Positions 1 to 64,000 of a stretch of 64,000 nt of DNA are shown piece after piece. A program made the position numbers and the translations under genes. A model generated the notes under the pieces. The model made no database searches, was not told where the DNA came from, and saw only the letters and a list, made by a program, of their open reading frames with translations. Source of the DNA: Akkermansia sp. (GTDB lineage: Bacteria > Verrucomicrobiota > Verrucomicrobiia > Verrucomicrobiales > Akkermansiaceae); the NCBI GenBank assembly GCA_017521405.1, contig JAFXCP010000005.1, forward strand, positions 1-64,000, given 5' to 3'. How positions within the stretch are numbered: the stretch's first letter is position 1; each line of letters opens with the position of its first letter.

Positions 1-2
1 AC

Positions 3-2003
3 CTTATAGCCGTGGCATTTTTGGGGATGGCATCCGTATGGGCAGATGCTTTGTATACGGATTTGCGGGTAAAGTTTTGTGATGAAAAAAAGGGGATTAT
101 TTACAATGGTGCAGGAGAGTTTTCTGTACAATCTCCGGCCGAGAGTGAACTGGAGGTGATGGTGGATTTAGAATCTTTGCGGAGTTATGTGAATTCTAAC
201 GATTACGTGCCTGGGCGTCCTTTTGTGCGTTGGGAATTAGAGTTGAAGGATGGCCGCGTGTTTGCTCTGGGGATGGCTGATACCGTGGCGGAAATGCAGC
301 ATAGCACAAGGCTTCCCTTATTAACCGGATATTGGAATCAATCCGTATGGCAGGGAAAAGTTCCGCCCGTGGAGGAACAACAATTGCGGGAATACGCGGA
401 TGAGCAGGGGCGTGTGCGCCTGCGCCTTGCCTTCAACCCCTCCCATGGATTCCAAATGCGCGCTTTTAAGGCCGGCTCTTGGCATACATTGTACCAAGCC
501 CCGGATTTACGCACCTCTCTTGCAGTGTCTACTCGGTCTTATCAGGTAAATACTAATTATGTTTGCGGTGTACAGTTACACACACCATCAACCCTGAACA
601 CTGCCGGCTATGATGCTCCCCAAGATTACACAAAACCTTTTTTGCGCCGTGCAAAAGAGAGTATTGGCCGTGTGATGTTCTGCGGAGATTCCATTACGCA
701 TGGTGTGTGTGACCAAACATGGCGCTGGCAACTTTTCAAAACTTTAGTGGATAATGGGGTGGAGTATGAAATAGTGGGCCCGAGAGAGGGCTATACGCCG
801 GCTTATACCCGCATGAATACCTCCGATGCCGGCAACAGCTATGCCGGGTGCCTGTTCCCTAATCTGCATTTGGCACAGTCCTCCGGCCGTACGCACAATA
901 TCATCTCCGGCTCTGCGGCCGGAAGCGGGGTCAACTATGGTGGTCATTCCACATCTTCCGCTGCTGCATCCTTTAATTGTGACACGTTTGTATGCCTAAT
1001 GGGGACGAATGACTTACTGTCCGACCGTGGGTATAATAATGATGATTTTTCTGCCAAAATGCAAAAGTTATTGGGGGGGAAGGTATCGCATACAGAGCGG
1101 GGATACAGCCGTACTCCGGATGGCAGCTGGGGAACTATGGGGAAAATAGCGGAGGATTTGCTGCGGGATAAGGGGGATGTGCTTTACATCCTCTCCGTGC
1201 CGACTTGGGGATTCCATTCCAATAACAACGAACCGGAACGCCATGTGGCAGTGGAGCAGTATAATCGTCTTTTGGCCCGCTGGGTGGAGGGATTCGCCCG
1301 CAGCACCGGCAAGAATGTTCGTTATGTGGAATCAAATACAGGACTCGTCGATTTGGCTGCCGAGACGCCATTTATGGGGCACGATGATTTCTTCCGCAAA
1401 CGGGGGGTGGATGGACTTCATCCGGGGGAACAGGGTTCCATCATTATCGCCGGTAACTTGGAAAAAGCAATGGGGCTGGGCGGGCGCACTGCCGGTTTAC
1501 CGCGAGCTTCTCGCAAAGCGGATTTTTGGAGGCAGGTGAAATTACCCCGCTCTCAGAAGGTGGGGGATAAGGCTCGCCGCCTAGGCAATATAAGGTTTTC
1601 TCCCGGGCAGGGTGCTTCCGTGGAGTTCCGGTGTTCTGTGGGAGATGGTGCTCGCGGTGGCTGGCTTTCGCCGGGTAAGCGTGCTTTGCACATCTCCGTG
1701 GCAGACGGCGCACAGAGCGGGACTTTAACCGTGGATGAAGCCCATATTTCTTGGGGTAAGAAGGTATTGTACTGCCGGGATGCATCTGCGCTTCATTCCT
1801 CCTCCATTCGTATTGTGTTGCATGCGGGGGATGCCGGCAAGAATATCCCCGGGGGATTTTATGTGTGGCTGGATAAGACGCTCATCGGGCAGGGGCTTCC
1901 CGCCACTCCGGCAGAAGGGAAAAATGGCATTTATGCTTCCGCCACGGGTACATCCTGTACCATTCACCGGCTTTATGCGGCAAATGCTTCCTATGCCCCA
2001 TAG
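3..2003 (+). CDS. Secreted SGNH/GDSL-type esterase, 5' end cut by window edge
   Basis: Predicted exported serine esterase of the SGNH hydrolase fold, likely deacetylating a carbohydrate outside the cytoplasm. The first in-frame codons of the window read as the end of a signal peptide (hydrophobic stretch then VWADA before LYTD), so the true start lies upstream; a GTG at 12 is probably only an internal Val. Residues of about 1-210 form an unassigned N-terminal part. The SGNH core follows, with block I GDSITHG (nucleophile Ser), GTND (block III) and DGLHPGEQG (Asp-His). The last 160 or so residues look like a beta-rich accessory domain of concanavalin/laminin-G type (inference). Family members include sialate O-acetylesterases and acetylxylan esterases; the substrate cannot be told from sequence. 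A strong terminator follows the stop. Confidence 0.85.
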   Translation, partial: LIAVAFLGMASVWADALYTDLRVKFCDEKKGIIYNGAGEFSVQSPAESELEVMVDLESLRSYVNSNDYVPGRPFVRWELELKDGRVFALGMADTVAEMQHSTRLPLLTGYWNQSVWQGKVPPVEEQQLREYADEQGRVRLRLAFNPSHGFQMRAFKAGSWHTLYQAPDLRTSLAVSTRSYQVNTNYVCGVQLHTPSTLNTAGYDAPQDYTKPFLRRAKESIGRVMFCGDSITHGVCDQTWRWQLFKTLVDNGVEYEIVGPREGYTPAYTRMNTSDAGNSYAGCLFPNLHLAQSSGRTHNIISGSAAGSGVNYGGHSTSSAAASFNCDTFVCLMGTNDLLSDRGYNNDDFSAKMQKLLGGKVSHTERGYSRTPDGSWGTMGKIAEDLLRDKGDVLYILSVPTWGFHSNNNEPERHVAVEQYNRLLARWVEGFARSTGKNVRYVESNTGLVDLAAETPFMGHDDFFRKRGVDGLHPGEQGSIIIAGNLEKAMGLGGRTAGLPRASRKADFWRQVKLPRSQKVGDKARRLGNIRFSPGQGASVEFRCSVGDGARGGWLSPGKRALHISVADGAQSGTLTVDEAHISWGKKVLYCRDASALHSSSIRIVLHAGDAGKNIPGGFYVWLDKTLIGQGLPATPAEGKNGIYASATGTSCTIHRLYAANASYAP

Positions 2004-2028
2004 GATGGCATAGCACATTCAAGGTGAG

Positions 2029-2074
2029 AGCCCTCCCTCTTTGTTCAAACAACAAGAAGAGGGAGGGCTTTTTA
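2029..2074 (+). terminator. Rho-independent terminator of the SGNH esterase
   Basis: A perfect 13-bp stem (AGCCCTCCCTCTT with AAGAGGGAGGGCT) is followed by five T residues, 25 bp after the esterase stop. Confidence 0.93.
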
Positions 2075-2154
2075 GGGTAGTGGACACCGCTGCGTCCGCA
2101 TAGATAGATGCCTTTTTTGAGGGGAAAAGTCCAGAGTAAAAGCTATCTGCTCGT

Positions 2155-2174
2155 ATTGCCCATACGTGGGCAAT
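2155..2174. repeat. 20-bp perfect palindrome beside a terminator
   Basis: ATTGCCCA and TGGGCAAT flank a TACG loop. It lies 3 bp beyond the A tract of the lptF/G terminator, in a 100-bp gap between two convergent terminators. It may be a backup terminator stem or a protein site; nothing else in the gap looks coding. Confidence 0.6.
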
Positions 2175-2176
2175 GC

Positions 2177-2210
2177 AAAAAAACGGCACATGGTGGTTCA
2201 CCATGTGCCG
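2177..2210 (-). terminator. Rho-independent terminator of the LptF/LptG gene
   Basis: Read on the minus strand, a perfect 12-bp stem (CGGCACATGGTG with CACCATGTGCCG, 3-nt loop) is followed by seven T residues, 34 bp beyond the stop of the permease gene. Confidence 0.93.
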
Positions 2211-2244
2211 CAGGAAGAATAATGTGCGTTGCCGACCGAAAGGA

Positions 2245-3471
2245 TTAGCCTCGGAATTTGGCTTTTTGGTGTTGCCAAATGGCAAAGGCAATTGTGAGTA
2301 CATTGGGCAGCCAAAGCACAATGTAGGGCGTAATGCCCGCAGATTTACGGGAAAGCTCGCAGAATACAAGTGCCATGAAGTAAATGGCCGCCACCAGAAT
2401 GCCTATGGCAAAGCCGGTGGAGGTGTCGCGGCGGCGAGCCGTAATGGCCAGAGGAACGCCTATGAGCGAGAATACAAAGCAGGCACAGGCAAAGGAGGCA
2501 CGCTGCACACCTTCTGTGCGGAAGGCTCTCTGGTTCTTCTTATCCATTTGGCTTTGATAATAATGAGCATCCTTAGATGCCTCCGACCAGAGATTGGCAG
2601 CGCAGGGGAAAGCCGGGTTGTTTTTGGCTATGCGTTCGTACTGGTCCATCTTGTCCCGATTGGCCGCAAGGGCAATGGGATAATGTTCCAATACATAGGC
2701 GATTTCACTGTTAGTAAATCGGTTAGGTTTCAGCTTGCGCTGGGTTCGGATGGGGATATGTACGCGCAGAGGCATGCTGGCAATGAGCGGTAAATCCGTC
2801 AGCCCCCCGTCCGAGCGCTCAATGGTGGCATTTTTCAGCGTAAGCTCAAGAATACGCGACTTGACATCGAACTGACCAATTTGCGCGGCTTCTGCATGAA
2901 TGGCATCGAAATCAGTACCCAGACCGGCTCCTTTTTTCTCCGGGTAGATGTGCAGCCCTCTCAGCTCATCTCCTTCTCTATGCTCGATGTATAGCTGCAC
3001 TTTATCCAGTTTGACTGCATTTTGGCTGGCGTTGAGAAGATGCCTGGGATTATCCATGGCTGCTTTGATGACGAGCGAACTCATGGCATTTTTCCCCTGC
3101 GGCGCCACGTCGATGTTAATGTAATAACAAAGCCCCGAGAGGGCAATTCCCATGCCAATGGCCGGGGCACTGAGGCGCCAGAGGCTTAATCCGGCCATGC
3201 GGAAAGAGGTAAGCTCATTATCCGCAGCCAAGCGCCCATACACCAGCAGCACCGCCGTGAGGAATCCCCATGGTACGGAGAAAGTGAGGGAGAAGGGGAT
3301 TACCTGAAGAATGAAATCAATCACAATACTGGGCGGCGCTCCGCTTTCAACCAAGAGAGTGTGCAATTCTTTGAACAACTGCCCCAACAGGAGGAGCATC
3401 GTCAGAGAGAGTACCCCGAGAAAGGTGACGGTAATAAGTTGGCGAAGAATGTAGCGATCCAGTGTTTTCAT
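2245..3471 (-). CDS. LptF/LptG family LPS export permease (YjgP/YjgQ)
   Basis: Inner-membrane subunit of the LptB2FG ABC exporter that lifts LPS out of the inner membrane. The 408-residue length fits the family. The N-terminus has the typical start LDRYILRQL, followed by a first membrane helix, two further helices (about 45-75 and 95-120), a large periplasmic beta-jellyroll segment (about 125-320), and three C-terminal helices from about 325. The R-M-A-G motif in FRMAGLSLWRL matches the coupling helix that contacts LptB. LptF and LptG are paralogues and cannot be separated here. The gene stands alone, with its own promoter and terminator. The window also encodes LptD (52.4 kb). Confidence 0.92.
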   Translation of the reverse strand: MKTLDRYILRQLITVTFLGVLSLTMLLLLGQLFKELHTLLVESGAPPSIVIDFILQVIPFSLTFSVPWGFLTAVLLVYGRLAADNELTSFRMAGLSLWRLSAPAIGMGIALSGLCYYINIDVAPQGKNAMSSLVIKAAMDNPRHLLNASQNAVKLDKVQLYIEHREGDELRGLHIYPEKKGAGLGTDFDAIHAEAAQIGQFDVKSRILELTLKNATIERSDGGLTDLPLIASMPLRVHIPIRTQRKLKPNRFTNSEIAYVLEHYPIALAANRDKMDQYERIAKNNPAFPCAANLWSEASKDAHYYQSQMDKKNQRAFRTEGVQRASFACACFVFSLIGVPLAITARRRDTSTGFAIGILVAAIYFMALVFCELSRKSAGITPYIVLWLPNVLTIAFAIWQHQKAKFRG

Positions 3472-3485
3472 GTACTACCAGCGAT

Positions 3486-3513
3486 ATTCTACCACATTTC
3501 CATAATCTTGCAA
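3486..3513 (-). promoter_or_regulatory. Sigma-70-type promoter of the LptF/LptG gene
   Basis: On the minus strand TTGCAA, 16 bp, TAGAAT, then 14 bp to the ATG at 3471. The mRNA leader would be only about 7 nt. Confidence 0.7.
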
Positions 3514-3574
3514 ACAGGAAATGTAGTTAATCGCTCTTTTTCTAAGGGGGCGGTAGAGTCAACTGCATTTCCGC

Positions 3575-3603
3575 TTGCTTTCTTATTCTGTAAATAGTAA
3601 CAT
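3575..3603 (+). promoter_or_regulatory. Promoter of cdaA, predicting a leaderless mRNA
   Basis: TTGCTT, 17 bp, TAACAT, then only 6 bp before the cdaA ATG, so transcription should begin at or next to the start codon. Confidence 0.65.
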
Positions 3604-3609
3604 ACGGGC

Positions 3610-4380
3610 ATGACCTTGGTTGAGATTCTCAGAGCTTTGTTTGAGATTGTGGTGCTCTGGGCCTTATTCTATTATTTGTACCGAGCTGTAAAAGATTCCC
3701 GCGCGGCAGCAATTTTGGCAGGCTTGGTGGCGACCGTTCTCTTGGGGTATTTCTTGTTGGAGTTGACTCATGCCGTGGTGTTGAAGCAATTAGCCGGGTT
3801 GATTATCGGTCCGGGCACAATTTTGGTTGTATTGTTTCAACCGGAGGTGCGTAATGCTTTGGCAAGATTTGGCTCGAACCGTCTGATGTCGCGTCTGCTG
3901 GGGACGCAGGAGGAAAACCAGGATTTTGTGTCTGTCGTGTGTGAATCCGTAGCATATTTGGTGAGCAAGCGTTATGGTGCGCTTATTGCCATATGCCGCA
4001 CTAATAAGCTTTCCGAATATACTAAGACCGGTACGGAATTGGACGCACTTTATACGCGTGAGCTTATCGGGACCATTTTTGTGCCTAAGACTTTGTTGCA
4101 CGATGGGGCTGTGATTGTGGATAACGAGCGTATTGTATCTGCCGCTGCTATTTTGCCCGTATCGGACCGTGAGTTGAAAGATCGCAGCATGGGTTTGCGC
4201 CATCGTGCCGGAATCGGCCTGGCCGAGGCTTCCGATGCTGTGGTGATTATTGTTTCTGAAGAAACGGGCTCCGTATCCCTTGCTGTGGGGACTATTGTCC
4301 AGCGTAGTATCAATTTGGAGCTTCTTTCGGAGCGTTTAACGCAACTTCTTTACACTCATGATGAGCAAGAACAGGATTAA
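3610..4380 (+). CDS. cdaA: Diadenylate cyclase CdaA (membrane DAC enzyme)
   Basis: Makes cyclic di-AMP from two ATP. Three membrane helices occupy about residues 5-95, with the conserved segment LVVLFQPEVRNALARFG leading into the DisA_N (DAC) domain at about 105-245. The two catalytic motifs are intact: DGA in LLHDGAVIVDN and RHR in LRHRAGIGLAE. Length (256) is close to Bacillus CdaA. In Firmicutes CdaA sits with its regulator CdaR and with GlmM. Here the next gene starts inside the cdaA tail and encodes only the membrane anchor of a CdaR-like protein. c-di-AMP typically governs potassium, turgor and wall homeostasis. Confidence 0.95.
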   Translation: MTLVEILRALFEIVVLWALFYYLYRAVKDSRAAAILAGLVATVLLGYFLLELTHAVVLKQLAGLIIGPGTILVVLFQPEVRNALARFGSNRLMSRLLGTQEENQDFVSVVCESVAYLVSKRYGALIAICRTNKLSEYTKTGTELDALYTRELIGTIFVPKTLLHDGAVIVDNERIVSAAAILPVSDRELKDRSMGLRHRAGIGLAEASDAVVIIVSEETGSVSLAVGTIVQRSINLELLSERLTQLLYTHDEQEQD

Positions 4381-4525
4381 GAATATTTTTATCCACAACT
4401 GGAAACCTAAGCTGATATGTCTGGTTTGCGCGGTAGCGGTGTGGCTCATGGTGAATCACCTGTTGGTGCGTGGCGAAAGCCCGGAGTGGAGTATAGATGA
4501 TATCCGGCTTTCCGTGCCGGAATAG
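4361..4525 (+). CDS. 54-residue CdaR/YbbR-like membrane anchor without YbbR domains
   Basis: The ATG lies 20 bp inside the cdaA end, implying translational coupling. The product starts MSKNRIKNIFIHNWKPK, then has one membrane helix (about 17-35) and a short exterior tail ending RLSVPE. The pattern 'NWKPKL + hydrophobic + W' is how CdaR/YbbR proteins begin, but those continue with several YbbR repeats of about 80 residues, and here the frame closes at once. Overlap with cdaA and intact short frame argue for a real gene; the CdaR link is inference from the N-terminus and position. It could instead be the remnant of a truncated cdaR. Confidence 0.6.
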   Translation: MSKNRIKNIFIHNWKPKLICLVCAVAVWLMVNHLLVRGESPEWSIDDIRLSVPE

Positions 4526-4538
4526 AAGGAGGCTGATG

Positions 4539-5174
4539 ATGGAACATTTCTTTATTGCCGGAACGGATGCCCGCGTGGGTAAAACCTATGTTATATGTGC
4601 ATTGTTGCGCGATTTGCGTCGGCGTGGAGTGGAAGGCGTCGGGTTTTGTCCGGTGGCTTGCGGAGCTCGTTCGGAAGCACGCGCTATGCGCGATGCCTCG
4701 GATAGCAGCTTGTCTCTGGACTTATTGAACCCGTTTTATCTTCGGACGGTGGCGGCTCCGATGATGGCTGCTGCGCTGGAGCGCAAACCCATCAACCCGG
4801 AAGTATTGCTTCGTTCTTTCCACACGCTGCAGGCGCAGTGCGGCCCGGTGTTGGTGGAGGGGGGCGCCGGCTGGGCAGACCCGCTTGCCGCCGGGTACAC
4901 CATGGCGGATTTAGCGCAGGAAATGCGGCTGCCTGTTATATTAGTGGTGCGTAACCAGCGAGGAGCAGCAGCCCTTGCAACTCTTACGGCCGCAGATATT
5001 CGGGCACGTGGTTTGAAGCTGCGCGGGATTATTCTCAACCACCCGGATGAGGAATGGGATACCGCAGCCGTAACAAACGCATCCCTTTTGGCGGAGCTGA
5101 CGGGAGCCCCGGTCTTAGCAGAGCTTATACATGGGGAGGAATCCGTGGATGCTTCCGAGGTGCTGGGTATTTAA
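4539..5174 (+). CDS. bioD: Dethiobiotin synthetase-like protein (BioD family), Lys37 replaced
   Basis: BioD carboxylates 7,8-diaminopelargonate with CO2 and ATP to dethiobiotin in biotin synthesis. The 211-residue protein aligns by eye along the whole family: P-loop GTDARVGKT (residues 8-16, Lys15 kept), then GFCPVACG, a VLVEGGAGW block (Mg-binding Glu) and LPVILVV. The equivalent of E. coli BioD Lys37 in YKPVASG, which helps bind substrate and form the carbamate, is Cys37, and Thr11 is Ala. The start at 4539 is chosen because AAGGAGG ends 6 bp upstream; the ATG at 4536 is only 3 bp away. No other biotin genes are nearby. It follows the cdaA pair and ends 4 bp into the convergent tlyA gene. 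Confidence 0.8.
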   Translation: MEHFFIAGTDARVGKTYVICALLRDLRRRGVEGVGFCPVACGARSEARAMRDASDSSLSLDLLNPFYLRTVAAPMMAAALERKPINPEVLLRSFHTLQAQCGPVLVEGGAGWADPLAAGYTMADLAQEMRLPVILVVRNQRGAAALATLTAADIRARGLKLRGIILNHPDEEWDTAAVTNASLLAELTGAPVLAELIHGEESVDASEVLGI

Positions 5175-5899
5175 CGCAGCCAAGCGAGGAATTCCTTGTT
5201 CCCCTCCATGCCGGTGATGGGCGAATCTGCTACGCCGCACCATTCTCTCTCCAGCTCGTTCTGCACGAATTGGCGAATTTTCTCGATTGCGCGTTCGTGC
5301 AGGGCGGGGTCGCGCACAATGCCCCCGGGGCCTATATCTTCCGGCTGGAGTTCAAATTGAGGCTTAATGAGGACGAGCATGTCACCTCCCTCCTGCAAAC
5401 AGGCGTATGCCGCCGGGAGAATTTTCGTGAGGGAGATAAAGGATACATCACTCACAATCAGTTGGACTTTTTCGCCTAAATCCTCCGGTGTCATGTAGCG
5501 AGCATTAAACTGTTCCTTTACAATTACACGCGGATCATTTCTCAATTTCCATACGAGCTGGTTTGTGCCCACATCCACAGCGTGAACCCGCAGGGCTCCG
5601 TGTTGCAGCAAACAATCCGTAAATCCTCCGGTGGAGGAACCTATGTCCAAACAGACTTTCCCTTCTGCCGGTACAGGGAATGCTTTGAGCGCCCCTTCCA
5701 ATTTGAGTCCGCCACGGCTTACATAGCGGGGTTTATTCCGCACGGTAATGGGCAGAGATTCATCCACCTTAGTGCCGGGCTTGGAGATAACTTGCCCTTT
5801 AACGCTTACCTCCCCGGCGAGAATGAGACGCTGGGCCTGCTCGCGAGATTCGCACAGACCCAGCGTGGTGACCAGAACATCAAGTCTCTGTTTGGCCAT
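5171..5899 (-). CDS. tlyA: TlyA family 23S/16S rRNA 2'-O-methyltransferase (hemolysin A-like)
   Basis: SAM-dependent ribose methyltransferase of rRNA; in Mycobacterium TlyA makes 2'-O-methylcytidine and determines capreomycin sensitivity. The 242-residue product has an S4-like RNA-binding domain at about 1-65 (QRLDVLVTTLGL, SREQAQRLILAGEV), the linker YVSRGGLKLEGAL, and an FtsJ-type methyltransferase fold with SAM motif LDIGSSTGGFTDCLL, ending with the catalytic KPQFE. All hallmark residues are kept. It converges on bioD with a 4-bp tail overlap. The Pro/Ala-rich lipoprotein gene on the same strand ends 12 bp upstream of its start. Confidence 0.93.
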   Translation of the reverse strand: MAKQRLDVLVTTLGLCESREQAQRLILAGEVSVKGQVISKPGTKVDESLPITVRNKPRYVSRGGLKLEGALKAFPVPAEGKVCLDIGSSTGGFTDCLLQHGALRVHAVDVGTNQLVWKLRNDPRVIVKEQFNARYMTPEDLGEKVQLIVSDVSFISLTKILPAAYACLQEGGDMLVLIKPQFELQPEDIGPGGIVRDPALHERAIEKIRQFVQNELEREWCGVADSPITGMEGNKEFLAWLR

Positions 5900-5911
5900 G
5901 GATGAGGGAAA

Positions 5912-6691
5912 TTAATAGGCCGAGCGGCGGGACTTCAGACCACGGTTCTGCCCGGGCATAATCGGGTAGTTCCGCTTTGTTTTGGGACGCACGGTGCCGG
6001 GTGCTTGGTAGGGTTGCACCTTGGGCTGGGGCTGCGCCACCGGGGAGGCTGCTGTGGCCGGGCGTATTACCGTGGGCTCCGGTTTAACTGTGGAAGCCTC
6101 GGGCGTAATTGCGGGCTGGGGCGCAGGCGCAAGGAAGGGACTTTGAACATCCGTGGGCTGCGGCTGGGCTATGACCGGTTGAGGGGCGGCCGCAGGAGCC
6201 GGTTTGTTTTCCGGCAGTGGTGCTGCTACAACAGGAGCGGGAGCCGGTTTGCTTTCCGGCCGGTCCGTTGCCGCAGGTGCCGGGGCAGGCGCAAGGAAGG
6301 GGCTCTGCACGTTGGTGGGTTGCGGCTGGGCTACAACGGGCTCGGGTTTCGGGACCGGAGCCTGAATGTTTGTGGGCTGGTTCTGTGCCATCACGGGGGC
6401 AGGGGCTGCCGCAGGAATTATAAGCTCTGGTGCAACGGGGGCCAGCTCCTGGTCCGGAACCATTTGGGGTACAGGTGCGGGTTTGGGGGCGGCAGGTGCA
6501 GGTGTTATGAACATTGAGGGCTTTTCCTCTGCAGCCGGGAGCGGTGCAGGAATCGGTGCTGCGGGTATGGGCGCAGCTACTACGGGCTGGGTCTTTGTGA
6601 GAACGCGAGCATGGCCGTCAATGACATCTCCGCGCTCGGCGCAGGAGCTGAGAACAACAGCAATGGAAAGCAGAATCAGAGTTCTTTTCAT
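5912..6691 (-). CDS. Proline/alanine-rich lipoprotein with internal repeats
   Basis: No enzymatic family recognised. The N-terminus is a lipoprotein signal (MKRTLILLSIAVVLSSC; Cys17 is the lipid site). Nearly all of the rest is Pro, Ala, Gln and Val, a composition expected for an extended flexible periplasmic rod or wall-spanning linker. Three related units are visible: QNQPTNIQAPVP, QPQPTNVQSPFLAP and QPQPTDVQSPFLAP, the last two about 65 residues apart. The C-terminus turns basic and aromatic (TKRNYPIMPGQNRGLKSRR), possibly a binding tail. It lies between a small membrane protein gene and tlyA on the same strand. Repeat copy number may vary between strains. Confidence 0.75.
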   Translation of the reverse strand: MKRTLILLSIAVVLSSCAERGDVIDGHARVLTKTQPVVAAPIPAAPIPAPLPAAEEKPSMFITPAPAAPKPAPVPQMVPDQELAPVAPELIIPAAAPAPVMAQNQPTNIQAPVPKPEPVVAQPQPTNVQSPFLAPAPAPAATDRPESKPAPAPVVAAPLPENKPAPAAAPQPVIAQPQPTDVQSPFLAPAPQPAITPEASTVKPEPTVIRPATAASPVAQPQPKVQPYQAPGTVRPKTKRNYPIMPGQNRGLKSRRSAY

Positions 6692-6713
6692 GGTGTTTGT
6701 TGGTGTGATTAAA

Positions 6714-7190
6714 TTAATGAAGAGTGGGGAAAAGTATATTGTTGAAAGAAACCCAGCAGCTAAGGAGATAAAGTGTACTCAGAGTTCCTATGAAGAGCAA
6801 TACCGGGTCATTCCTCAGCGGGCGTTGCTCCTCTTTCGGCCCGGGTATGAGGGTGCGGAGATAGACAAAGATGGTGGAAAGCCAAAGGATGAAATACAAA
6901 TTTTGCCAAGTGGGGGATTGTATCAACTCCTGCGTTTCGCTACCCATGGCTGCCATGGCATAAGCGATTCCGGAGGGCAGGATGCTTAAGACGGCAAATT
7001 CCGGGCGCAGCTTGCGGTTGGTGTAGAGACGCATCCAAACGACTCCCCACAAGGCAACAGCCAGTATGCCTGCTGCCAATAGGGCATAGCTGCCTTTCCC
7101 GAGTAATCCGGGTACGCTGTTCAGCGCCAGTGTGAGCGGGGCTGCCCAGTAGATGTAGGTGAGGCGTTTCATGGAGCGTTGTTTGCTCAA
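6714..7190 (-). CDS. Small polytopic inner-membrane protein, unknown function
   Basis: 158 residues with about four to five predicted membrane helices (near 12-28, 32-52, 65-80, 95-115 and 132-150), separated by short basic loops. No family recognised. The stop of the OsmC-like gene is 6 bp upstream of this start, so the two are likely co-transcribed. The start at 7190 (MSKQRSMKRL) or 7172 (MKRLTYIYW) are both possible. Nothing catalytic is visible. Confidence 0.7.
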   Translation of the reverse strand: MSKQRSMKRLTYIYWAAPLTLALNSVPGLLGKGSYALLAAGILAVALWGVVWMRLYTNRKLRPEFAVLSILPSGIAYAMAAMGSETQELIQSPTWQNLYFILWLSTIFVYLRTLIPGPKEEQRPLRNDPVLLFIGTLSTLYLLSCWVSFNNILFPTLH

Positions 7191-7196
7191 GGCATA

Positions 7197-7604
7197 TTAG
7201 CCCACCCAGTTCCATGTAATGGGAACTTCAATATCCGGGTGGAGGCTGCGCATGGCCGGGCTACCCAAGGCGCAGTCGATAATGGCTTGTTTGTGGGGCG
7301 TATCCGGGGGAAGGGGTACTGTAATCTCTGTTTCAATGCGGGCAATACGGCGGGGATTGGCACTCATCACTTTGCCGACAGTAATATGCAAGCCGTTCAT
7401 GTCCAGCTTTTTTTCTTCGGCATATATGCCGATAATGGTGGCCATGCAGGCGGCCATGGCGGAGCACATCAAATCCGTGGGGGAGAAGGATTCTCCCTTG
7501 CCGTGGTTGTCCACAGGCGCATCTGTGGCTACCGTAGCCCCGGAAGGGCCATGTTTCAGCAGGCAGTGAAGCCCCCCCTCATATGTCATCGAGCATTGAA
7601 CCAT
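7197..7604 (-). CDS. OsmC/Ohr family peroxidase-like protein lacking the second Cys
   Basis: OsmC/Ohr proteins reduce organic hydroperoxides with two cysteines. This 135-residue product has the family core: FSPTDLMCSAMAACMAT carries the first Cys (residue 53), and a C-terminal segment GSPAMRSLHPDIEV matches the usual 'CPV..SLHPD.E' block. The Cys of that block is Ser115; another Cys sits four residues earlier (Cys111), which might substitute. The start at ATG 7604 is preferred over GTG 7610, because a promoter -10 box begins at 7613. It is transcribed away from the OYE-like gene and runs into the small membrane protein gene. Confidence 0.85.
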   Translation of the reverse strand: MVQCSMTYEGGLHCLLKHGPSGATVATDAPVDNHGKGESFSPTDLMCSAMAACMATIIGIYAEEKKLDMNGLHITVGKVMSANPRRIARIETEITVPLPPDTPHKQAIIDCALGSPAMRSLHPDIEVPITWNWVG

Positions 7605-7612
7605 ACCCACTT

Positions 7613-7642
7613 ATCCTACTCTTTTTTTCCTGCGGACGTCAA
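7613..7642 (-). promoter_or_regulatory. Promoter of the OsmC-like gene, predicting a leaderless mRNA
   Basis: On the minus strand TTGACG, 18 bp, TAGGAT, then 8 bp to ATG 7604. The alternative GTG start at 7610 would lie 2 bp from the -10 box and so upstream of transcription. Confidence 0.65.
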
Positions 7643-7748
7643 GTGAGAATCACGTTCAAATTGTCATTTTTTGTGTGGGGGAATAGTGAAGGTGGCGGTT
7701 ATTCTAACTTCTTGCTAACGGAGTGATTTGAATCTAAAGTCCTGTGGT

Positions 7749-8861
7749 ATGAACGCTCCTTTTCATCTACTTCCCGCCCTGCGGGAGATTGAAGTGTTAT
7801 TCCGCCCGTTCCTGCATCGGAAAATGCAGTTATCCAGCCGCATTGTGATGGCTCCGGTAGAACGCTTGCTTGCCCCGGGGGGCGTGCCGACCTCTGAAAT
7901 GCTATGGTATTATGTGCGTCGTGCACAGCATGGTGTGGGGCTTATTCTTTCGGAGCCTGTCTATGTGGATGAGCCCGCAGCCTCTCCGGATAGTTCGGCT
8001 CCTCTCATGGCGGGAGGTGCCGCATTGCGTGCTTGGAAGGCGATATGCCGTGCTGTGCATGCCTCGCATTGCAGAATGGCACCCATGCTTTCTCATGCAG
8101 GCATGCTGCGCCCCTTGCAAGGCGATATCCCCCATCCGGAAATGGCCCCCATAGGTCCATCCGGCTTGCATCCCATCTCATTGGAACAATTAACCATGCC
8201 TATGGACCGCACCCGCATGAATATGGTGTGCCGATCTTTTGCTGAGTCTGCGGCAAAAGCTCGACTTTTGGGGTTTGATGCCATTGCAATCAATGCCGGG
8301 CGTGGGGCCTTATTGGACCAATTTCTCCGGGCGTGTACGAATCTCCGTTCGGATGAATACGGCGGAGATGTTTTGCGGCGTACTCGTTTTGTATGCGATG
8401 TGCTTTATGCCGTACGGAAAGCGGTGGGGCGCAATTTTCCCATAGTGCTGAGAATTTCTTTACAGGGACCGGCCGGGGCTGCGGATACTCCCCTGGCTCG
8501 GCATGCGGAGGAGTTGTCTCAATTGCTGGCGCCCTTTGTGGAGGCCGGGGTGGACATTTTTGATTGCGATTCCCGCCACCATGCGGAGCCGGCTTTCCCC
8601 GGAAGCGGCTTAACTTTTGCCGGGTGGGTTCGTTTGCTCAGTGGACGCCCGGTGATAGCGGAGGGGCAAGCCGGCTTGTTTGCGGAAACACCCCACGCAG
8701 AAATGGAACGTATTTTACGTACATTCCGCGCTCGCGGTACGGATTTGTTGGCCGTAGGGCGTGCCTTGCTGGCGGATGCCGAATGGTGTAAAAAAATCCA
8801 CCATGGGCAGGAGGAGCGCATCATCCCCTTTACCCCACGCTCCATGGGGCATTTGTTCTGA
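7749..8861 (+). CDS. Old yellow enzyme-like TIM-barrel protein with altered active site
   Basis: The 370-residue product belongs to the NADH:flavin oxidoreductase (OYE) family of FMN-dependent ene-reductases. Family marks are RIVMAPVERL near the N-terminus, LLDQFLRACTNLRSDEYGG in the middle, IVLRIS, and a C-terminal GTDLLAVGRALLAD that normally holds the FMN phosphate. The catalytic strand, normally IHGANGYL or IHAAHGYL, reads INAGRGAL: the substrate-binding His is Asn182, the His/Asn is Arg185 and the proton-donor Tyr is Ala187. FMN binding may persist; classical ene-reduction is doubtful. ATG 7749 is preferred to the TTG at 7728. It is divergent from the osmC-like gene. Confidence 0.85.
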   Translation: MNAPFHLLPALREIEVLFRPFLHRKMQLSSRIVMAPVERLLAPGGVPTSEMLWYYVRRAQHGVGLILSEPVYVDEPAASPDSSAPLMAGGAALRAWKAICRAVHASHCRMAPMLSHAGMLRPLQGDIPHPEMAPIGPSGLHPISLEQLTMPMDRTRMNMVCRSFAESAAKARLLGFDAIAINAGRGALLDQFLRACTNLRSDEYGGDVLRRTRFVCDVLYAVRKAVGRNFPIVLRISLQGPAGAADTPLARHAEELSQLLAPFVEAGVDIFDCDSRHHAEPAFPGSGLTFAGWVRLLSGRPVIAEGQAGLFAETPHAEMERILRTFRARGTDLLAVGRALLADAEWCKKIHHGQEERIIPFTPRSMGHLF

Positions 8862-8881
8862 ATGTTCTTTTTGGGGGGGGC

Positions 8882-9010
8882 TTATTCGTATTTGCGGAGC
8901 ATATCGTAGAGCGATTTCACATCCCGGCGGGAGTTGTTGCCGATGATGATGGCTGCTACGATAAGGCAAATTGCCCCTCCGAGGGGTACCCATTTAATGA
9001 GAGATTTCAT
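8882..9010 (-). CDS. 42-residue single-pass membrane protein coupled to merR
   Basis: The product MKSLIKWVPLGG..., with a membrane helix at about residues 7-25 and a charged tail NNSRRDVKSLYDMLRKYE, is too short for usual gene callers. Its ATG overlaps the TGA of the merR gene in a 4-bp ATGA, a classic sign of translational coupling. No family recognised. The overlap, lack of rare composition and clear topology support a real gene, possibly a small stress or efflux-associated peptide. Confidence 0.6.
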   Translation of the reverse strand: MKSLIKWVPLGGAICLIVAAIIIGNNSRRDVKSLYDMLRKYE

Positions 9011-9522
9011 GCGTCGGTTCTTTTTGCAGAGGCTTTGGTTTGGGCTTCCGGCGGAGGTGCCGGCTCAAATTTCCCACTCTCGGTAATGATGAAGGGGAAG
9101 TTGACAATACCGTCCAGAGTGATGTAAGGAAATGCTTTGTCCGGGTTTTTTCCTTGCTTGGCCGCCTCTAATGCTTTTTGGCATCCGGCAATGAAAAAAT
9201 CCGCCAGTTCCAACCCCTGTTGGATGGATTCCATCATTTTTTGCAGCTGTTCCTTGGCGTGGAGTACCATTTCCAACCTATGGGGGAGGGTGGCGGCTCC
9301 TTCCTTCGTGGCATCGAGGAATTCTTTAATTTGCGGCAGAGTCATGCCGGCTTGTTTCATGCACTGCACACCCATAAGGCACCCCATGCTCGCCTCGTTG
9401 TATATTCGGCGCCCGGAGGGGGTGCGTTCAACATATCGAAGCAGCCCTTCCTTTTCATAGAATCGAAGAGTGTGGATGGAAAGACCGGTCTTTCGAGCCA
9501 GTGTTGATATGCTGTATCTCAT
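9007..9522 (-). CDS. MerR family transcriptional regulator
   Basis: 171 residues. The N-terminal winged-helix (YSISTLARKTGLSIHTLRFYEKEGLL) and the R-x-Y wing (SGRRIYNEASMGCLMGVQ) place it in the MerR family, near the AdhR/YyaN type (KQAGMTLPQIKEFLD). A dimerisation helix follows at about 80-115. The remaining 55 residues are not a metal-binding loop, and no conserved Cys pair is visible, so an organic or redox signal is more likely than a metal. The Pro/Ala-rich tail ends in a coupled 42-residue membrane protein gene. Targets are unknown; autoregulation through its own promoter is the usual pattern. Confidence 0.88.
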   Translation of the reverse strand: MRYSISTLARKTGLSIHTLRFYEKEGLLRYVERTPSGRRIYNEASMGCLMGVQCMKQAGMTLPQIKEFLDATKEGAATLPHRLEMVLHAKEQLQKMMESIQQGLELADFFIAGCQKALEAAKQGKNPDKAFPYITLDGIVNFPFIITESGKFEPAPPPEAQTKASAKRTDA

Positions 9523-9549
9523 GAAATCAAAATGCTACCCGCGCGCGCA

Positions 9550-9578
9550 ATCATAGACGAAAATGGTGTGCAGGTCAA
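9550..9578 (-). promoter_or_regulatory. Promoter of the merR-type gene
   Basis: On the minus strand TTGACC, 17 bp, TATGAT, 27 bp before the ATG at 9522. The spacer is the normal 17 bp rather than the 19-20 bp of classical MerR-activated promoters. Confidence 0.6.
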
Positions 9579-9658
9579 GTATAATCTGGGATGTCTGCGG
9601 TGCAAATTTTGTTGAATATCAGCGAGAGATTCTATTCTGTCAACTATGTAGATTCTCC

Positions 9659-9687
9659 TTGCTTGGCGGAAACTCCCATGCTAGAAT
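9659..9687 (+). promoter_or_regulatory. Promoter of metG, predicting a leaderless mRNA
   Basis: TTGCTT, 17 bp, TAGAAT preceded by TGC (extended -10), then 9 bp to the metG ATG. Confidence 0.7.
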
Positions 9688-9696
9688 CCGCCTGCC

Positions 9697-11325
9697 ATGT
9701 TCTACATTACCACAGCAATTGATTACACCAACGGCTCTCCTCACATCGGCCATGCGTATGAAAAAGTCCTTGCGGACGTTCTGGCTCGTTGGCACCGAAT
9801 GTGTGGCGAGGAGGTGTACCTCCTTACCGGGGTGGACCAGCATGGCCAAAAGGTGCAGCAAAAAGCAGAGGCCGCCGGTATGCAGCCCCAGGAATATGCC
9901 GATATGGTTACGGAGCGCTTTATAGCCCTCTGGAAGCGTCTCGGTATTGGCTACGATGGCTGGGCTGCCACCACGGATGCTCGCCATAAGGCTTGTGTGC
10001 AGCAGATTCTTGCGGACCTTAAAGAGAAGGGCTGTTTGTATAAAAAAGCCTATAAAGGTTTCTATTCCGTGCGCCAAGAGCAGTTTCTTACGGATAAGGA
10101 ACGCGGAGAGGACGGAAATTTCGGCCCGGAATGGGGCGAGGTGATTGAGCTGGAGGAGGAAAACTGGTATTTCAATTTGAGCCAGCATGTGGATTGGCTC
10201 CGGGAGTATGTGAGCACGCACCCCGAGGTGGTGACCCCGGAGTTTCGCCGCCAAAATCTTTTGAATGCGATAGAACGCGCCGCAGGGGTGGATTTGTGCA
10301 TATCCCGCCCGAAGGAGCGTTTGGCGTGGGGGATTCCGCTGCCGTTTGATCCGGATTTCGTTACCTATGTGTGGTTTGATGCTCTGGTGAATTATATTTC
10401 CTTTGCCGGGTACAAGGCCGGGGCGGGAAGTAATCTGCCGGAATTCGGAAAACTGTGGCCCGCTGCGTGCGAGGTAATCGGCAAGGATATTCTGGTGCCT
10501 GCACATGGCATTTACTGGCTGTGCATGCTGCATGCCATGGGCTTTGCGGATGAGGAAATGCCTCGCTTACTCGTTCATGGCTGGCTTAACATTAAGGGAG
10601 AAAAGATGTCCAAGTCTCTGGGCAACATTGTGGATCCCAATGAGCTTTGCGATGCCTTCGGTGCGGAGGCTGTGCGCTATTATTTGGTGCGTGATACAAA
10701 GACCGGCTACGATAGCGATTACGATCCGGAGCGCCTGAAGATGATTTACAACACAGAGCTTGCCAATGATATTGGTAATCTTACCAATCGTTCTCTCAAT
10801 ATGTGTACTCGCTACTGCGGCGGTGTGGTGACGTTGAACGATTGCCTTGATAATGATGAATTGGCACAGGCTTTGCGAGCAGGCATGGCGGAGACGGTAA
10901 GTAAGTTCCGTGCGTGTATGGATGCTTATAATACCGCCGATGCTCTGGGCGCGTTGAACGCGCTGGTAGGGCTGTGCAATAGCTTTATTGAACAGAAGCA
11001 GCCTTGGGTGCTTGCCAAGGATGAAGCTCGTTTGCCGGAGTTGCAGGCGGTTCTGGCTCATCTATTGGAATGTTGCACGCAGGTGGGCTACCTTATTGCC
11101 TGCGTGCTGCCGGAGGCCTCTGCCCGTATACTTGCGCAGCTGCAGGTGCAGGCGGATGGGCTTACGCCTCAGTCTCTTGCATGGGGCTTGCTGGCGGATG
11201 GGCATGCCGTACAGGCTCCCAGCCCGGTTTTCCCCCGTATTCTCTCCGCAGAGGAGAAAGAAAAGATGGCGGCCAAAGCTGCCAAGGCGGCAGAGAAGGC
11301 TGCTCGTAAGGCGGCTCAGCAGTAG
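9697..11325 (+). CDS. metG: Methionyl-tRNA synthetase
   Basis: Class I aminoacyl-tRNA synthetase charging tRNA-Met. The 542-residue protein carries the HIGH signature (GSPHIGHAYEKVLADVL, residues 11-27), the DQHG block (LLTGVDQHGQKV) and KMSKS (GEKMSKSLGNIVDP, near 303). The connective-peptide region lacks the CxxC zinc knuckles of E. coli MetG, placing it with zinc-free bacterial enzymes. There is no C-terminal EMAP/Arc1p-like tRNA-binding domain; instead it ends in a Lys/Ala helix. It stands alone between its promoter and a terminator shared with the convergent phosphate transporter gene. Confidence 0.97.
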   Translation: MFYITTAIDYTNGSPHIGHAYEKVLADVLARWHRMCGEEVYLLTGVDQHGQKVQQKAEAAGMQPQEYADMVTERFIALWKRLGIGYDGWAATTDARHKACVQQILADLKEKGCLYKKAYKGFYSVRQEQFLTDKERGEDGNFGPEWGEVIELEEENWYFNLSQHVDWLREYVSTHPEVVTPEFRRQNLLNAIERAAGVDLCISRPKERLAWGIPLPFDPDFVTYVWFDALVNYISFAGYKAGAGSNLPEFGKLWPAACEVIGKDILVPAHGIYWLCMLHAMGFADEEMPRLLVHGWLNIKGEKMSKSLGNIVDPNELCDAFGAEAVRYYLVRDTKTGYDSDYDPERLKMIYNTELANDIGNLTNRSLNMCTRYCGGVVTLNDCLDNDELAQALRAGMAETVSKFRACMDAYNTADALGALNALVGLCNSFIEQKQPWVLAKDEARLPELQAVLAHLLECCTQVGYLIACVLPEASARILAQLQVQADGLTPQSLAWGLLADGHAVQAPSPVFPRILSAEEKEKMAAKAAKAAEKAARKAAQQ

Positions 11326-11348
11326 ATATAAGATTATTCGTATAGGAA

Positions 11349-11384
11349 AGCCGCCGCTTCCTCTTTATCGGGGAAGCGGCGGTT
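11349..11384. terminator. Bidirectional terminator between metG and the phosphate transporter
   Basis: A near-perfect stem of at least 11 bp (CCGCCGCTTCC with GGAAGCGGCGG) sits between two convergent genes. The T runs on either side are short. Confidence 0.75.
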
Positions 11385-11413
11385 GCCATTTTGCTCTGTA
11401 CCACTTATGCGGT

Positions 11414-13645
11414 TTAGTCGCTGAAGAGTTCGCGCTGTTCCTTCATCAACAAGAAAGCCTTGCGTACCATTGTGCGGGTTTCGTTCAGCAGGTTGAGGTA
11501 AAGGATGCTGTTGCGCATGCCGGATTCATCCTCCGAGGCTCGTACGAGGTGGCGGGTAATACATTCAGCGAATTCGCTGCTTAAATCCCCAGCTCGGTGG
11601 ATAACATCGTCCATGTTGGAGAAGTCGGCACTTTCCAGAATGCGGCACATATCCGGGAAGAATGCGGATACTTTGTCCGTCATGGATAGTAAATCCTGAG
11701 CCTGTTCCTTAGAGAGACCGATGTGGTTGTTATCAATGTGGTTGAAGCTGGCTTTCACGATGAGTAAAAGGCTTTCCGATACACTCATACTGCTTTCGTG
11801 AATACGGAAGAGCATTTGCCCTCTTGGGGCAAGAGAAGCCTCCAGCCCGTGCAGCGTGGGTAGAATTTCATCCTCCTTCACTCGGTGGAGCGTTTTATTC
11901 AAATCTCTCGCCTTCTTGCGGAGTCGCTTAAGAGCATCGCGATCTTCTGCCAGTAGGGCTTGTACCGTGGCGCGGTAAATGCCCATGACTCGGCCTAAGC
12001 GTCCGGCAGCGCGTATGCCGTTCTCTCTCAGAGTGCTTTCTTGGGTCAAGTCCAGAATCACTGTGGTTTGCTTGTCCTTGTTGCGGTGCAGCATGGCGGA
12101 TTTCACAAGGATGGCTCCGGCCACCAGCACCATGAGCGCAATCCCCCAGACTCCGCCGTACATCATGACGGCAGCTGTAATGAAGGCGGCGGTTAGGGCG
12201 CCCAATCCGGTCAGGAACCAGCCACCGATAACTGTCAGCACGCCTGTAATGCGGTACACGGCGCTATCTCGCCCCCAGGCTCGGTCTGCCAAGGAGGAAC
12301 CCATACCCACCATGAAGGTAACGTAGGTAGTGGAAAGGGGGAGTTTGAGAGAGGTGGCTAACGAGATGAGCAAGGCGGCCACCGTGAGGTTGACAGAGGC
12401 GCGTACCAAATCGAAGGCTGCACCATCCTTCATTTCGCTTTCATCCAAGGGGCGGAATCGCTCTCCCACAAAGCGAGCCACCGGTGCGGGGGTGATTTTT
12501 TCGATAATGCGTGCAGCATTCAGCGTGTAGCGAACAAGCGTGCGAGCGGCAAGGCTGGAGCCGAAGCGTTCCTTCCCGCTGCCGGCACTGCTGCGTGCCA
12601 GTTTTACTTCTGTTTCCGTAACGGTGCGAGCCTTTTTAGAGAAGTACAGAGCAGCCACCATAACGCCGCCTGCACCCAGCAGCCACCAGATATTGGCCTG
12701 TACGGGGGCAGCTAAGGCTCCCATACGGAGGGTGGAAAGCTCCCCCCCTGCGGCAATGTGCGCCTGTGCAATATGTACGGAGCTTTCCGCCGCCATAAAG
12801 ACGCCGATAAAGTTAACCAAGTCATTCCCTGCAAAGGCAAGTGCAAGGGCTCCTGTGCCGGCCAGCACGGTAAGCCGGAGGGTATTAGCCTTGAAAACAT
12901 GCTGAAGAATAAAGCATGTGATAAACCAGAACACTAAGGTCATACTCGTGTACAAGGCGATGTTGGCATCCAGCAAGGCCAGTGTTTCCTTGCCAATGAG
13001 GGGGCTGCTCTTCAATCCCTTGAAAATTGCAAAATAGGTGATGGCTGTAAGAGCCAGCGCACTCCATATGGCGCCTAAGTACTTGTATGCCTTCTGGTAA
13101 CGGAAACTAAACAGGAGGCGGGAGAACCACATGACGATGATACCGCATGTAAAGGCAACGGCAACGGAGCAGAATATACCGGAGATGATGGTGAGCGATT
13201 TTTCACTGTTGATGTAATCCCCTAAATTATCGGAGACTCCGGGAAGCCCGCTATTCATGGTGAACAGGGCTACTGCAATGGCAGCTCCCAGTAATTCGAA
13301 CACGAGGGATACTGTGGTCGATGTGGGTAGACCAAAGGTGTTGAATAAATCCAGCAGAATAACATCCGTGAGCATGACTGCTAAGAACAGAATCATGATG
13401 TCCTGGAAGTTGAATTGAGCCGGAACAAATACTCCGCTACGGGCAATTTCCATCATCCCGCCGGAGAGGGATGCGCCTATTACCACACCCACCGCTGCAA
13501 CCGCCATAATGACGCTGCGTTTGGCTGCGCGAGCGCCTACGGCTGAGTTCAGGAAGTTTGCGGCATCGTTCGATACACCCACCACAAGGTCAAAAATGGC
13601 CAGCAGCAGGATAATGCCAAGGATTGCTATGTATATTTCGCTCAT
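11414..13645 (-). CDS. PiT family inorganic phosphate transporter with C-terminal PhoU-like domain
   Basis: Phosphate/cation symporter of the PiT (Pfam PHO4) family. Both signature repeats are intact: GVSNDAANFLNSAVGARAA near the N-terminus and FAGNDLVNFIGVFMAA near 285. About ten to twelve membrane helices fill residues 1-530 with a basic loop near 340-400. The last 200 or so residues are soluble and helical (ILDLTQESTLRENG onward) and resemble the DUF47/PhoU-like tail of Bacteroidetes-type transporters (743 residues here, against about 500 for E. coli PitA). A separate pit accessory protein is therefore not needed. It is transcribed alone, convergent with metG. Confidence 0.92.
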   Translation of the reverse strand: MSEIYIAILGIILLLAIFDLVVGVSNDAANFLNSAVGARAAKRSVIMAVAAVGVVIGASLSGGMMEIARSGVFVPAQFNFQDIMILFLAVMLTDVILLDLFNTFGLPTSTTVSLVFELLGAAIAVALFTMNSGLPGVSDNLGDYINSEKSLTIISGIFCSVAVAFTCGIIVMWFSRLLFSFRYQKAYKYLGAIWSALALTAITYFAIFKGLKSSPLIGKETLALLDANIALYTSMTLVFWFITCFILQHVFKANTLRLTVLAGTGALALAFAGNDLVNFIGVFMAAESSVHIAQAHIAAGGELSTLRMGALAAPVQANIWWLLGAGGVMVAALYFSKKARTVTETEVKLARSSAGSGKERFGSSLAARTLVRYTLNAARIIEKITPAPVARFVGERFRPLDESEMKDGAAFDLVRASVNLTVAALLISLATSLKLPLSTTYVTFMVGMGSSLADRAWGRDSAVYRITGVLTVIGGWFLTGLGALTAAFITAAVMMYGGVWGIALMVLVAGAILVKSAMLHRNKDKQTTVILDLTQESTLRENGIRAAGRLGRVMGIYRATVQALLAEDRDALKRLRKKARDLNKTLHRVKEDEILPTLHGLEASLAPRGQMLFRIHESSMSVSESLLLIVKASFNHIDNNHIGLSKEQAQDLLSMTDKVSAFFPDMCRILESADFSNMDDVIHRAGDLSSEFAECITRHLVRASEDESGMRNSILYLNLLNETRTMVRKAFLLMKEQRELFSD

Positions 13646-13703
13646 ACGGATATTTATTTAGCACATTCGGTAAGTACTTGCACGCTTGGGACGGTGAAGA
13701 TGT

Positions 13704-13727
13704 AGCCACATGCAATGTGGCTTTTTT
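13704..13727 (+). terminator. Orphan terminator-like hairpin upstream of pit
   Basis: AGCCACAT and ATGTGGCT flank a GCA loop and six T residues follow. No plus-strand gene precedes it; it may end an antisense transcript leaving the pit region or a short unknown RNA. Confidence 0.5.
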
Positions 13728-13881
13728 GCCACATGGGGAAATAAGTACTCCGACCCGGATGGTGTAATCCGAAAAGCGGATGCGAGGGGAATTCGAGTGT
13801 TCGCGCTTGATTTTCATCCCTTGCAATCCCTTGACAAGCCTCCATCTGCTTGTATAACGAGATTTATCGGAAGTGTAGCAG

Positions 13882-14016
13882 GTGTTGGACCTTTTATTGA
13901 CAATATTAGAAATTGCATGCATAATTGATGCTGCTTATGAGGATGGCGATAAAGTCATAGGCGGGATATTGAATTACGCTCGCTGCAAAGCCTTTGCTGC
14001 TAAGAAAGAGCCCTGA
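13882..14016 (+). pseudogene. Possible 44-codon coding remnant
   Basis: An open frame from GTG reads VLDLLLTILEIACIIDAAYE and ends ARCKAFAAKKEP. It has protein-like composition and an amphipathic pattern, but an in-frame stop sits just upstream and no ribosome site is visible. It faintly recalls the C-terminal helix of Gfo/Idh/MocA-type oxidoreductases (weak inference). It could equally be noncoding. Confidence 0.25.
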
Positions 14017-14090
14017 CGGGATAGTGTTTTCGCTGTGTGTATTGTTTTGCATTCTGCGGAATTTTTTCGCTCGCATTCTGTTTCAGTGTG

Positions 14091-14099
14091 TGCTAGAAT
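14091..14099 (+). promoter_or_regulatory. Extended -10 element of ilvD, predicting a leaderless mRNA
   Basis: TGC-TAGAAT lies 9 bp before the ilvD ATG, the same arrangement as at metG. The -35 region (TCGCAT, 17 bp upstream) is weak, as expected for extended -10 promoters. Confidence 0.6.
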
Positions 14100-14108
14100 G
14101 CGCGCGCT

Positions 14109-15776
14109 ATGTTATCCGACCGCACTAAATCTGGTATTCAGCGTGCGCCGCATCGCAGTCTGATGCGTGCAACAGGCATGACGGATGAGGACATCCGCAA
14201 GCCGTTCATTGCGATTTGCAATTCCTTCAACGAGGTAATTCCCGGGCATGTTCACCTGAATAAGGTAGCAGAGCTGATTAAAGAGGAGGTGCGCAAAGCC
14301 GGCGGAACGCCCATTGAATTTAACCTGATTGGCGTGTGCGATGGCATCGCAATGGCTCACCAAGGCATGAAATTCTCTTTGGCCAGCCGTGAGCTGATAG
14401 CCGATAGCGTGGAGACGATGCTCTCTGCCCATGCTTTTGATGCCTGCATTTGCATTCCGAACTGCGATAAGATTGTTCCCGGTATGGTGATGGGTGCCTT
14501 GCGTTGCAATATCCCCACCATCTTCTGCTCCGGTGGTCCCATGGCTGTGGGGAAGGGGCGTAACGGGGAGGATTTGGACCTTAACAGCGTATTCGAAGCT
14601 GTGGCAGCTTGTACTGCCGGTAAGATTTCCGAGGAGGAGTTGCACTATGTGGAATGCCACGCCTGCCCGGGCGCCGGCTCCTGCTCCGGTATGTTTACCG
14701 CGAATTCCATGAATTGCCTTTGCGAGGTGTTAGGTCTGGCTCTCCCGGGGAATGGTACTCTTCTCGCTCTCTCGGAGGAGCGCAAGGAATTCTGGCGTGC
14801 CGCTGCCCGCCGTGCTGTGGAAATGGCCAAGCTGGGCGGTCCCTTGCCTAAGGAACTCATCACGGAGGCATCCATTGATAACGTGTTTGCTTGTGATATG
14901 GCTATGGGCGGTTCTTCCAACACGGTGCTGCATACTTTAGCCTTTGCCGCAGAAGCCGGTTTGGATTATGACCTCAAGCGTATTGATGAGATTTCCCGCC
15001 GTACGCCCAATATCTGCAAGGTGGCACCCAGCTCTCGTTACCACATGCACGATGTCCTCCGCGCCGGTGGTATTATGACCATCCTTTCCGAAATTAACAA
15101 GATTCCCGGTGCCCTGAATACAGATGTGCCGACGGTGAGCGGCAAGACACTTGGTGAGCAAATTGCCGGTCTCAGCACGCAGGACCCGGCCGTGATTCGC
15201 CCGCTGGAGAATGCCTATTCCAAGGATGGCGGGCTTGCCGTTCTTTTCGGTAATCTTGCAGAGCAGGGCGCCATCGTCAAGAAAGCCGGAGTTCTGCCCG
15301 AAATGCTGGTACACCGCGGTCCGGCCGTTATCTTTGAAAGCCAAGAAGATGCCTGTGCCGGTATTCTGGCCGATAAGGTGAAACCGGGGGACGTGGTGGT
15401 TATTCGTAACGAAGGTCCTAAAGGCGGTCCCGGCATGCAGGAAATGCTGGCTCCTACCAGCTACATCATGGGTAAAGGGCTGGGGAATTGCGTGGCTCTC
15501 ATTACGGATGGCCGTTTCTCCGGTGCTACGCATGGTGCTTGCATAGGCCACGTATCCCCGGAAGCCGCAGAAGGCGGGCTCATTGGCCTCCTTCAGGATG
15601 GCGATATTATTTCCATAGATATTCCTGCCCGCAGTCTCAGCGTGGAGTTGAGCGATGAGGTGATTGCCGCCCGCCGTGCTGCGTGGCAGCCCACCATGCA
15701 GGAAATCTCCGGAAAATGGCTTAAGCGCTACCGCAAACTGGCAACGAATGCCAGCAAGGGGGCAGTGCTAGCCTGA
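14109..15776 (+). CDS. ilvD: Dihydroxy-acid dehydratase
   Basis: Third step of valine and isoleucine synthesis, dehydrating 2,3-dihydroxy acids to 2-oxo acids. The 555-residue length is typical. Conserved Fe-S and Mg sites are present: [38 protein letters not shown] and near the end the active Ser in [10 protein letters not shown]. The first gene of a probable three-gene run with a peptide-type transporter and an ankyrin protein, separated by 34 bp and 8 bp. ilvE lies 14 kb away in the same window, so the pathway is dispersed. The window shows no leader peptide attenuator before it. Confidence 0.97.
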
Positions 15777-15810
15777 GTTAATAACACCAAAACCCACTGA
15801 AATCTGATAC

Positions 15811-17280
15811 ATGAGCTCTACAAAACAGAACCCGGTTGTTAAGTATTTCTCTGAGTTTGCGGTGCTGAGGGAATGTGGTAAGAATTTCTGGCTGACAAAC
15901 TTCATCCAGTTTTTCGATGGCTTATCCTATTTCACACTCATCATCGTTTTCTCCCTTTTCCTGAATAAGTATTGCGGATTCCGCGATGCAGATGCCCCCT
16001 ACTGGGTGGGCATGTACACGCTGTTTATTTCTCTTTTTGTATTTGCCGTAGGCACCATATGCGATATCATTGGTCTGCGCCGCACCTACCTCATCGGCTT
16101 CACGCTGCTTATTGGCGGCCGTTTGATTTTGGGAATGGGTACGGACTTCGGTACCGGTGTGTTGCAGCTCAGTCAGGATGCCTCTCGCTATTTTGTAATG
16201 GCGGGTATTGGGATAATGTCCTTTGGTACGGCATTTATGAGCCCCTGTATTACGACTTCTATACGCCGTTTTACCACCTTACGAGCGCGCCCCACAGGTT
16301 TTAATTTCTATTACCTGTTTATGAATATCGGTGCTTTGCTGGCCGGATTCGCCATTGTGGACCCCTTGCTCAAGTGGCAGGGGGATATTGACGGCCTGCT
16401 GTGGGTGATTAACTTTGGCACGGCGTGCAACTGCATCGCCTTCGTATTTACTCGTTTTATTGACGAGGATTTCTTTGCCGTGCCGGAGGAGCGCATTGTA
16501 AAGACTGCCAAATCCGCCCAGCGCCCGTTGCAGCTTATTGCCCAGGTGGCACGCGAGCGTGCTTTCCAAAAGCTGATTGTTTTCCTTGTACTCACGCTGG
16601 GCGTACGATTGGTATTCACTCTCCAATTCCTGGTGATGCCGCAGTACTACCTGCGTACCATTGGCGATGATTTCAAACTGGGCTTCATGAACTCGCTGAA
16701 CCCCTTTGTCATCATCACGGGGCTTATTCTCATCATCCCGATTTTGAATAGGTTCTCCACGGTGAAGTTGATGATTACAGGTATGAGCATCTCTGCCTGT
16801 TCGTTGATTTTGATGGCAGTGCCGCCGCAAGTCTACTTTATCATTCCGGGAATTGAGACCATTGGACAAGCCTACTTCGTGGCTATTTTTGCTCAGATTC
16901 TCATTTTCGCCTTTGGTGAGTTGCTATTCAGTCCGCGTTTTTCCGAGTATGTGGCTCGCGTGGCTCCTAAGGACAAGGTAGCTTCCTACATGTCCCTTTC
17001 TGCGCTGCCCATGTTTATTGCCAAACCCATCAACGGGGTTGTGGGCGGATTGCTGGTTTCCTACCTCTGCTTTGATGGTATCGCCGCTAAGATGGATACC
17101 GGCCACATTGGATTCTGGGATTCCCCCGAGTTCATGTGGACCATTTACCTGATTATGGCTCTCATTTCTCCTCTGGCTATCATCCTGACAAAGGATAGCT
17201 TTGTCTCCGACCACCCGGAGGAAACTACGGCTCAGGAAACCACTGAGGAAACCACTGAGGAAGTAACCCAGAACGCTTGA
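15811..17280 (+). CDS. MFS transporter of the POT (oligopeptide) type
   Basis: 489 residues with about 12 membrane helices. The segment GFNFYYLFMNIGALLAGF resembles the second PTR2/POT signature (FY..IN.GSL), and FFDGLSYFTLI in helix 1 and GIGIMSFGTAFMSPCI fit the POT layout, so a proton-coupled di- or tripeptide uptake role is the best guess. The C-terminal tail is a Thr/Glu-rich repeat (ETTAQETTEETTEEVTQ) of unknown use. The canonical ExxER proton motif is not obvious, so substrate and coupling are uncertain. It follows ilvD closely and precedes the ankyrin gene. Confidence 0.8.
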   Translation: MSSTKQNPVVKYFSEFAVLRECGKNFWLTNFIQFFDGLSYFTLIIVFSLFLNKYCGFRDADAPYWVGMYTLFISLFVFAVGTICDIIGLRRTYLIGFTLLIGGRLILGMGTDFGTGVLQLSQDASRYFVMAGIGIMSFGTAFMSPCITTSIRRFTTLRARPTGFNFYYLFMNIGALLAGFAIVDPLLKWQGDIDGLLWVINFGTACNCIAFVFTRFIDEDFFAVPEERIVKTAKSAQRPLQLIAQVARERAFQKLIVFLVLTLGVRLVFTLQFLVMPQYYLRTIGDDFKLGFMNSLNPFVIITGLILIIPILNRFSTVKLMITGMSISACSLILMAVPPQVYFIIPGIETIGQAYFVAIFAQILIFAFGELLFSPRFSEYVARVAPKDKVASYMSLSALPMFIAKPINGVVGGLLVSYLCFDGIAAKMDTGHIGFWDSPEFMWTIYLIMALISPLAIILTKDSFVSDHPEETTAQETTEETTEEVTQNA

Positions 17281-17288
17281 TTTTTACC

Positions 17289-18116
17289 ATGTCCGATATA
17301 CAAGAACACAAGACCGAATGGCTTCCCATCATCAAGGATATGTGCATCCTTGTCTGCATTATGGGTGCGCTGGGCTATGCCTGTAATTTGGCCATGAAAC
17401 CCTTCGAATCCGTGCAGGTTACGGATTCCCTTGTATCGCTTATCCGCAAGGGCGGTGTGCAGGATGGCAAGGATGTTACCTTCCTGAAGGAGTTCGATGA
17501 GGGTTGCAAAGCTCATGCGGATTTCGTGAACACGCCGGATAGCACCGGGCGTACCCCGCTTATGTGGGCCGTGTATACGAATTTCAACAACCCGCAGCTT
17601 TCTCTTTCCAAGGATGCGGAGCGTGCCTACTACATCGATGCTTTGTTGAATGCTCCCGGGGTCAACATCCATGCCAAGGATGAGGATGGCTTCACAGCCC
17701 TCCACTGGGCCGCTTGGAGCGGCATGCCGCATTCTGCGGCGATGCTTATTAAAGCCGGGCTCGATTTGAATGAACAGGAGGGGAATGGGTATACCCCCCT
17801 TATGCTGGCTGCTATGCGTGGTAATGATACGGTGGTGAAGATGCTCCTCCAGTTGCAGGCGGATGCGAATAAGGTGAATGCTGCGGGCAAAACGGCCGCT
17901 GATTTGGCCAAGGAGTATGGGCAGGCTTACGATAAACGAGCCTCTAAGCTGTACAGCCTTATTTATGCCGCAGCCCGTTCTGCATCCTACCACAGTACGC
18001 AGAAGTTGCTTGCATTTTCTCCAGCCCCGGCGGATATTGATGCCGTGCTGAAGGAAACGGAAGCTCTGGCTCAGCGAGCTAAAGCCGCAGAGGCACCCCC
18101 CAGCGAGGAGGAGTAA
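17289..18116 (+). CDS. Membrane-anchored ankyrin repeat protein
   Basis: 275 residues. A single membrane helix at about 15-35 (KDMCILVCIMGALGYACNLAM) is followed by an ankyrin region at about 70-210: repeat cores read GRTPLMWAVYTN, GFTALHWAAWSGMPHSA and GYTPLMLAAMRGNDTVVKML. The C-terminus is Ala/Glu-rich helix. Ankyrin repeats bind proteins; such small bacterial anchors often neutralise or scaffold an adjacent membrane protein, so a partnership with the transporter just upstream is plausible (inference). The ATG at 17289 is used rather than the TTG at 17277. A strong terminator follows. Confidence 0.83.
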   Translation: MSDIQEHKTEWLPIIKDMCILVCIMGALGYACNLAMKPFESVQVTDSLVSLIRKGGVQDGKDVTFLKEFDEGCKAHADFVNTPDSTGRTPLMWAVYTNFNNPQLSLSKDAERAYYIDALLNAPGVNIHAKDEDGFTALHWAAWSGMPHSAAMLIKAGLDLNEQEGNGYTPLMLAAMRGNDTVVKMLLQLQADANKVNAAGKTAADLAKEYGQAYDKRASKLYSLIYAAARSASYHSTQKLLAFSPAPADIDAVLKETEALAQRAKAAEAPPSEEE

Positions 18117-18145
18117 ATTTGCGTTTTGTTTGTTAACTTATTTCG

Positions 18146-18182
18146 GTCACCGTTTCCCATGGGAAACGGTGGCTTGTTTTTT
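18146..18182 (+). terminator. Rho-independent terminator of the ilvD operon
   Basis: CACCGTTTCCC and GGGAAACGGTG form an 11-bp stem with a 2-nt gap, followed by CTTGTTTTTT. It ends the ilvD-transporter-ankyrin run. Confidence 0.9.
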
Positions 18183-18194
18183 GTAAGTTACGCC

Positions 18195-18223
18195 TTGCCG
18201 CAAGCCGCAAGCTGGTGTAGTAT
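18195..18223 (+). promoter_or_regulatory. Promoter of ruvA, predicting a leaderless mRNA
   Basis: TTGCCG, 17 bp, TAGTAT, then 9 bp to the ATG of ruvA. Confidence 0.65.
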
Positions 18224-18232
18224 AGGCGTATC

Positions 18233-18826
18233 ATGATATCATTTCTTCGCGGAAACGTGGCAGAGGCTTTGCCACAATGCCTGGTGCTGGATGTTAATGG
18301 CGTGGGCTATGAGGTGCAGGTGCCGCTTTCCACGTTCGACCAGCTTAACCCGGTGGAAGGGCAGTCCCTTACGCTGAAAATCCATATGCATATTCGGGAG
18401 AATGCACAAGTGCTTTACGGCTTTGCCACAGATGCAGAAAGGGATATTTTTCACTTGCTCATTGATCGTGTGAGCGGTATTGGACCTTCCACTGCCATTG
18501 CCATTTTGAGCAGCCTGAATGTAAGTACTTTTAAAACGGCCGTGGTGCAGGGGGATGTTCAAGCTATTGCCCGAGCCAAGGGCGTGGGCAAACGCACTGC
18601 GGAGCGCATTATTCTGGAGCTGAAGGATAAAATCGGGGTGGCCTCCACTTGGGAGGCTCAGCAGCAGGGTACTACCAGCCCGGCGGCAGCGGATGCGGAG
18701 CTGGCCATGGTAGCTCTTGGCTTCAAGCAGGCGGAGGCGAGAAAGGCTATTGCCTCACTTCTGAAACAGAACCCGCAGGCTTCCACAGATGCTCTGATTC
18801 GTGGTGCCTTGCGCCATTTAGGTTGA
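18233..18826 (+). CDS. ruvA: Holliday junction branch migration protein RuvA
   Basis: Binds Holliday junctions and loads the RuvB motor. The 197-residue product has the OB-fold domain (ISFLRGNV, VNGVGYEVQVP) at 1-65, two helix-hairpin-helix motifs (RVSGIGPSTAIAILSSL, AKGVGKRTAERIILELKDKIG) and the C-terminal RuvB-binding three-helix domain (ALGFKQAEARKAI) after a flexible linker. Neither ruvB nor ruvC is beside it. A squalene/phytoene synthase-like gene starts 8 bp after the stop, an unusual partner. Confidence 0.96.
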   Translation: MISFLRGNVAEALPQCLVLDVNGVGYEVQVPLSTFDQLNPVEGQSLTLKIHMHIRENAQVLYGFATDAERDIFHLLIDRVSGIGPSTAIAILSSLNVSTFKTAVVQGDVQAIARAKGVGKRTAERIILELKDKIGVASTWEAQQQGTTSPAAADAELAMVALGFKQAEARKAIASLLKQNPQASTDALIRGALRHLG

Positions 18827-18834
18827 TTTTTCTC

Positions 18835-19725
18835 ATGGATTTTGAACTTCTCAAAGCGGTATCCCGCTCGTTTTACCTGAGCATGGTGTGGCTGCCGCCT
18901 CCTATGCGCCGGGGAATTGCGCTGGGCTACATGCTGGCTCGTGCTACGGATAGTGTGGCGGATACCTCCTCGGCTTCGGAAGAAATGCGACTTCACGTAT
19001 TGCAGCAGATGGGGCGGGCTGTGGCCGGCACGTTGCCGCAAGAGGCTCTGCCGGGGTTATTGGACAATCTTGCCGGGAAAATGGCTCTTGCCCAGAATAA
19101 AGCCTCGGAAGCGGCTTTGCTTCGGCGGTTCGGAGATTGCCTTCACCTGCTGGAAAATACGCCTCCTGCAGAGCGTTTGCTCATTCGGAAGGTATTGGCC
19201 ACCATTGTGGAAGGACAGTGCTGGGATTTGAGCTTTTTCCGAACACAACCAAGCGTGCAGAGTGATGAGCAGACTCTGCGTTATACCTATTTGGTAGCTG
19301 GGTGTGTCGGTGCTTTTTGGACGCAGCTCGGTTGCCTGACGATGGGGGAATCCTTCTGCCGAGCGGAGAGGAAGGAGGAGATGGAACAGGCCGGTATCCG
19401 CTATGGGCAGGGACTTCAACTTGTGAATATCTTGCGAGACCGTGCAGAGGATGCCGCCCGGGGGCGTTCTTACTTATGTTCTTCGGTGTGGCGCTGGCAG
19501 AGCCGGGCAGAACGCTATCTGGCGGATGGCGTGGATTATGCGTCACGCCTACGCTCCTTCCGCTTGCGCTTTACGGCAATGTTGCCGGCTCTTTTGGGGC
19601 AGAAAACACTCCGCTTGCTTGCTCAGATGCCCGGCGAAGAACGTGTAAAAATTTCCCGAGCCACGGTGTATGCGACGATGCTGGAGGCGGCTTTTCGCTG
19701 TCTAATCCCTCGTTGTGTAAGTTAA
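18835..19725 (+). CDS. Squalene/phytoene synthase family protein
   Basis: Head-to-head prenyl transferase family (squalene or phytoene synthases, HpnC/HpnD). 296 residues. The first Asp-rich motif is ARATDSVADT, and the second is intact as LQLVNILRDRAEDAARGRSYL. Substrate (farnesyl or geranylgeranyl diphosphate) cannot be assigned. The start at ATG 18835 is chosen since it follows the ruvA stop by 8 bp and begins at the family start (LLKAVSRSFYLSM). No other hopanoid or carotenoid gene is in the window. It may feed squalene for hopanoids or a C30 carotenoid (inference). Confidence 0.88.
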   Translation: MDFELLKAVSRSFYLSMVWLPPPMRRGIALGYMLARATDSVADTSSASEEMRLHVLQQMGRAVAGTLPQEALPGLLDNLAGKMALAQNKASEAALLRRFGDCLHLLENTPPAERLLIRKVLATIVEGQCWDLSFFRTQPSVQSDEQTLRYTYLVAGCVGAFWTQLGCLTMGESFCRAERKEEMEQAGIRYGQGLQLVNILRDRAEDAARGRSYLCSSVWRWQSRAERYLADGVDYASRLRSFRLRFTAMLPALLGQKTLRLLAQMPGEERVKISRATVYATMLEAAFRCLIPRCVS

Positions 19726-19754
19726 AGCCTGTGGCCGATGCGGGCCACAGGCTT
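19725..19754. terminator. Convergent terminator between the squalene synthase-like gene and purA
   Basis: AAGCCTGTGGCC and GGCCACAGGCTT form a 12-bp stem with a 6-nt loop. The T tracts are short in both directions. Confidence 0.7.
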
Positions 19755-19781
19755 GAGTTAAGATGGATATATACCTTGTTT

Positions 19782-21056
19782 TTAGTGGGGTACGGGAATG
19801 GTTTGCTCGCGGTCGGGACCTACACCCACAGAACCTACGGGGCACCCCACAACCTCTCCGAAACGCTTGACGTATGCCTTGCAGTTCTCGGGCAGCTCCT
19901 CCCATGTGGTGCATTTGGAAATATCTTGCAGCCAGCCGGGTAGCTCCTCGTAAATGGGCTCGCATTTCTCCCAGTCCTCCAGAAGCGCGGGAGGATACTC
20001 GAGAATTTGGTCGCCCATGCGGTAAGCCGTGCAAATCTTAATGGTGGCGCGTTCATCCAGCCCGTCGAGGTTGGTCATGGCCATCTCATCGAATCCGTTG
20101 AACATGGCGGAGAAACGAAGCACGACACCATCGGTCCATCCGCAACGGCGCGGACGCCCCGTGGTAGCTCCGAATTCGCGGCCAAGACCATGGAGGTAAT
20201 CGGCTATCTCATCGTTTTCCGTGACGAAGGGACCGGCACCCACACGCGTGGTGTATGCCTTGCAAACGCCGATAATCTTGTCTATCTTGGTGGGAGCCAC
20301 ACCGGAACCGGTGCAGCAACCGCCGGCACTGGTGTTGGAGCTGGTTACAAAGGGATAGGTGCCGAAGTCGATATCGAGCATAGCGCCCTGCGCTCCTTCG
20401 AAGAGAATCGTCTTGCCTTCCTGTGTGGCTTTGTACAGCACGGGAATGGTATTGGTGATGTGCGGGCGGAGAACATCCGCAGCTGCCATCACGGCATCCA
20501 GCGTGATTTGCGGATCTGCCTTCGGCCAGCCCAAGCGGGCAAGCTCATCGTTAGCTGTGGTAATGCGTGCCTCCAGTACGCTCTTGAGCCGCATCGGATC
20601 CACAAAATCCACCATGCGGATGCCTATGCGGCGTGCCTTATCGGCATAGGTGGGGCCGATGCCCTGTTTGGTGGTGCCAATCTTCTGGTCTCCCAGAGCC
20701 TCCTCCTGTGCAGCATCTATGTCCTTGTGAATGGGCAGTACCACGTGGGCTCGGTCGGAGATGAGGAGGTTCTGCGGGGTGATGTTTACCCCCAAATCGC
20801 GCAGGTAGTTGATTTCATCCACAAGAGCGGTGGGGTTGATGACTACTCCGTTGCCGATGACATTTACCTTATTCTCCCAAAGAATACCGGAGGGAACAAG
20901 GTGGAGGATGTATTTCTTACCATTGGCGATTACGGTGTGTCCGGCATTGCTGCCTCCCTGACTGCGAACCACATAATCTGCCGTTTCCGTAAGGAAGTCA
21001 ATAACTTTGCCTTTACCTTCATCTCCCCACTGGGAGCCGATGACGAGAGTATTCAT
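19782..21056 (-). CDS. purA: Adenylosuccinate synthetase
   Basis: GTP-dependent first step from IMP to AMP. Length (424) and all main motifs are standard: the N-terminal P-loop QWGDEGKGK with catalytic Asp, GGSNAGHTV with catalytic His, GTTKQGIGPTYADK, GAQGAMLDIDFGTYPFVTSSN, and TGRPRRCGW. It follows carA by 22 bp on the same strand, so purine and pyrimidine precursor genes probably share the carA promoter. Confidence 0.97.
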   Translation of the reverse strand: MNTLVIGSQWGDEGKGKVIDFLTETADYVVRSQGGSNAGHTVIANGKKYILHLVPSGILWENKVNVIGNGVVINPTALVDEINYLRDLGVNITPQNLLISDRAHVVLPIHKDIDAAQEEALGDQKIGTTKQGIGPTYADKARRIGIRMVDFVDPMRLKSVLEARITTANDELARLGWPKADPQITLDAVMAAADVLRPHITNTIPVLYKATQEGKTILFEGAQGAMLDIDFGTYPFVTSSNTSAGGCCTGSGVAPTKIDKIIGVCKAYTTRVGAGPFVTENDEIADYLHGLGREFGATTGRPRRCGWTDGVVLRFSAMFNGFDEMAMTNLDGLDERATIKICTAYRMGDQILEYPPALLEDWEKCEPIYEELPGWLQDISKCTTWEELPENCKAYVKRFGEVVGCPVGSVGVGPDREQTIPVPH

Positions 21057-21078
21057 GGTAATGGAATGGAGAGGGTGG

Positions 21079-22218
21079 TTACTTGGTCTGGTTAATCATG
21101 GCAATCAGTTCCGCAAAGGCGGGTGCTGTGCCTTCTGCCGAGGCTGTGGCCGACGGAATAAATTGGACACCGGCAATGGGCAAGCTCTTGTGGCGGAAGC
21201 CGGAGATGGCTCCGTCGTTAAGATTTTTATGGGTAATCTCTACATCTGCGGAGAGGCTTCCTTCCTTAATCGTGAAGGTGACGTTTTCCGAGCCGACGAG
21301 CATTTTTCCTGTGCGGAGGTCCTTAATGGGCTGGTTACCGCCGTGGTGCCCATCCGGAAGCTGCTCTGTGCTACCGCCCAATACAATGCCGAGAACCTGT
21401 GCCCCCAAGGCTATGCCGAATATGGGTAATTTGCCTTGCAATTTGGCAATTTCTGCCTGAAGTGCTGTGAGGGTGGAAGGATCTCCGGGCCCATTGGAAA
21501 GGATAACGGCATCCGGCGCCATTCCCAGCACAGTCTCAGCCGGAGTGGAGGCCGGAACCACAGTCACATCAAACCCATCCTGACGCAGACTGCGGAGGAT
21601 GCTGCGCTTTACGCCCAAATCGTACACAACCACCGTGCGGGTGGCAGGGGAAAGCTCAAAGTAATTGGAGAGGTTCCCCGTGCTTTTGTTCGGAAGTTTC
21701 CACACTCGGGACTCACCTTCCCAGTGGTAGGGAGCGGCTGTGGTAACCTTGGAGACAAGCTCGCTTCCGGCGAGCGGAGCGGAGGCTTTAGCCTCAGCTA
21801 CGGCCTCTTCCTCGGAAAGTTCCGTGCTGACGCAGGCTCGCATTGTGCCTTGCGTACGCATGATGCGAGAAAGTTTGCGGGTATCAATCCCCTCAATGCC
21901 GGGAACGCCGTGGCGTACGAGCCAGTCATTCAGGGATTCCTCTGCCCGCCAGTTGGAGAAGAGTTCGGCATGCTCTTCCACCACAAGGGCGCTAAGGCTA
22001 AGCTTCTCACTCTCGTTATCGTCCTCGTTGATGCCGTAGTTGCCAATCTGCGGATACGCCATGATGAGGATTTGACCGCAATGGGTAGGGTCGGAGATAA
22101 CCTCTTGGTATCCCGTCATTGCTGTGTGGAAGCAGATTTCACCAGTGGTGGTGCCGGTGGCACCAAATGCAGTGCCTGCGAAAATAGTACCGTCTTCTAA
22201 TGCAAGAATAGCTTTCAT
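21079..22218 (-). CDS. carA: Carbamoyl-phosphate synthase small subunit, glutaminase triad missing
   Basis: CarA normally hydrolyses glutamine and channels ammonia to CarB for pyrimidine and arginine synthesis. The 379-residue protein is full length: N-terminal CPSase domain (MKAILALEDGT, FHTAMTGYQEV) and a class I glutaminase fold (ILSNGPGDP, FGIALGAQVLGIVLGG, ITHKNLNDGAISGFRHK). The nucleophile elbow, normally GICLGHQ, has Ala270 for the catalytic Cys and Ala273 for the following His. The C-terminal HPE pair reads IPS (Ile354, Ser356), so catalytic His and Glu are gone too. Reading the codons confirms these changes. ATG 22218 is used because the -10 box covers the upstream ATG. Probably supports an ammonia-dependent synthase. 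Confidence 0.93.
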   Translation of the reverse strand: MKAILALEDGTIFAGTAFGATGTTTGEICFHTAMTGYQEVISDPTHCGQILIMAYPQIGNYGINEDDNESEKLSLSALVVEEHAELFSNWRAEESLNDWLVRHGVPGIEGIDTRKLSRIMRTQGTMRACVSTELSEEEAVAEAKASAPLAGSELVSKVTTAAPYHWEGESRVWKLPNKSTGNLSNYFELSPATRTVVVYDLGVKRSILRSLRQDGFDVTVVPASTPAETVLGMAPDAVILSNGPGDPSTLTALQAEIAKLQGKLPIFGIALGAQVLGIVLGGSTEQLPDGHHGGNQPIKDLRTGKMLVGSENVTFTIKEGSLSADVEITHKNLNDGAISGFRHKSLPIAGVQFIPSATASAEGTAPAFAELIAMINQTK

Positions 22219-22240
22219 TCGCGTTATATTGAGCCGTGCC

Positions 22241-22269
22241 ATACTAGCAGATGCACCCCTGATAGGCAA
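22241..22269 (-). promoter_or_regulatory. Promoter of the carA-purA unit
   Basis: On the minus strand TTGCCT, 17 bp, TAGTAT with TGC before it (extended -10), 22 bp before ATG 22218. It rules out the longer frame that begins further upstream. Confidence 0.72.
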
Positions 22270-22348
22270 GGCAATAATGTCGCATTCCCCAAAAATATGC
22301 GCCATACGTTCCGTTAGCGGGAAAATTCGTCATTTTTGCCAAGATAGC

Positions 22349-22378
22349 TTGCAATCAGACCAAAGATGTGATTATAAT
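22349..22378 (+). promoter_or_regulatory. Promoter of the YqjD-like gene cluster
   Basis: TTGCAA, 18 bp, TATAAT. The leader of about 60 nt contains a small hairpin (GAACGC and GCGTTC) and then an A-rich stretch before the ATG at 22446. Confidence 0.65.
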
Positions 22379-22445
22379 TTACACATCATAGATGAACGCA
22401 TGCGGCGTTCTGTATCAAAACTTTTAACCAATAGAGAAATACAAT

Positions 22446-22817
22446 ATGGATAACGAAGAAGTGAAAGAAACGAGTCCCGCGCCGGAGGCTGCTGCGCCCG
22501 CGCCCTCTTCCGATGCATGTGAACGCCTTAATGCTGCCCGCCGTTTTGCTACGGAGCAGTACGATAAAACGCTTCGCTATGCCGGGGAGCAGTACGATAA
22601 ACTTCGCCGCGCTGCCGGAGAGCAGATGGAGCATGTGCGTGAGTATACGGATCACGCTCGCGTTCAAATCAACGAAGGCTGGGATAAAACCTGCGATAAG
22701 GCTAAGGAACTGCACCACGCCGGGGAAGAGTATGTGAAGACGAATCCCACGGGCAGTATGCTTGGGGCACTTGGTGTAGGCGTGTTGCTCGGGCTTCTGC
22801 TGGGTGGACGCCGTTAA
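22446..22817 (+). CDS. DUF883/ElaB-YqjD-like membrane-anchored protein
   Basis: 123 residues. A long amphipathic helical part with repeated EQYDKTLRYAGEQYDKLRRAAGEQ pattern (here given in parts: EQYDKTLRYAG, EQYDKLRRAAG) leads to a C-terminal hydrophobic segment GSMLGALGVGVLLGLLLGGRR, the typical DUF883 tail anchor ending in RR. E. coli YqjD and ElaB are tail-anchored and bind ribosomes in stationary phase. The next two genes resemble YqjE and YqjK in order and topology, which supports the assignment. A function in stationary-phase or envelope stress is likely. Confidence 0.8.
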   Translation: MDNEEVKETSPAPEAAAPAPSSDACERLNAARRFATEQYDKTLRYAGEQYDKLRRAAGEQMEHVREYTDHARVQINEGWDKTCDKAKELHHAGEEYVKTNPTGSMLGALGVGVLLGLLLGGRR

Positions 22818-22895
22818 TTTGCTCCCTGCTTTAGGCTTGTGGTGCGGCGCGCACATGCTGTTGGCGCGTGTTGCGTTCTCGCCTTGATGCTGGCT

Positions 22896-23333
22896 ATGCT
22901 TTCTTGGCTAAAATCTCCTGCTGCCGCAAAGGCTTCTCTCAAAGAGGAGTCTGCGGCGCTGTTGCAGCAGGCGAAAGGGGTGGCTGTTCGTACCGCAGAG
23001 CATGCTAATGCTTTGGCGGAGTTGTTTTCTGCGGAGCTTAAGGAATACGCGAGCTGTCAGATTCAGCGTCTCATCATGCTGGTGCTGGCAGCTATCCTGT
23101 TGTTGGGTGCGTATTTTTTACTGTGTGCGTTCATTGTGCTGTTTGCTGCTGTGTGGGTGGGCTATATTTGGGCTACCGCCTTGGTGTGCCTGCTCAATAT
23201 CGCTCTTGCTGTGGCTCTTCTTTGCAGGGTGCGCCGTTTGGCAGGAAAACAGCTTGCTCCGGCTACGCGACAAGAACTTATAAATGATTGGCAATGTCTG
23301 AAACTGCTCATCAAAGAAAACAACAAGCCTTAA
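22896..23333 (+). CDS. YqjE-like membrane protein (putative phage holin superfamily 6)
   Basis: About 145 residues with an amphipathic N-terminal helix (AALLQQAKGVAVRTAEHANALAEL) and two membrane helices at the middle (LIMLVLAAILLLGAYFLL, then ATALVCLLNIALAVALL). This matches the YqjE/PF07332 layout. The start is uncertain: GTG 22839, ATG 22887 and ATG 22896 are in frame, and none has a clear ribosome site. It overlaps the next gene by 40 bp. Second member of a YqjD-YqjE-YqjK-like trio. Confidence 0.72.
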   Translation: MLSWLKSPAAAKASLKEESAALLQQAKGVAVRTAEHANALAELFSAELKEYASCQIQRLIMLVLAAILLLGAYFLLCAFIVLFAAVWVGYIWATALVCLLNIALAVALLCRVRRLAGKQLAPATRQELINDWQCLKLLIKENNKP

Positions 23334-23674
23334 TTCGCGTGGCGGAATCTCGTTTGTCTGCCGTGCATGCGGTGGATAGCGTACGTGTTTGTTCCAAACG
23401 CTGGACGACTGCTTTGCCGGTTTCTCCGAAAGTCATTTTGCATATGGCAACAGGGGTAGGCGTGGGATCCGTGTTGCTTTCAACCGTGCTTGGTGCCAGA
23501 AAAAGCAGTCGTAAAGCGCAAAAAGTTGCCGCCCAGCCGTGGAGAAGCCTGCTGGCTCAGATTGCGGCAGCTGCACTTGTCCCCTTTGTGCAGGGCTATG
23601 TGCGCCGTCGCGCTTCGGATGCCTCTCCCTTCGGGGAGATTTGTGCTTCGATAAATCGTTTTTTCGGTAAGTAA
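23294..23674 (+). CDS. YqjK-like small membrane-associated protein
   Basis: 126 residues, unassigned by itself. It has a basic N-terminal half with a hydrophobic segment at about 47-65 (SPKVILHMATGVGVGSVLLS) and a second one near 85-100. Position after YqjD- and YqjE-like genes and basic character suggest a counterpart of E. coli YqjK; that is inference. The ATG lies 40 bp inside the preceding gene, implying coupling. Confidence 0.6.
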   Translation: MSETAHQRKQQALIRVAESRLSAVHAVDSVRVCSKRWTTALPVSPKVILHMATGVGVGSVLLSTVLGARKSSRKAQKVAAQPWRSLLAQIAAAALVPFVQGYVRRRASDASPFGEICASINRFFGK

Positions 23675-23694
23675 TTGAGAAAACTCTCCTAATT

Positions 23695-24855
23695 ATGAGT
23701 AAAAAAGTATTTGTATCCGGTGCGTTCAATGTATTACACGCCGGGCATATTCGTTTTTTTGAGGACGCCCGTGCCTTGGGTGATTATTTGATTGTATCGT
23801 TCCCGCCAGCGGATTTGCTTTGGAAACTGTATGATAAAAAGTCCGTCTTGGACGATGCGGACAAGATGGCTGTTATTTCCTCTCTCTGTATGGTGGATGA
23901 GGTGGTTTTTTCTACGGATGATGATGCCGCACTTTCTTTCCGCTCTGCATTTCTGGCCATCAAACCGGATATTCTTGCCGTAACAACGGACGATTTATAT
24001 AAAACGGAAAAAGAACAATTCTGCAAGGAGCAGGGGGTGGAATTTGTGGTGTTGGAGAAAACGCTCCCTTCCGGGAAGGCGCAGGTTTCCAGCACTCAGG
24101 TATTGGACCGTGTAAAGGCGCCGGCTCATGTGCCGTTGCGTGTGGATTTTGCCGGGGGCTGGTTGGATGTCCCGGAGAATTCCATTCCCGGGGAGTATGT
24201 GGTGAATTGTTCCGTATCTCCCACGGTCTCGCTTAAGGAATGGCTGTATCGGCAAGGTGCCGGTATGGGGGGCAGTGGCGGCTGGAGTGTGTTGAATGGT
24301 TGGGATCCAGTGGCTTCCGAGCTGGGGTTGGGAGTTGGCTGGCAAGACCCCGCTGTCATTGCAGAGACGGGGGCTTGCGTGTGGAAATCCGGGCACAAGC
24401 CGGTTCTCGATTTTAAGAATACGGGTAGTTTCCTCCGTGGTCGTATGGCTGTATACGATACTCGCATTAAGCACAACACGCCCGGTCTTGCGGGGTTGAC
24501 TCGCGATTTTACTAAAATTGCCAAGGCTGCACGCATTGCGCGTTTAGGCGTGCAGGAACAGGATGTAACCGTGCTGGCTGTAGCCGTGCAAATGAGTTAC
24601 CAGCTGCAATTGGAGGAGGGGCAGGCACCCTTGCCGGATATTGGTGGGCAGTTGGCTCATAAGTATTGCGGCGGTGGTCATGGTGGGTACGCGCTTTACC
24701 TGTATGAGACCGAGGAGGCTCGCAATGCTGCTTTGGATGCATGCGAGGATTTGTACCCCATTGAGCCGTACTGCCGTACTTTTGGCAAGGATGAACAGGT
24801 GGAATGGGCTCCGCGTTTCTTGCAGCGCCTTCGCGATCGTGGTGTGATTAAATAA
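23695..24855 (+). CDS. Fused nucleotidyltransferase-GHMP kinase (mini-Fkp-like)
   Basis: 386 residues in two parts. Residues 1-135 are a cytidylyltransferase-type domain: SGAFNVLHAGHIRFFEDA (HxGH), KPDILAV and VSSTQVL, the ISTT-like end motif. Residues 140-386 look like a GHMP sugar kinase: motif 1 PLRVDFAGGWLDVP (as in heptose and fucose kinases), motif 2 GAGMGGSGGW and motif 3 CGGGHGGYALYL. GHMP kinases make sugar-1-phosphates and the partner domain would attach a nucleotide, as in the much larger Bacteroides Fkp. Motif 3 is not canonical, so kinase activity needs proof. It heads an operon with a second nucleotidyltransferase, a cupin isomerase and a GT25 gene. Confidence 0.75.
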   Translation: MSKKVFVSGAFNVLHAGHIRFFEDARALGDYLIVSFPPADLLWKLYDKKSVLDDADKMAVISSLCMVDEVVFSTDDDAALSFRSAFLAIKPDILAVTTDDLYKTEKEQFCKEQGVEFVVLEKTLPSGKAQVSSTQVLDRVKAPAHVPLRVDFAGGWLDVPENSIPGEYVVNCSVSPTVSLKEWLYRQGAGMGGSGGWSVLNGWDPVASELGLGVGWQDPAVIAETGACVWKSGHKPVLDFKNTGSFLRGRMAVYDTRIKHNTPGLAGLTRDFTKIAKAARIARLGVQEQDVTVLAVAVQMSYQLQLEEGQAPLPDIGGQLAHKYCGGGHGGYALYLYETEEARNAALDACEDLYPIEPYCRTFGKDEQVEWAPRFLQRLRDRGVIK

Positions 24856-24883
24856 TTTTCTCTTCGATTAACAATTATAACTT

Positions 24884-25303
24884 ATGCCTAAAGTATTTGT
24901 ATCCGGCTGTTTCGATGTGCTGCACAGCGGGCACATTGCCTTTCTGGAAGAGGCTGCCAGCTATGGAGATGTGTATGTTTCTATCGGTTCGGATGCCACG
25001 GTGATGGCTCTCAAGAATCGTAAAACAATGTACACGGAGGAGGAGCGTAAATACATGCTGGAAGCCATCCGTTATGTAAAGAAAGTCTATATCGGCCCGG
25101 ACACGGGGAAGATTTTAGACTTTGCACCTCTGCTGGATGAGGTAAAACCGGACATTTTCTTTGTGAATGCGGATGGTACGAGTGATGAGAAAAAAGCTTT
25201 TGTGGAATCCAAGGGAATCCGTTATGTAACGAGTTCTCGCATTCCTCACGAGGGGCTGCCTACCCGCTCCACGACCAGTATCCGTGAAACGCTGAAGAAA
25301 TGA
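24884..25303 (+). CDS. Stand-alone cytidylyltransferase-like nucleotidyltransferase (TagD/RfaE-C type)
   Basis: 139 residues, near the length of glycerol-3-phosphate cytidylyltransferase (TagD). Motifs: VSGCFDVLHSGHIAFLEEA (HxGH), TEEERKYMLEAIRYV (the ..ER.. substrate motif), KPDIFFVNADG and the end motif RSTTSIRE. It probably transfers CMP or AMP to a phosphorylated sugar or polyol; the substrate is not defined by sequence. Its stop overlaps the ATG of the next gene by 4 bp. It shares an ancestry with the first domain of the upstream fusion, which hints at a duplication. Confidence 0.88.
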   Translation: MPKVFVSGCFDVLHSGHIAFLEEAASYGDVYVSIGSDATVMALKNRKTMYTEEERKYMLEAIRYVKKVYIGPDTGKILDFAPLLDEVKPDIFFVNADGTSDEKKAFVESKGIRYVTSSRIPHEGLPTRSTTSIRETLKK

Positions 25304-25677
25304 GAGCTTCTCATACAACGTATACCATGGGCGAGAAAGGCGTTCGCCCATGGGGAGAGTGGACCGTGTTGGAATTGCAACCCAACGTGGTGATTAAGCG
25401 TTTGCAGGTTTATCCGGGTGGGCGCATTTCCTTGCAACGCCATCAGTTCCGCACGGAGAGATGGATTGTCACGGAAGGCGTTGCTACCGTGCGTTGCGAT
25501 GATAAGGTGTTGCAGCTGCATGTGGGGGAGTCCACGATGATTCCTTGTGGTTGCATACACCGCCTCAGCAATGAAGGAGAACTACCTCTTGCCATCATCG
25601 AAATCCAAATGGGCTCTTACCTTTCTGAGGATGATATAGAGCGATTTAATGATGATTACGGTCGCGCGGATTCATAA
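25300..25677 (+). CDS. Mannose-6-phosphate isomerase type II-like cupin
   Basis: 125 residues matching the C-terminal cupin of bifunctional ManC/AlgA-type enzymes: RPWGEWTVLE, GRISLQRHQFRTERWIVTEGVATV, MIPCGCIHRLSNEGELPLAIIEIQMG and YLSEDDIERFNDDYGR. The metal ligands (Gln, His, Glu, His) can be read in these blocks. It may interconvert fructose-6-P and mannose-6-P, or epimerise/isomerise another sugar phosphate in this operon. Starts with an ATGA overlap with the previous gene. Confidence 0.88.
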   Translation: MRASHTTYTMGEKGVRPWGEWTVLELQPNVVIKRLQVYPGGRISLQRHQFRTERWIVTEGVATVRCDDKVLQLHVGESTMIPCGCIHRLSNEGELPLAIIEIQMGSYLSEDDIERFNDDYGRADS

Positions 25678-25692
25678 CATCTCCTGAGAATA

Positions 25693-26565
25693 ATGCAAGA
25701 AGATAGGACAATGAATACAGGCGTTCTTCCTGCCCCGGATGGTATAGCGGTCATTAACATGGATACGCGTCCGGATCGCTTTGCACAATTTATGGAGAAA
25801 GCCGGAGTTTATTTCCCGGCGGAGCGTATACACCGTGTAAGTGCCGTGGTGGGGCGCGAATTGCCTACATATGGTCAAGCCCCTTGGTTTACAGAGCGCA
25901 CAGGAGAGCGTTCGGGCTTTTGGGGCGGAACAGGAGGTTGTGCTCTTGCACACCGTAAGGCCATTGAATTGGCCAAGGCAAAAGGCTGGCGTCACGTCCT
26001 TGTTTTTGAGGATGATGTGGTGATGGAAACTCAACCGGCAGCAGGGGCTCTTCTGCAAAAGGCATTGGAGGAGCTTAAGGGACCTTACATCCTCTATCTC
26101 GGTTATAATCGTCCTGCTCCTTACGGTTCTTGCTGCATGGTGCAGGGGGGGATGGAGCTTTGGAAGACGGAGGGCGTCATTGCGGCGCATGCTTACATCG
26201 TATCCGCAGAGTTGTATGATAGGCTTCTGGCTCATATGCCCACGCAGGACAACGTCTGGGAATGGCTTTCCCGCTACCGTGCCATTGATGTATTGTACCG
26301 CGATTTCGTGCCATTCTGGTCCGGCGTGAGTGTATATGTGATGCATCCCATCATTTGCGTGCAGGATGATGAGTTTTCCGACATCGGGCAGGATGCTGCA
26401 GCCGGAAAGGTTCTCGCCTGCCGCCAATCCCCCAAAAAAATGAATGGGTGGAGAGCAATAACCTCGCCGCTTCGCCGATTAAAAATTAAATTAAATTCTA
26501 TCCGTACGCACCGTCGAGCCCTTAATGGTGGGCTGCCGGGGAAGCGTAAACGCCGTAAAAAGTGA
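25693..26565 (+). CDS. Glycosyltransferase family 25 (LPS/glycoprotein type)
   Basis: 290 residues. The N-terminal NMDTRPDRF and the block ALAHRKAIELAKAKGWRHVLVFEDDVVM (EDD metal-binding signature) are typical of GT25 beta-galactosyltransferase-like enzymes. After about residue 250 the protein ends in a strongly basic tail (GKRKRRKK), likely a membrane or nucleic-acid-like electrostatic anchor. It is the last gene of the sugar activation operon and probably uses its product. ATG 25711 is an alternative start. Acceptor unknown. Confidence 0.87.
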   Translation: MQEDRTMNTGVLPAPDGIAVINMDTRPDRFAQFMEKAGVYFPAERIHRVSAVVGRELPTYGQAPWFTERTGERSGFWGGTGGCALAHRKAIELAKAKGWRHVLVFEDDVVMETQPAAGALLQKALEELKGPYILYLGYNRPAPYGSCCMVQGGMELWKTEGVIAAHAYIVSAELYDRLLAHMPTQDNVWEWLSRYRAIDVLYRDFVPFWSGVSVYVMHPIICVQDDEFSDIGQDAAAGKVLACRQSPKKMNGWRAITSPLRRLKIKLNSIRTHRRALNGGLPGKRKRRKK

Positions 26566-26652
26566 TTTTTTTGCAACAAATCAAGCCGTTGTCATTGATT
26601 ATGCTTGAAAAAATTCGCTAAAGGCGAGATATTAAAGCCTCACCTAGAAATT

Positions 26653-28566
26653 ATGTCTGAACCTAAAGAACGCAAGACTCTGGAAGAACGCAACCAGGCG
26701 AGTGATTTGGAGCGGCTGCGCCATTCGTGTGCACACGTGCTGGCCGCAGCTATTTGCCGCCTCTGGCCTCAGGCACAGCTTGCTGCCGGCCCCGCCATCG
26801 AAAATGGTTTTTACTACGATATAGAATTGGACCACAATATCTCTACCGCCGAGTTTGAATTGATTGAGGCGGAGATGAAGAAGATTGTGAAGGAAAATCA
26901 AACCTTCACACGCACAGTTCTCAGCCGCGAGGAAGCTATGCAAATGGCTCAGAGCGGTGAGTTGGGCTCTGTGGCTCCGCGCTCTGTTCCTTCCAAGTTT
27001 AAGGTGGATTTGATTAACCGCATCCCGGAAGGAGAGGAGATTTCCATTTTCCGTAATGGGGATTTCACGGACCTCTGCGCCGGTCCCCATGTGGGCCGTA
27101 CGGGAAACTGTAAAGCCTTTAAGGTGATGAGTGTGGCTTCTGCCTATTATATGGGCGATGCCAGTGGATCCCGCTTGCAGCGTGTGTACGGCACCTGTTT
27201 CCCGAACCGTACCCAGCTGGAAGAACATTTGGCGCGTCTGGAGGAGGCCAAGAAGCGCGACCACCGCCGCCTTGGCCGCGAGATGGGGCTCTTTACCATT
27301 GATGAAATGGTGGGGCAGGGGCTTGTTCTTTGGAAGCCGAAAGGTTCCATTGTGCGCCGCGAGCTTCAGGATTTCATCACGGAGGAGTTGGACCGCATCG
27401 GCTATTCTCAGGTATTTACTCCCCACATTGGCAAATTGGACCTTTATATGACCTCCGGTCACTGGGAGCATTACAAGGAAAGCCAGTTCCCCCCCATTCC
27501 GGACCCGGACGATTTCCGCAAATTGCGGGATGAGAATGCCACCTGTGCAGATCTCTTCAATGCGCTGGATACGCACACCATCAGCGGCTTCATGCTTAAA
27601 CCCATGAACTGCCCCCACCATATCCGCATCTATGCGAATGAACCCCACTCCTACCGCGATTTGCCGGTTCGTTTGGCTGAATTCGGCACGGTATACCGCT
27701 GGGAGCAGAGTGGTGAGCTGGGCGGCATGACCCGCGTGCGCGGATTCACTCAGGACGATGCCCATATCTTCTGCCGCCCGGATCAAATTAAGGAGGAAGT
27801 ACAGCAGTGCATTGGCATTGTGAAACACATTCTCGGCACTCTTCAGATGAATGATTATCGCGTGCGCCTTTCTCTGCGCGATAAGGATTACTCCGATGCC
27901 AAATACGTGGGCACCATTGAGAACTGGAAACTGGCGGAAACCGCCCTCCGCGAGGTGCTTTCCGAAAATGGCTTTGATTACATTGAAGCGGAGAATGAAG
28001 CCGCTTTCTATGGCCCGAAGATTGATTTCATCGTACGCGACGTCATAGGCCGCGATTGGCAGCTTGGCACGGTGCAGGTGGATTACAACCTGCCGGAACG
28101 TTTTGATCTCTCCTATACGGGAGCGGACAATAAGCCCCACCGCCCGGTGATGATTCACCGTGCTCCCTTCGGCTCCATGGAGCGCTTTACCGGTCTGCTT
28201 ATCGAGCATTTTGCCGGCAAGTTCCCCACATGGCTTGCCCCGGAACAGGTGCGCGTATTGCCCATTTCCGACAAGGTGGCTGAGTTTGCGGAGCAGGTGC
28301 GCGCTCGCTTGGCTTCGCGTTTTGTACGCGTTAAACTCGATGATGCCCCCGATAAGATTGGCGCGAAAATCCGTAATGCCCGTTTGGAGCGCGTACCGTA
28401 CATGGTCGTGGTTGGGCAGCGCGAGGCCGAGGAAGGCAAAGTCTCCATCCGCCACCGAGATTTGGATGTCATAGGCACCATGACGGTGGATGAATTCGTG
28501 GAAGCTCTGTGCGCAGAGATAGATGCCCGACTTATTGCCCCGGAAATGAAGGCGGCGGATGCCTAA
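26653..28566 (+). CDS. thrS: Threonyl-tRNA synthetase (without N-terminal TGS domain)
   Basis: 637 residues. It begins directly with the editing domain (LRHSCAHVLAAAI, with the HxxxH zinc/editing site, and FTDLCAGPHV) and continues to the class II core: LKPMNCPHHIRIY (Cys ligand of the catalytic zinc), RLAEFGTVYRWEQSGEL (motif 2) and HRAPFGSMERFTGLLIEHF (motif 3). The anticodon-binding domain is VRVLPISDKVAEFAEQV onward. The TGS domain of E. coli ThrRS is missing, which is known in other bacteria. ATG 26653 is used; the ORF could extend 16 codons to a TTG. infC follows 83 bp later as in most bacteria. Confidence 0.97.
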   Translation: MSEPKERKTLEERNQASDLERLRHSCAHVLAAAICRLWPQAQLAAGPAIENGFYYDIELDHNISTAEFELIEAEMKKIVKENQTFTRTVLSREEAMQMAQSGELGSVAPRSVPSKFKVDLINRIPEGEEISIFRNGDFTDLCAGPHVGRTGNCKAFKVMSVASAYYMGDASGSRLQRVYGTCFPNRTQLEEHLARLEEAKKRDHRRLGREMGLFTIDEMVGQGLVLWKPKGSIVRRELQDFITEELDRIGYSQVFTPHIGKLDLYMTSGHWEHYKESQFPPIPDPDDFRKLRDENATCADLFNALDTHTISGFMLKPMNCPHHIRIYANEPHSYRDLPVRLAEFGTVYRWEQSGELGGMTRVRGFTQDDAHIFCRPDQIKEEVQQCIGIVKHILGTLQMNDYRVRLSLRDKDYSDAKYVGTIENWKLAETALREVLSENGFDYIEAENEAAFYGPKIDFIVRDVIGRDWQLGTVQVDYNLPERFDLSYTGADNKPHRPVMIHRAPFGSMERFTGLLIEHFAGKFPTWLAPEQVRVLPISDKVAEFAEQVRARLASRFVRVKLDDAPDKIGAKIRNARLERVPYMVVVGQREAEEGKVSIRHRDLDVIGTMTVDEFVEALCAEIDARLIAPEMKAADA

Positions 28567-28649
28567 TCGAATACTTTCCCCGACTGCACAGTGCAAGCCG
28601 GGTTCCCCATACAGAACACACGCATATCATAACCCACAACACACTACAA

Positions 28650-29309
28650 GTGCCAGCCCCACAGAAACCCAATAAGCCCGCTAATCGTCCCACCCGGGAC
28701 AAAGCCGGAAAAACGCCGCAGATTCGTGTCAACGACCGTATCCGCGCTCCCAAGGTACGAGTTGTTACCGCAAAAGGTGACCAGCTCGGAGTCATGGCCA
28801 CTCGCGATGCCCTCGCCAAAGCCAAGGAAATCGGTCTCGACCTCGTCGAGGTAGCTCCTAACGCGGATCCTCCCGTTTGTCGTCTTATTGACTATGGTAA
28901 GTTCAAGTACATGCAGGCAAAACTGCAAAAGAACAACAAAGCCAAGGTCACAAAAATGAAGGAGGTGAAGCTGCGCGTGGGCACGGATGTGAATGACTAT
29001 AACGTCAAGATGGCTCGCACGGAGCAGTTCTTGGATCATGGGCATAAAGTGCGCTTCCAATTGCGCTTCCGCAACCGTGAAAATGCCCACCGAGAGTTAG
29101 GGTTGGATGTAATGGCCAAAGTGGTGGAGGATATGAAAACCATGGGTCAGGTGGACCAGCCTGCTAAGCTGGCCGGTAACACCGTTACCATGGTGCTGGC
29201 TCCCTTGCCTGCCAATCAGCGTGTAAAGAAATTCAAGAAGTACGAGGAGGAGGACTTCGATACCGAGTCCGAGGAGTTCGATGCTACGGATGACGTAGCG
29301 GAGGAATAA
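28650..29309 (+). CDS. infC: Translation initiation factor IF-3 with acidic C-terminal extension
   Basis: Binds 30S subunits and proofreads start codon choice. Hallmarks are QIRVNDRIRAPKVRVV, DLVEVAPNADPPVCRLIDYGK, KVRFQLRFRNRENAHRELG and MVLAPLP. The GTG at 28650 is the best start; no ATG lies in frame before the domain, and the rare-codon starts usual for infC (ATT, ATC) further upstream cannot be excluded. After the standard end the protein adds a 30-residue acidic tail (YEEEDFDTESEEFD). Unlike the common thrS-infC-rpmI-rplT order, a terminator follows immediately. Confidence 0.93.
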   Translation: MPAPQKPNKPANRPTRDKAGKTPQIRVNDRIRAPKVRVVTAKGDQLGVMATRDALAKAKEIGLDLVEVAPNADPPVCRLIDYGKFKYMQAKLQKNNKAKVTKMKEVKLRVGTDVNDYNVKMARTEQFLDHGHKVRFQLRFRNRENAHRELGLDVMAKVVEDMKTMGQVDQPAKLAGNTVTMVLAPLPANQRVKKFKKYEEEDFDTESEEFDATDDVAEE

Positions 29310-29335
29310 AGCCCCCCATCGTTCTTCTACCTCTT

Positions 29336-29371
29336 GCCACCGCCGGGATTCATGCCGGCGGTGGCTTTTTT
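29336..29371 (+). terminator. Rho-independent terminator of thrS-infC
   Basis: A perfect 11-bp stem (GCCACCGCCGG with CCGGCGGTGGC) and eight-base loop, followed by six T residues. It separates infC from ilvE. Confidence 0.95.
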
Positions 29372-29394
29372 CTCCTCATGGCATACTTTTATAC

Positions 29395-29422
29395 TTCACA
29401 TGCGGGTAAAAGAGCGTATAAT
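29395..29422 (+). promoter_or_regulatory. Promoter of ilvE
   Basis: TTCACA, 16 bp, TATAAT. The -10 box covers the ATG at 29421, so that longer start cannot be used and ATG 29460 is the start. Confidence 0.75.
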
Positions 29423-29459
29423 GGCAGCGTTCACGAAAATTTCCCCCCCATCTCTCATT

Positions 29460-30311
29460 ATGAAAATTTGGTTCGATGGTAAACTGGTAGAAGAGTCCGA
29501 GGCTAAAATTTCTGTTTTTGACCACGGTGCTCTTTATGGTGATGGCTGTTTTGAAGGCATCCGTTTTTATTCCGGCAAGGTATTCCGCTTGGAAGAACAC
29601 ATTGTACGCCTTTTTGATTCCATGCGTTATTTGATGATTGATTTACCATGGAGCTTCGAAGAGGTATGCAAGGCTACGGAGGAAACAGTGGCAGCCAGTG
29701 GTATGGTGGATGGCTATATTCGCCTTGTGGTTACCCGAGGAAAGGGGGATTTGGGCTTGAATCCCTGGAATTGCCCGAAGCCCAGCATGTTTATTATTGT
29801 GCAAAACATAGCCTTGTATCCCAAGGAAATGTACGAGAACGGACTCCGTCTGATTACCAGCTCCTACCGCCGCCCCAATCCGGATATCCTTTGCCAGCAG
29901 GTGAAAAGCCTGAATTATCTGAATGGCATCTCCGCTAAAATTGAGGCCGTACAGCAGGGGGCAGGTGAGGCTCTTATGCTCAATCAACGCGGTAATGTGG
30001 CTGAGTGTACAGGGGATAATATCTTTATCGTGAAGAATGGAGAAGTTCTTACACCTCCGCTTACGGAGGGGGCCTTGGGTGGCATTACCCGCCATGCCGT
30101 TATGGATATCTGCACGGAATTAGGCATCCCCTGCCGCGAGATGGTGATGAACCGCTTCGATATTTTGCGCGCGGATGAATGCTTCCTGACGGGGACTGCC
30201 GCGGAGGTGATTGCCGCTACTTCTTTGGATGGTCGCACGATTGGAACCGGCCACGCCGGCCCGATTACCAAGCGCATTTTGGCTCGCTATCAAGAGTTGG
30301 TACGAGAGTAA
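29460..30311 (+). CDS. ilvE: Branched-chain aminotransferase (class IV PLP)
   Basis: Transfers amino groups to the 2-oxo acids of Val, Ile and Leu. The 283-residue product has the fold type IV marks: FDHGALYGDGCFEGIRFYSG at the N-terminus, the PLP Lys in QQVKSLNYLNGI, EALMLNQRGNVAECTGDNIFIV (PLP phosphate site) and FLTGTAAEVIAATSLDGR. Family IV also includes D-amino acid aminotransferase and aminodeoxychorismate lyase; the FEGIRFY and SLNYL blocks fit BCAT best. Together with ilvD it shows that the cell makes branched-chain amino acids. Confidence 0.9.
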   Translation: MKIWFDGKLVEESEAKISVFDHGALYGDGCFEGIRFYSGKVFRLEEHIVRLFDSMRYLMIDLPWSFEEVCKATEETVAASGMVDGYIRLVVTRGKGDLGLNPWNCPKPSMFIIVQNIALYPKEMYENGLRLITSSYRRPNPDILCQQVKSLNYLNGISAKIEAVQQGAGEALMLNQRGNVAECTGDNIFIVKNGEVLTPPLTEGALGGITRHAVMDICTELGIPCREMVMNRFDILRADECFLTGTAAEVIAATSLDGRTIGTGHAGPITKRILARYQELVRE

Positions 30312-30330
30312 AAACGGATTTTTCTTGCAG

Positions 30331-30366
30331 GCGGGATGGGGCTACCCATCCCGCTTTCTTTTTCTT
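30331..30366 (+). terminator. Rho-independent terminator of ilvE
   Basis: GCGGGATGGG and CCCATCCCGC (10 bp, GCTA loop) followed by TTTCTTTTTC. The Nudix gene begins 5 bp later. Confidence 0.92.
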
Positions 30367-30370
30367 GAGT

Positions 30371-30871
30371 ATGGATACATTATACCGGGGAAAATTCCTT
30401 AATATGGTTCGGGAGGGCCATTGGGAATATTGTGAGAGGGTGGGGCAAACCGGAGCCGTGATGATATTTGCCTGCACTCCTGAGGGAAATGTTTTGCTGG
30501 TGGAGGAATTCCGCCCGCCGATTGCTTCGTTAAGCATTTGCTTTCCTGCCGGATTGAGTGGGGATTCCGGCCCTGAATCCGATAAGGCTGCGGCAGAGCG
30601 GGAGCTTCTGGAGGAGACGGGATACCGTGCAGAAGAAATAGAATATCTGTTCACGGGGCCTTCTTCTCCCGGGTTAAGTTCCGAAACCGTTTCTTTCTAC
30701 ATAGCGCGTGGGCTCCGCCGTGTAGCTTCCGGGGGCGGCGTGGAGAACGAGCGCATCACTGTTCGGGAGGTGCCGATGGAATCGATAGAGGAATGGCTGC
30801 TTGCCCGTATGGCCGAGGGCGTGGCGGTAGACCCTCGTGTTTATACCGGTTTGTATTTCTTACGAAAGTAA
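30371..30871 (+). CDS. Nudix hydrolase (ADP-ribose pyrophosphatase-like)
   Basis: 166 residues. The Nudix core AAAERELLEETGYRAEEIEYL has the catalytic REL-EE-G part intact, preceded by FPAGLSGDSGPES, where the usual G-x5-E spacing carries two extra residues. The layout (LLVEEFRPPI, then FPAGL) is that of ADP-ribose or nucleotide-sugar pyrophosphatases. The substrate is not set by sequence; GDP-mannose or ADP-ribose are the usual choices. ATG 30371 starts 5 bp after the ilvE terminator, so it either uses read-through or its own unseen promoter within the hairpin region. Confidence 0.85.
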   Translation: MDTLYRGKFLNMVREGHWEYCERVGQTGAVMIFACTPEGNVLLVEEFRPPIASLSICFPAGLSGDSGPESDKAAAERELLEETGYRAEEIEYLFTGPSSPGLSSETVSFYIARGLRRVASGGGVENERITVREVPMESIEEWLLARMAEGVAVDPRVYTGLYFLRK

Positions 30872-30903
30872 AAAAGGGGCAGCCCGACAGGCTGCCCCTT
30901 TTT
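30871..30903. terminator. Bidirectional terminator between the Nudix gene and galE
   Basis: A 14-bp stem (AAAAAGGGGCAGCC with GGCTGCCCCTTTTT) and five-base loop give T runs on both strands. Confidence 0.93.
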
Positions 30904-30928
30904 GTTTGAGTTTCTGAATACGTGTGGT

Positions 30929-31918
30929 TTAATAGTGGCCGCCACGGGGACCGTTAAACCACTTCCAAGCTGTTTCAACGATGCGGGTGGCATCCTGATA
31001 CTTGGGAATCCAGCCAAGGATTTCCGCAGCCTTGCGGGCATCCGCAATAAGGCGGGGCGGGTCACCCTCGCGGCGCGGACCATATTCCACGGGAGCCTTC
31101 ATGCCGGTTACTTTTTCCGCAGCATCAATAATCTCCTTCACGGAAAGGCCCTTGCCTGTACCCAGATTAAACCAGTTGGTTTCTCCGCCCTCCATCAGGT
31201 AATTCAGTGCTCGCAGGTGTGCATCGGCCAAGTCGTCCACATGGATGTAATCGCGAATGCAGGTGCCGTCCGGGGTATCGTAGTCCGTGCCGAATACGGT
31301 GATGCCGGGGCGTTCTCCCTTAATGGCTTGAAGAATCACCGGAATAAGGTGAGATTCCGGCTCGTGGTCCTCGCCGATAAGCCCGTCCTCGGAAGAACCG
31401 GAGGCGTTAAAGTAGCGCAGGAATACACTCTTAAGGCCATAGGCGCGGTCGCAATCCTTGCATACCTTTTCCAGCATGTACTTGGAGCCGCCATAGGGAT
31501 TGATGGGGTCTTGCTTCTCCGTTTCAGGAATGGGTACCTGTGTGGGCACACCATAGGTGGCGCAGGTGGAGGAGAATACGAAACGCTTGCAGCCGGCCAG
31601 AATCATGGCTCGCAGGAGGACAAGCGGCTTGGCAATGTTATTCTCATAATACTTCAGCGGGTCCGTTACGGATTCTCCCACTTGGATGAAGGCTGCGAAA
31701 TGTACAACGGCATCAAACTTACCATTCACCAACAAGGGGTACACAACGGCCGGATCTCCTAAATCTCCTTTGACGAGTTTTACCTCCGGGTCAACAATGG
31801 CGGCAGGATGGCCGTATACCATGCTGTCGAGAACAGTTACATCCGCACCGCTTTTGACAAGCTGGCGCACTGTGTGGGAACCAATATAGCCGGCACCGCC
31901 GGTAACAAGTACTTTCAT
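30929..31918 (-). CDS. galE: UDP-glucose 4-epimerase
   Basis: Interconverts UDP-glucose and UDP-galactose. The 329-residue SDR protein has GGAGYIGSHTVRQL (NAD site), VVHFAAFIQVGESV, catalytic SST (FVFSSTCATYG) and YxxxK (NPYGGSKYMLE), and the GalE signature TPDGTCIRDYIHVDDLADAH. It follows tal by 25 bp on the same strand, so galactose and pentose phosphate metabolism are co-expressed. It may feed galactose for surface glycans or take up mucin galactose. Confidence 0.95.
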   Translation of the reverse strand: MKVLVTGGAGYIGSHTVRQLVKSGADVTVLDSMVYGHPAAIVDPEVKLVKGDLGDPAVVYPLLVNGKFDAVVHFAAFIQVGESVTDPLKYYENNIAKPLVLLRAMILAGCKRFVFSSTCATYGVPTQVPIPETEKQDPINPYGGSKYMLEKVCKDCDRAYGLKSVFLRYFNASGSSEDGLIGEDHEPESHLIPVILQAIKGERPGITVFGTDYDTPDGTCIRDYIHVDDLADAHLRALNYLMEGGETNWFNLGTGKGLSVKEIIDAAEKVTGMKAPVEYGPRREGDPPRLIADARKAAEILGWIPKYQDATRIVETAWKWFNGPRGGHY

Positions 31919-31943
31919 AAGTCAGAACAATGTTTAGAGATGA

Positions 31944-32900
31944 TTATAACATGGAGGCCAGAAGCGATTCCAGCTTGCGAATATCGGCGGAGAATCGGCG
32001 AATACCCTCTGCCGTTTTTTCTGTGGCCATGGCATCCTCGTTGAAGAGGAAGCGGAAGTTTTTCTCATCCGCAGGTATGCGCTCAATATCGCTGGCGGCT
32101 GCAGCCTCCGGGGAGAGAAGGGGAAGCACTTCCTCCGTGCAGGCTGCAAGCTCTGCAAGCAGCCCCGGGGAAATGGTAAGCAGGTCGCACCCGGCCAGTG
32201 CCAGCACCTCTCCCTTATTGCGGAAAGAAGCACCCATAATTTGTACCGGATAACCAAACTTCTTGTAATAATTATAAATGGTGCGTACAGATACAACCCC
32301 CGGGTCTGTCTCTGCCGTGTAGGTCTGCCCGGTGGAGGCTGTGTACCAGTCCAAAATACGCCCTACGAAGGGGGAAATGAGGCGCACCCCGGCCTCCGCA
32401 CATGCTACGGCCTGCACAAGGCTGAACAGAAGAGTAAGGTTGCAGTGGATGCCCTCTTGCTCCAACTGGCGCGCAGCTTGGATTCCTTCCCATGTGGAAG
32501 CAATTTTAATCAGTACACGCTCGCGGGGGATGCCGGCTTCCTCGTACAGTGCCATAATTTCCCGAGCCTTGGCCACTGTGGCCTCCGTATCGAAGGAGAG
32601 GCGTGCATCCACCTCGCTGGAGACTCGACCGGGAACCCGCTTGAGGATTTCCAAACCAAAGGCTACAATGACACGATCCATCAGCGCATCAATGTGTGCC
32701 GCCGGTTGGGATACCGTGGCCTTGAAGTCTGCTACAACGCGTTCGATGATGGGGCGGTACTCCTCCTTGGCTGCTGCTGCAAGGATGAGGGAAGGGTTTG
32801 TGGTGGCATCCTGCGGGGAGAATTCCTCCATCTGGCGAAAATCTCCCGTATCTGCCACTACCGTGGTGTATTTCTTAAGTTGATCGAGCTGTGTGGTCAT
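31944..32900 (-). CDS. tal: Transaldolase
   Basis: Transfers dihydroxyacetone units in the pentose phosphate pathway. The 318-residue length and motifs fit the TalB class: [14 protein letters not shown] (catalytic Asp), the Schiff-base Lys in [16 protein letters not shown], and [20 protein letters not shown]. The C-terminal helices include [20 protein letters not shown]. It is the first gene of a tal-galE unit with a clear promoter. Confidence 0.96.
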
Positions 32901-32914
32901 AGTCGTACGCGCCT

Positions 32915-32943
32915 ATTCTAGCATAGGAAATCTGTTTCTTCAA
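32915..32943 (-). promoter_or_regulatory. Promoter of the tal-galE unit
   Basis: On the minus strand TTGAAG, 17 bp, TAGAAT preceded by TGC, 14 bp before the tal ATG. Confidence 0.72.
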
Positions 32944-32992
32944 GCGGCAACTTCCCTCTTTTGCTCCAAAATTGTAGAGTTCCGGATGTTAA

Positions 32993-33022
32993 AAACCGCT
33001 GTCCAATTATGGACAGCGGTTT
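32993..33022 (-). terminator. Terminator of the PEP-CTERM gene
   Basis: AAACCGCTGTCC and GGACAGCGGTTT form a perfect 12-bp stem with a six-base loop. Read on the minus strand the T run is TTTTT, 32 bp beyond the stop. Confidence 0.92.
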
Positions 33023-33054
33023 CTTGCTTTAAGAAAAAGCTCTTTGCATAGGAA

Positions 33055-33750
33055 TTAGCGGCGGCGGCGAGCTGCCAGACCGGCCAGAGCAAGCAGACTC
33101 AGAGTGGCCGTTGCGGGCTCGGGAACGGGCTTAGAGGCTTCCACAATTTCACTTGCAGTGGGGGTGCCGCTCCAAGTCATGACGGTACCGATGGTTTCCT
33201 TGCCGGCATTGACGGGGTCAATGGTGATGGAGCCTTCCTCCATCGTTGCGTCGGCATAGTTGTTTGTGTACGCCTCCTCAAAAGTGGTTCCCCATGAGAT
33301 GATCTCCTTGGATGAAATAATCGGCTGAATGGTATCGAACTCATCCAAAATACCGAAGGTGAATTCGCAGGTCTCATCCTCGAATTGGAAAATGTAGGTG
33401 CCGTTCGGGTTGGAAAGAGAATTTGCCGCCATCGCAAAGTAATTCCCTATCGTGTCGCCCTCAATGTAGAGAGACCAATACGCATTTTGCCCATACATGG
33501 CTTGAACGTTGAGGGTCTCGCCATTGCTGTACGTCATATCCCATGTGAACAGAACCGGGCCGGAGCCGGGAGTGGCAAGCTCACTGATGTCATTAATGCC
33601 GCTCAACTCAAAGGTGATGGCAAAATCTGCGGAATCGCCGGGGGTATGGGTAATGGAGGAACCTTGGTAGTTGGTCTCGCTGTCTACGCTTGCTGCATGT
33701 GCCAAGGAAACGCAGCAAAGGCTAAGCAGGATAGAGAGTGTTTTCTTCAT
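33055..33750 (-). CDS. Secreted PEP-CTERM sorting domain protein
   Basis: 231 residues. The signal peptide is MKKTLSILLSLCCVSLAHAA. The middle part is acidic, Ser/Thr/Asn-rich and beta-like, with no recognised fold. The C-terminus is a verrucomicrobial PEP-CTERM tail: PVPEPATATLSLLALAGLAA then RRRR. Such tails are cut by an exosortase and mark proteins bound for the surface or exopolysaccharide; no exosortase or EPS operon lies in the window. The gene diverges from an epimerase gene across a 515-bp AT-rich region with three palindromes, so its expression may be tightly controlled. Confidence 0.9.
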   Translation of the reverse strand: MKKTLSILLSLCCVSLAHAASVDSETNYQGSSITHTPGDSADFAITFELSGINDISELATPGSGPVLFTWDMTYSNGETLNVQAMYGQNAYWSLYIEGDTIGNYFAMAANSLSNPNGTYIFQFEDETCEFTFGILDEFDTIQPIISSKEIISWGTTFEEAYTNNYADATMEEGSITIDPVNAGKETIGTVMTWSGTPTASEIVEASKPVPEPATATLSLLALAGLAARRRR

Positions 33751-33848
33751 CTTGGGTGTTTGTTTTTAATGGTTTAGACGTAATATTTCTGAGAAACTTT
33801 CTCCCCTCACAAGGAGTAGAAGTAAGAAGCCCACAACGCCGCAGGCGC

Positions 33849-33877
33849 AGTTTACCTCATTTTAAATACGATGTACA
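33849..33877 (-). repeat. 29-bp palindrome copy 1 (degenerate left arm)
   Basis: Reading the minus strand it begins TGTACATCGTATTTAAAATG, 20 bases identical to copy 2, then AGGTAAACT, where the second TGTACA arm is decayed. Confidence 0.8.
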
Positions 33878-33993
33878 GATAAAAATGAGCAATTATATCT
33901 TTTTTATCATTTTACACGTGATTGTGCTGCGTTTCAGACTGCGCACGAATGAAAAGGAAAATGATATAATATATTGAAGATAAGCACTATCAA

Positions 33994-34022
33994 TGTACAT
34001 CGTATTTAAAATGCGGTGTACA
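33994..34022 (+). repeat. 29-bp palindrome copy 2
   Basis: TGTACA, then 17 bp (TCGTATTTAAAATGCGG), then TGTACA. The inner 17 bp pair around a central A (ATTT-A-AAAT), giving an almost perfect palindrome. It runs opposite to copies 1 and 3. Confidence 0.85.
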
Positions 34023-34126
34023 AAAAAAGACCTCTATACGATTCAGTGTCAATAATCTTAATTTTGCCAACACTGCTGATAAAATAAAGTTTACACCGAA
34101 AAGTAAATCCGTTATGGAGTTTTCTC

Positions 34127-34155
34127 TGTACATTGCATTTGAAATACGATGTACA
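34127..34155 (-). repeat. 29-bp palindrome copy 3
   Basis: On the plus strand TGTACA, then TTGCATTTGAAATACGA, then TGTACA. Read on the minus strand it agrees with copy 2 at all but a few positions. It lies 48 bp upstream of the epimerase -35 box. Confidence 0.85.
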
Positions 34156-34202
34156 GTGGAGGTTTTCTACTCGATGAAAAAAAGTTGAGGCTGATTTTTC
34201 TC

Positions 34203-34230
34203 TTGAAAAAAAGGAGGAAAGGGATAGAAT
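34203..34230 (+). promoter_or_regulatory. Promoter of the sugar epimerase gene
   Basis: TTGAAA, 16 bp, TAGAAT. Copy 3 of the palindrome lies just upstream, where an activator or repressor could act. Confidence 0.6.
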
Positions 34231-34265
34231 GTCGGAGGTTTTTTACACCATAATAATAGATTACT

Positions 34266-35189
34266 ATGAAAATTCTCATTACAGGAGGTGCTGGGTTCAT
34301 TGGCTCCCATATTGCAGAGCATTATCAGGGAGAGGCAGATGAAATTCGCGTATTGGATAACCTTCGTACAGGTTACAAGAAGAATCTGGATGGTTTGAAG
34401 GTAACCTTCATGGAAGGTTCTATCACTGATCGCGAGCTGGTGGCTAAGGCTGTGGAGGGTGTGGATTATATTTTCCACATGGCGGCGTTGGTTTCCGTTC
34501 CTGAGTCCATGCAGAAGATTCGGGAGTGCCTCGATTTGAATGTGAATGGGCTTCTTGTGGTGCTGGAAGAGGCTGCTAAGGCCGGTGTGAAGAAGGTGGT
34601 GTTGGCTTCCTCCGCTGCTATTTATGGGGATAATCCTATTGTTCCTAAGGTGGAGACGATGTATCCCGAGCCGAAGAGTCCTTATGGCATTACCAAGCTG
34701 GATGGTGAGTACTACATGGAAATGTTCCGCACCACAGGGCAGGTGAATACGGGCTGCTGCCGTTTCTTTAATGTGTTTGGCCCGCGGCAGGATCCGAAGG
34801 GTGCATATGCCGCCGCTGTACCGATTTTCATGGAAAAGGCTATTAAGGGCGAGGATATTACCATTTTTGGTGATGGCGAGCAGACACGTGATTTCATCTA
34901 TGTGAAGGATATTGTGGGCGCTCTCGTTTATGTGGCTGAGCATCCGGAGGTAACCGGCGTGAATAATGTGGGCTACGGCGGTCAGATTACCATTAACGAT
35001 TTGGCTGAAATCATTATCAAGGCTGCCGGCTCTTCCTCCAAGGTGGTACATCTGCCGGAGCGTGCGGGCGATGTGAAGCATTCCCGCGCTTGTGCAGATA
35101 AGTTGCGTTCTGCCGGCTGGGAGCCGAAGTATACTCTGGAAGAAGGTCTCAAGACGACGCTGGAGTACTTCAAGAGTGTAGCTAAGTAA
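34266..35189 (+). CDS. NAD-dependent nucleotide sugar 4-epimerase (WbpP/Gne-like)
   Basis: 307-residue extended SDR protein. Motifs: GGAGFIGSHIAEHY (NAD), FHMAALVSVPESM, catalytic LASSAAIYGDN and PYGITKLDGEYY, CCRFFNVFGPRQDPKGAYAA and FGDGEQTRDFIYVKDI. The family includes UDP-GlcNAc 4-epimerases and dTDP-glucose dehydratase relatives; the FGPRQDP..AYAAAVP block points to the UDP-GlcNAc/GalNAc group. It is distinct from galE at 31 kb. It stands alone between its promoter and a strong terminator. Confidence 0.9.
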   Translation: MKILITGGAGFIGSHIAEHYQGEADEIRVLDNLRTGYKKNLDGLKVTFMEGSITDRELVAKAVEGVDYIFHMAALVSVPESMQKIRECLDLNVNGLLVVLEEAAKAGVKKVVLASSAAIYGDNPIVPKVETMYPEPKSPYGITKLDGEYYMEMFRTTGQVNTGCCRFFNVFGPRQDPKGAYAAAVPIFMEKAIKGEDITIFGDGEQTRDFIYVKDIVGALVYVAEHPEVTGVNNVGYGGQITINDLAEIIIKAAGSSSKVVHLPERAGDVKHSRACADKLRSAGWEPKYTLEEGLKTTLEYFKSVAK

Positions 35190-35216
35190 GCTCTATCGGA
35201 GCAATATCTAGTTTGG

Positions 35217-35255
35217 AATGCCACTCGGTACTTGCTGTGCCGGGTGGCATTTCTT
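35217..35255 (+). terminator. Rho-independent terminator of the epimerase gene
   Basis: AATGCCAC and GTGGCATT enclose an inner CGGTA/TGCCG stem, followed by TTCTT. It ends 4 bp before the ATG of the SWIM gene. Confidence 0.85.
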
Positions 35256-35259
35256 AAAA

Positions 35260-35967
35260 ATGCCGCATATGTACGAATCCGACGAAGGCTCCCCCCGATT
35301 AAAGGTGAGAGATTTGGAACACTTGGCCGAGCAGCATCGTGCCCGTTTGCTGGCGGAGGGGTACGATTTATCACCTGTGCGTGGGGAATCTCGCCATTTA
35401 GCCGGGAGTTTTTGGGCTAAGGCATGGATGCGTAACTTGTCGTTATGCGAGGCTTGGGGGATGAATTTGGCTCCGGGGCGTACGTTGCTGCGGCATGGCT
35501 GCGTTTTGCATGCAGAGATTCGGGAAGGGCTCATTTATGCCTTAATTGCAGGGCCGGAGGTTTATGAGGTGCGTGTAAGCATTGCGCCGCCGGGGGAGGA
35601 GCGCGTGGCTGCTCTGGTGGCATCCTGCCGGGGGAAGATAGATTCTTTGGTCTCTTTGCTGGAGGGGAAGTTGAGTGAGTCCGTGTTGGCGTGCCTTTGT
35701 GATTCTTCTTCGGGGCTGCTGCCTGCGCCGGATGAGTGGCGTATGGATTGTTCTTGCCCGGACTGGGGGGAACCATGCGCCCATGCGGCAGCTGCTATCT
35801 ATGCTGCCGGTGTGTTGCTGGATGCTTCTCCGGAGGCTTTATTCCTCCTGCGCTCGTTCCAAGCGGAGCGGCTTTTACAGGATGCTGCAAGTCTCTCGCC
35901 GGAGGGTGTGTATGATGCTGCTTCTTTATCCTCTGTTTTTGGGGTGGAGATTGAATTGCCGGAGTAG
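35260..35967 (+). CDS. SWIM zinc finger protein, unknown function
   Basis: 235 residues. The SWIM motif CSCPDWGEPCAHAAAAIY (CxC...CxH) near residues 163-180 binds zinc and usually aids DNA or protein binding. It resembles the stand-alone SWIM proteins that sit beside SNF2-type helicases, but no helicase is adjacent. The N-terminal half includes FWAKAWMRNLSLCEAW, which is typical of the bacterial family. A terminator hairpin ends 4 bp before the ATG, so translation probably needs a transcript from an unseen promoter. ATG 35269 is an alternative. Confidence 0.78.
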   Translation: MPHMYESDEGSPRLKVRDLEHLAEQHRARLLAEGYDLSPVRGESRHLAGSFWAKAWMRNLSLCEAWGMNLAPGRTLLRHGCVLHAEIREGLIYALIAGPEVYEVRVSIAPPGEERVAALVASCRGKIDSLVSLLEGKLSESVLACLCDSSSGLLPAPDEWRMDCSCPDWGEPCAHAAAAIYAAGVLLDASPEALFLLRSFQAERLLQDAASLSPEGVYDAASLSSVFGVEIELPE

Positions 35968-36006
35968 TTACGGCTTTATTTTTTACTTTGAGGACGGAGT
36001 TTTGCC

Positions 36007-36034
36007 TTGCATGTACCTCTAATTCTGCCATAAT
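36007..36034 (+). promoter_or_regulatory. Promoter of sufT
   Basis: TTGCAT, 16 bp, CATAAT preceded by TGC, then 11 bp to the ATG. The leader would be about 4 nt. Confidence 0.6.
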
Positions 36035-36045
36035 TTGCGCGCACC

Positions 36046-36585
36046 ATGTTGAACCAAGAGGTTATTACAGAGGCCGAAACGGCTGCAATTCAAATCCCGG
36101 CGGGAAATGCAGTTATTTTGCCGGAAGGTTCCCGGATATATGTGACTCAAACGCTGGGTAATTCTATTACGGCCGCAACGGATGTGGGCTTGGTTCGAAT
36201 TTCCAGAGAGGAAGCGGCTCGCGCCGGTATTATTCCTCCTCAGGATGCAGTTATTGAGTCGGATGAGAATCTTACTCTGGAGGAACGTGTGTGGAAAGTG
36301 CTGGGTAATATATACGATCCGGAAATTCCGGTGGATATCGTTAATTTAGGCCTCATATACGGCGTGGAAATCATTCCCCAGCAGGAAGGCGGCAGTCATG
36401 TGAGTGTGCAGATGACGCTTACTGCTCCCGGCTGTGGAATGGGACCGCACCTGATGGCTGAAGCAGAGTTGGGTATAGCCTCTCTGGATGGCGTGTGCGG
36501 TGTGGATGTAGAGTTTGTGTGGGATCCTCCGTGGAATCAGGAGATGATGACGGAGGAGGCTCGCATGCAGCTTGGACTGGAGTAA
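36046..36585 (+). CDS. sufT: SufT/MIP18 family Fe-S cluster assembly protein (DUF59)
   Basis: 179 residues. Residues 1-75 are an N-terminal extension seen in SufT, and the DUF59 domain covers about 80-175: LEERVWKVLGNIYDPEIPVDIVNLGLIYGVEI, then the conserved Cys in LTAPGCGMGPHLMAEAE and VWDPPWNQEMMTEEARMQLGL. SufT helps mature Fe-S proteins such as aconitase. No suf genes are beside it, and it is followed by a gene of unknown function. IlvD in this window is an Fe-S client candidate. Confidence 0.92.
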   Translation: MLNQEVITEAETAAIQIPAGNAVILPEGSRIYVTQTLGNSITAATDVGLVRISREEAARAGIIPPQDAVIESDENLTLEERVWKVLGNIYDPEIPVDIVNLGLIYGVEIIPQQEGGSHVSVQMTLTAPGCGMGPHLMAEAELGIASLDGVCGVDVEFVWDPPWNQEMMTEEARMQLGLE

Positions 36586-36603
36586 TTTTGGGCTTGTACG
36601 CTT

Positions 36604-37080
36604 ATGGGAAAGGTCACACTGGAGCTCTCCGAGTCGGAGATGCGTTCTTTGGCGGAGGTTTGTGCCATGGCTCTCACTATATTAGGGCAAGCCATGCCGG
36701 AAGGACGCGAGCCTAAGGCGGACCGGTGGCATTCTTTGTTGGTGGAGATAATTAAGGCAGGGCGTGTGGTGCCTTCTTTGGCGCGGGATTTGGAGTTTAA
36801 TCCGGATTGCGGATATTGGTTTTTCCGGCGTGGGTATGTGGATTCTGCGTTCTATTCGGACGTGCTGGATGAGTATCGGGATGCCACTTTCTGGGAAGAA
36901 TTGGTTTCCCGCTTAGCCGGGCGGGCATTATGCGAGAATCTGGGAGAGACTGCGGTGGAGACGCTCTCCCCGGAGGAGCGTAGCTCTCGCGTAGCGGCAT
37001 TGGAAAAAGCCCTTTGGAATGAGGTGAGCCGCCACGGCGTAGAGCGCCTGCATTTTTTGCTCCCGAGTGAGGAAAGCTAA
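36604..37080 (+). CDS. Conserved-looking hypothetical protein
   Basis: 158 residues, soluble, mostly helical, rich in Glu and Arg; no family recognised. It starts 18 bp after sufT, likely in one transcript. A central aromatic block (DCGYWFFRRGYVDSAFYSDVL) and the end HGVERLHFLLP may be conserved. No signal peptide or membrane helix is seen. Confidence 0.65.
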   Translation: MGKVTLELSESEMRSLAEVCAMALTILGQAMPEGREPKADRWHSLLVEIIKAGRVVPSLARDLEFNPDCGYWFFRRGYVDSAFYSDVLDEYRDATFWEELVSRLAGRALCENLGETAVETLSPEERSSRVAALEKALWNEVSRHGVERLHFLLPSEES

Positions 37081-37120
37081 TTTCCCCGGCGATATCTGCC
37101 TCGGGTATATACGCTAGGGG

Positions 37121-39019
37121 TCAATCCTGTAACAACGCATCCACGCTGATGCCTTGGTGGCAGGGAGTAGCTTGGTCGCATGTGGTGCGGTAGCAGGGGT
37201 GGCAGGGGGTGTGGTTGGTATATACCCGATGCCCGGTTCCCAATGGTGCGTATTGCGCTGCGAGACGGCTGGCCATGATGACTCGGCACGGGCAGTTGCA
37301 CAGGGCTGCCAGTTGGGGCAGTATCCCATCCACAGCGTAGAGCTTGCAGTTCGGGCCCAGAAGTTTTTGTATATCAACAGCGTTGGTGCAGATGCAGGGG
37401 ATGCCCAGTTCCTTCGCCATAGCTTGGGCACGAGTGCTATCGGCCTCCAGTGCCAGCAGGGTTGCTTTCCCTTGCAGTTTCTCTACAAGCTCTTTCCACT
37501 TATCGATTGCCCACGAATCGGCTTCTCCCAAGGAGGAGAAGGGGGCAATGTAGTTACCCTGTGCTTCCGGATTGCCGGAATCGGGGGTGGCGTAATCCCA
37601 CTGGTCTGTGATGATTCTGTGATTGTGGAGTAAATCCTTATAGCGAGCGATGCGGTGGCGCGCTGTTTCCGTGCCGCTGTTGCGAGCATAACCTCCTTTG
37701 CGGCGTTCTTTCGCAATGAATCGATTTTCATCTCCGAACCCGGAGAAGTAGACCGGATGCAATTGCCGCAGGCTGCGGTAAACCCGCGGATTTTCCGAGA
37801 ATAAGAATACAGTGTCAAAGGGCCCTTTCGCGTATATTTCCTCTTCTTCCAGTTGTTGTAAGGGCGTTATCTTATCGTCCGATGTGACACAGTGGGTGAT
37901 GTAGGACTGTGTTTGCCAGAATGCTTTTTGCTCGCTGGGACAGATGACGGTAAGTTCCATATCGGGACGCCGATTTTTCAGGATACGCATCATGGGTATG
38001 AGTAGAAGTGCCTCTTCCCATTGTTCCTGAACGGCAATGATAATGCGGTACGGAAGTGTGGCGTGACGGGATATGAGGTCGATTTCTTCTTGGCTGCATT
38101 CTGGCGCAAATCTACCCGTAGCTTTCCAGCGATGGTGCATCCAGAACCCATCCAGAATGTTTTCCTTTTGGCAATCTTCGAGTGCTTTGTTTACTTCGTA
38201 GGTGATGGCTGCTAAATCCTCGCAATTATCCGGGAGATGAACCTCCCGGGTAAGGTTTACATCCCATTTGCCCAGTGCGGTGTTGCGGGTGGCTATGGCG
38301 TAAATGCTGCCTTTGCCTTTGCATCGTTTATAGAGCAGTGCGGGCAGGGGGGTGGTGCCGGTTACTTTCCCGAAGTAGGGGAGGAAGATACCCTCCTGAG
38401 TGAACTGGTCGCTCAATACGCCCAGAATGCCTCCCGTGCGAGCCAATTTTAATACGGAGCGCAGACCGTCCTCTTTGCTGAACATCTCGCACCCGAAATT
38501 GGTGCGCGATTTGAATACCAGCTCTTCCAGAAGCGGATTGCTCAGCCTTCTGTACATGGAGCCAAAATGCTCCACCTCCGAAAACATGGGGCGAATGCGT
38601 GCCAGAACCTCCCAGTTGCCGGCATGTGGAATGGTGGCTATAATGCAGTTCCCATGGGTTCCTTTGCCGGCCATTTCTTCTTTCCCGATAACGGTTACGG
38701 CGCGCTTCAGTTCCTTATCCGTCATCAGGCCTGTTTTAAGTGTGCAGGCCAAGTTCATGCTGGTGCGTACGATATTGCGCCGCACCATGGCTCGCAGTTT
38801 GTTCGGTCGCAAGCGCGGATTGACGGCAATGCGCAGGTTGCGTGCCACAATACGCCTCCGGGAGGGCATCAAGGCCCATGTGATGTAGCCTACCATTTTC
38901 CCCACAAGGGCAACAACCCGAATGTCCGTACACCGTAGAACGGCGCATAACATACGATACGCCATGGCTCCCAGTTTTTGGGTGGTCGAGATGTTCCGGG
39001 CTGTTGCCTCTTGTGACAT
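37121..39019 (-). CDS. Fused lipid A acyltransferase-like and GT9 (heptosyltransferase-like) protein
   Basis: About 632 residues in two parts. The N-terminal half is an LpxL/HtrB-like acyltransferase: one membrane-near helix (MVGYITWALMPSRRRIVARNLRIA), the catalytic HAGNWE (HxxxxD/E) and GILGVLSDQFTQEGIFLPYFG. From about residue 330 it is a GT9 heptosyltransferase-like protein (LPYRIIIAVQEQWEEALLLIPMMRILKNRRP..., GPFDTVFLFSENP, and a C-terminal Cys-rich stretch CHPCYRTTCDQATPCH that is unusual for GT9). The start at ATG 39019 lies 7 bp from a ten-base homopolymer tract and has no ribosome site. It probably acts on lipid A or the LPS core. Confidence 0.87.
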   Translation of the reverse strand: MSQEATARNISTTQKLGAMAYRMLCAVLRCTDIRVVALVGKMVGYITWALMPSRRRIVARNLRIAVNPRLRPNKLRAMVRRNIVRTSMNLACTLKTGLMTDKELKRAVTVIGKEEMAGKGTHGNCIIATIPHAGNWEVLARIRPMFSEVEHFGSMYRRLSNPLLEELVFKSRTNFGCEMFSKEDGLRSVLKLARTGGILGVLSDQFTQEGIFLPYFGKVTGTTPLPALLYKRCKGKGSIYAIATRNTALGKWDVNLTREVHLPDNCEDLAAITYEVNKALEDCQKENILDGFWMHHRWKATGRFAPECSQEEIDLISRHATLPYRIIIAVQEQWEEALLLIPMMRILKNRRPDMELTVICPSEQKAFWQTQSYITHCVTSDDKITPLQQLEEEEIYAKGPFDTVFLFSENPRVYRSLRQLHPVYFSGFGDENRFIAKERRKGGYARNSGTETARHRIARYKDLLHNHRIITDQWDYATPDSGNPEAQGNYIAPFSSLGEADSWAIDKWKELVEKLQGKATLLALEADSTRAQAMAKELGIPCICTNAVDIQKLLGPNCKLYAVDGILPQLAALCNCPCRVIMASRLAAQYAPLGTGHRVYTNHTPCHPCYRTTCDQATPCHQGISVDALLQD

Positions 39020-39025
39020 GGGAAA

Positions 39026-39035
39026 GGGGGGGGGG
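39026..39035. repeat. Ten-base poly-G/poly-C tract between two genes
   Basis: Ten G residues on the plus strand (ten C in the gene sense) lie exactly between the stop of the upstream lipoprotein gene and the ATG of the acyltransferase-GT9 gene. Such tracts slip and change length, here altering the translation initiation region. Confidence 0.85.
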
Positions 39036-39440
39036 TTAGTTGAAGGTGTACATGCGGGGAACGTAGAAGGGTTTGCGGGTGTAGGGGTCCCACACCTTTT
39101 CTCCCACTTCGCAGTTGGTGTAATCGAGTTGGTAGTGCGGATCGTACGGGGAGGTGATGATGTTAGAGTATTCGCTGGCTTTACCATAGGGCAGCCCATC
39201 TTCCGCGTAGTCGATGGTTCCGTTAGCCGTTACGCCGGAGGGGGGGAGATCGTAGGGGTTAATTTTAGCCCATTTCTCGCTTGCGGGTTTACCGTTATTA
39301 TCTTTGATGACGTGGGGCGGACGCTCTCCGGGGTATTCGATACGGCTAAATTTATCGGCAATCTGCTGGACGATGCAGGAGTTGAGGCTGAGGGCACATA
39401 TGATTCCTGCAAGGGGCGTAATGAAATAACGGAGTTTCAT
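39036..39440 (-). CDS. Small lipoprotein, unknown function
   Basis: 134 residues. The lipoprotein signal is MKLRYFITPLAGIICALSLNSC (lipid Cys at 22). The mature part is Pro/Tyr/Asp-rich with YGKASEYSNIITSPYDPH and ends RMYTFN. No family recognised. Its stop abuts the ten-base tract that precedes the acyltransferase-GT9 gene, suggesting one operon with the membrane protein gene upstream. Confidence 0.75.
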   Translation of the reverse strand: MKLRYFITPLAGIICALSLNSCIVQQIADKFSRIEYPGERPPHVIKDNNGKPASEKWAKINPYDLPPSGVTANGTIDYAEDGLPYGKASEYSNIITSPYDPHYQLDYTNCEVGEKVWDPYTRKPFYVPRMYTFN

Positions 39441-39473
39441 GTTTGTGTTATGGTTTGGTTTTTGGTGAAAATG

Positions 39474-40316
39474 TTAACTGGCGTAATAGGGAATGAAATC
39501 CACGCGGTTGAATTCGCTCGTGGCTCCTTTGACAAAGATGGGTTTGTAGCCATGCTCTGCCATAATGCCGGATATTTCCGGATAACAGGAGAGAAGGGTT
39601 TCTAATGCCGGGCGCAGCATTTGGACGTAGCGCTGCGGAACGCTGACACAACCGATGCTGCCGCCTCGGGGAAGTTTGCCGAGTAAGGGGGAGCCTCCTT
39701 TAAAATCTATACGGAGTTCCGGTTTACCCATGGTTACTTCCTGTGTAAAACTGAGGTGAACAGATGTGGTTTGGTGGATGTTGGTCCCGATAATGCGGTC
39801 GATGATGATTTCCGCATATCCGTCGTGAATACGCAAAGCTACTCCCTGGCCATGCGTAATAATGGAAAATAACCCGGTTTGGCGGATGCGGCAGGTATCC
39901 CGCAGGTAGCGGTTAATTTCTGCCTCCGTAAAGGAGATGGGGGCTCCGCCCGCATTCCGAAGTAGTGCCGTAAGATCTCTGGGGACGCCTTTATCCTTAT
40001 ACCCCGCAATGTCCTGCATGTTTTGGGGAGTCCACATGTATACCATGGTCAACACTAAAAAAAGCGTGAAGGATAGGAATAATAGGGTGGCCAGAATGCT
40101 CCAGAAGTTGAACTTATGCCACAGCTCTTGTAAGATGTTACCCTGCGGAGCATTCTCGGGTATCTCGTACTCTTCTTCCCCGGCGCGGGAGAAAAAGCTG
40201 CGCCGCATGAAGTCCTCTCCTTCATCTGTTGATTTGTGGAACAGCCCCCCCCACAGAGAGCGGTGTACGGTCTCTGTTTTTTTGTTGCCGCGTTTTCTGT
40301 TGCCTGTTCCTGCCAT
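39474..40316 (-). CDS. Single-pass membrane protein with a poly-G tract near its start
   Basis: 280 residues. A basic cytoplasmic N-terminus of about 75 residues is followed by one membrane helix (FWSILATLLFLSFTLFLVLTMVY) and a large outer part of about 180 residues: APISFTEAEINRYLRDTCRI, RLHDGYAEIIIDRII-like beta strands. No catalytic family recognised; it may be a scaffold or bind a glycan. AGGAGG lies 11 bp before the ATG. Codons 22-24 hold an eight-base C tract on the plus strand (40245-40252) that could frameshift the gene. First of a three-gene unit with the lipoprotein and the acyltransferase-GT9 gene. Confidence 0.72.
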   Translation of the reverse strand: MAGTGNRKRGNKKTETVHRSLWGGLFHKSTDEGEDFMRRSFFSRAGEEEYEIPENAPQGNILQELWHKFNFWSILATLLFLSFTLFLVLTMVYMWTPQNMQDIAGYKDKGVPRDLTALLRNAGGAPISFTEAEINRYLRDTCRIRQTGLFSIITHGQGVALRIHDGYAEIIIDRIIGTNIHQTTSVHLSFTQEVTMGKPELRIDFKGGSPLLGKLPRGGSIGCVSVPQRYVQMLRPALETLLSCYPEISGIMAEHGYKPIFVKGATSEFNRVDFIPYYAS

Positions 40317-40376
40317 GGGCGTGGATTCCTCCTCTAAGAGCCGCTATTTTACCGATAAATCTGCGCTATGAAAAGG

Positions 40377-40411
40377 AAAAAAAGCCTACAGACGTGCTTC
40401 TGTGAGGCTTT
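40377..40411 (-). terminator. Terminator of the D,D-carboxypeptidase gene
   Basis: On the minus strand AAAGCCT-ACAGA and TCTGT-AGGCTTT (one bulged base, six-base loop) followed by seven T residues in total. Confidence 0.88.
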
Positions 40412-40432
40412 TGTCGGGGGAAGGTGTTTGTT

Positions 40433-41371
40433 TTAGATGCCAAGTGCCCATTGCAGATACTTGAGAGATTCACCCCATATCCTGCGGCTTGTACTGCCAA
40501 GCACCACAACGATGACGGCTCGTCCGTTCATCGTAGCACTGGAAACGAGGCATTTACCCGCAGCATTGGTGTAGCCGGTCTTCATACCGTTTACCCATGG
40601 GTATTGGTAGATAAGCCGGTTGGTGGAGCGTATTCGTCTTGCTCTGCCGTCGGCTCTTGTAAAATCGTATTCCGGGATGGAGACATAGTTGCGAATGGTA
40701 CGATTGTTGTACGCATAGCATGCGGCCAGCGCCATGTCATGTGCAGTGGAATATTGCGCTGCCGGGAGGCCGTTGGGATTGGCAAAGTGCGTGTTGTACA
40801 TGCGCATGCGCCGAGCCCGTGCATTCATTCTGTCTACAAAGGCATCCACGCTGCCGGCCGTGTCTCTGGCCAGAGTTAAGGCTACATCGTTGAAGCTTCC
40901 CGTAAGCATGGCAAGAAGTAAATCTCTCTTGCGATATTCCTGTCCCGGTTTCAGGTTAAGACGGATGGGCGGCGCCTTACAATCGGAGGCTTTAATGGTT
41001 ACCATTTTGTCCAAATCTCCGGCATCGCATACACAAAGAGCTGTTATCAGTTTTTGGGTGCTGGCTACTTGGCGCCGCGTGTGAGCATTGTGAGCGTACA
41101 AGATATGCCCATTAAAGGGGTCTATCACACAGACTGCGGCGCAGTTGGGCGTGGGGGCAGGGGTGTCCGGTATTACCAAAGGACGGCGAGGTCCCAGTGT
41201 GCCGGCATGGCGGCGAATGGTGCGCTTTGCCTTCTGGGGGATGCGGGAGGCGTACTGGCTCTGGTTTAGCGTGCTAAGTCCGGAGTGTAATCCGTATCCG
41301 TAGCTGTTTTGCTGGCATGTGCATAGAATTGTTATGGTGCACAGCGTGGTGAGAAGAGCTAGAAGACGCAT
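40433..41371 (-). CDS. D-alanyl-D-alanine carboxypeptidase (peptidase S11, PBP5/6 type)
   Basis: Trims the terminal D-Ala from peptidoglycan stem peptides in the periplasm. 312 residues, with an N-terminal lipoprotein-like signal (LLALLTTLCTITILCTC). The S11 motifs are intact: SxxK in VASTQKLITA, SxN in LTGSFNDVAL, and KTG in NGMKTGYTNAAG. The C-terminal beta domain and amphipathic anchor of E. coli PBP5 are missing; a proline-rich segment (VIPDTPAPTPN) precedes the domain. It has its own promoter and terminator. Confidence 0.93.
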   Translation of the reverse strand: MRLLALLTTLCTITILCTCQQNSYGYGLHSGLSTLNQSQYASRIPQKAKRTIRRHAGTLGPRRPLVIPDTPAPTPNCAAVCVIDPFNGHILYAHNAHTRRQVASTQKLITALCVCDAGDLDKMVTIKASDCKAPPIRLNLKPGQEYRKRDLLLAMLTGSFNDVALTLARDTAGSVDAFVDRMNARARRMRMYNTHFANPNGLPAAQYSTAHDMALAACYAYNNRTIRNYVSIPEYDFTRADGRARRIRSTNRLIYQYPWVNGMKTGYTNAAGKCLVSSATMNGRAVIVVVLGSTSRRIWGESLKYLQWALGI

Positions 41372-41379
41372 GACGTGGG

Positions 41380-41408
41380 AGTCTAAATCACCCCCTGTGC
41401 TTTGGCAA
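41380..41408 (-). promoter_or_regulatory. Promoter of the D,D-carboxypeptidase gene, near-leaderless
   Basis: On the minus strand TTGCCA, 17 bp, TAGACT, then 8 bp to the ATG. Confidence 0.65.
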
Positions 41409-41464
41409 GTCTAAAGTGCGACACAATGCACGTGTCGCCATTGTGTCACGCCATTACATTTTTC

Positions 41465-41493
41465 TTGCCAAATGGGGACTTGCGGTGTACAGT
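41465..41493 (+). promoter_or_regulatory. Promoter of the aspartate aminotransferase gene
   Basis: TTGCCA, 17 bp, TACAGT. The predicted leader is about 55 nt, and the ATG used is 41555; the in-frame ATG at 41402 would be upstream of transcription. Confidence 0.6.
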
Positions 41494-41554
41494 AGTCCCC
41501 GCGTGCCTATGCATGCCTGTACCTCTTTTCACAATCAACCACACAATCACAGCA

Positions 41555-42721
41555 ATGGAATTCATTTCTGATTTTGTATCCTCCTTGGAACCCTCTCTCA
41601 CTTTGGCTGTTACGAATAAAGCAAAGGAGATGAAAGCTCGCGGGGAACAGGTGGTCGGCCTTGCCGGTGGCGAGCCGGATTTGGACACCCCTGATAACAT
41701 TAAACAAGCTGCCATTACGGCCCTCAACAATGGGGCTACCAAGTACACTCCTTCCGTGGGTCTCCCCCAGCTTCGTCAGGCTATTTGTGATAAGCTGAAG
41801 CGGGATAATGGCCTTGAGTATAATATAGACCAGATTTGTGTGGCTTCCGGTGCCAAGCCCGCAGTGTACAACGCCCTGCGCGCGACGATTAGCCCCGGCG
41901 ATGAAGTTATTATCCCTGCTCCCTACTGGGTGAGCTATCCTTCCATGGTGGAACTTTGCGGCGGTACGCCCGTGTTCGTGGAAACCAAGGCTGAGAATGA
42001 TTGGAAGATGACGGCGGAGGACTTTGAGAACGCCATGACTCCCCGCACGAAGATGATTATCCTTACCACTCCGCATAACCCGACCGGTACCGTGTACACG
42101 GAGGAGGAGCTGCGTGCCATTGGCCAGATTGCGGTGGATGAGGACATCCTCATCATCTCCGATGAGATTTACGAATACTTGGTATACGATGATACCAAGC
42201 ATGTATCCATGGCTTCCCTTAGCCCGGAGCTGTATAATCTGACCATTACCATCAACGGTTTCTCCAAGGGCTATGCAATGACCGGCTGGCGTCTTGGCTA
42301 CTCTGCGGCTCCTGCTCACATTGCCAAGTACATTAAGCTCATTCAGGACCATACAGCATCTAACGCTACGACATTCTGTCAATACGGCGCTATCGAGGCT
42401 CTTACGGGTGACCAGACCTTCATCTCCGATATGAGGGAAGAGTACGAGTTCCGCCGCCAGTATGTGTACACCCGCTTGGCTGCTATGCCCAAGATTAAGG
42501 TGACGAATCCCAAGGGGGCTTTCTACTTCTTCATCGATACCACGGAACTGGGTATGGGCTCTTTGGAGCTTTGCGATAAGTTGCTGGAGCGCTATAAGGT
42601 GGCAGCTGTGCCCGGTATTGCCTTCGGTAACGATCATGCCATTCGTATCTCTTATTGCACGTCTCTGGACGTCCTGAAAGAGGGTCTTGATCGTTTGGAG
42701 GATTTCATCCGAAAGCACTAA
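41555..42721 (+). CDS. Class I aminotransferase (aspartate aminotransferase)
   Basis: 388 residues of the fold type I aspartate aminotransferase Ib group. Motifs: GLAGGEPDLDTPDNI, TKYTPSVGLPQLRQAI, substrate-binding Tyr and Asn in SYPSMVELCG and LTTPHNPTGTVYT, the Schiff-base Lys in NGFSKGYAMTGWRLGY, and the C-terminal Arg in HAIRISYCTSL. It interconverts aspartate and oxaloacetate; a prephenate-type side activity in this group cannot be ruled out. A terminator follows 25 bp after the stop. Confidence 0.93.
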   Translation: MEFISDFVSSLEPSLTLAVTNKAKEMKARGEQVVGLAGGEPDLDTPDNIKQAAITALNNGATKYTPSVGLPQLRQAICDKLKRDNGLEYNIDQICVASGAKPAVYNALRATISPGDEVIIPAPYWVSYPSMVELCGGTPVFVETKAENDWKMTAEDFENAMTPRTKMIILTTPHNPTGTVYTEEELRAIGQIAVDEDILIISDEIYEYLVYDDTKHVSMASLSPELYNLTITINGFSKGYAMTGWRLGYSAAPAHIAKYIKLIQDHTASNATTFCQYGAIEALTGDQTFISDMREEYEFRRQYVYTRLAAMPKIKVTNPKGAFYFFIDTTELGMGSLELCDKLLERYKVAAVPGIAFGNDHAIRISYCTSLDVLKEGLDRLEDFIRKH

Positions 42722-42745
42722 ACCGCACTTTCTTCTCTATTTCTC

Positions 42746-42782
42746 CCGCCTTTCTCTTTGTTGAGAAAGGCGGTTTCTTTTG
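42746..42782 (+). terminator. Rho-independent terminator of the aminotransferase gene
   Basis: CCGCCTTTCTC and GAGAAAGGCGG form an 11-bp stem, followed by TTTCTTTT. Confidence 0.92.
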
Positions 42783-42878
42783 TTTAATGTTGATAAAAGT
42801 TGAAATTGTAAACAAAAAATCTGTTTTGGTGCGCCTAAACAAATGAAAGGCGGGCAGAGAAGCCCGAATAAACTGCAA

Positions 42879-43097
42879 ATGAAGAAGCAAATACTCCCTC
42901 TGGTACTATTGGTTGTCTGTGCGATGGGATTATCGAGTTGCCACCATGTATTAGTGGCAATGGAATCCCGGGCTCATGTACACCACCACTATCAGCCGCG
43001 CCCTAAAGTAAAACACCATCACCATGTGGTACATCCTAAGCATAAGAACCATCCGGTAGCGCATCATCGCCCGGCATTGAAACTCCATCACCATTAA
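42879..43097 (+). CDS. Histidine-rich lipoprotein
   Basis: 72 residues. Lipoprotein signal MKKQILPLVLLVVCAMGLSSC, then a short His-rich tail with HHHYQPRPKVKHHHHVV and a final KLHHH: about 20 His in the mature 50 residues. Such proteins bind Zn, Ni or Cu at the cell surface. It sits 16 bp before a second His-rich exported protein and one gene before hemB. The start ATG 42879 gives a perfect lipoprotein N-terminus; the longer frame to 42843 adds a hydrophilic stretch. Confidence 0.78.
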   Translation: MKKQILPLVLLVVCAMGLSSCHHVLVAMESRAHVHHHYQPRPKVKHHHHVVHPKHKNHPVAHHRPALKLHHH

Positions 43098-43112
43098 CCC
43101 CACTCATAGAAG

Positions 43113-43364
43113 ATGAAAAGAAATGTTCTTCAATATCTCGTCGTAGCCTGCGTGGCTGTGTGCATGCTGAATGCAGAAGCAAAAGCCCTGAGCCTTCAAA
43201 TCAATCTGGGTTCCTCGTGTTGTCATCATCAGGCATCGCATCGAATCTCCATGGATAAGAAGCTCAAGAAAATGCACCACAGAAAACATAAGGTCCACCA
43301 CCATGAACACAGAATCGCAGCCGGCAGACACAAGCAGCACTCAGCGCGAAAACACCGCCACTAA
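43113..43364 (+). CDS. Histidine-rich exported protein
   Basis: 83 residues with an N-terminal signal (MKRNVLQYLVVACVAVCMLNAEAKA). The mature part reads SSCCHHQASHRISM and then a Lys/His repeat (MHHRKHKVHHHEHRI, GRHKQHSARKHRH). It is likely periplasmic or surface-bound and metal-binding, like its upstream neighbour but without the lipid Cys. A strong terminator follows, so the pair forms one short operon. Confidence 0.75.
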   Translation: MKRNVLQYLVVACVAVCMLNAEAKALSLQINLGSSCCHHQASHRISMDKKLKKMHHRKHKVHHHEHRIAAGRHKQHSARKHRH

Positions 43365-43374
43365 GGCAAGTTGA

Positions 43375-43417
43375 GGAGCCTCCCCGCTCATATGAGTATG
43401 GGAGGTTCCTTTTTTTT
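43375..43417 (+). terminator. Rho-independent terminator of the His-rich pair
   Basis: GGAGCCTCCC and GGGAGGTTCC form a 10-bp stem (one G-T pair) with an inner CTCAT/ATGAG palindrome, followed by eight T residues. Confidence 0.93.
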
Positions 43418-43441
43418 GCCTAGCAGGAAACTGTACGGAGC

Positions 43442-43470
43442 TTTACAAGCATGCAGAATCGTGATAAACT
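43442..43470 (+). promoter_or_regulatory. Promoter of hemB
   Basis: TTTACA, 17 bp, TAAACT with TGA before it. It covers the ATG at 43451, so the functional start is 43484, 13 bp beyond the -10 box. Confidence 0.62.
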
Positions 43471-43483
43471 GAGCCCACACGCT

Positions 43484-44482
43484 ATGCTGAATCTTCCGAT
43501 ACGTCCTCGTCGCAATCGTAAATCCGCAGCCATTCGTGGTTTAATGCGGGAAACAGAACTTACCCCGGCGCATTTGATATACCCCATGTTTGTGCAGGAA
43601 GGGGAGGAGGATACCCCCATAGAGTCTCTACCCGGTTGCAAACGCTGGAGTGTTACAGGAATTGTGCAGGAATGCAGGCGTTTATATGCTCTCGGAATCC
43701 CATGTGTTGACCTTTTTGCCGTAGTGCCGGAGGAGAAAAAAGATGCCCGGGGCAGTGAGGCTTGGAATCCGGAGGGTGTAGTTCCTCGCGCGATTCGAGC
43801 TATTAAAGCCGCAGTGCCGGAGCTGGCGGTGATGACGGATGTTGCCTTGGACCCATTTAACACCTATGGGCAGGATGGTATTGTGCGGGAATATGGGGAT
43901 GGACGCTACGAAATTCTGAACGATGAGACAGTGGAAGCTCTGTGCCGGCAAGCCTTATGCCACGCCCATGCCGGGGCGGATATCATTTCTCCCAGTGATA
44001 TGATGGATGGGCGCATTGCTGCATTGCGTGCGGCTCTGGATGCCGAGGGCTTTTCCGCTGTCTCCCTGATGAGCTACACAGCCAAATACGCATCTGCCAT
44101 GTATGGGCCGTTCCGTGGAGCTTTGGGCAGCGCGCCTAAGTTTGGTGATAAAAAAACGTACCAGATGGATCCGGCAAATGCCCGCGAGGCTGTGCGCGAA
44201 GCCCTGCTCGATGCTCAGGAAGGTGCGGATTTTCTTATGGTAAAGCCTGCCACTCTGTATTTAGACGTGGTAGCGGAGTTGCGGCGTTGTACACAGTTAC
44301 CTATTGCGGCGTATCACGTCAGCGGGGAATATCTCATGGTAAAAGCTGCGGCTGCATCCGGCTGGTTGGATGAACGCGCCGTCATGTTGGAATCTTTGCT
44401 TTCCATACGCCGCGCAGGGGCAGATATGATTCTTACCTACGCAGCTCCGCAGGTGGCGGAGTGGTATAGGGAAGAACATTAA
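43484..44482 (+). CDS. hemB: Delta-aminolevulinic acid dehydratase (porphobilinogen synthase)
   Basis: Joins two 5-aminolevulinates into porphobilinogen, the second common step of tetrapyrrole synthesis. 332 residues from ATG 43484. Both active-site Lys are present (SLMSYTAKYASAMYGPFR and DFLMVKPATLYLDV). The metal loop reads MTDVALDPFNTYGQDGIV, with Ala/Asp in place of the Cys-rich zinc site, so it should be of the Mg-dependent class, as in Pseudomonas. This means that nearby His-rich proteins do not obviously serve as its zinc source. It starts a run with the EEP gene. Confidence 0.96.
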   Translation: MLNLPIRPRRNRKSAAIRGLMRETELTPAHLIYPMFVQEGEEDTPIESLPGCKRWSVTGIVQECRRLYALGIPCVDLFAVVPEEKKDARGSEAWNPEGVVPRAIRAIKAAVPELAVMTDVALDPFNTYGQDGIVREYGDGRYEILNDETVEALCRQALCHAHAGADIISPSDMMDGRIAALRAALDAEGFSAVSLMSYTAKYASAMYGPFRGALGSAPKFGDKKTYQMDPANAREAVREALLDAQEGADFLMVKPATLYLDVVAELRRCTQLPIAAYHVSGEYLMVKAAAASGWLDERAVMLESLLSIRRAGADMILTYAAPQVAEWYREEH

Positions 44483-44498
44483 GCTGCACGATACCCTC

Positions 44499-45590
44499 AT
44501 GTATAAACGCCGCAAAAAAAATCCATTTTCCAAGCTGTTCCGGTTATTCTCCCGGAAGGATGCACTGTTGGTCTTTTTAGCACTGGTTGTAGTGTTTCTT
44601 TTGATGGAACGCTACGCCGGGATTCCAGCCGAGGTGCATTATCTTCCCGGGAATGCTCCTTGTGCTGCGGCGGAATCGGCGGCGCCGGTGCTGGGGGCTC
44701 CCACATACACTGCGGCGGAGGCTTCCTTGCAGCCGGAAGAGCGGATTGATATTAAAGCTATTCCGCCAAAGGGAAGTCCTGTACGCTTTGTGATGCATAA
44801 TGTGCATAATTATTTTGTGGAGGGGGAGCAATACCGTTCCCGTTATGTGCTGAAACCTAAACCTAAAAAGGAACGTGAGGCCGTGGCGGATGTTATTGCT
44901 TCCGCAAAACCCGCCATTGTGGGTTTGGTGGAGATTGGCGGACCGGTAGCCTTGCAGGATTTGCGGGAACGGTTGGCCGCCCGCCATTGCGAATTCCCTT
45001 ATTTCAGGGTTTTACCGCGCAAGGGGGAGGACCGTGCATTGGCTCTTCTTTCCAAATATCCTATTGTGCAGGACCACTCACAGGCAAATTATCCACTCAT
45101 GGGACAGCAGCGCCGCAAGATGCTGCGCGGAATTTTGGATGTGACTATTAAATTGCCGGATTCCCGCTTGTATCGCATATTAGGTGCTCACCTTAAATCG
45201 CGTGTGGCACAGAATGCGGATGCGGCCTCGGCTCTCCGGCAGAAGGAGGCATGCACGCTTGCGCGCTATGTGCAGGGGATTGTACGCAGCCAGCCGGGGC
45301 TGCCTCTGCTTGTTTTCGGCGATTGGAACGATAGTCCCTCAGATCCGGCTGTGCGAATTATGGTGCAGGGCGTTTCGGAGGATGCTGCCATGGTTCGCCT
45401 TTCTCCGGAAGATTCCCGCGGTGAGGAGTGGACTCACTATTACAAAGGCGGAAAAGAATATTGCGTGTACGACCAGATTTTTGTATCTCCTTTGCTGAGA
45501 AAACGGATGAAAAAATCCGGTGGTATAGTGGATATCCCGGCTGCTGCAGCGGCGAGTGACCACCGAGCTCTCTGGTGCGATTTGCGCTGA
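44499..45590 (+). CDS. Membrane-anchored endonuclease/exonuclease/phosphatase (EEP) family protein
   Basis: 363 residues. A basic N-terminus and one membrane helix (about 23-40, ALLVFLALVVVFLLM) anchor the protein, followed by a Pro/Ala linker and an EEP domain from about 95. Catalytic residues are readable: metal Glu in GLVEIGG, catalytic His in LGAHLKSR, Asp/Asn in FGDWNDSP, YDQIFVS and the final SDHRALW. Such anchored members act on extracellular DNA, lipids or phosphodiesters; the substrate is not known. It starts 16 bp after hemB, probably in one transcript. Confidence 0.85.
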   Translation: MYKRRKKNPFSKLFRLFSRKDALLVFLALVVVFLLMERYAGIPAEVHYLPGNAPCAAAESAAPVLGAPTYTAAEASLQPEERIDIKAIPPKGSPVRFVMHNVHNYFVEGEQYRSRYVLKPKPKKEREAVADVIASAKPAIVGLVEIGGPVALQDLRERLAARHCEFPYFRVLPRKGEDRALALLSKYPIVQDHSQANYPLMGQQRRKMLRGILDVTIKLPDSRLYRILGAHLKSRVAQNADAASALRQKEACTLARYVQGIVRSQPGLPLLVFGDWNDSPSDPAVRIMVQGVSEDAAMVRLSPEDSRGEEWTHYYKGGKEYCVYDQIFVSPLLRKRMKKSGGIVDIPAAAAASDHRALWCDLR

Positions 45591-45608
45591 GGGGGGCAGA
45601 TTCTCTGC

Positions 45609-45638
45609 TTGCCGTGTAGGCGGTGCTTAAGCTATAAT
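45609..45638 (+). promoter_or_regulatory. Promoter of the Sel1 lipoprotein gene, predicting a leaderless mRNA
   Basis: TTGCCG, 18 bp, TATAAT, then only 6 bp to the ATG at 45645. Confidence 0.7.
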
Positions 45639-45644
45639 GGCGGC

Positions 45645-46502
45645 ATGAAGAGAACTATACTCTGGGGGGCGCTTCCGTTCCTTTTTTCTGCCTGTGGAGA
45701 CAAGGCTCCGGAGTTGCCGGAAACTCCGCAGGAGATGTATGAATACGCTCAGAAGTTGCTGCAACCCAGCGCAGAGATGCCGGAATCCGATTTTGCCGGG
45801 GCTCTGGAGTGGACCCGGAAAGCTGCGGAGCAGGGATGGCTCCAAGCGCAATTGGACATGGCTGGATTGTATTACGCCGGTGGACGTGGTGTGCAAAAGG
45901 ATTTTAAGAAGGCTTATTACTGGTTTGAGCAGGCTGCTAAACAGGGGAATAACAGTGCGGAGGTGTTTCTTGGCTTGATGCTGTACGCAGGCGAAGGGGT
46001 ACAGAAGGATGTGCAGAAGGCTATGGAACACTGGAGGATTGCTGCTGCTCATGGCGTGGCGGAAGCGCAGTATCGCCTGGGTCGCCTGCTTGCTCAGCAG
46101 CCGGGAACAGTGCAGGAGGGGGTGGTCTTTTTGGAAAAAGCTGCTAGGGAGGTGCCGCAGGCTGCCACGGCACTTGGTAATATCTTTTACAAGGGTGTGC
46201 AGGGAATCCTTTCGCAGGATGCCGATAAGGCTGCTCAGTGGTACGAAAAAGGAGCCATGGCCGGAGACCCTTTGGCTCAGCTTGTCCTTGCAGAAATGTT
46301 ATTTGTCGGGGAACCCATTCCTAGGGATGAGCCACGAGCCTTAGCCATGCTTCGTATGGCTGCGGGGCAGGATTATCCGGCGGCCATGGCTCGGCTTGTA
46401 AATGTGCTTCGGAATGCCCCTAATGCCGCAGAGTATGAGCAGGAAGCTGCCGCCTGGGAGGAACGCTTGCAAGAAGTTTTGAAGCAAAAGAAGGCTAAAT
46501 AG
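45645..46502 (+). CDS. Sel1/TPR-like repeat lipoprotein
   Basis: 285 residues. Lipoprotein signal with Cys at FLFSACGDK. Sel1 units run through the protein: ALEWTRKAAEQGWLQAQLDM, KKAYYWFEQAAKQGNNSAEV, QKAMEHWRIAAAHGVAEAQY and DKAAQWYEKGAMAGDPLAQL, each about 36 residues with the canonical A..W...AA..G..A pattern. Sel1 repeats mediate protein contacts in envelope and stress pathways. ATG 45645 is used. Divergent in phase from rnr, which converges from the right. Confidence 0.87.
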   Translation: MKRTILWGALPFLFSACGDKAPELPETPQEMYEYAQKLLQPSAEMPESDFAGALEWTRKAAEQGWLQAQLDMAGLYYAGGRGVQKDFKKAYYWFEQAAKQGNNSAEVFLGLMLYAGEGVQKDVQKAMEHWRIAAAHGVAEAQYRLGRLLAQQPGTVQEGVVFLEKAAREVPQAATALGNIFYKGVQGILSQDADKAAQWYEKGAMAGDPLAQLVLAEMLFVGEPIPRDEPRALAMLRMAAGQDYPAAMARLVNVLRNAPNAAEYEQEAAAWEERLQEVLKQKKAK

Positions 46503-46512
46503 TCCCGCCGGT

Positions 46513-48699
46513 TTATTCCGCAAGGGTGAAATCCACAAAGCCGGAGGCTCTATCTACCTTGCGGGGGATGACGCGCAGTTTGCAGCCCGGATGTAGGCAG
46601 ATGCCGGAGCTGCTGTTAGTCCAGCGCTCTGCATGTCGTTCAAAGTACCAAGTTCCCGGTTCGGGAAGTTCTGCGCCGGAAAGGTAACCCTTTACCCGCA
46701 ATACTGCTATTTCTACGATTAAACCTTGTTCCCAGCATGCAAGCACGGCGGCTTCCCAAATGCGTGGATTCGTGCTTTCACATTGTAATTCCATGTAACG
46801 CGTGAGCATGCTTTGGCGCGCTTCTGCTTCCGCTGCGGCAGAGTTGCGCTCTGTTTCGGAAATATGCTCTGCTATGCTATCCAAAGCAGAAACAGAGGGC
46901 AGGGGGCAGCCTTGCCCATGGGAAAGAAGCCGGCTAAATGAACGGTGTACTACCAAATCCGCATAACGGCGTATAGGGCTTGTAAAATGGCAGTAGTCTC
47001 CCTTTGCCAGACCATAATGCCCCATGGGGCGGGAGGCGTATCTGGCTCGCATCATGGCTTTTAGCACAGCCAGCCGGAGTTGTTCTCCATCCGGGAGGCT
47101 TTCCAGCCGGGCAATAATGCGGTTAAGCTCATCCCGAGTGTTGAGATTTCCCACTTGGATGCCGCAACTGCGTATTTGGAGAGCAAGTTCTTGCAGCCGT
47201 TCTTCTTTGGGGGCTTCGTGAATCCGATAAATGGTGGGAATGCCTGCGGCATTGAGTGCTTTCGCCACGGATTCGTTAGCTGAGAGCATGAATTCCTCGA
47301 TGAGCTGGTGGGCTATATCGCTCTCCTCTTGCTCCACATGAATGGGCTGCCCTTGTGCATCTGTGATGATGCGTAGTTCCGGCATGTCCAAATTGAGCGC
47401 ACCGTTTTCTATTCTCTTGCGGCGGAGTAATTGAGCCAGTTTGTGTGCCTGTTCCAACATGGTGTCCACCATGGCGTTCCCTGTGCTCTTGCCTTGTTCC
47501 AGCAGACGAAGAACTTGCGGGTAGGTGAGCCTCTGCATAGAGCTGATGACGGCTTCTGCAAAGCGAGTTTTGATAATCTTTCCCTGCCGGTTGATACTCA
47601 TACAGCAGAGGCGAGTGAGCCGCAGCTCTCCCGCTTTCAGAGAGCATATACCATCACACAAACGGGGGGGAAGCATAGGGAGAACCCGGTCCGGCAAGTA
47701 AGTGGAATTACCCCTTCTTTGAGCTTCTGCATCCAAGGCACTCCCCGGGCGCACGTAATGGCTTACATCGGCAATGTGTACGGCAAGTTCCCAGCCGCCA
47801 CCTTCTGTTTTTCTTACATGTATGGCATCATCGTAATCCCGAGCGGATTCCGGGTCTATGGTAATGACGCATTGGTCTCTCCAGTCCTCCCGGTGCCGGA
47901 GCTCTTCCTCCGGGATGCTTTCCGGGATGGCTTGCGCTTCCTGCAAGACCGCATCCGGGAATGGGTCCCCTAAGCCATAGCTGTGCATAATGGCAGAAAT
48001 GCACGTATGCGAATCTTCCGGCCACCCCAACACTTCTTGGATGGAGCCGGTGGCTTCCATGGCAGCTATGGGGTATTGTTCCGGTTTGACTACTATGCAC
48101 ATTCCCGGGAGGAGTTGAGGAGGTGGAGGAGTGAGCAGACGTACCAACTGCGGACTGCTCTTGCCATTCCCGGCCATGTAGCCGAATTTGCCGGTAGATT
48201 GGTAGATGCCTACCCATTGCCTGTGCCCACGGCGAAGGATTTCTACAATACGAAGGTTTAGTGTTTGGGGGGTACGCTCCGGGTATTTGCGTCGTGAACG
48301 GGTGGGGGCACTGTTTTGTGCGGTAATGCGTACGATATCGCCCTCCATGGCACCGAGTGTGTAGCGAGGGGGAACAGAATAGAGAACTATGTTTTTTTCT
48401 GTACAAAGGGATGCCAGGTGCGGGGCTGTTGCACTATCCGGCCGGAAAAATGTTTTCTCCCCTCGCTTGTGTACTGTTCCCGTGAGTTGTTGCTCCAGGG
48501 GGCGGCGTAGTACATAGCGTTGTTTGCTGAGCCGGAGCAACACCCCGACCTCTTCCATCGAAGAGAGAACGTGCCGCACTTCCTTGAGCTTTTGGGGTGG
48601 CAAGCCCAAATGTGCAGAGATTTCCATGGGAGTGCAGGGATAATAATCTCCCCGACTCATTACATCGAGAATTTGTTCCTGAAGATCGGACTTAATCAT
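46513..48699 (-). CDS. rnr: Ribonuclease R-type 3'-5' exoribonuclease
   Basis: 728 residues with the RNase II/R layout: N-terminal winged helix (MIKSDLQEQILDVM), cold-shock domains near 60-210, the RNB catalytic domain with VITIDPESARDYDDAIHVRK, ISPAHL-like TYLPDRVLPMLPPRLCDGICSL, and the C-terminal S1 domain. The conserved Asp cluster (DPESARDYDD) is intact. Degrades structured RNA and takes part in quality control. It has a promoter with TTGAAG/TAGATT and a 25-nt leader. It converges on the Sel1 gene with 10 bp between stops. Confidence 0.95.
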   Translation of the reverse strand: MIKSDLQEQILDVMSRGDYYPCTPMEISAHLGLPPQKLKEVRHVLSSMEEVGVLLRLSKQRYVLRRPLEQQLTGTVHKRGEKTFFRPDSATAPHLASLCTEKNIVLYSVPPRYTLGAMEGDIVRITAQNSAPTRSRRKYPERTPQTLNLRIVEILRRGHRQWVGIYQSTGKFGYMAGNGKSSPQLVRLLTPPPPQLLPGMCIVVKPEQYPIAAMEATGSIQEVLGWPEDSHTCISAIMHSYGLGDPFPDAVLQEAQAIPESIPEEELRHREDWRDQCVITIDPESARDYDDAIHVRKTEGGGWELAVHIADVSHYVRPGSALDAEAQRRGNSTYLPDRVLPMLPPRLCDGICSLKAGELRLTRLCCMSINRQGKIIKTRFAEAVISSMQRLTYPQVLRLLEQGKSTGNAMVDTMLEQAHKLAQLLRRKRIENGALNLDMPELRIITDAQGQPIHVEQEESDIAHQLIEEFMLSANESVAKALNAAGIPTIYRIHEAPKEERLQELALQIRSCGIQVGNLNTRDELNRIIARLESLPDGEQLRLAVLKAMMRARYASRPMGHYGLAKGDYCHFTSPIRRYADLVVHRSFSRLLSHGQGCPLPSVSALDSIAEHISETERNSAAAEAEARQSMLTRYMELQCESTNPRIWEAAVLACWEQGLIVEIAVLRVKGYLSGAELPEPGTWYFERHAERWTNSSSGICLHPGCKLRVIPRKVDRASGFVDFTLAE

Positions 48700-48724
48700 G
48701 CAGGGAAAAGGGAATGCTTAGAGA

Positions 48725-48753
48725 AATCTAGCACAGATGCCGTGCTGCTTCAA
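48725..48753 (-). promoter_or_regulatory. Promoter of rnr
   Basis: On the minus strand TTGAAG, 17 bp, TAGATT preceded by TGC; a leader of about 18-20 nt follows. Confidence 0.62.
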
Positions 48754-48783
48754 CACGTTAGCCTGTCTTTTTTGCATTTTTGC

Positions 48784-48812
48784 TTGCTTGTGGTGCAGTT
48801 CTATGCTATGAC
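48784..48812 (+). promoter_or_regulatory. Promoter of the PP2C phosphatase gene
   Basis: TTGCTT, 17 bp, TATGAC preceded by TGC, 15 bp before ATG 48828. It excludes the longer frame that begins at 48780. Confidence 0.6.
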
Positions 48813-48827
48813 GCATCGTATACGCGC

Positions 48828-49556
48828 ATGGATGCTCGGATAGCACAGTGGCTTGGATGCCGAGAACAACAGGAAGATGCCTATATTGTCAGGCATTTTC
48901 CAAAGGGAACTTTGGCCATAGTGTGTGATGGTATGGGGGGGCATGATGAGGGCATGTTAGCCGCCCGGAAGGCTTCCGAAACTTTTGCTGAATTTGTTTC
49001 CTCTCATATAGATTGGGCTGTTCCCAAGTGCTTGCGGTGCGCTCTTGATGCTGCTAATGAATCTATAAAAAAACTTTTTGCCGCAACATCTCGTTATGGT
49101 GGCACCACGTTGCTGGCCGTGTTTGCCGGGGGAGGAGTGCTGCGCTGGATAAGTGTGGGGGATTCTCCATTATTGATATGGCGTGGTTCTCGCCTTATTC
49201 GCTTGAATGAGGACCACTCCATGCGGGCGATATACCGCCGACAGCTGGGAAGCTCGCTTGCAGAGAATCTTATTTCCCGGAGTGGGCATATGCTTCGTAG
49301 TGCAGTAACCGGGGAACCCCTTGGGCTTGTAGATATGCCAAGTATGCCTTATCCCTTATTGCCCGGGGATAGAATTATTTTGGCCTCGGATGGCGCGGAA
49401 GTCGTATTGGACCCCGCCCACCTCTCCGTAGAGATGAAGCGGATGCTGAGTAATAGCTCGATAAATTTGGCCGCTGCTATTGTGGAGGCTTGTCGGGCTT
49501 TGAACGATGCCCACGCTGATAATACCACTGTTATCACTATCGATTGCGGAGTTTAA
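48828..49556 (+). CDS. PP2C family serine/threonine protein phosphatase
   Basis: 242 residues. PPM motifs: QQEDAYIVRHF, CDGMGGHDEGMLAA (metal Asp/Gly), YGGTTLLAV, WISVGDSPLLIWRG, ILASDGAEVVL and the final DNTTVITID. All metal-binding Asp residues are kept, so it should be active. It probably reverses Hanks-type kinase signalling in the envelope; no kinase is in the window. No membrane anchor. Confidence 0.93.
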   Translation: MDARIAQWLGCREQQEDAYIVRHFPKGTLAIVCDGMGGHDEGMLAARKASETFAEFVSSHIDWAVPKCLRCALDAANESIKKLFAATSRYGGTTLLAVFAGGGVLRWISVGDSPLLIWRGSRLIRLNEDHSMRAIYRRQLGSSLAENLISRSGHMLRSAVTGEPLGLVDMPSMPYPLLPGDRIILASDGAEVVLDPAHLSVEMKRMLSNSSINLAAAIVEACRALNDAHADNTTVITIDCGV

Positions 49557-49616
49557 GTAAAGCTCCTTAACTAACCGTTTCCGAATGGTTGTGGCTGGGC
49601 GGGGTTCCCATGCTGC

Positions 49617-50261
49617 ATGGAAAACGATTGCTTGTGCGATGGGTATGCCGAGGGGCGTTATGTGTTACCGCTGCTGCCCTACGATATGACGGCATTGGAA
49701 CCGTTACTGGATGCGGAAACGGTGAGCATTCACCACTCTAAACACCATGCGGCCTATGTACACGGCGCTAATATCGCAGCGGAAACCTTGCGTAAGATTG
49801 CCGCCGGCGAAGAAGCCGATAAATGGACCACTTCTGCAACTCAGAATTTTGCGTTTAACTTGGGTGGACATTTGTTGCATTCCCTTTATTGGGAAAATAT
49901 ATGCCCGGTAAGTCTGCCTCTCCCGGAAGGTAAATTGGCGGAGGCCCTGCGTACTTCCTTTGGTTCTCCGGAGTGCTTTCTGAGCATGTTTCGAAATGTG
50001 TGTCTGGGCGTACAAGGGTGCGGTTGGGGTGTGCTGGGCATTGAACCGATAAGCCGTCGGCTGGTCATCTGGGGTGTCCTTCGCCATCAGGACGTTCTCG
50101 TACCGGGGTTCCGTCCCTTACTTGTGTGCGACGTATGGGAACATGCTTACTATTTGCGGTATCGGAATGATAGAGCGGCGTATCTGGATGCCTTTCTCCG
50201 ACAGGTAAATTGGCAAGTTGTAGAGGAACGTTTCAACCATTGCTGCATGTGCCATGAATAA
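49617..50261 (+). CDS. Superoxide dismutase (Fe/Mn family)
   Basis: 214 residues. Metal ligands: His in SIHHSKHHAAYV, His in FNLGGHLLHSLYW, and Asp/His in LVCDVWEHAYYLRY. The Gln/His residues that favour Fe or Mn cannot be judged by eye. No signal peptide is seen, but the N-terminus has an extra 15 residues (MENDCLCDGYAEGRY) before the standard LPLLPYDMTALEP. It overlaps the HdeD gene by 8 bp, an unusual pairing of an oxygen-stress and an acid-stress-type membrane protein. Confidence 0.92.
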   Translation: MENDCLCDGYAEGRYVLPLLPYDMTALEPLLDAETVSIHHSKHHAAYVHGANIAAETLRKIAAGEEADKWTTSATQNFAFNLGGHLLHSLYWENICPVSLPLPEGKLAEALRTSFGSPECFLSMFRNVCLGVQGCGWGVLGIEPISRRLVIWGVLRHQDVLVPGFRPLLVCDVWEHAYYLRYRNDRAAYLDAFLRQVNWQVVEERFNHCCMCHE

Positions 50262-50835
50262 AACACAATCTCCGGCACCCCGTACTTATCCCGCATGGGG
50301 AACTCGTGCTTTAGCAAGCCCATGGCTGGGCGGTATCCTTGCCTTGCTCGAAATTGTATTGGGCTTTATCTTGTTGGGCTTCCCATTTTTACTGGGTCTT
50401 TCCACCGTGTGGGTATGTGGTTTTGTCCTTGCCGTAGCCGGGCTCATGCGCCTTATTCAGGGTATCATTCACCACCGGGGAAGAGGCTGGAATTTACTGG
50501 CCGCCGTTCTTTATTTGGCTATTGGCGCCTTGGCTGTTTTCCTTCCGGTTCTTTCGATGGAATGGTGGACTTTGTTGATTGGCGCATGCTTATTGGCAGG
50601 GGGTGTACTCCGCATGCTGGTGGCAATTTCAATGTGGGATATACCCGGGCGTTTTTGGCGGTTTTTCAATGCGATTGTATCCCTCGTTCTGGGGGGGATG
50701 ATTTGCTGGGGGTGGCCGGGTTCCTCCGTGTGGCTTATTGGAACGCTTATAGCTGTGGAGATGGTCTTTTCCGGCTGGACGTTGCTATTCATGGCCATAG
50801 CACCGGAAACTTCAGCACCCCGGAGGGCTTCCTGA
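50254..50835 (+). CDS. HdeD family acid-resistance membrane protein (DUF308)
   Basis: 193 residues with six membrane helices (about 24-45, 48-68, 76-96, 100-122, 132-150 and 156-178). This matches DUF308/HdeD, a small polytopic family first seen in acid resistance of E. coli. The N-terminal APRTYPAWGTRALASPW is also typical. It overlaps sod by 8 bp, implying coupled translation. Function at the molecular level is unknown in general. Confidence 0.88.
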   Translation: MNKTQSPAPRTYPAWGTRALASPWLGGILALLEIVLGFILLGFPFLLGLSTVWVCGFVLAVAGLMRLIQGIIHHRGRGWNLLAAVLYLAIGALAVFLPVLSMEWWTLLIGACLLAGGVLRMLVAISMWDIPGRFWRFFNAIVSLVLGGMICWGWPGSSVWLIGTLIAVEMVFSGWTLLFMAIAPETSAPRRAS

Positions 50836-50851
50836 GCCTGCTCCGGGGTGC
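50815..50851. terminator. GC-rich hairpin at the end of hdeD, terminator-like without T tail
   Basis: GCACCCCGGAG and CTCCGGGGTGC form a perfect 11-bp stem with an inner GGCT/AGCC stem. It covers the last codons of hdeD. Convergent position suggests it stops transcripts from both sides. Confidence 0.55.
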
Positions 50852-50866
50852 CGGGTAAATTCTTAG

Positions 50867-52348
50867 CTAATCGTTCAACCTGTGGGAGATGGGGTATTTT
50901 TTTTGCTGCTGCAAAGAATCCACGCGAAGGATTAAGGGTAATTGCGAGCGCTTGAGTGCGGAGGCAATGATTTTTCGCTGTACCAATCGGACATCGTTTT
51001 CTTTGAATAAGTAATTACATTCCGGGTGAAGGATTTGGCCGGCGGCAATGTTGTTGTCCGCCAGTTCATGGATAATGCGATCCTGCCCATTCTCCGCAGG
51101 GATGGGCATGACCGGAATAATCTCGCTATGCTTTTCCCGCAATTGGTGGCAGAGTAGATAGAGGTCTATCTCATACAGATTGCCCAGAGGCGCTAAGTAC
51201 CCACAGCTCTCCCCGTATATTGTATAGTTCCCCAGCATTATTTGTGTCCTGCTCAGAGTCGAAAGTAACATGAGTCCGCGCTTTTCGGCATAAGTGCTTA
51301 GCAGCGATGCTTTTATCCTTTCTGATAATTCTTTCTTATCCTCTTCGTTAAAAAGTAAGGGCAAGGCTGTTTGTACCACCGCTTCAGTATCTATTTCCTG
51401 ATAGTTGATACCGAGTTTCTTTGCAAGGTCGGAATTTTTGCCAAAGGTGATACCGCTTACATTTCCGGAGCCCAACGCATTTACGGACAGTACTGCAAGC
51501 AGTGCAGAATTGGGCGTGTCCAGATTGAGGCATACTCCACTATAGCCATTGTTGCACACTGTGTCCCGAATGCCGCGTTCCAGTGCCAGCCGGAGAAGTT
51601 CACCCATGCCGGGACACGCCGCCGCATGCAGACGGGAGGATAAGGATACTACTCTGTTGGAGGTTTCAAAATAAGGCAGTTGCAGAATAGCTTTGCCTTG
51701 CACATTATATACGGAGGAGCCTCCCCCATACACATGTGATCCGGCGGTGCCTACGGGGTAGATGCTTATGAGCGGGGCCTGCGCCTCTTTGGCGTCCCAA
51801 GTGTTATTATCATCTTCCTTGTCCGGAGATTCCGTATTCCATGGGCTATCGCCTAATTTGATAATCAGGTCCACATCCTCTTCCGGGGTTACAGATTCGC
51901 TGCTTATGGCAACAAAGATACGAGTCCCATTGATGTCGACCACGGCGAAGTCATCCAGTTCGGTTACATCTCCTTGCTCCAGTAGAAAGGGGACTAACAA
52001 TGATATGTTTTCCGTAGGCTCGTCATCGTTCAGGAACTCTAATTCATCCTCCAGTCTTATGGGCGTATAGGCGCCCAAGAGCAGGGGGGCAGTACCGAGT
52101 TCCTGAGAAAGTGTTTTGAGGGCTCTCTGTGTTTGTTGTATGAAAGAAGTTCTGGAAGCTAAATCTTCCGGCTCCATTCCACAGAGGGCTGCCGCCGGTG
52201 CTACGACGAGTTCTGCGCCGTGGTCTATGCATTCTCTGTACCCTTGGACGATGCTTCGTACATTGACCGAAAAATCGCCTACAAGGGGGCTATTCTGGAT
52301 GATGCCTATTTTTTTGAGGGTGGACGAGGAGTGGTAAGACTTGGGCAT
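50867..52348 (-). CDS. NadE-like protein with both active sites degenerated
   Basis: 493 residues that follow the layout of glutamine-dependent NAD synthetase: an N-terminal nitrilase-like domain and a C-terminal NAD synthetase domain. The nitrilase part has GAELVVAPAAALCGMEPEDL (the catalytic Glu is Ala52), and the site of the catalytic Cys reads VAISSES (Ser, about 149). The C-terminal part normally holds the PP-loop SGGxDS; here the aligned residues read LDTPNSALLAVLSVNALG (276-281). The later GN..E block (GNYTIYGESCGYLAPLG) is also changed. So neither glutaminase nor adenylyl transfer is expected; a regulatory or scaffold role is possible. Its own promoter is leaderless-type. Confidence 0.8.
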   Translation of the reverse strand: MPKSYHSSSTLKKIGIIQNSPLVGDFSVNVRSIVQGYRECIDHGAELVVAPAAALCGMEPEDLASRTSFIQQTQRALKTLSQELGTAPLLLGAYTPIRLEDELEFLNDDEPTENISLLVPFLLEQGDVTELDDFAVVDINGTRIFVAISSESVTPEEDVDLIIKLGDSPWNTESPDKEDDNNTWDAKEAQAPLISIYPVGTAGSHVYGGGSSVYNVQGKAILQLPYFETSNRVVSLSSRLHAAACPGMGELLRLALERGIRDTVCNNGYSGVCLNLDTPNSALLAVLSVNALGSGNVSGITFGKNSDLAKKLGINYQEIDTEAVVQTALPLLFNEEDKKELSERIKASLLSTYAEKRGLMLLSTLSRTQIMLGNYTIYGESCGYLAPLGNLYEIDLYLLCHQLREKHSEIIPVMPIPAENGQDRIIHELADNNIAAGQILHPECNYLFKENDVRLVQRKIIASALKRSQLPLILRVDSLQQQKKYPISHRLND

Positions 52349-52354
52349 GCGACC

Positions 52355-52383
52355 ATTGTGCCTTTTTCTGCACTAAAAGGCAA
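52355..52383 (-). promoter_or_regulatory. Promoter of the NadE-like gene, predicting a leaderless mRNA
   Basis: On the minus strand TTGCCT, 17 bp, CACAAT, then 6 bp to the ATG at 52348. Confidence 0.6.
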
Positions 52384-52428
52384 GGCTATACCACGTTATA
52401 CCATGGCATAAATAAGGTGCTACTTCCT

Positions 52429-54873
52429 TTAGAACAAGTTAATGGGTAAAGCCGTACCTGTTTCTCCCAAGGTGAAGGAGATGCCGAAACCTTCTTCTTT
52501 TTTGCCACCATTATCGCGCATAAAGAAGGTGGCACCTATGTACCATGCCCCCACATTCCGGAAAATGGAGTATTGCTGAATAGGCATGCGTTTTTCCGTT
52601 ACATCCCACTGCCAGCGTGCTGCAAGGGTGTAGCGCTCATTGATGCGTATATTGGCCTTCAGGTACCACTGCTCGGAATCCTCCTGCACAGGGTGGTCTT
52701 CAATGGTTCGGTAACCAATGCTGGTTTCCAGCCATGCCCACGGTTGGTAGGTAAGATCCACCGTGTACTGGTGGAAATCATCGCCCCCTTCAAAGGTGGG
52801 TGTTTGGGATTCCAAGGTGAATATAAGACGTTCCGTGGGTCTGAAGGTAACAATGTTATACAGGTTTGAGAATTGATTGTCACTATCAGGCTTGTCGATA
52901 TTATAATCGACAAAAGCATCCCAATTCAACACGCGGAGGCGATCTCCATCGGAGGAAGATACCAGTGTATTTTGGAAGCCAAGCCTCCATACTGTCCACG
53001 CACCCCATCCGTCAATTCCGGTGAAGCCGCAGAGGTCCAACGGCATGGGGGTGCTGGTGCTGCTCCCTAAGGTTGTGGACCAGGAATCTACTTGCGGCAC
53101 CAATTTGTTGGAGGAAGAAATGGTACCGTGGGAGAATGTGGCATAGGGACGTGCAATGTGGGTTAATCCTTTGAGTCCCATGCGCGATACGCTGAAATTG
53201 TGATACTGGCGGTGGAATTTCAAATCGAAATCGCAGCTGACGTAGCCTAAGAAACGGTTATCGGAGCCGACTCCGCCCACATCGTAGTACCCTGTGTATC
53301 CAAATCCGGTTTTGGGGGTTACATTCAGGAATTTAAGGAGCTTGAAACTCGTGGTTAGCTCATGCGTTGTATTCACTCGGAAATAGCGTTCCCGGTTCAT
53401 CAAACGCTGGTAGTATTGTTTTACCTCACCATCCCGGAGGTTATCCACCATGTCTTTATACGCCAAGTATTGCTCCACGGGGAGATCTTGGCGCATGATG
53501 GCGGCACTATTGTTTGTCTCGTAGGTTAAGCCTGTGTTGCCCAGTGCCGTGCGAACTCGGTAAAAGGAGGCTTCGACGCGTTGGTCTGTGCTATAGAAAT
53601 CATTTGGCGCAAAGCGCGTATATACCATGGTTTGCGTGGTGTCGCTTGTGCGGGTCAGGCGTACTGTATTGTCCGGCTGATCATCCGTACGCGCCAGTTC
53701 GTCCATGAAGTCTCGGAGGAAATAGCGATCGCTTAGCACATTGATGTTAGTGGCCAGCTGCCAGTCAACATTTCTGTCCTCAGCTTCAGGCGTAACGTCC
53801 CAAGCGGCTTGAAGAGCGAGGCGGTAGCGCTCATGGGGCGTATCCAGACGCTCCAAATCCGTGGGGTTAATCATGGGTTTGCGGTCCTGAACATAGTAGG
53901 TGCTCAGACCGGTAAGATTGGGGTGCTTTCTGGACATTTCCACATTTTCGGCATCCAAGCCCACGGCAAGACCGCGGCGTGTGCGGAAATCCGCCCGGAT
54001 GGTGGCTAGATAATCCGCCACAGGCATACCACCGGAAACACGGCGATTCCCCAGCAGGAAACCATAGCTGTTTTCCAAATAAGTACCCCAATGGGATTTT
54101 GCACCGAATCCGGGCATGTATCCCTCTCGGGGGTTGAGCGAGTGAGAGAAGGTGAACCAGCCGAGAACCGGCACGGTCACATCTTTATCCCCGGCAGCGA
54201 TGCTAAGACGCGATACCTGCCCATAATCCCCGGGGTAAATGGTAAGTGTGCCGGTGCCCACCCATGTGCCCGGTTTTTCTGTATCCTCTGTGGTAACGTA
54301 GGCATCGTGAATACGAATAAACTCCTTACCCTCCTCATCCTTCTTGTATTCAATACGGGAACCGCGGATGAGCAGCCCTTGGATTTTGACGCGTACTTGC
54401 CGAACGTCCACCTCTGCGTTTTTCCAATTATAAAAACCTCCGTCTTTGGCTTTTATCAGGATTTCGTCTTGGTGAATCGTCGTGGCTCCGCTAAGGGTTG
54501 CTTCGCTGCTTTGCAGGTTAGCCTGCATGGCCTGAACTTCCATGTCAAGCCCCTCGTTGCTGCGAATACGAATAGGATTGCTCCCGCCCACATAGGTGAA
54601 GAGACGCTTTTCGTTGTCGTACGAAATATCACCTCCCACGTTTTCAATGGTAATGGCAGAGGGGATATTAAAATCCGCTGAACCCGCAGCACTGATGACT
54701 CTCCCTGTTAAATCAATGACGGGGTTGCTGGCCGGAGCATCGGAGGCAAAAGCCTCGCTTGGCAGAGGTACGAAATCTGCCCCATATACCGCCGAATGTG
54801 CCAATCCCCCCAAAACGAGAGCCATGGCAAGGCGAGAATTCTTCCTGCGTCCCTTTGAATGCTTCTTCCCCAT
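52429..54873 (-). CDS. lptD: LPS assembly outer-membrane protein LptD
   Basis: 814 residues. A signal peptide (MALVLGGLAHSAVYGA) is followed by an OstA/LptA-like jellyroll domain (ALQ-type strands: ISYDNEKRLFTYVGGS, VQAMQANLQSSEATLSG, AEVDVRQVRVKIQGLLIRGSRIEY) and from about 260 a large beta-barrel. The stretch PVLGWFTFSHSLNPREGYMPGFG resembles the 'P....L.P..R..G' block of LptD. The four Cys that make the E. coli LptD disulphides are not conserved. It receives LPS from the trans-envelope Lpt bridge. It has a consensus TTGACA promoter. Confidence 0.85.
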   Translation of the reverse strand: MGKKHSKGRRKNSRLAMALVLGGLAHSAVYGADFVPLPSEAFASDAPASNPVIDLTGRVISAAGSADFNIPSAITIENVGGDISYDNEKRLFTYVGGSNPIRIRSNEGLDMEVQAMQANLQSSEATLSGATTIHQDEILIKAKDGGFYNWKNAEVDVRQVRVKIQGLLIRGSRIEYKKDEEGKEFIRIHDAYVTTEDTEKPGTWVGTGTLTIYPGDYGQVSRLSIAAGDKDVTVPVLGWFTFSHSLNPREGYMPGFGAKSHWGTYLENSYGFLLGNRRVSGGMPVADYLATIRADFRTRRGLAVGLDAENVEMSRKHPNLTGLSTYYVQDRKPMINPTDLERLDTPHERYRLALQAAWDVTPEAEDRNVDWQLATNINVLSDRYFLRDFMDELARTDDQPDNTVRLTRTSDTTQTMVYTRFAPNDFYSTDQRVEASFYRVRTALGNTGLTYETNNSAAIMRQDLPVEQYLAYKDMVDNLRDGEVKQYYQRLMNRERYFRVNTTHELTTSFKLLKFLNVTPKTGFGYTGYYDVGGVGSDNRFLGYVSCDFDLKFHRQYHNFSVSRMGLKGLTHIARPYATFSHGTISSSNKLVPQVDSWSTTLGSSTSTPMPLDLCGFTGIDGWGAWTVWRLGFQNTLVSSSDGDRLRVLNWDAFVDYNIDKPDSDNQFSNLYNIVTFRPTERLIFTLESQTPTFEGGDDFHQYTVDLTYQPWAWLETSIGYRTIEDHPVQEDSEQWYLKANIRINERYTLAARWQWDVTEKRMPIQQYSIFRNVGAWYIGATFFMRDNGGKKEEGFGISFTLGETGTALPINLF

Positions 54874-54884
54874 TTGCGTTATCT

Positions 54885-54913
54885 ATATTGCCCCAAGTTG
54901 GTGTTTTTGTCAA
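54885..54913 (-). promoter_or_regulatory. Promoter of lptD
   Basis: On the minus strand TTGACA (perfect -35), 17 bp, CAATAT, 11 bp before the ATG. Confidence 0.7.
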
Positions 54914-54933
54914 GTTCCGAGGAGGGGTTCTTT

Positions 54934-56691
54934 TCAGTATTTCCCTCGGTATCGCTCCACAATGCGTCGGTTGGCATTTTGCATATCGACAATGACCATA
55001 CAATCCAACGTATTGCCAAAATCCTTGTCCACGCCGAAGGATACCATGCGCCCTCCCAGTCGGAGGTATTGGCGCAGCAGTACGGGTATACCTTTACCAT
55101 CCGGTTCCAGTGCGTTCACCAGAGCGGTGAGAGCGCGTACATCCGCCACAGCTGTGGGGAGCAAACGAGCATCCTCAGAGCGCAGCTCCATCTCGAGCGG
55201 CGGATGTTTGGCTGAGATATGGGGCGAGAGTTCTTCCAGCATGCACTGGCTCTTCAGATAGGAGAGCATGAGAGCGCGGGAGGCTTTTGTATAATCTGCC
55301 GATATGCTTACAGTGCCGTACAGGTAGCGATATTGGGGATAACGATTTAGGAAGTGCCCGATGCCCATCCACAAGGTGTCCAGCGCGGCAGGATGCCGTT
55401 GGTAGGCGGCTGTAATAAAGGCTCGGCCCATTTCCACGCCTTGAGACATTTCCTCTATGAAACGAGACCCAAGATTAAAAAACAGGGAGTTATAAATGCC
55501 CTTAGCTCCTTTTTCTCTGGTAATTAAATCCGTGCGCCCCATACGGTATGCCCCAGCCAGTTTCTTTTTAGCCGGGTCCCACATAACGAGGTGGTCATAG
55601 TGGTAGTCATAATCATCCAAATCGCAAGATGTGCCGGAGCCCTCTCCCACAGCTCTGAAGGTGATTTCCCGCTGTACTCCGATTTCGTGTAACATGTGCG
55701 GAATTTGTGCAGCTGTGACACAGTAAACATTTAGACCGGAGCTTTCATGGGCATAAAGTAGTGCTTCTGCCGGTAGCGCCGCCATTTCCTGCGCGAGGGT
55801 TTCCTCATCCTCCTTGGGTTCAATGGGCTTCATCTCGCGCGGTAATTCCTCATTTGTACGGAGGCTGCTGTGCTGCGGGATGTATTGCAGCATCATACTG
55901 CTTAGTCTCAGGAAATCCGAGAGGGCGGTATCAGTTTCGAATCGTGCAATGGCGGAGGGGGTGATGGGCTTGCCGAGCCGAATCGTATGGAGTGTGCGGC
56001 TGTCTCGCTTAATTTCCCGCGCCAAAAGTGCCGCACGATGCTGCTTACAGAGGATGGTAAACAGCTGGAAGAGCAGGCCTGTTCTGCCTGCAATGTGCAT
56101 GGGAACCACTGTGGCACCTGTTTTGCGGATGATTCCGGCGATGTTTGTTTGCCAAGGGTCATCTACAACGCGCCTATCCTGGTGCGAATAGGAAGCCGCA
56201 GAACCACTGGGGAATACTAAAATGCAATGTCCTGCTCTGAGCCATTGCAGAATCTCTCGCATCCCGGCCATATTGGCACGTTTAGCCGCTTCTCCTCCGT
56301 ACACGTCCACCGTGATTTCGTAGGGCTGCATGCCGCGAACACAGCGGAGCCATTCGTTCACCACGATTCGGACATCACTCCGAACTTTCATCGCAATATC
56401 ACCAAACATGAGACCATCCGACATGCCGTGCGGATGATTGCAGACGATGACGCAGGGTCCTTCTTTGGGAATGTTTTCTAACCCACTAAGCTCATATTTA
56501 AGCGGAATGTACTTGCAAGCCAGAGAAAAGAAATTATCCTTTGAGCCTTTGTCCCAGTCCTCTTCAATGTGAGAGTGAGCAACATTGAGCTGGTGGAAGC
56601 CCAAGAATCGTTCCCCCAGATTCAGCAGCCACCCCGGAATCTTACTACCCCAGGAGACTTGCTGGGCTAAATCTGCAATTTTCTTTTTCAT
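54934..56691 (-). CDS. Fused lysophospholipid acyltransferase and GNAT N-acyltransferase (aminolipid synthase-like)
   Basis: 585 residues in two parts. The N-terminal half is a PlsC-like acyltransferase: CVIVCNHPHGMSDGLMFGDI (HxxxxD), FPSGSAASYSHQ, and VVPMHIAGRTGLLFQL. From about 320 it is a GNAT/hemolysin-like OlsB-type N-acyltransferase (FRAVGEGSGTSCDLDDYD, YRMGRTDLI, FIEEMSQGVEMGRAFI). OlsB acylates the amino group of ornithine and OlsA adds the second chain; OlsF fuses them in the opposite order. In Bacteroidetes glycine lipids are made by related GlsB/GlsA. So it may make ornithine or glycine lipids in one protein. Confidence 0.85.
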   Translation of the reverse strand: MKKKIADLAQQVSWGSKIPGWLLNLGERFLGFHQLNVAHSHIEEDWDKGSKDNFFSLACKYIPLKYELSGLENIPKEGPCVIVCNHPHGMSDGLMFGDIAMKVRSDVRIVVNEWLRCVRGMQPYEITVDVYGGEAAKRANMAGMREILQWLRAGHCILVFPSGSAASYSHQDRRVVDDPWQTNIAGIIRKTGATVVPMHIAGRTGLLFQLFTILCKQHRAALLAREIKRDSRTLHTIRLGKPITPSAIARFETDTALSDFLRLSSMMLQYIPQHSSLRTNEELPREMKPIEPKEDEETLAQEMAALPAEALLYAHESSGLNVYCVTAAQIPHMLHEIGVQREITFRAVGEGSGTSCDLDDYDYHYDHLVMWDPAKKKLAGAYRMGRTDLITREKGAKGIYNSLFFNLGSRFIEEMSQGVEMGRAFITAAYQRHPAALDTLWMGIGHFLNRYPQYRYLYGTVSISADYTKASRALMLSYLKSQCMLEELSPHISAKHPPLEMELRSEDARLLPTAVADVRALTALVNALEPDGKGIPVLLRQYLRLGGRMVSFGVDKDFGNTLDCMVIVDMQNANRRIVERYRGKY

Positions 56692-56731
56692 GGTATTATC
56701 CTGCCAGTTGGAAAACGTGCTGTTAACTCAC

Positions 56732-56760
56732 ATGCTAGCACAAAGAGCAGGAGGGGTCAA
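56732..56760 (-). promoter_or_regulatory. Promoter of the aminolipid synthase-like gene
   Basis: On the minus strand TTGACC, 17 bp, TAGCAT preceded by TGC, 40 bp before the ATG at 56691. Confidence 0.55.
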
Positions 56761-56781
56761 TGTCAAAAGGATGCAGAATAG

Positions 56782-57711
56782 TTAATCTTTGTTAGATTTT
56801 TTGGATGAGCTTTTGCTTTCCTTTTCTTCCTGATACACCACCGTGGGATTGATTTTAGGGATAACGTTGATGCTCCTTGCCTTGCGGTGAGTAGCGCGAG
56901 TATGTTCCAGTAACATGGCAAGGCGCTCCATCTGTCCCTTGATGTCGTATACCTGCATGAGTACTTCTGTGCCGTTTTCAAGAGTGATGATGATTTTCCA
57001 TTCCTTGGGACGGAAAATTTCCTGAATGGCAGGGATTTCTATCAGGCTGTATAAATTAGCCGCAGCTACCAGTTCTACAATAGGGCGGCGCTGTTTTTCG
57101 CCGATAATGGCTCCGGCCTCAAAACGTTCGACATCGTCCGCTTGCAAGTACCACACCGGCACCCCCATAAAGTCGCGGTGGTATTCCTCTCTTACCGGGA
57201 AGAGTACCCCTTGCGGATCCATGAAGAGCCGTTGGCGATTGCCGGTATCTGCACCGCTTTCCATTTCAACATACGCAATGGGTATACGTTCTGTTACTTC
57301 AATGAATAGCGTTTCCGGAAGCTCTGCCCGGATATGAGCCGCTTCGATGCAGGGATGCTTGAGCAGAGTATTCTCCATTCCTGCGGCATCCAATGTAGCC
57401 ATATTGACGGAATCTTTCAATCCCAGTAGCTGCATTGCTTGGCTTTTGCTGATGAGCTTGTGGCGGGATTCGTAAGAAATATGGTCGATGCTGAGGCTGT
57501 AAGCCTTTTCCACTGCCAGCATAATGGCATATCCGGTCCCGGCAGCTATGGCGAGAGAGATTAGGAGTATAAGAACCCAGCGCTTTAGCCTGCGCCATCC
57601 GCGGCGCAGGGCTAATATGCTGAACAGTCGCTCTTTGAGGGAGAGCCCCCCCTCCAAGGTTCGGATGTTTTGTCCGGATGTATGAGAGCGCCGTCTGTTC
57701 TTGTTGCTCAT
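56782..57711 (-). CDS. ftsQ: Cell division protein FtsQ/DivIB-like
   Basis: 309 residues. A basic cytoplasmic N-terminus, one membrane helix (about 44-68, WVLILLISLAIAAGTGYAIML) and a POTRA domain (SIDHISYESRHKLISKSQAMQLLGL) are the FtsQ layout. The beta domain follows (ELPETLFIEVTERIPIAYVEM, RQRLFMDPQGVLFPV). FtsQ links the divisome parts FtsL/FtsB to FtsA and MurG. The C-terminus is Lys/Ser-rich. It follows ddl by 21 bp, in the dcw order murC/B-ddl-ftsQ. ftsA and ftsZ are not directly after it; the next gene downstream is an unrelated acyltransferase. Confidence 0.85.
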   Translation of the reverse strand: MSNKNRRRSHTSGQNIRTLEGGLSLKERLFSILALRRGWRRLKRWVLILLISLAIAAGTGYAIMLAVEKAYSLSIDHISYESRHKLISKSQAMQLLGLKDSVNMATLDAAGMENTLLKHPCIEAAHIRAELPETLFIEVTERIPIAYVEMESGADTGNRQRLFMDPQGVLFPVREEYHRDFMGVPVWYLQADDVERFEAGAIIGEKQRRPIVELVAAANLYSLIEIPAIQEIFRPKEWKIIITLENGTEVLMQVYDIKGQMERLAMLLEHTRATHRKARSINVIPKINPTVVYQEEKESKSSSKKSNKD

Positions 57712-57732
57712 GAAATGGGTGGGCTCCTTTTT

Positions 57733-58653
57733 TTAGCGGGGCTGGTTCAGGGATACCTCCGCAATGCGGGTGCAGAGTTCACCATACGAAATGCCGGCGG
57801 CCTTGGCCGCTTTCGGGAAAAGGGAGGAGCCCGTCATCCCCGGAATTGTATTGATTTCCAATACATAAGGGGCTCCATCATCCGTGAGCAGTACATCGAC
57901 ACGCCCGTACACTTCAACCTGAAGAGCTTTATATGCAGCTACTGCAGCGGCTTGCACGGCTTTTGTTTCTTCCGGAGTGATGTCTGCCGGGCAAATGTAG
58001 TCGGAGCCGACGCCGCCGTATAGAGAGGGATATTTGTTGTTTTTATCGTAAAAACCGCTGCGGGGACAGATGTGAACCACGGGCAGGGCCTCCCCATTGA
58101 AGATGGCAACGGTAAGCTCCTTTCCTTTAATAAATTCCTCTACGAGGATTTCCTTTCCGTATTGAGCCGCTTCCTGCACGGCTGCCGGAAGTTGAGTTTC
58201 CTCGGTCACAATGTGTACACCCACGGAGGAACCTTCACATGGAGGCTTGATGACACAGGGAACCCCCATGGCCGGAAGCTGCCCTGCGGTAATTGTTTCG
58301 CTGCGTGGAGTGGGAACTCCGGCTGCCAAAAAAGCCTTTTTAGAAAGAACCTTATCAAAGCTAACTCGGCTGGAGGCGGAGCCGGCCCCGGTGTAGGGTA
58401 TGCCCAGTTCTTCCAAATAGGCTTGGAGGCCGCCATCCTCCCCATAGGTGCCGTGGATAATGTTGTAGCAAAGCTCGGTTCCTTCCGGGATGACCGGGCG
58501 TTCGGAATCCACCACTACGGGGGTTACGGCAGTGAAGCCTTCTTCCCGCAGTGCCTCCAGTACTGCCTGTCCGGATACGAGGGATACTTCGCGCTCAGAG
58601 CCGGGGCCACCCATCAGTAGGGCTATTTTTGTATCTTTAGAAAGTTTTTTCAT
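57733..58653 (-). CDS. ddl: D-alanine-D-alanine ligase
   Basis: ATP-grasp enzyme making D-Ala-D-Ala for wall precursors. 306 residues, with motifs MGGPGSEREVSLVSG, NIIHGTYGEDG, PCVIKPPCEGSSVGVHIV (ATP), EEFIKGKELTVAIFNGE, YEVYGRVDVLLTDDG-like and LEINTIPGMTGSSLFPKAA. A Tyr versus Phe in the omega-loop that separates D-Ala from D-Lac specificity reads KNNKYPSLYGGVGSD, with Tyr kept, so D-Ala ligation and vancomycin sensitivity of stems are expected. It follows murCB by 18 bp. Confidence 0.95.
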   Translation of the reverse strand: MKKLSKDTKIALLMGGPGSEREVSLVSGQAVLEALREEGFTAVTPVVVDSERPVIPEGTELCYNIIHGTYGEDGGLQAYLEELGIPYTGAGSASSRVSFDKVLSKKAFLAAGVPTPRSETITAGQLPAMGVPCVIKPPCEGSSVGVHIVTEETQLPAAVQEAAQYGKEILVEEFIKGKELTVAIFNGEALPVVHICPRSGFYDKNNKYPSLYGGVGSDYICPADITPEETKAVQAAAVAAYKALQVEVYGRVDVLLTDDGAPYVLEINTIPGMTGSSLFPKAAKAAGISYGELCTRIAEVSLNQPR

Positions 58654-58671
58654 TGTTTTAAAGGTTAAAAA

Positions 58672-60975
58672 TCAGAATTCGGCTTCGCGGTCGCCCATTA
58701 CCTGAACTTCGGATTTCAGGGTAATACCGCGCTCCTGACTGGCCGTGCGGCGGATGAGGTCAATAAGTTCTGTTACATCCGTAGCTTTTGCATTACCGGT
58801 ATTGATGATAAAGTTGGCATGGACTGTGGATACTTGCGCCCCGCCAATGGAAGCGCCTTTTAAGCCTAATTCTTCAATCAATTTTCCGGCAGGGATGCTA
58901 TCCGGGTTTTTAAACGTGCAGCCGGCACTCGGCTCCAGAGGTTGCGTATCCTTGCGGCGAGTACGGTAAGATTCCATGGTGGCCTCGATGGCGGCGGAAT
59001 CCGCCCCGGTTGAGCCGGAGAAGGAGGCTTGGAGAACCATATTGTTTTCGAACTCGGGAATGCTGCGGTATCTTGCCTGCTGCATGGCATCTTTGTTAAA
59101 GCTCACGAGGTCGCCGTCCTCATTCAGGGCTTGGGCTTCGCGGAATACCTGCCACATATCTCCCCCCATGCAGCCGGCGTTCATCCGCAAACTGCCGCCT
59201 ACACAACCGGGGATTCCATCCATCCATTCAAAGCCGGAAATACCGTTTTTCGCGGCAAAAGCCGCAAGTTTCTTGAGTTTTACTGCAGCTCCTGCCACAA
59301 TGGTGTTTTCCCGGAGTTCGATAGTATCGAAAATGCCGCCGGTCGGGTGAATTACGGCACCGCGAATGCCGCCTTCCCGTACAATGAGATTGGAACCTCT
59401 TCCTACGATGTGGACGGGGATGTTTCGCTCCTTAAAGAAATTTACAACGGCTTGCATGCCTTCAATAGTATCCGGCTCCAGCCAATACTGTGCAACACCG
59501 CCCACTCCAAGCGTGGTGTGTTTCTTCATCGGTTCGTACAGGCGGCAGGGGAAATCTGCACGGCATTCTTGCTTCATCTCTGTAAGTAAGCGCAAATCCT
59601 CCGCTATGCGTTTCCCTGTTTCGTGTACGTTTCCTGCCCCAAGCGTAATGAAGAGGTCGCCCGGGCGGAGCTGGTTGCCTACCACATAGTGAGCTTTACT
59701 CAAGTCGGGAAGGAAGTTCGCATCCACCGGAGCGTTTTCCAGTACGGCGTCCACAATGGTTTGCCCGGTAATACCGGGAATGGGAGGCTCGCTGGCGGGG
59801 TATACGTCCGCCACATAGAGTTTGTCCACGTTTTTCAATACTCGGCCAAAATCGTTGCGAAGAAGTTTTGTGCGCGTGTACCGATGCGGCTGGAAGAGGA
59901 CAATCAGGCGTTCCGGCTTCAGGCTCCGGGCAGTTTGCAGTGTGGCGTCAATTTCCGTGGGATGGTGCCCATAGTCATCCACAATGCGGTAATCGCGGGA
60001 GAGATACTTCGTTTCAAAGCGGCGCCGGGCACCGGCAAAGGAGGATAACCCGCGTGCTATGCTGGCAAAATCGCACCCCATTTCAATAGCTGCTGCTGTG
60101 GCTGCCAGAGAATTGAGTACATTGTGTTTGCCGGGAATGCCCAGTTCTACCCGTCCAAGGGGTTCTCCTTTGTGGCATATGGTGTAGAGCGTACGCCCTC
60201 GTTTAATGGTCAGGTCGGAGATGGTGTAGTCCGCATCTTCCCAGCCATAGGAAATAGTATTCGGATACCGAGAGCAAACATCGTGTGCGCCGGCGTCGCT
60301 CTTGCAGTAGAAGATGGTCCCGCGTGTTTGGCGGCAAAGTGTATGGAATACTTCCTTAATGTGGTCCAAATCGCGGTAGAAATCGAGGTGTTCGGCCTCG
60401 ATGTTGAGGATGATGCTGTGTTCCGGCAGATAGTTTACGAGGGTTCCATCGGACTCATCGCCCTCGGCAATAAGGTATTCGCTATCCTCTGTCCAGTGGG
60501 CATTAGCGCCTAACACGGGTATTTCTGCACCAACATAGTGGCAGGGGCGAAGCCGCCCTTCCCGAAGCAGGTGTGCCGTCATGGATGAGGTTGTGGTTTT
60601 GCCGTGTGTGCCTGCCACCACAACGCCTTTCTTGTTATTCAAAATAGCAGCCAGACACTCAGCACGGCGCAGGCAAAGGCTACCCAGCTTGCGAGCTGCA
60701 TGCAGTGCAACGTTATCCTCGCGAATTGCACTGGAATAGATAACAATTTCTGCATCCTGTACCGCATCCGGACTATGCGGGCAGGAGAAAGCAAGCCCGG
60801 CTTGTTGAAGTCGCTCTGTCTCCAGGCTTGTCACACGGTCACAACCGCTCACACGGTGTCCCATTTCTAAAAGCATGCGGGCAAGGCCGCTCATGCCGGC
60901 TCCTGCCACGCCAATCAGATGAATTCGAACGGGATGTTCCCGATCCAGTAGCCGTTTGCGTAACTGTTCAATCAT
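58672..60975 (-). CDS. murCB: MurC-MurB fusion (UDP-MurNAc-L-alanine ligase and UDP-MurNAc reductase)
   Basis: 767 residues. Residues 1-465 are MurC: HLIGVAGAGMSGLARML, VVAGTHGKTTTSSMTAHLL (ATP site), YLIAEGDESDGTLVNYLP and VDDYGHHPTEIDATLQTAR. Residues about 475-767 are MurB: LGVGGVAQYWLEPDTIEG, IVGRGSNLIVREGGI (FAD), AGAAVKLKKLAAFAAK, NAGCMGG, and SAGCTFKNP with the active-site Cys (type II-like). The two enzymes act on each side of UDP-MurNAc; their fusion may channel it. A promoter with perfect TATAAT lies 13 bp upstream. Confidence 0.95.
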   Translation of the reverse strand: MIEQLRKRLLDREHPVRIHLIGVAGAGMSGLARMLLEMGHRVSGCDRVTSLETERLQQAGLAFSCPHSPDAVQDAEIVIYSSAIREDNVALHAARKLGSLCLRRAECLAAILNNKKGVVVAGTHGKTTTSSMTAHLLREGRLRPCHYVGAEIPVLGANAHWTEDSEYLIAEGDESDGTLVNYLPEHSIILNIEAEHLDFYRDLDHIKEVFHTLCRQTRGTIFYCKSDAGAHDVCSRYPNTISYGWEDADYTISDLTIKRGRTLYTICHKGEPLGRVELGIPGKHNVLNSLAATAAAIEMGCDFASIARGLSSFAGARRRFETKYLSRDYRIVDDYGHHPTEIDATLQTARSLKPERLIVLFQPHRYTRTKLLRNDFGRVLKNVDKLYVADVYPASEPPIPGITGQTIVDAVLENAPVDANFLPDLSKAHYVVGNQLRPGDLFITLGAGNVHETGKRIAEDLRLLTEMKQECRADFPCRLYEPMKKHTTLGVGGVAQYWLEPDTIEGMQAVVNFFKERNIPVHIVGRGSNLIVREGGIRGAVIHPTGGIFDTIELRENTIVAGAAVKLKKLAAFAAKNGISGFEWMDGIPGCVGGSLRMNAGCMGGDMWQVFREAQALNEDGDLVSFNKDAMQQARYRSIPEFENNMVLQASFSGSTGADSAAIEATMESYRTRRKDTQPLEPSAGCTFKNPDSIPAGKLIEELGLKGASIGGAQVSTVHANFIINTGNAKATDVTELIDLIRRTASQERGITLKSEVQVMGDREAEF

Positions 60976-60988
60976 AGCACCGCGCGTT

Positions 60989-61016
60989 ATTATATATCAT
61001 TTTGAGGCACAAGCAA
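60989..61016 (-). promoter_or_regulatory. Promoter of the murCB-ddl-ftsQ operon
   Basis: On the minus strand TTGCTT, 16 bp, TATAAT, 13 bp before the murCB ATG. Confidence 0.7.
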
Positions 61017-61040
61017 GGCAAATATCAATCCGAAGGGGAC

Positions 61041-61071
61041 AAAAAAGCCACCTGCTTAACGCAAGTGGCTT
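61041..61071 (-). terminator. Rho-independent terminator of the GT4-GH57 pair
   Basis: On the minus strand AAGCCAC and GTGGCTT with an inner TGC/GCA pair, followed by TTTTTT; it is 28 bp past the GH57 stop. Confidence 0.88.
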
Positions 61072-61098
61072 ATGAGGAAAAGATGGGATGAGCCGCAG

Positions 61099-62283
61099 CT
61101 AGGCAAGATGGGTAAGCCCGGCTTTATGCACAAGCTCTGCTTCCTGTTTGACGCGTACCTGCAAATCCGCCAACGCATTCATGTAGTAGATGTAGGCATC
61201 GTACGGAGAGGGGTAGGGGGTAAAACCATTGGTTTTTTCCATGTAGTGGAAATGGTCTGCACTTTGTAGTTTTCTCCAAACGTGAATCATATCGCGATCT
61301 TCGCTGGCTTTCACAGCAGCTTCCAAATCGTAAATCTTTTTGATGGCTTCCTGCTGCATCACGTTGCCATTCCACATGGTTGTGGTGCCAAAGGTAGAGC
61401 ATGTGACGGGGTTCGGACAATCCACGGTTCCGGTGGAAGGGAAAAGCCGCACTGCTTCACCGGGGGTAACGAACACATTATCCTCAAAAAGAGCAGCGGT
61501 AATCATGGTGCGCCAGAATTCAAATACGCCCGTAGTGTCCGCTTGGCGTTCTCCCAGCGTTTCATAATCCATGGATATGTTGACCACTTGGCCGCTTTGC
61601 TGGGTTAACCAATCCGCAAAGGTGTATGGAGAAAGTGGATATTCGCTCCAGGAGGGATCCACACGGCGGTTTGCCAAATCGTTGGAAAGATGCCTATTGC
61701 GAATAAGCGTTTTCGTCTTTGCAATTAACGGGGCGCACTGTAAATCATTGGTGTGTCGGTTGGACATCATGCGGCTGTTGCCATCCGCCATAATGCCTTC
61801 GAATCCCATATTGTAGGCTTGTGCGGCAATGGCGTTGGAGTAAAGCATGCCGGTATTCCACAGCACTGTGGGGCGTTGCTGGAAGAGTTGCTCAATCAGG
61901 TCGCAGTGTTCCTGTACTTGCTCTGCAAATTCTTCCGGGGAATATAGAGATGCCAAAGATGCGTAGTAAGGCATGGCTAAAAACTCCACGCAGCCGGTTT
62001 CCGCCAGTTCCTGAAAGGAATGTATAAGGTCGGGACGATGGTAATGTGCCTGCTCCAGAATGACGCCGGAAATGGCGTAGGCCAGCTTGAACTTTCCGTC
62101 GGAAAGCTCAATCAGTTGTTTTACCATTCGGTTGGCCGGCAAATAGCAGCGTTCCGCCACCTCGCTGAGCATCCGCCCATTAAGAGCATCATCCTCGTAG
62201 AAGGCGTGTTCCCCAATTTTGAAAAAATCGTAGGGAATCAGCCGATTCGGCTGGTGAGCATGGAAGGTGAAAGAAAGATTCAT
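61099..62283 (-). CDS. GH57-family alpha-amylase-like protein with missing nucleophile
   Basis: 394 residues. GH57 marks are FTFHAHQPNRLIPY (HxHQP, motif 1), FKLAYAISGVILEQ, and NISMDYETLGER (acid/base Asp). The nucleophile motif, usually a Glu in RNTEL.Y, reads VLWNTGMLYSNAIA: Gly145 stands in its place. The codons confirm it. The Bacteroides type of GH57 with this layout pairs with a GT4 synthase, and this gene lies 24 bp after such a GT4. If Gly145 is truly the nucleophile position, no glycoside hydrolysis is expected; a role in glucan binding or regulation is possible. Confidence 0.87.
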   Translation of the reverse strand: MNLSFTFHAHQPNRLIPYDFFKIGEHAFYEDDALNGRMLSEVAERCYLPANRMVKQLIELSDGKFKLAYAISGVILEQAHYHRPDLIHSFQELAETGCVEFLAMPYYASLASLYSPEEFAEQVQEHCDLIEQLFQQRPTVLWNTGMLYSNAIAAQAYNMGFEGIMADGNSRMMSNRHTNDLQCAPLIAKTKTLIRNRHLSNDLANRRVDPSWSEYPLSPYTFADWLTQQSGQVVNISMDYETLGERQADTTGVFEFWRTMITAALFEDNVFVTPGEAVRLFPSTGTVDCPNPVTCSTFGTTTMWNGNVMQQEAIKKIYDLEAAVKASEDRDMIHVWRKLQSADHFHYMEKTNGFTPYPSPYDAYIYYMNALADLQVRVKQEAELVHKAGLTHLA

Positions 62284-62307
62284 AACATTTTTTTTGTTCT
62301 GATTTTT

Positions 62308-63606
62308 TTACCAGCCCAACACATGGTGGTAGACTTTCAGCATCTTATCCGCTGCGGTATCCCAGTTCGAGTTCTTGATATCCTGTGCACTTTGCTCTGC
62401 CACCCGCTTGTAGAGTTCGTCATCCGTGATGAGGTCGACGATGTGCTTTGCCATCATATTCACATCCCAGAAATCGGCTTTTAAGGCACCTTTCATCACC
62501 TCTGCCACGCCACTTTGCTTGGAAATGACGGCGGGAATGTTAAACTGTGCAGCTTCAAGTGCAGAAAGCCCGAAAGGCTCGGATACGGACGGCATGCAAT
62601 ATACGTCCGTCATGGAGAGTAATTCGTTTACTTTCTGTTTGTTCAGGAATCCGGTAAAGTGGAATTTATCCCCTACGCCGTGGAAGGCTCCTGTTTCAAT
62701 CAGCTGGCGGAGTTTTTCTCCTGTGCCGGCCATTACAAAGCGTACGTTATCCGTTTGCTCCAGCACGCGAGCCGCAATTTGAAGGAAGAATTCCGGCCCT
62801 TTTTGGGCAGTGAGACGCCCCAAGAAAAGGACTAGCTTTTCCGGGAATTTCTTCTTGCTATGGAATACATGCACCGGGTCGGCTCCATTGTGAACCGGGA
62901 AAATCTTGGCGGGATCGATGCCATAGTGCCCGGCAGCTACTGTGCCTGTGTATTTGGACACAGGAATAACAGCATCTGCTTGTTCCATGCCGTATTTTTC
63001 GATGTCGTAAATCCACCCTCTGGCATCAGCCCCGGCGCGGTCGAATTGAGAAGCATGCAGATGCACCACAAGCGGCTTGCCGGTAACTTTTTTCACCTCC
63101 ACGCCGGCCAGGTAAGTCATCCAGTCATGAGCATGTACTACATCAAAATCGTACTTGCGCGCCATGACGGCACAGATTTTGGAGAACTCAATAACCTTGC
63201 GGGCAAGGTCTCCGGCATACAAATCCTCCTTCCCGGTAAATAGCTCCAAATCCGCTTTGTGAATGCGGGAAAAAAGAAGTTTTCCCTCTCGCGTCAGAGT
63301 GATGTTGCCGGGGGTTCCCTCTTCGCATGCATAGGGGTCGAGATTGATAGGCGCTTTGCCCACAACGGTAAAGCTTTCGTAGGTGTATCCCTCCTCGAGA
63401 GTCTCCATTTGCTCGTGGCGTAGAGTGTTAACGCCTGTTAGCTCAAATCCGTCGTAACGTGCCTCCGGCGCCGCCTTGGGAACTATGACGGAGAGATCTA
63501 CCTTGCCGGAGAGGGCTTTGGCAATGCCCATGCAAGCAACCCCCAATCCGCCGTTAATTAACGGCGGAAACTCCCACCCTAATTTCAGAACTTTAATTTT
63601 CCTCAT
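62308..63606 (-). CDS. GT4/GT5-type glycogen synthase-like glycosyltransferase
   Basis: 432 residues with the GT-B fold: LKLGWEFPPLINGGLGVACMG (GGLG sugar-nucleotide loop), VVHAHDWMTYLAG, VVHLHASQFDR, FLGRLTAQKGPEFFLQI, and EPFGLSALEA with the two catalytic Glu. It resembles Bacteroides glycogen synthases that pair with a GH57 gene, as here. It should use ADP- or UDP-glucose to extend an alpha-glucan. The GH57 product next to it is probably a partner. Upstream there is a 158-bp gap without a clear promoter. Confidence 0.88.
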   Translation of the reverse strand: MRKIKVLKLGWEFPPLINGGLGVACMGIAKALSGKVDLSVIVPKAAPEARYDGFELTGVNTLRHEQMETLEEGYTYESFTVVGKAPINLDPYACEEGTPGNITLTREGKLLFSRIHKADLELFTGKEDLYAGDLARKVIEFSKICAVMARKYDFDVVHAHDWMTYLAGVEVKKVTGKPLVVHLHASQFDRAGADARGWIYDIEKYGMEQADAVIPVSKYTGTVAAGHYGIDPAKIFPVHNGADPVHVFHSKKKFPEKLVLFLGRLTAQKGPEFFLQIAARVLEQTDNVRFVMAGTGEKLRQLIETGAFHGVGDKFHFTGFLNKQKVNELLSMTDVYCMPSVSEPFGLSALEAAQFNIPAVISKQSGVAEVMKGALKADFWDVNMMAKHIVDLITDDELYKRVAEQSAQDIKNSNWDTAADKMLKVYHHVLGW

Positions 63607-63764
63607 ACTCTCTCTTATCTATATTCTTAGATGCGTGGCAGGCTTTTTTGTTCATTTACGGAGAAATTAATTTACACCCCCCGCATTTATCAGTGGGTAA
63701 TAAAACGAGACGCATGCTTGAGGCATACTCGGATGGGCGTGTTGCACGCAGGGGGGGTAGAAAA

Positions 63765-63977
63765 TCAGTGTTCCTGATTAGCCTGTCGGATGTCCTCTAA
63801 AGCTGCAATAAAATCATCCAAAATTTCTGCCGGAACCATAATACGGTCTCTGTTGGAACTCACTTTTTCGGTGATGCGAACCACGCGACCGCGCGCATTG
63901 CTCTTGAGATCAATAAAGAAGGTTTTGCGGTCCGTAATGATTTTCTCGGTGCAGATAATATCGTCGTCCACGTTCAT
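63765..63977 (-). CDS. PUR-alpha-like DNA/RNA-binding protein (DUF3276)
   Basis: 70 residues beginning MNVDDDIICTEKIITDRKTFF, with core IDLKSNARGRVVRITEKV and end PAEILDDFIAALEDIRQ. It fits the bacterial single PUR repeat family (DUF3276), seen in Bacteroidetes, Spirochaetes and Verrucomicrobia, which dimerise and bind single-stranded DNA or RNA. Length is standard for the compact members. The gene ends 158 bp downstream of the GT4 gene on the same strand and its upstream context lies beyond the window. Confidence 0.88.
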   Translation of the reverse strand: MNVDDDIICTEKIITDRKTFFIDLKSNARGRVVRITEKVSSNRDRIMVPAEILDDFIAALEDIRQANQEH

Positions 63978-64000
63978 AATCGTTGTGTTGAGTGTTGAAA

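Follow-up and report, generated by a model that had tools for sequence, protein, structure and literature searches.

In Escherichia coli, the small subunit of carbamoyl phosphate synthetase (CPSase), CarA, hydrolyses glutamine with a catalytic triad (C269, H353 and E355), and passages of a review name glutamine as the physiologically relevant donor of this enzyme. Ammonia is used by the E. coli CPSase only at very high, 'likely physiologically irrelevant' concentrations and its reaction is carried by the large subunit, CarB (both according to parts of PMC6245113), so that the chemistry of an ammonia-dependent CPSase would need no new invention. The closest described counterpart, vertebrate CPS I (human CPS1), is a ureagenic enzyme built as one chain, whose origin is separate from that of the biosynthetic CarAB considered here. 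A shift towards ammonia as substrate, of the kind that we propose for an Akkermansia clade, is also described in portions of PMC7657897 for CPS III of Alcolapia fish, an enzyme that keeps the triad and is without one glutamine-binding residue, whereas the Akkermansia clade lost the triad itself.

The window (the whole stretch of Akkermansia sp. DNA that was analysed, 64,000 nucleotides) carries the following features around its carA gene:

19782..21056, minus strand: purA, adenylosuccinate synthetase (PF00709, 585 bits)
21079..22218, minus strand: carA, CPSase small subunit without the glutaminase triad (379 aa plus stop; TIGR01368, PF00988)
21649..22218, minus strand: N-terminal part of CarA (residues 1-190), which the triad-less clade conserves better than the other half
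21082..21648, minus strand: GATase (glutaminase-like) part, residues 191-379, decayed as judged by column conservation and PF00117 score
21397..21420, minus strand: nucleophile elbow FGIALGAQ, residues 267-274 (normally FGICLGHQ), codon 270 being GCC
21151..21165, minus strand: QFIPS, residues 352-356 (normally QYHPE), His and Glu lost
21130..21147, minus strand: loop 358-363, around the position of E. coli P358-G359-P360, with A359, S360 and A361

The carA frame is free of stops and its translation (379 aa) matches CarA at family level over the full length (NCBIfam TIGR01368, 387 bits against a cut-off of 307; PF00988, 172 bits), with a predicted fold equal to that of E. coli CarA. The initial annotation had reported that Cys, His and Glu are all replaced and that the ITHKNLNDG and GFRHK motifs are conserved, and both statements held: relative to the ICLGHQ and QYHPE motifs of relatives, Cys270 is Ala, His354 is Ile and Glu356 is Ser, and the two other motifs are retained. 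Thus, the residues by which E. coli CarA hydrolyses glutamine are absent, and neither the Cys nucleophile nor the His/Glu pair of a class I triad glutamine amidotransferase was found. The elbow His, which is not a triad member, is replaced as well (Ala273). The P, G and P of the 358-363 loop are kept in 49/49 intact Akkermansia CarA rows, and in the structure model of the window protein this loop has a pLDDT below 50. The PF00117 score amounts to 124 bits, as against 185-196 bits in the main CarAs of the intact species listed. The glutaminase chemistry of CarA in this clade would therefore seem to have been lost along with the triad residues, a loss that automatic annotation conceals, since the protein scores above the NCBIfam cut-off and is called 'glutamine-hydrolyzing'.

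The gene lies 22 bases upstream of purA on the same strand, and from this spacing the two are probably co-transcribed. Two open reading frames of the surroundings (25693-26562 and 22446-22814) are without Pfam match, and a search with Rfam at gathering score over window positions 15000-30000 returned no RNA element near carA. The genome of origin (1.985 Mb in 38 contigs, 99.67% complete, 2.54% contamination) holds a single PF00988 match by profile search; the second, intact carA that could have overturned the initial annotation was thus looked for and not found. Its single CarB (1082 aa) is encoded on contig C35 and carA on C30, and the enzyme consists of two separate subunits where CPS I is one polypeptide. 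The presence of a CarB partner is as expected of a CarA. The glutaminase-like domain with a replaced catalytic Cys and both ATP-grasp sites in the synthetase are as expected of a CPS I-like enzyme.

We searched 77 Akkermansia genomes for CarA and found the nucleophile Cys missing from a CarA in 38 of them: 27 encode only a triad-less CarA and 11 a triad-less CarA plus a second, intact one, while 38 have intact CarA only and one (G079, 84% complete) has none that could be found. The three triad positions show 17 patterns, gapped ones included (AIS, SHA, GTE, GTA, GQA, GL- and others). The triad-less CarAs of G003 and G031 run into contig ends, and in G003 only the lost Cys is visible, as the contig stops before His and Glu. 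Completeness is at least 90% in 16 of the 27 genomes with a triad-less CarA only; all 38 triad-less assemblies are multi-contig (at least 38 contigs), and missed second carA copies therefore cannot be fully excluded. Outside the genus, an intact C/H/E copy was present in all 82 other Verrucomicrobiota genomes read (same order 22/22; same family 20/20, picked among the matches listed; wider phylum 40/40, thirty from the low-scoring end and ten from the same class, a set that covers part of the low scorers and skips G157, whose gene runs off its contig). The alignment called for by the initial annotation thus places the loss of the triad in an Akkermansia clade as a common trait; the particular letters of the window protein are not shared.

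Several observations were made along the way. Genome G037 (same order, another family) carries a triad-less CarA copy beside an intact one (L065, L014), probably an independent case, and in G231, which shares its genus code, CarA was matched twice, with a best value of only 3.3e-41. The single-contig Akkermansia G067 (L146, G067:C1:811000-815000) has its carA split into frames of 252 and 196 aa with the triad otherwise intact, apparently a frameshift or sequencing error. CarA went unmatched in 16/145 Verrucomicrobiota genomes (G111, G113, G118 and others), nine of which share genus code g51. In G177, G182, G187 and G190, the open frame that contains CarA is 1228-1593 aa long and may encode a CarA-CarB fusion.

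The triad-less Akkermansia CarAs form one clade (support 0.97) in a FastTree phylogeny from which the catalytic motifs had been removed (107 of 112 rows; five pieces shorter than 300 aa were dropped, two each from G008 and G067 and one from G031). The CarB tree, which cannot be biased by the CarA site, likewise unites all 33 triad-less species read, together with G079 (SH-aLRT 99); it rests on 60 CarB loci, fewer than there are CarB matches (only second-type CarBs from G005 and G024, none from G021 and G072, and the contig-end piece of G031 left out). In this tree the window species (G000) is the first branch of the clade (support 83), while the CarA tree disagrees and places it beside one subclade (0.83); we consider that it probably branches first. 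The nucleophile codon is TGC or TGT in the 49 intact rows, GGN in 34 triad-less rows, GCC in the window species and AGC in three rows, and a single TGC>GGC change followed by single steps to GCC or AGC accounts for all of them. Because the triad-less species unite in the CarB tree, the most likely history is a single loss of the triad, by Cys>Gly, in a common ancestor of the roughly 38 species known; separate losses per species are disfavoured by the same tree and by the single-step codon path. His is kept in three SHA rows and Glu in the GTE, GDE and GSE rows, and the two residues seem to have been lost after Cys, more than once. Triad-less Akkermansia CarAs thus mostly lost His and Glu as well, unlike vertebrate CPS I. 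A C269G variant of E. coli CarA has reportedly been engineered. The natural Ser of the AGC rows resembles the engineered C269S of E. coli structure 1c30.

In CarB, 367 columns are invariant across 25 intact-type sequences (16 main and 9 second-type copies). The 33 triad-less species share the invariance at 338 of them; of the other 29, 18 differ by one deviating letter only and fall between columns 31 and 78. Residues that we take to be catalytic (R129, R169, E215, H243, Q285, E299, N301 and R303) and those that we take, in E. coli numbering, to form the ammonia gate (C232, A251 and A314) show no change in any ungapped row, and invariance, or something close to it, also holds for five motifs of the second site. 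The gate is named by human residue numbers in the relevant part of PMC4655335. Two positions in the ammonia-receiving half of CarB did change, T279 to Ser or Ala and I296 to Val (E. coli numbering), in 32/33 triad-less species; both are kept in the window species and in 25/25 intact-type CarBs. We infer that the CarB of the clade would be active with ammonia. Genomes G024 (99% complete) and G005 (80%) encode a triad-less CarA, yet only a second-type CarB was found in them, an observation that counts against ammonia-dependent synthesis by the triad-less pair.

The product should still be consumed, since transcarbamoylase genes persist: an OTCace_N match is present in 77/77 Akkermansia genomes, two in 75 and one in the other two, counts in which ATCase and OTCase are not distinguished and in which two matches are the expectation for one of each. 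A vanished need for carbamoyl phosphate is disfavoured by the same counts.

Since CarB keeps its catalytic and gate residues and transcarbamoylase genes persist, the best reading is ammonia-dependent synthesis with a non-catalytic CarA, and we regard it as probable that the clade's CarAB works in this way, by analogy with vertebrate CPS I. The initial annotation had offered free ammonia as substrate or CarA as a scaffold for CarB, and the same evidence lends support, at the level of sequence, to both. In making carbamoyl phosphate, CarAB would draw on free ammonia instead of glutamine, along with bicarbonate and ATP; CarA, its fold kept by prediction, would hold CarB in working shape and perhaps leave an entrance for ammonia; and the loss of the triad would be tolerated because ammonia is plentiful where Akkermansia live. 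On balance, we lean towards a more specific version, in which about 38 gut Akkermansia species possess an obligately ammonia-dependent CPSase, a bacterial counterpart of CPS I that arose through one Cys>Gly change, decay of the pocket and matching T279S/A and I296V changes in CarB, and in which the 11 species with an additional glutamine-type CarA combine high- and low-ammonia enzymes in one cell.

The fate of CarA itself bears on the alternatives. Near-invariant columns of 69 intact CarAs were kept by 37 triad-less ones in 31/52 cases in the N-terminal part and in 19/73 in the GATase part (extra G037 copy and short pieces excluded), and the sites lost comprise the nucleophile, its His and Glu, S47, H312, K202 and the P358-G359-P360 loop (E. 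coli numbering); as read from these columns, the glutamine pocket has decayed. A tunnel block at G293 (E. coli numbering), as in human CPS1, was considered and is not specific, as Ala or Cys stands there in 24/49 intact Akkermansia rows. At equal CarB distance (0.11-0.14; pairs not mutually independent) the GATase part of triad-less CarAs diverged by 0.53 (239 pairs) against 0.19 in intact ones (8 pairs), and the N-terminal part by 0.39 against 0.22. Nine near triad-less pairs (G002-G070, G003-G084, G023-G035, G018-G027, G012-G036, G068-G074, G033-G075, G071-G085 and G007-G009) nevertheless gave dN/dS ratios (Nei-Gojobori) of 0.06-0.23 for carA and 0.01-0.06 for carB, which, at the level of codon comparisons, show purifying selection on carA among near relatives (median of intact pairs 0.14, n=197).

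Such a combination of a fast-diverging GATase part and selection between near relatives would also be expected if CarB alone made carbamoyl phosphate from ammonia and CarA were retained for a different role, be it in assembly, stability or regulation, or in binding a new ligand where glutamine used to sit. In vivo, carbamoyl phosphate is reported (Rubino 1987) to be made from NH3 by the E. coli large subunit, which favours this explanation as well. No new conserved pocket is visible, however, in 36 triad-less against 24 intact CarAs, as only residues 34 (M>V), 206 (N>S) and 270 (C>G) carry different letters each held at 85% or more per group, and we deem this alternative unlikely.

Less likely still, CarA could be a relaxed and dispensable remnant on its way out, with carbamoyl phosphate coming from another enzyme or from outside. 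The fast divergence within the clade and the distant triad-less pairs would agree with this, carA dN/dS being about 0.35-0.61 among those listed (up to 0.86 in the GATase part), and so would the clade member G079 in which no CarA was found. From the higher ratios of distant pairs we read a relaxation of constraint deeper in the clade, with near relatives under constraint either still or anew; no internal stop was reported in the listed triad-less copies (those of G003 and G031 end at contig ends), and this, the near-pair ratios, the kept catalytic sites of CarB and the persisting transcarbamoylase genes speak against a remnant.

We deem it very improbable that a separate glutaminase or other GATase subunit supplies CarB with ammonia from glutamine. 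Glutamine should be available, given the presence of glutamine synthetase and of further enzymes that use glutamine, but the only other PF00117 matches in the window genome, named from their sequences, are PyrG (GICLGMQ, CQYHPE), GuaA (GVCYGMQ, QFHPE) and HisH (GICIGQQ, QFHPE), each with its own synthase. Their Cys, His and Glu are intact, so other enzymes still use glutamine and CarA is the only class I enzyme affected; that glutamine amidotransferases were lost in general is ruled out for this class. Assembly error, contamination or a wrong frame, which the multi-contig state of all triad-less genomes and the MAG origin of the public ones found might suggest, is for practical purposes refuted by the clade-wide pattern: open frames in 38 genomes, their union in both the CarA and CarB trees, and five public relatives, all named MAGs, from two or more naming series (three labelled sheep cecum, dairy cattle rectum and roe deer rectum).

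Returning to ammonia-dependent synthesis with a non-catalytic CarA, the supply of ammonia deserves consideration. The very high concentrations that the E. coli CPSase requires for the use of ammonia speak against this reading. Profile searches found no ammonium transporter (PF00909) in any of the 77 Akkermansia genomes, as opposed to 14/14 controls, which fits life in ammonia-rich surroundings. An A. muciniphila enzyme is described in parts of PMC5902328 as having a Km of 41 mM for ammonium, with such concentrations described for the gut. The proposal of the initial annotation that ammonia-rich surroundings permit the loss is thus plausible; it leaves the restriction to one clade unexplained, as intact Akkermansia share the missing transporter match. 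Loss of glutamine synthetase, considered as a cause, is contradicted by matches in 71/77 Akkermansia genomes, the window genome included (in a frame of 723 aa, as long as GlnN-type enzymes).

The triad-less enzyme is a variant of a known one, analogous to CPS I, and it runs counter to the general statement that CPSases of bacteria use glutamine. Among the open-access PMC matches listed (titles and abstract openings, a set outside which most subscription journals lie) we found no earlier report of a triad-less CarA in bacteria. The clade parallels the evolution of the urea-cycle enzyme, and supplies natural experiments by the dozen for asking how a synthetase can do without its glutaminase and by which route ammonia enters.

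The second CarA of 11 triad-less species is of another type, homologous and in the same genomes, with the triad intact. These second-type CarAs group with the intact G037 copy in the CarA tree (0.96), and five of their CarBs that were read are 58-61% identical to the CarB of the window species; the second CarA was probably gained by transfer with its own CarB. In G024 the cluster (L171, G024:C31) reads GlnN, PurF-like, CarA, NadE-like, CarB (PurF and NadE named by eye), possibly a nitrogen-assimilation operon with a glutamine-type CPSase, and glutamine synthetase matches adjoin the second CarAB also in G011, G018 and G068. This second CarAB would be used when ammonia is scarce. A further group of Akkermansia genomes (G004, G013, G015, G017, G059-G067, G081, G082 and G098) has two CarB matches and one CarA; the extra CarB, in the four cases read (L220, L223, L226 and L237), is about 52% identical to that of the window species, and a CarB without a CarA of its own could be another ammonia-using enzyme.
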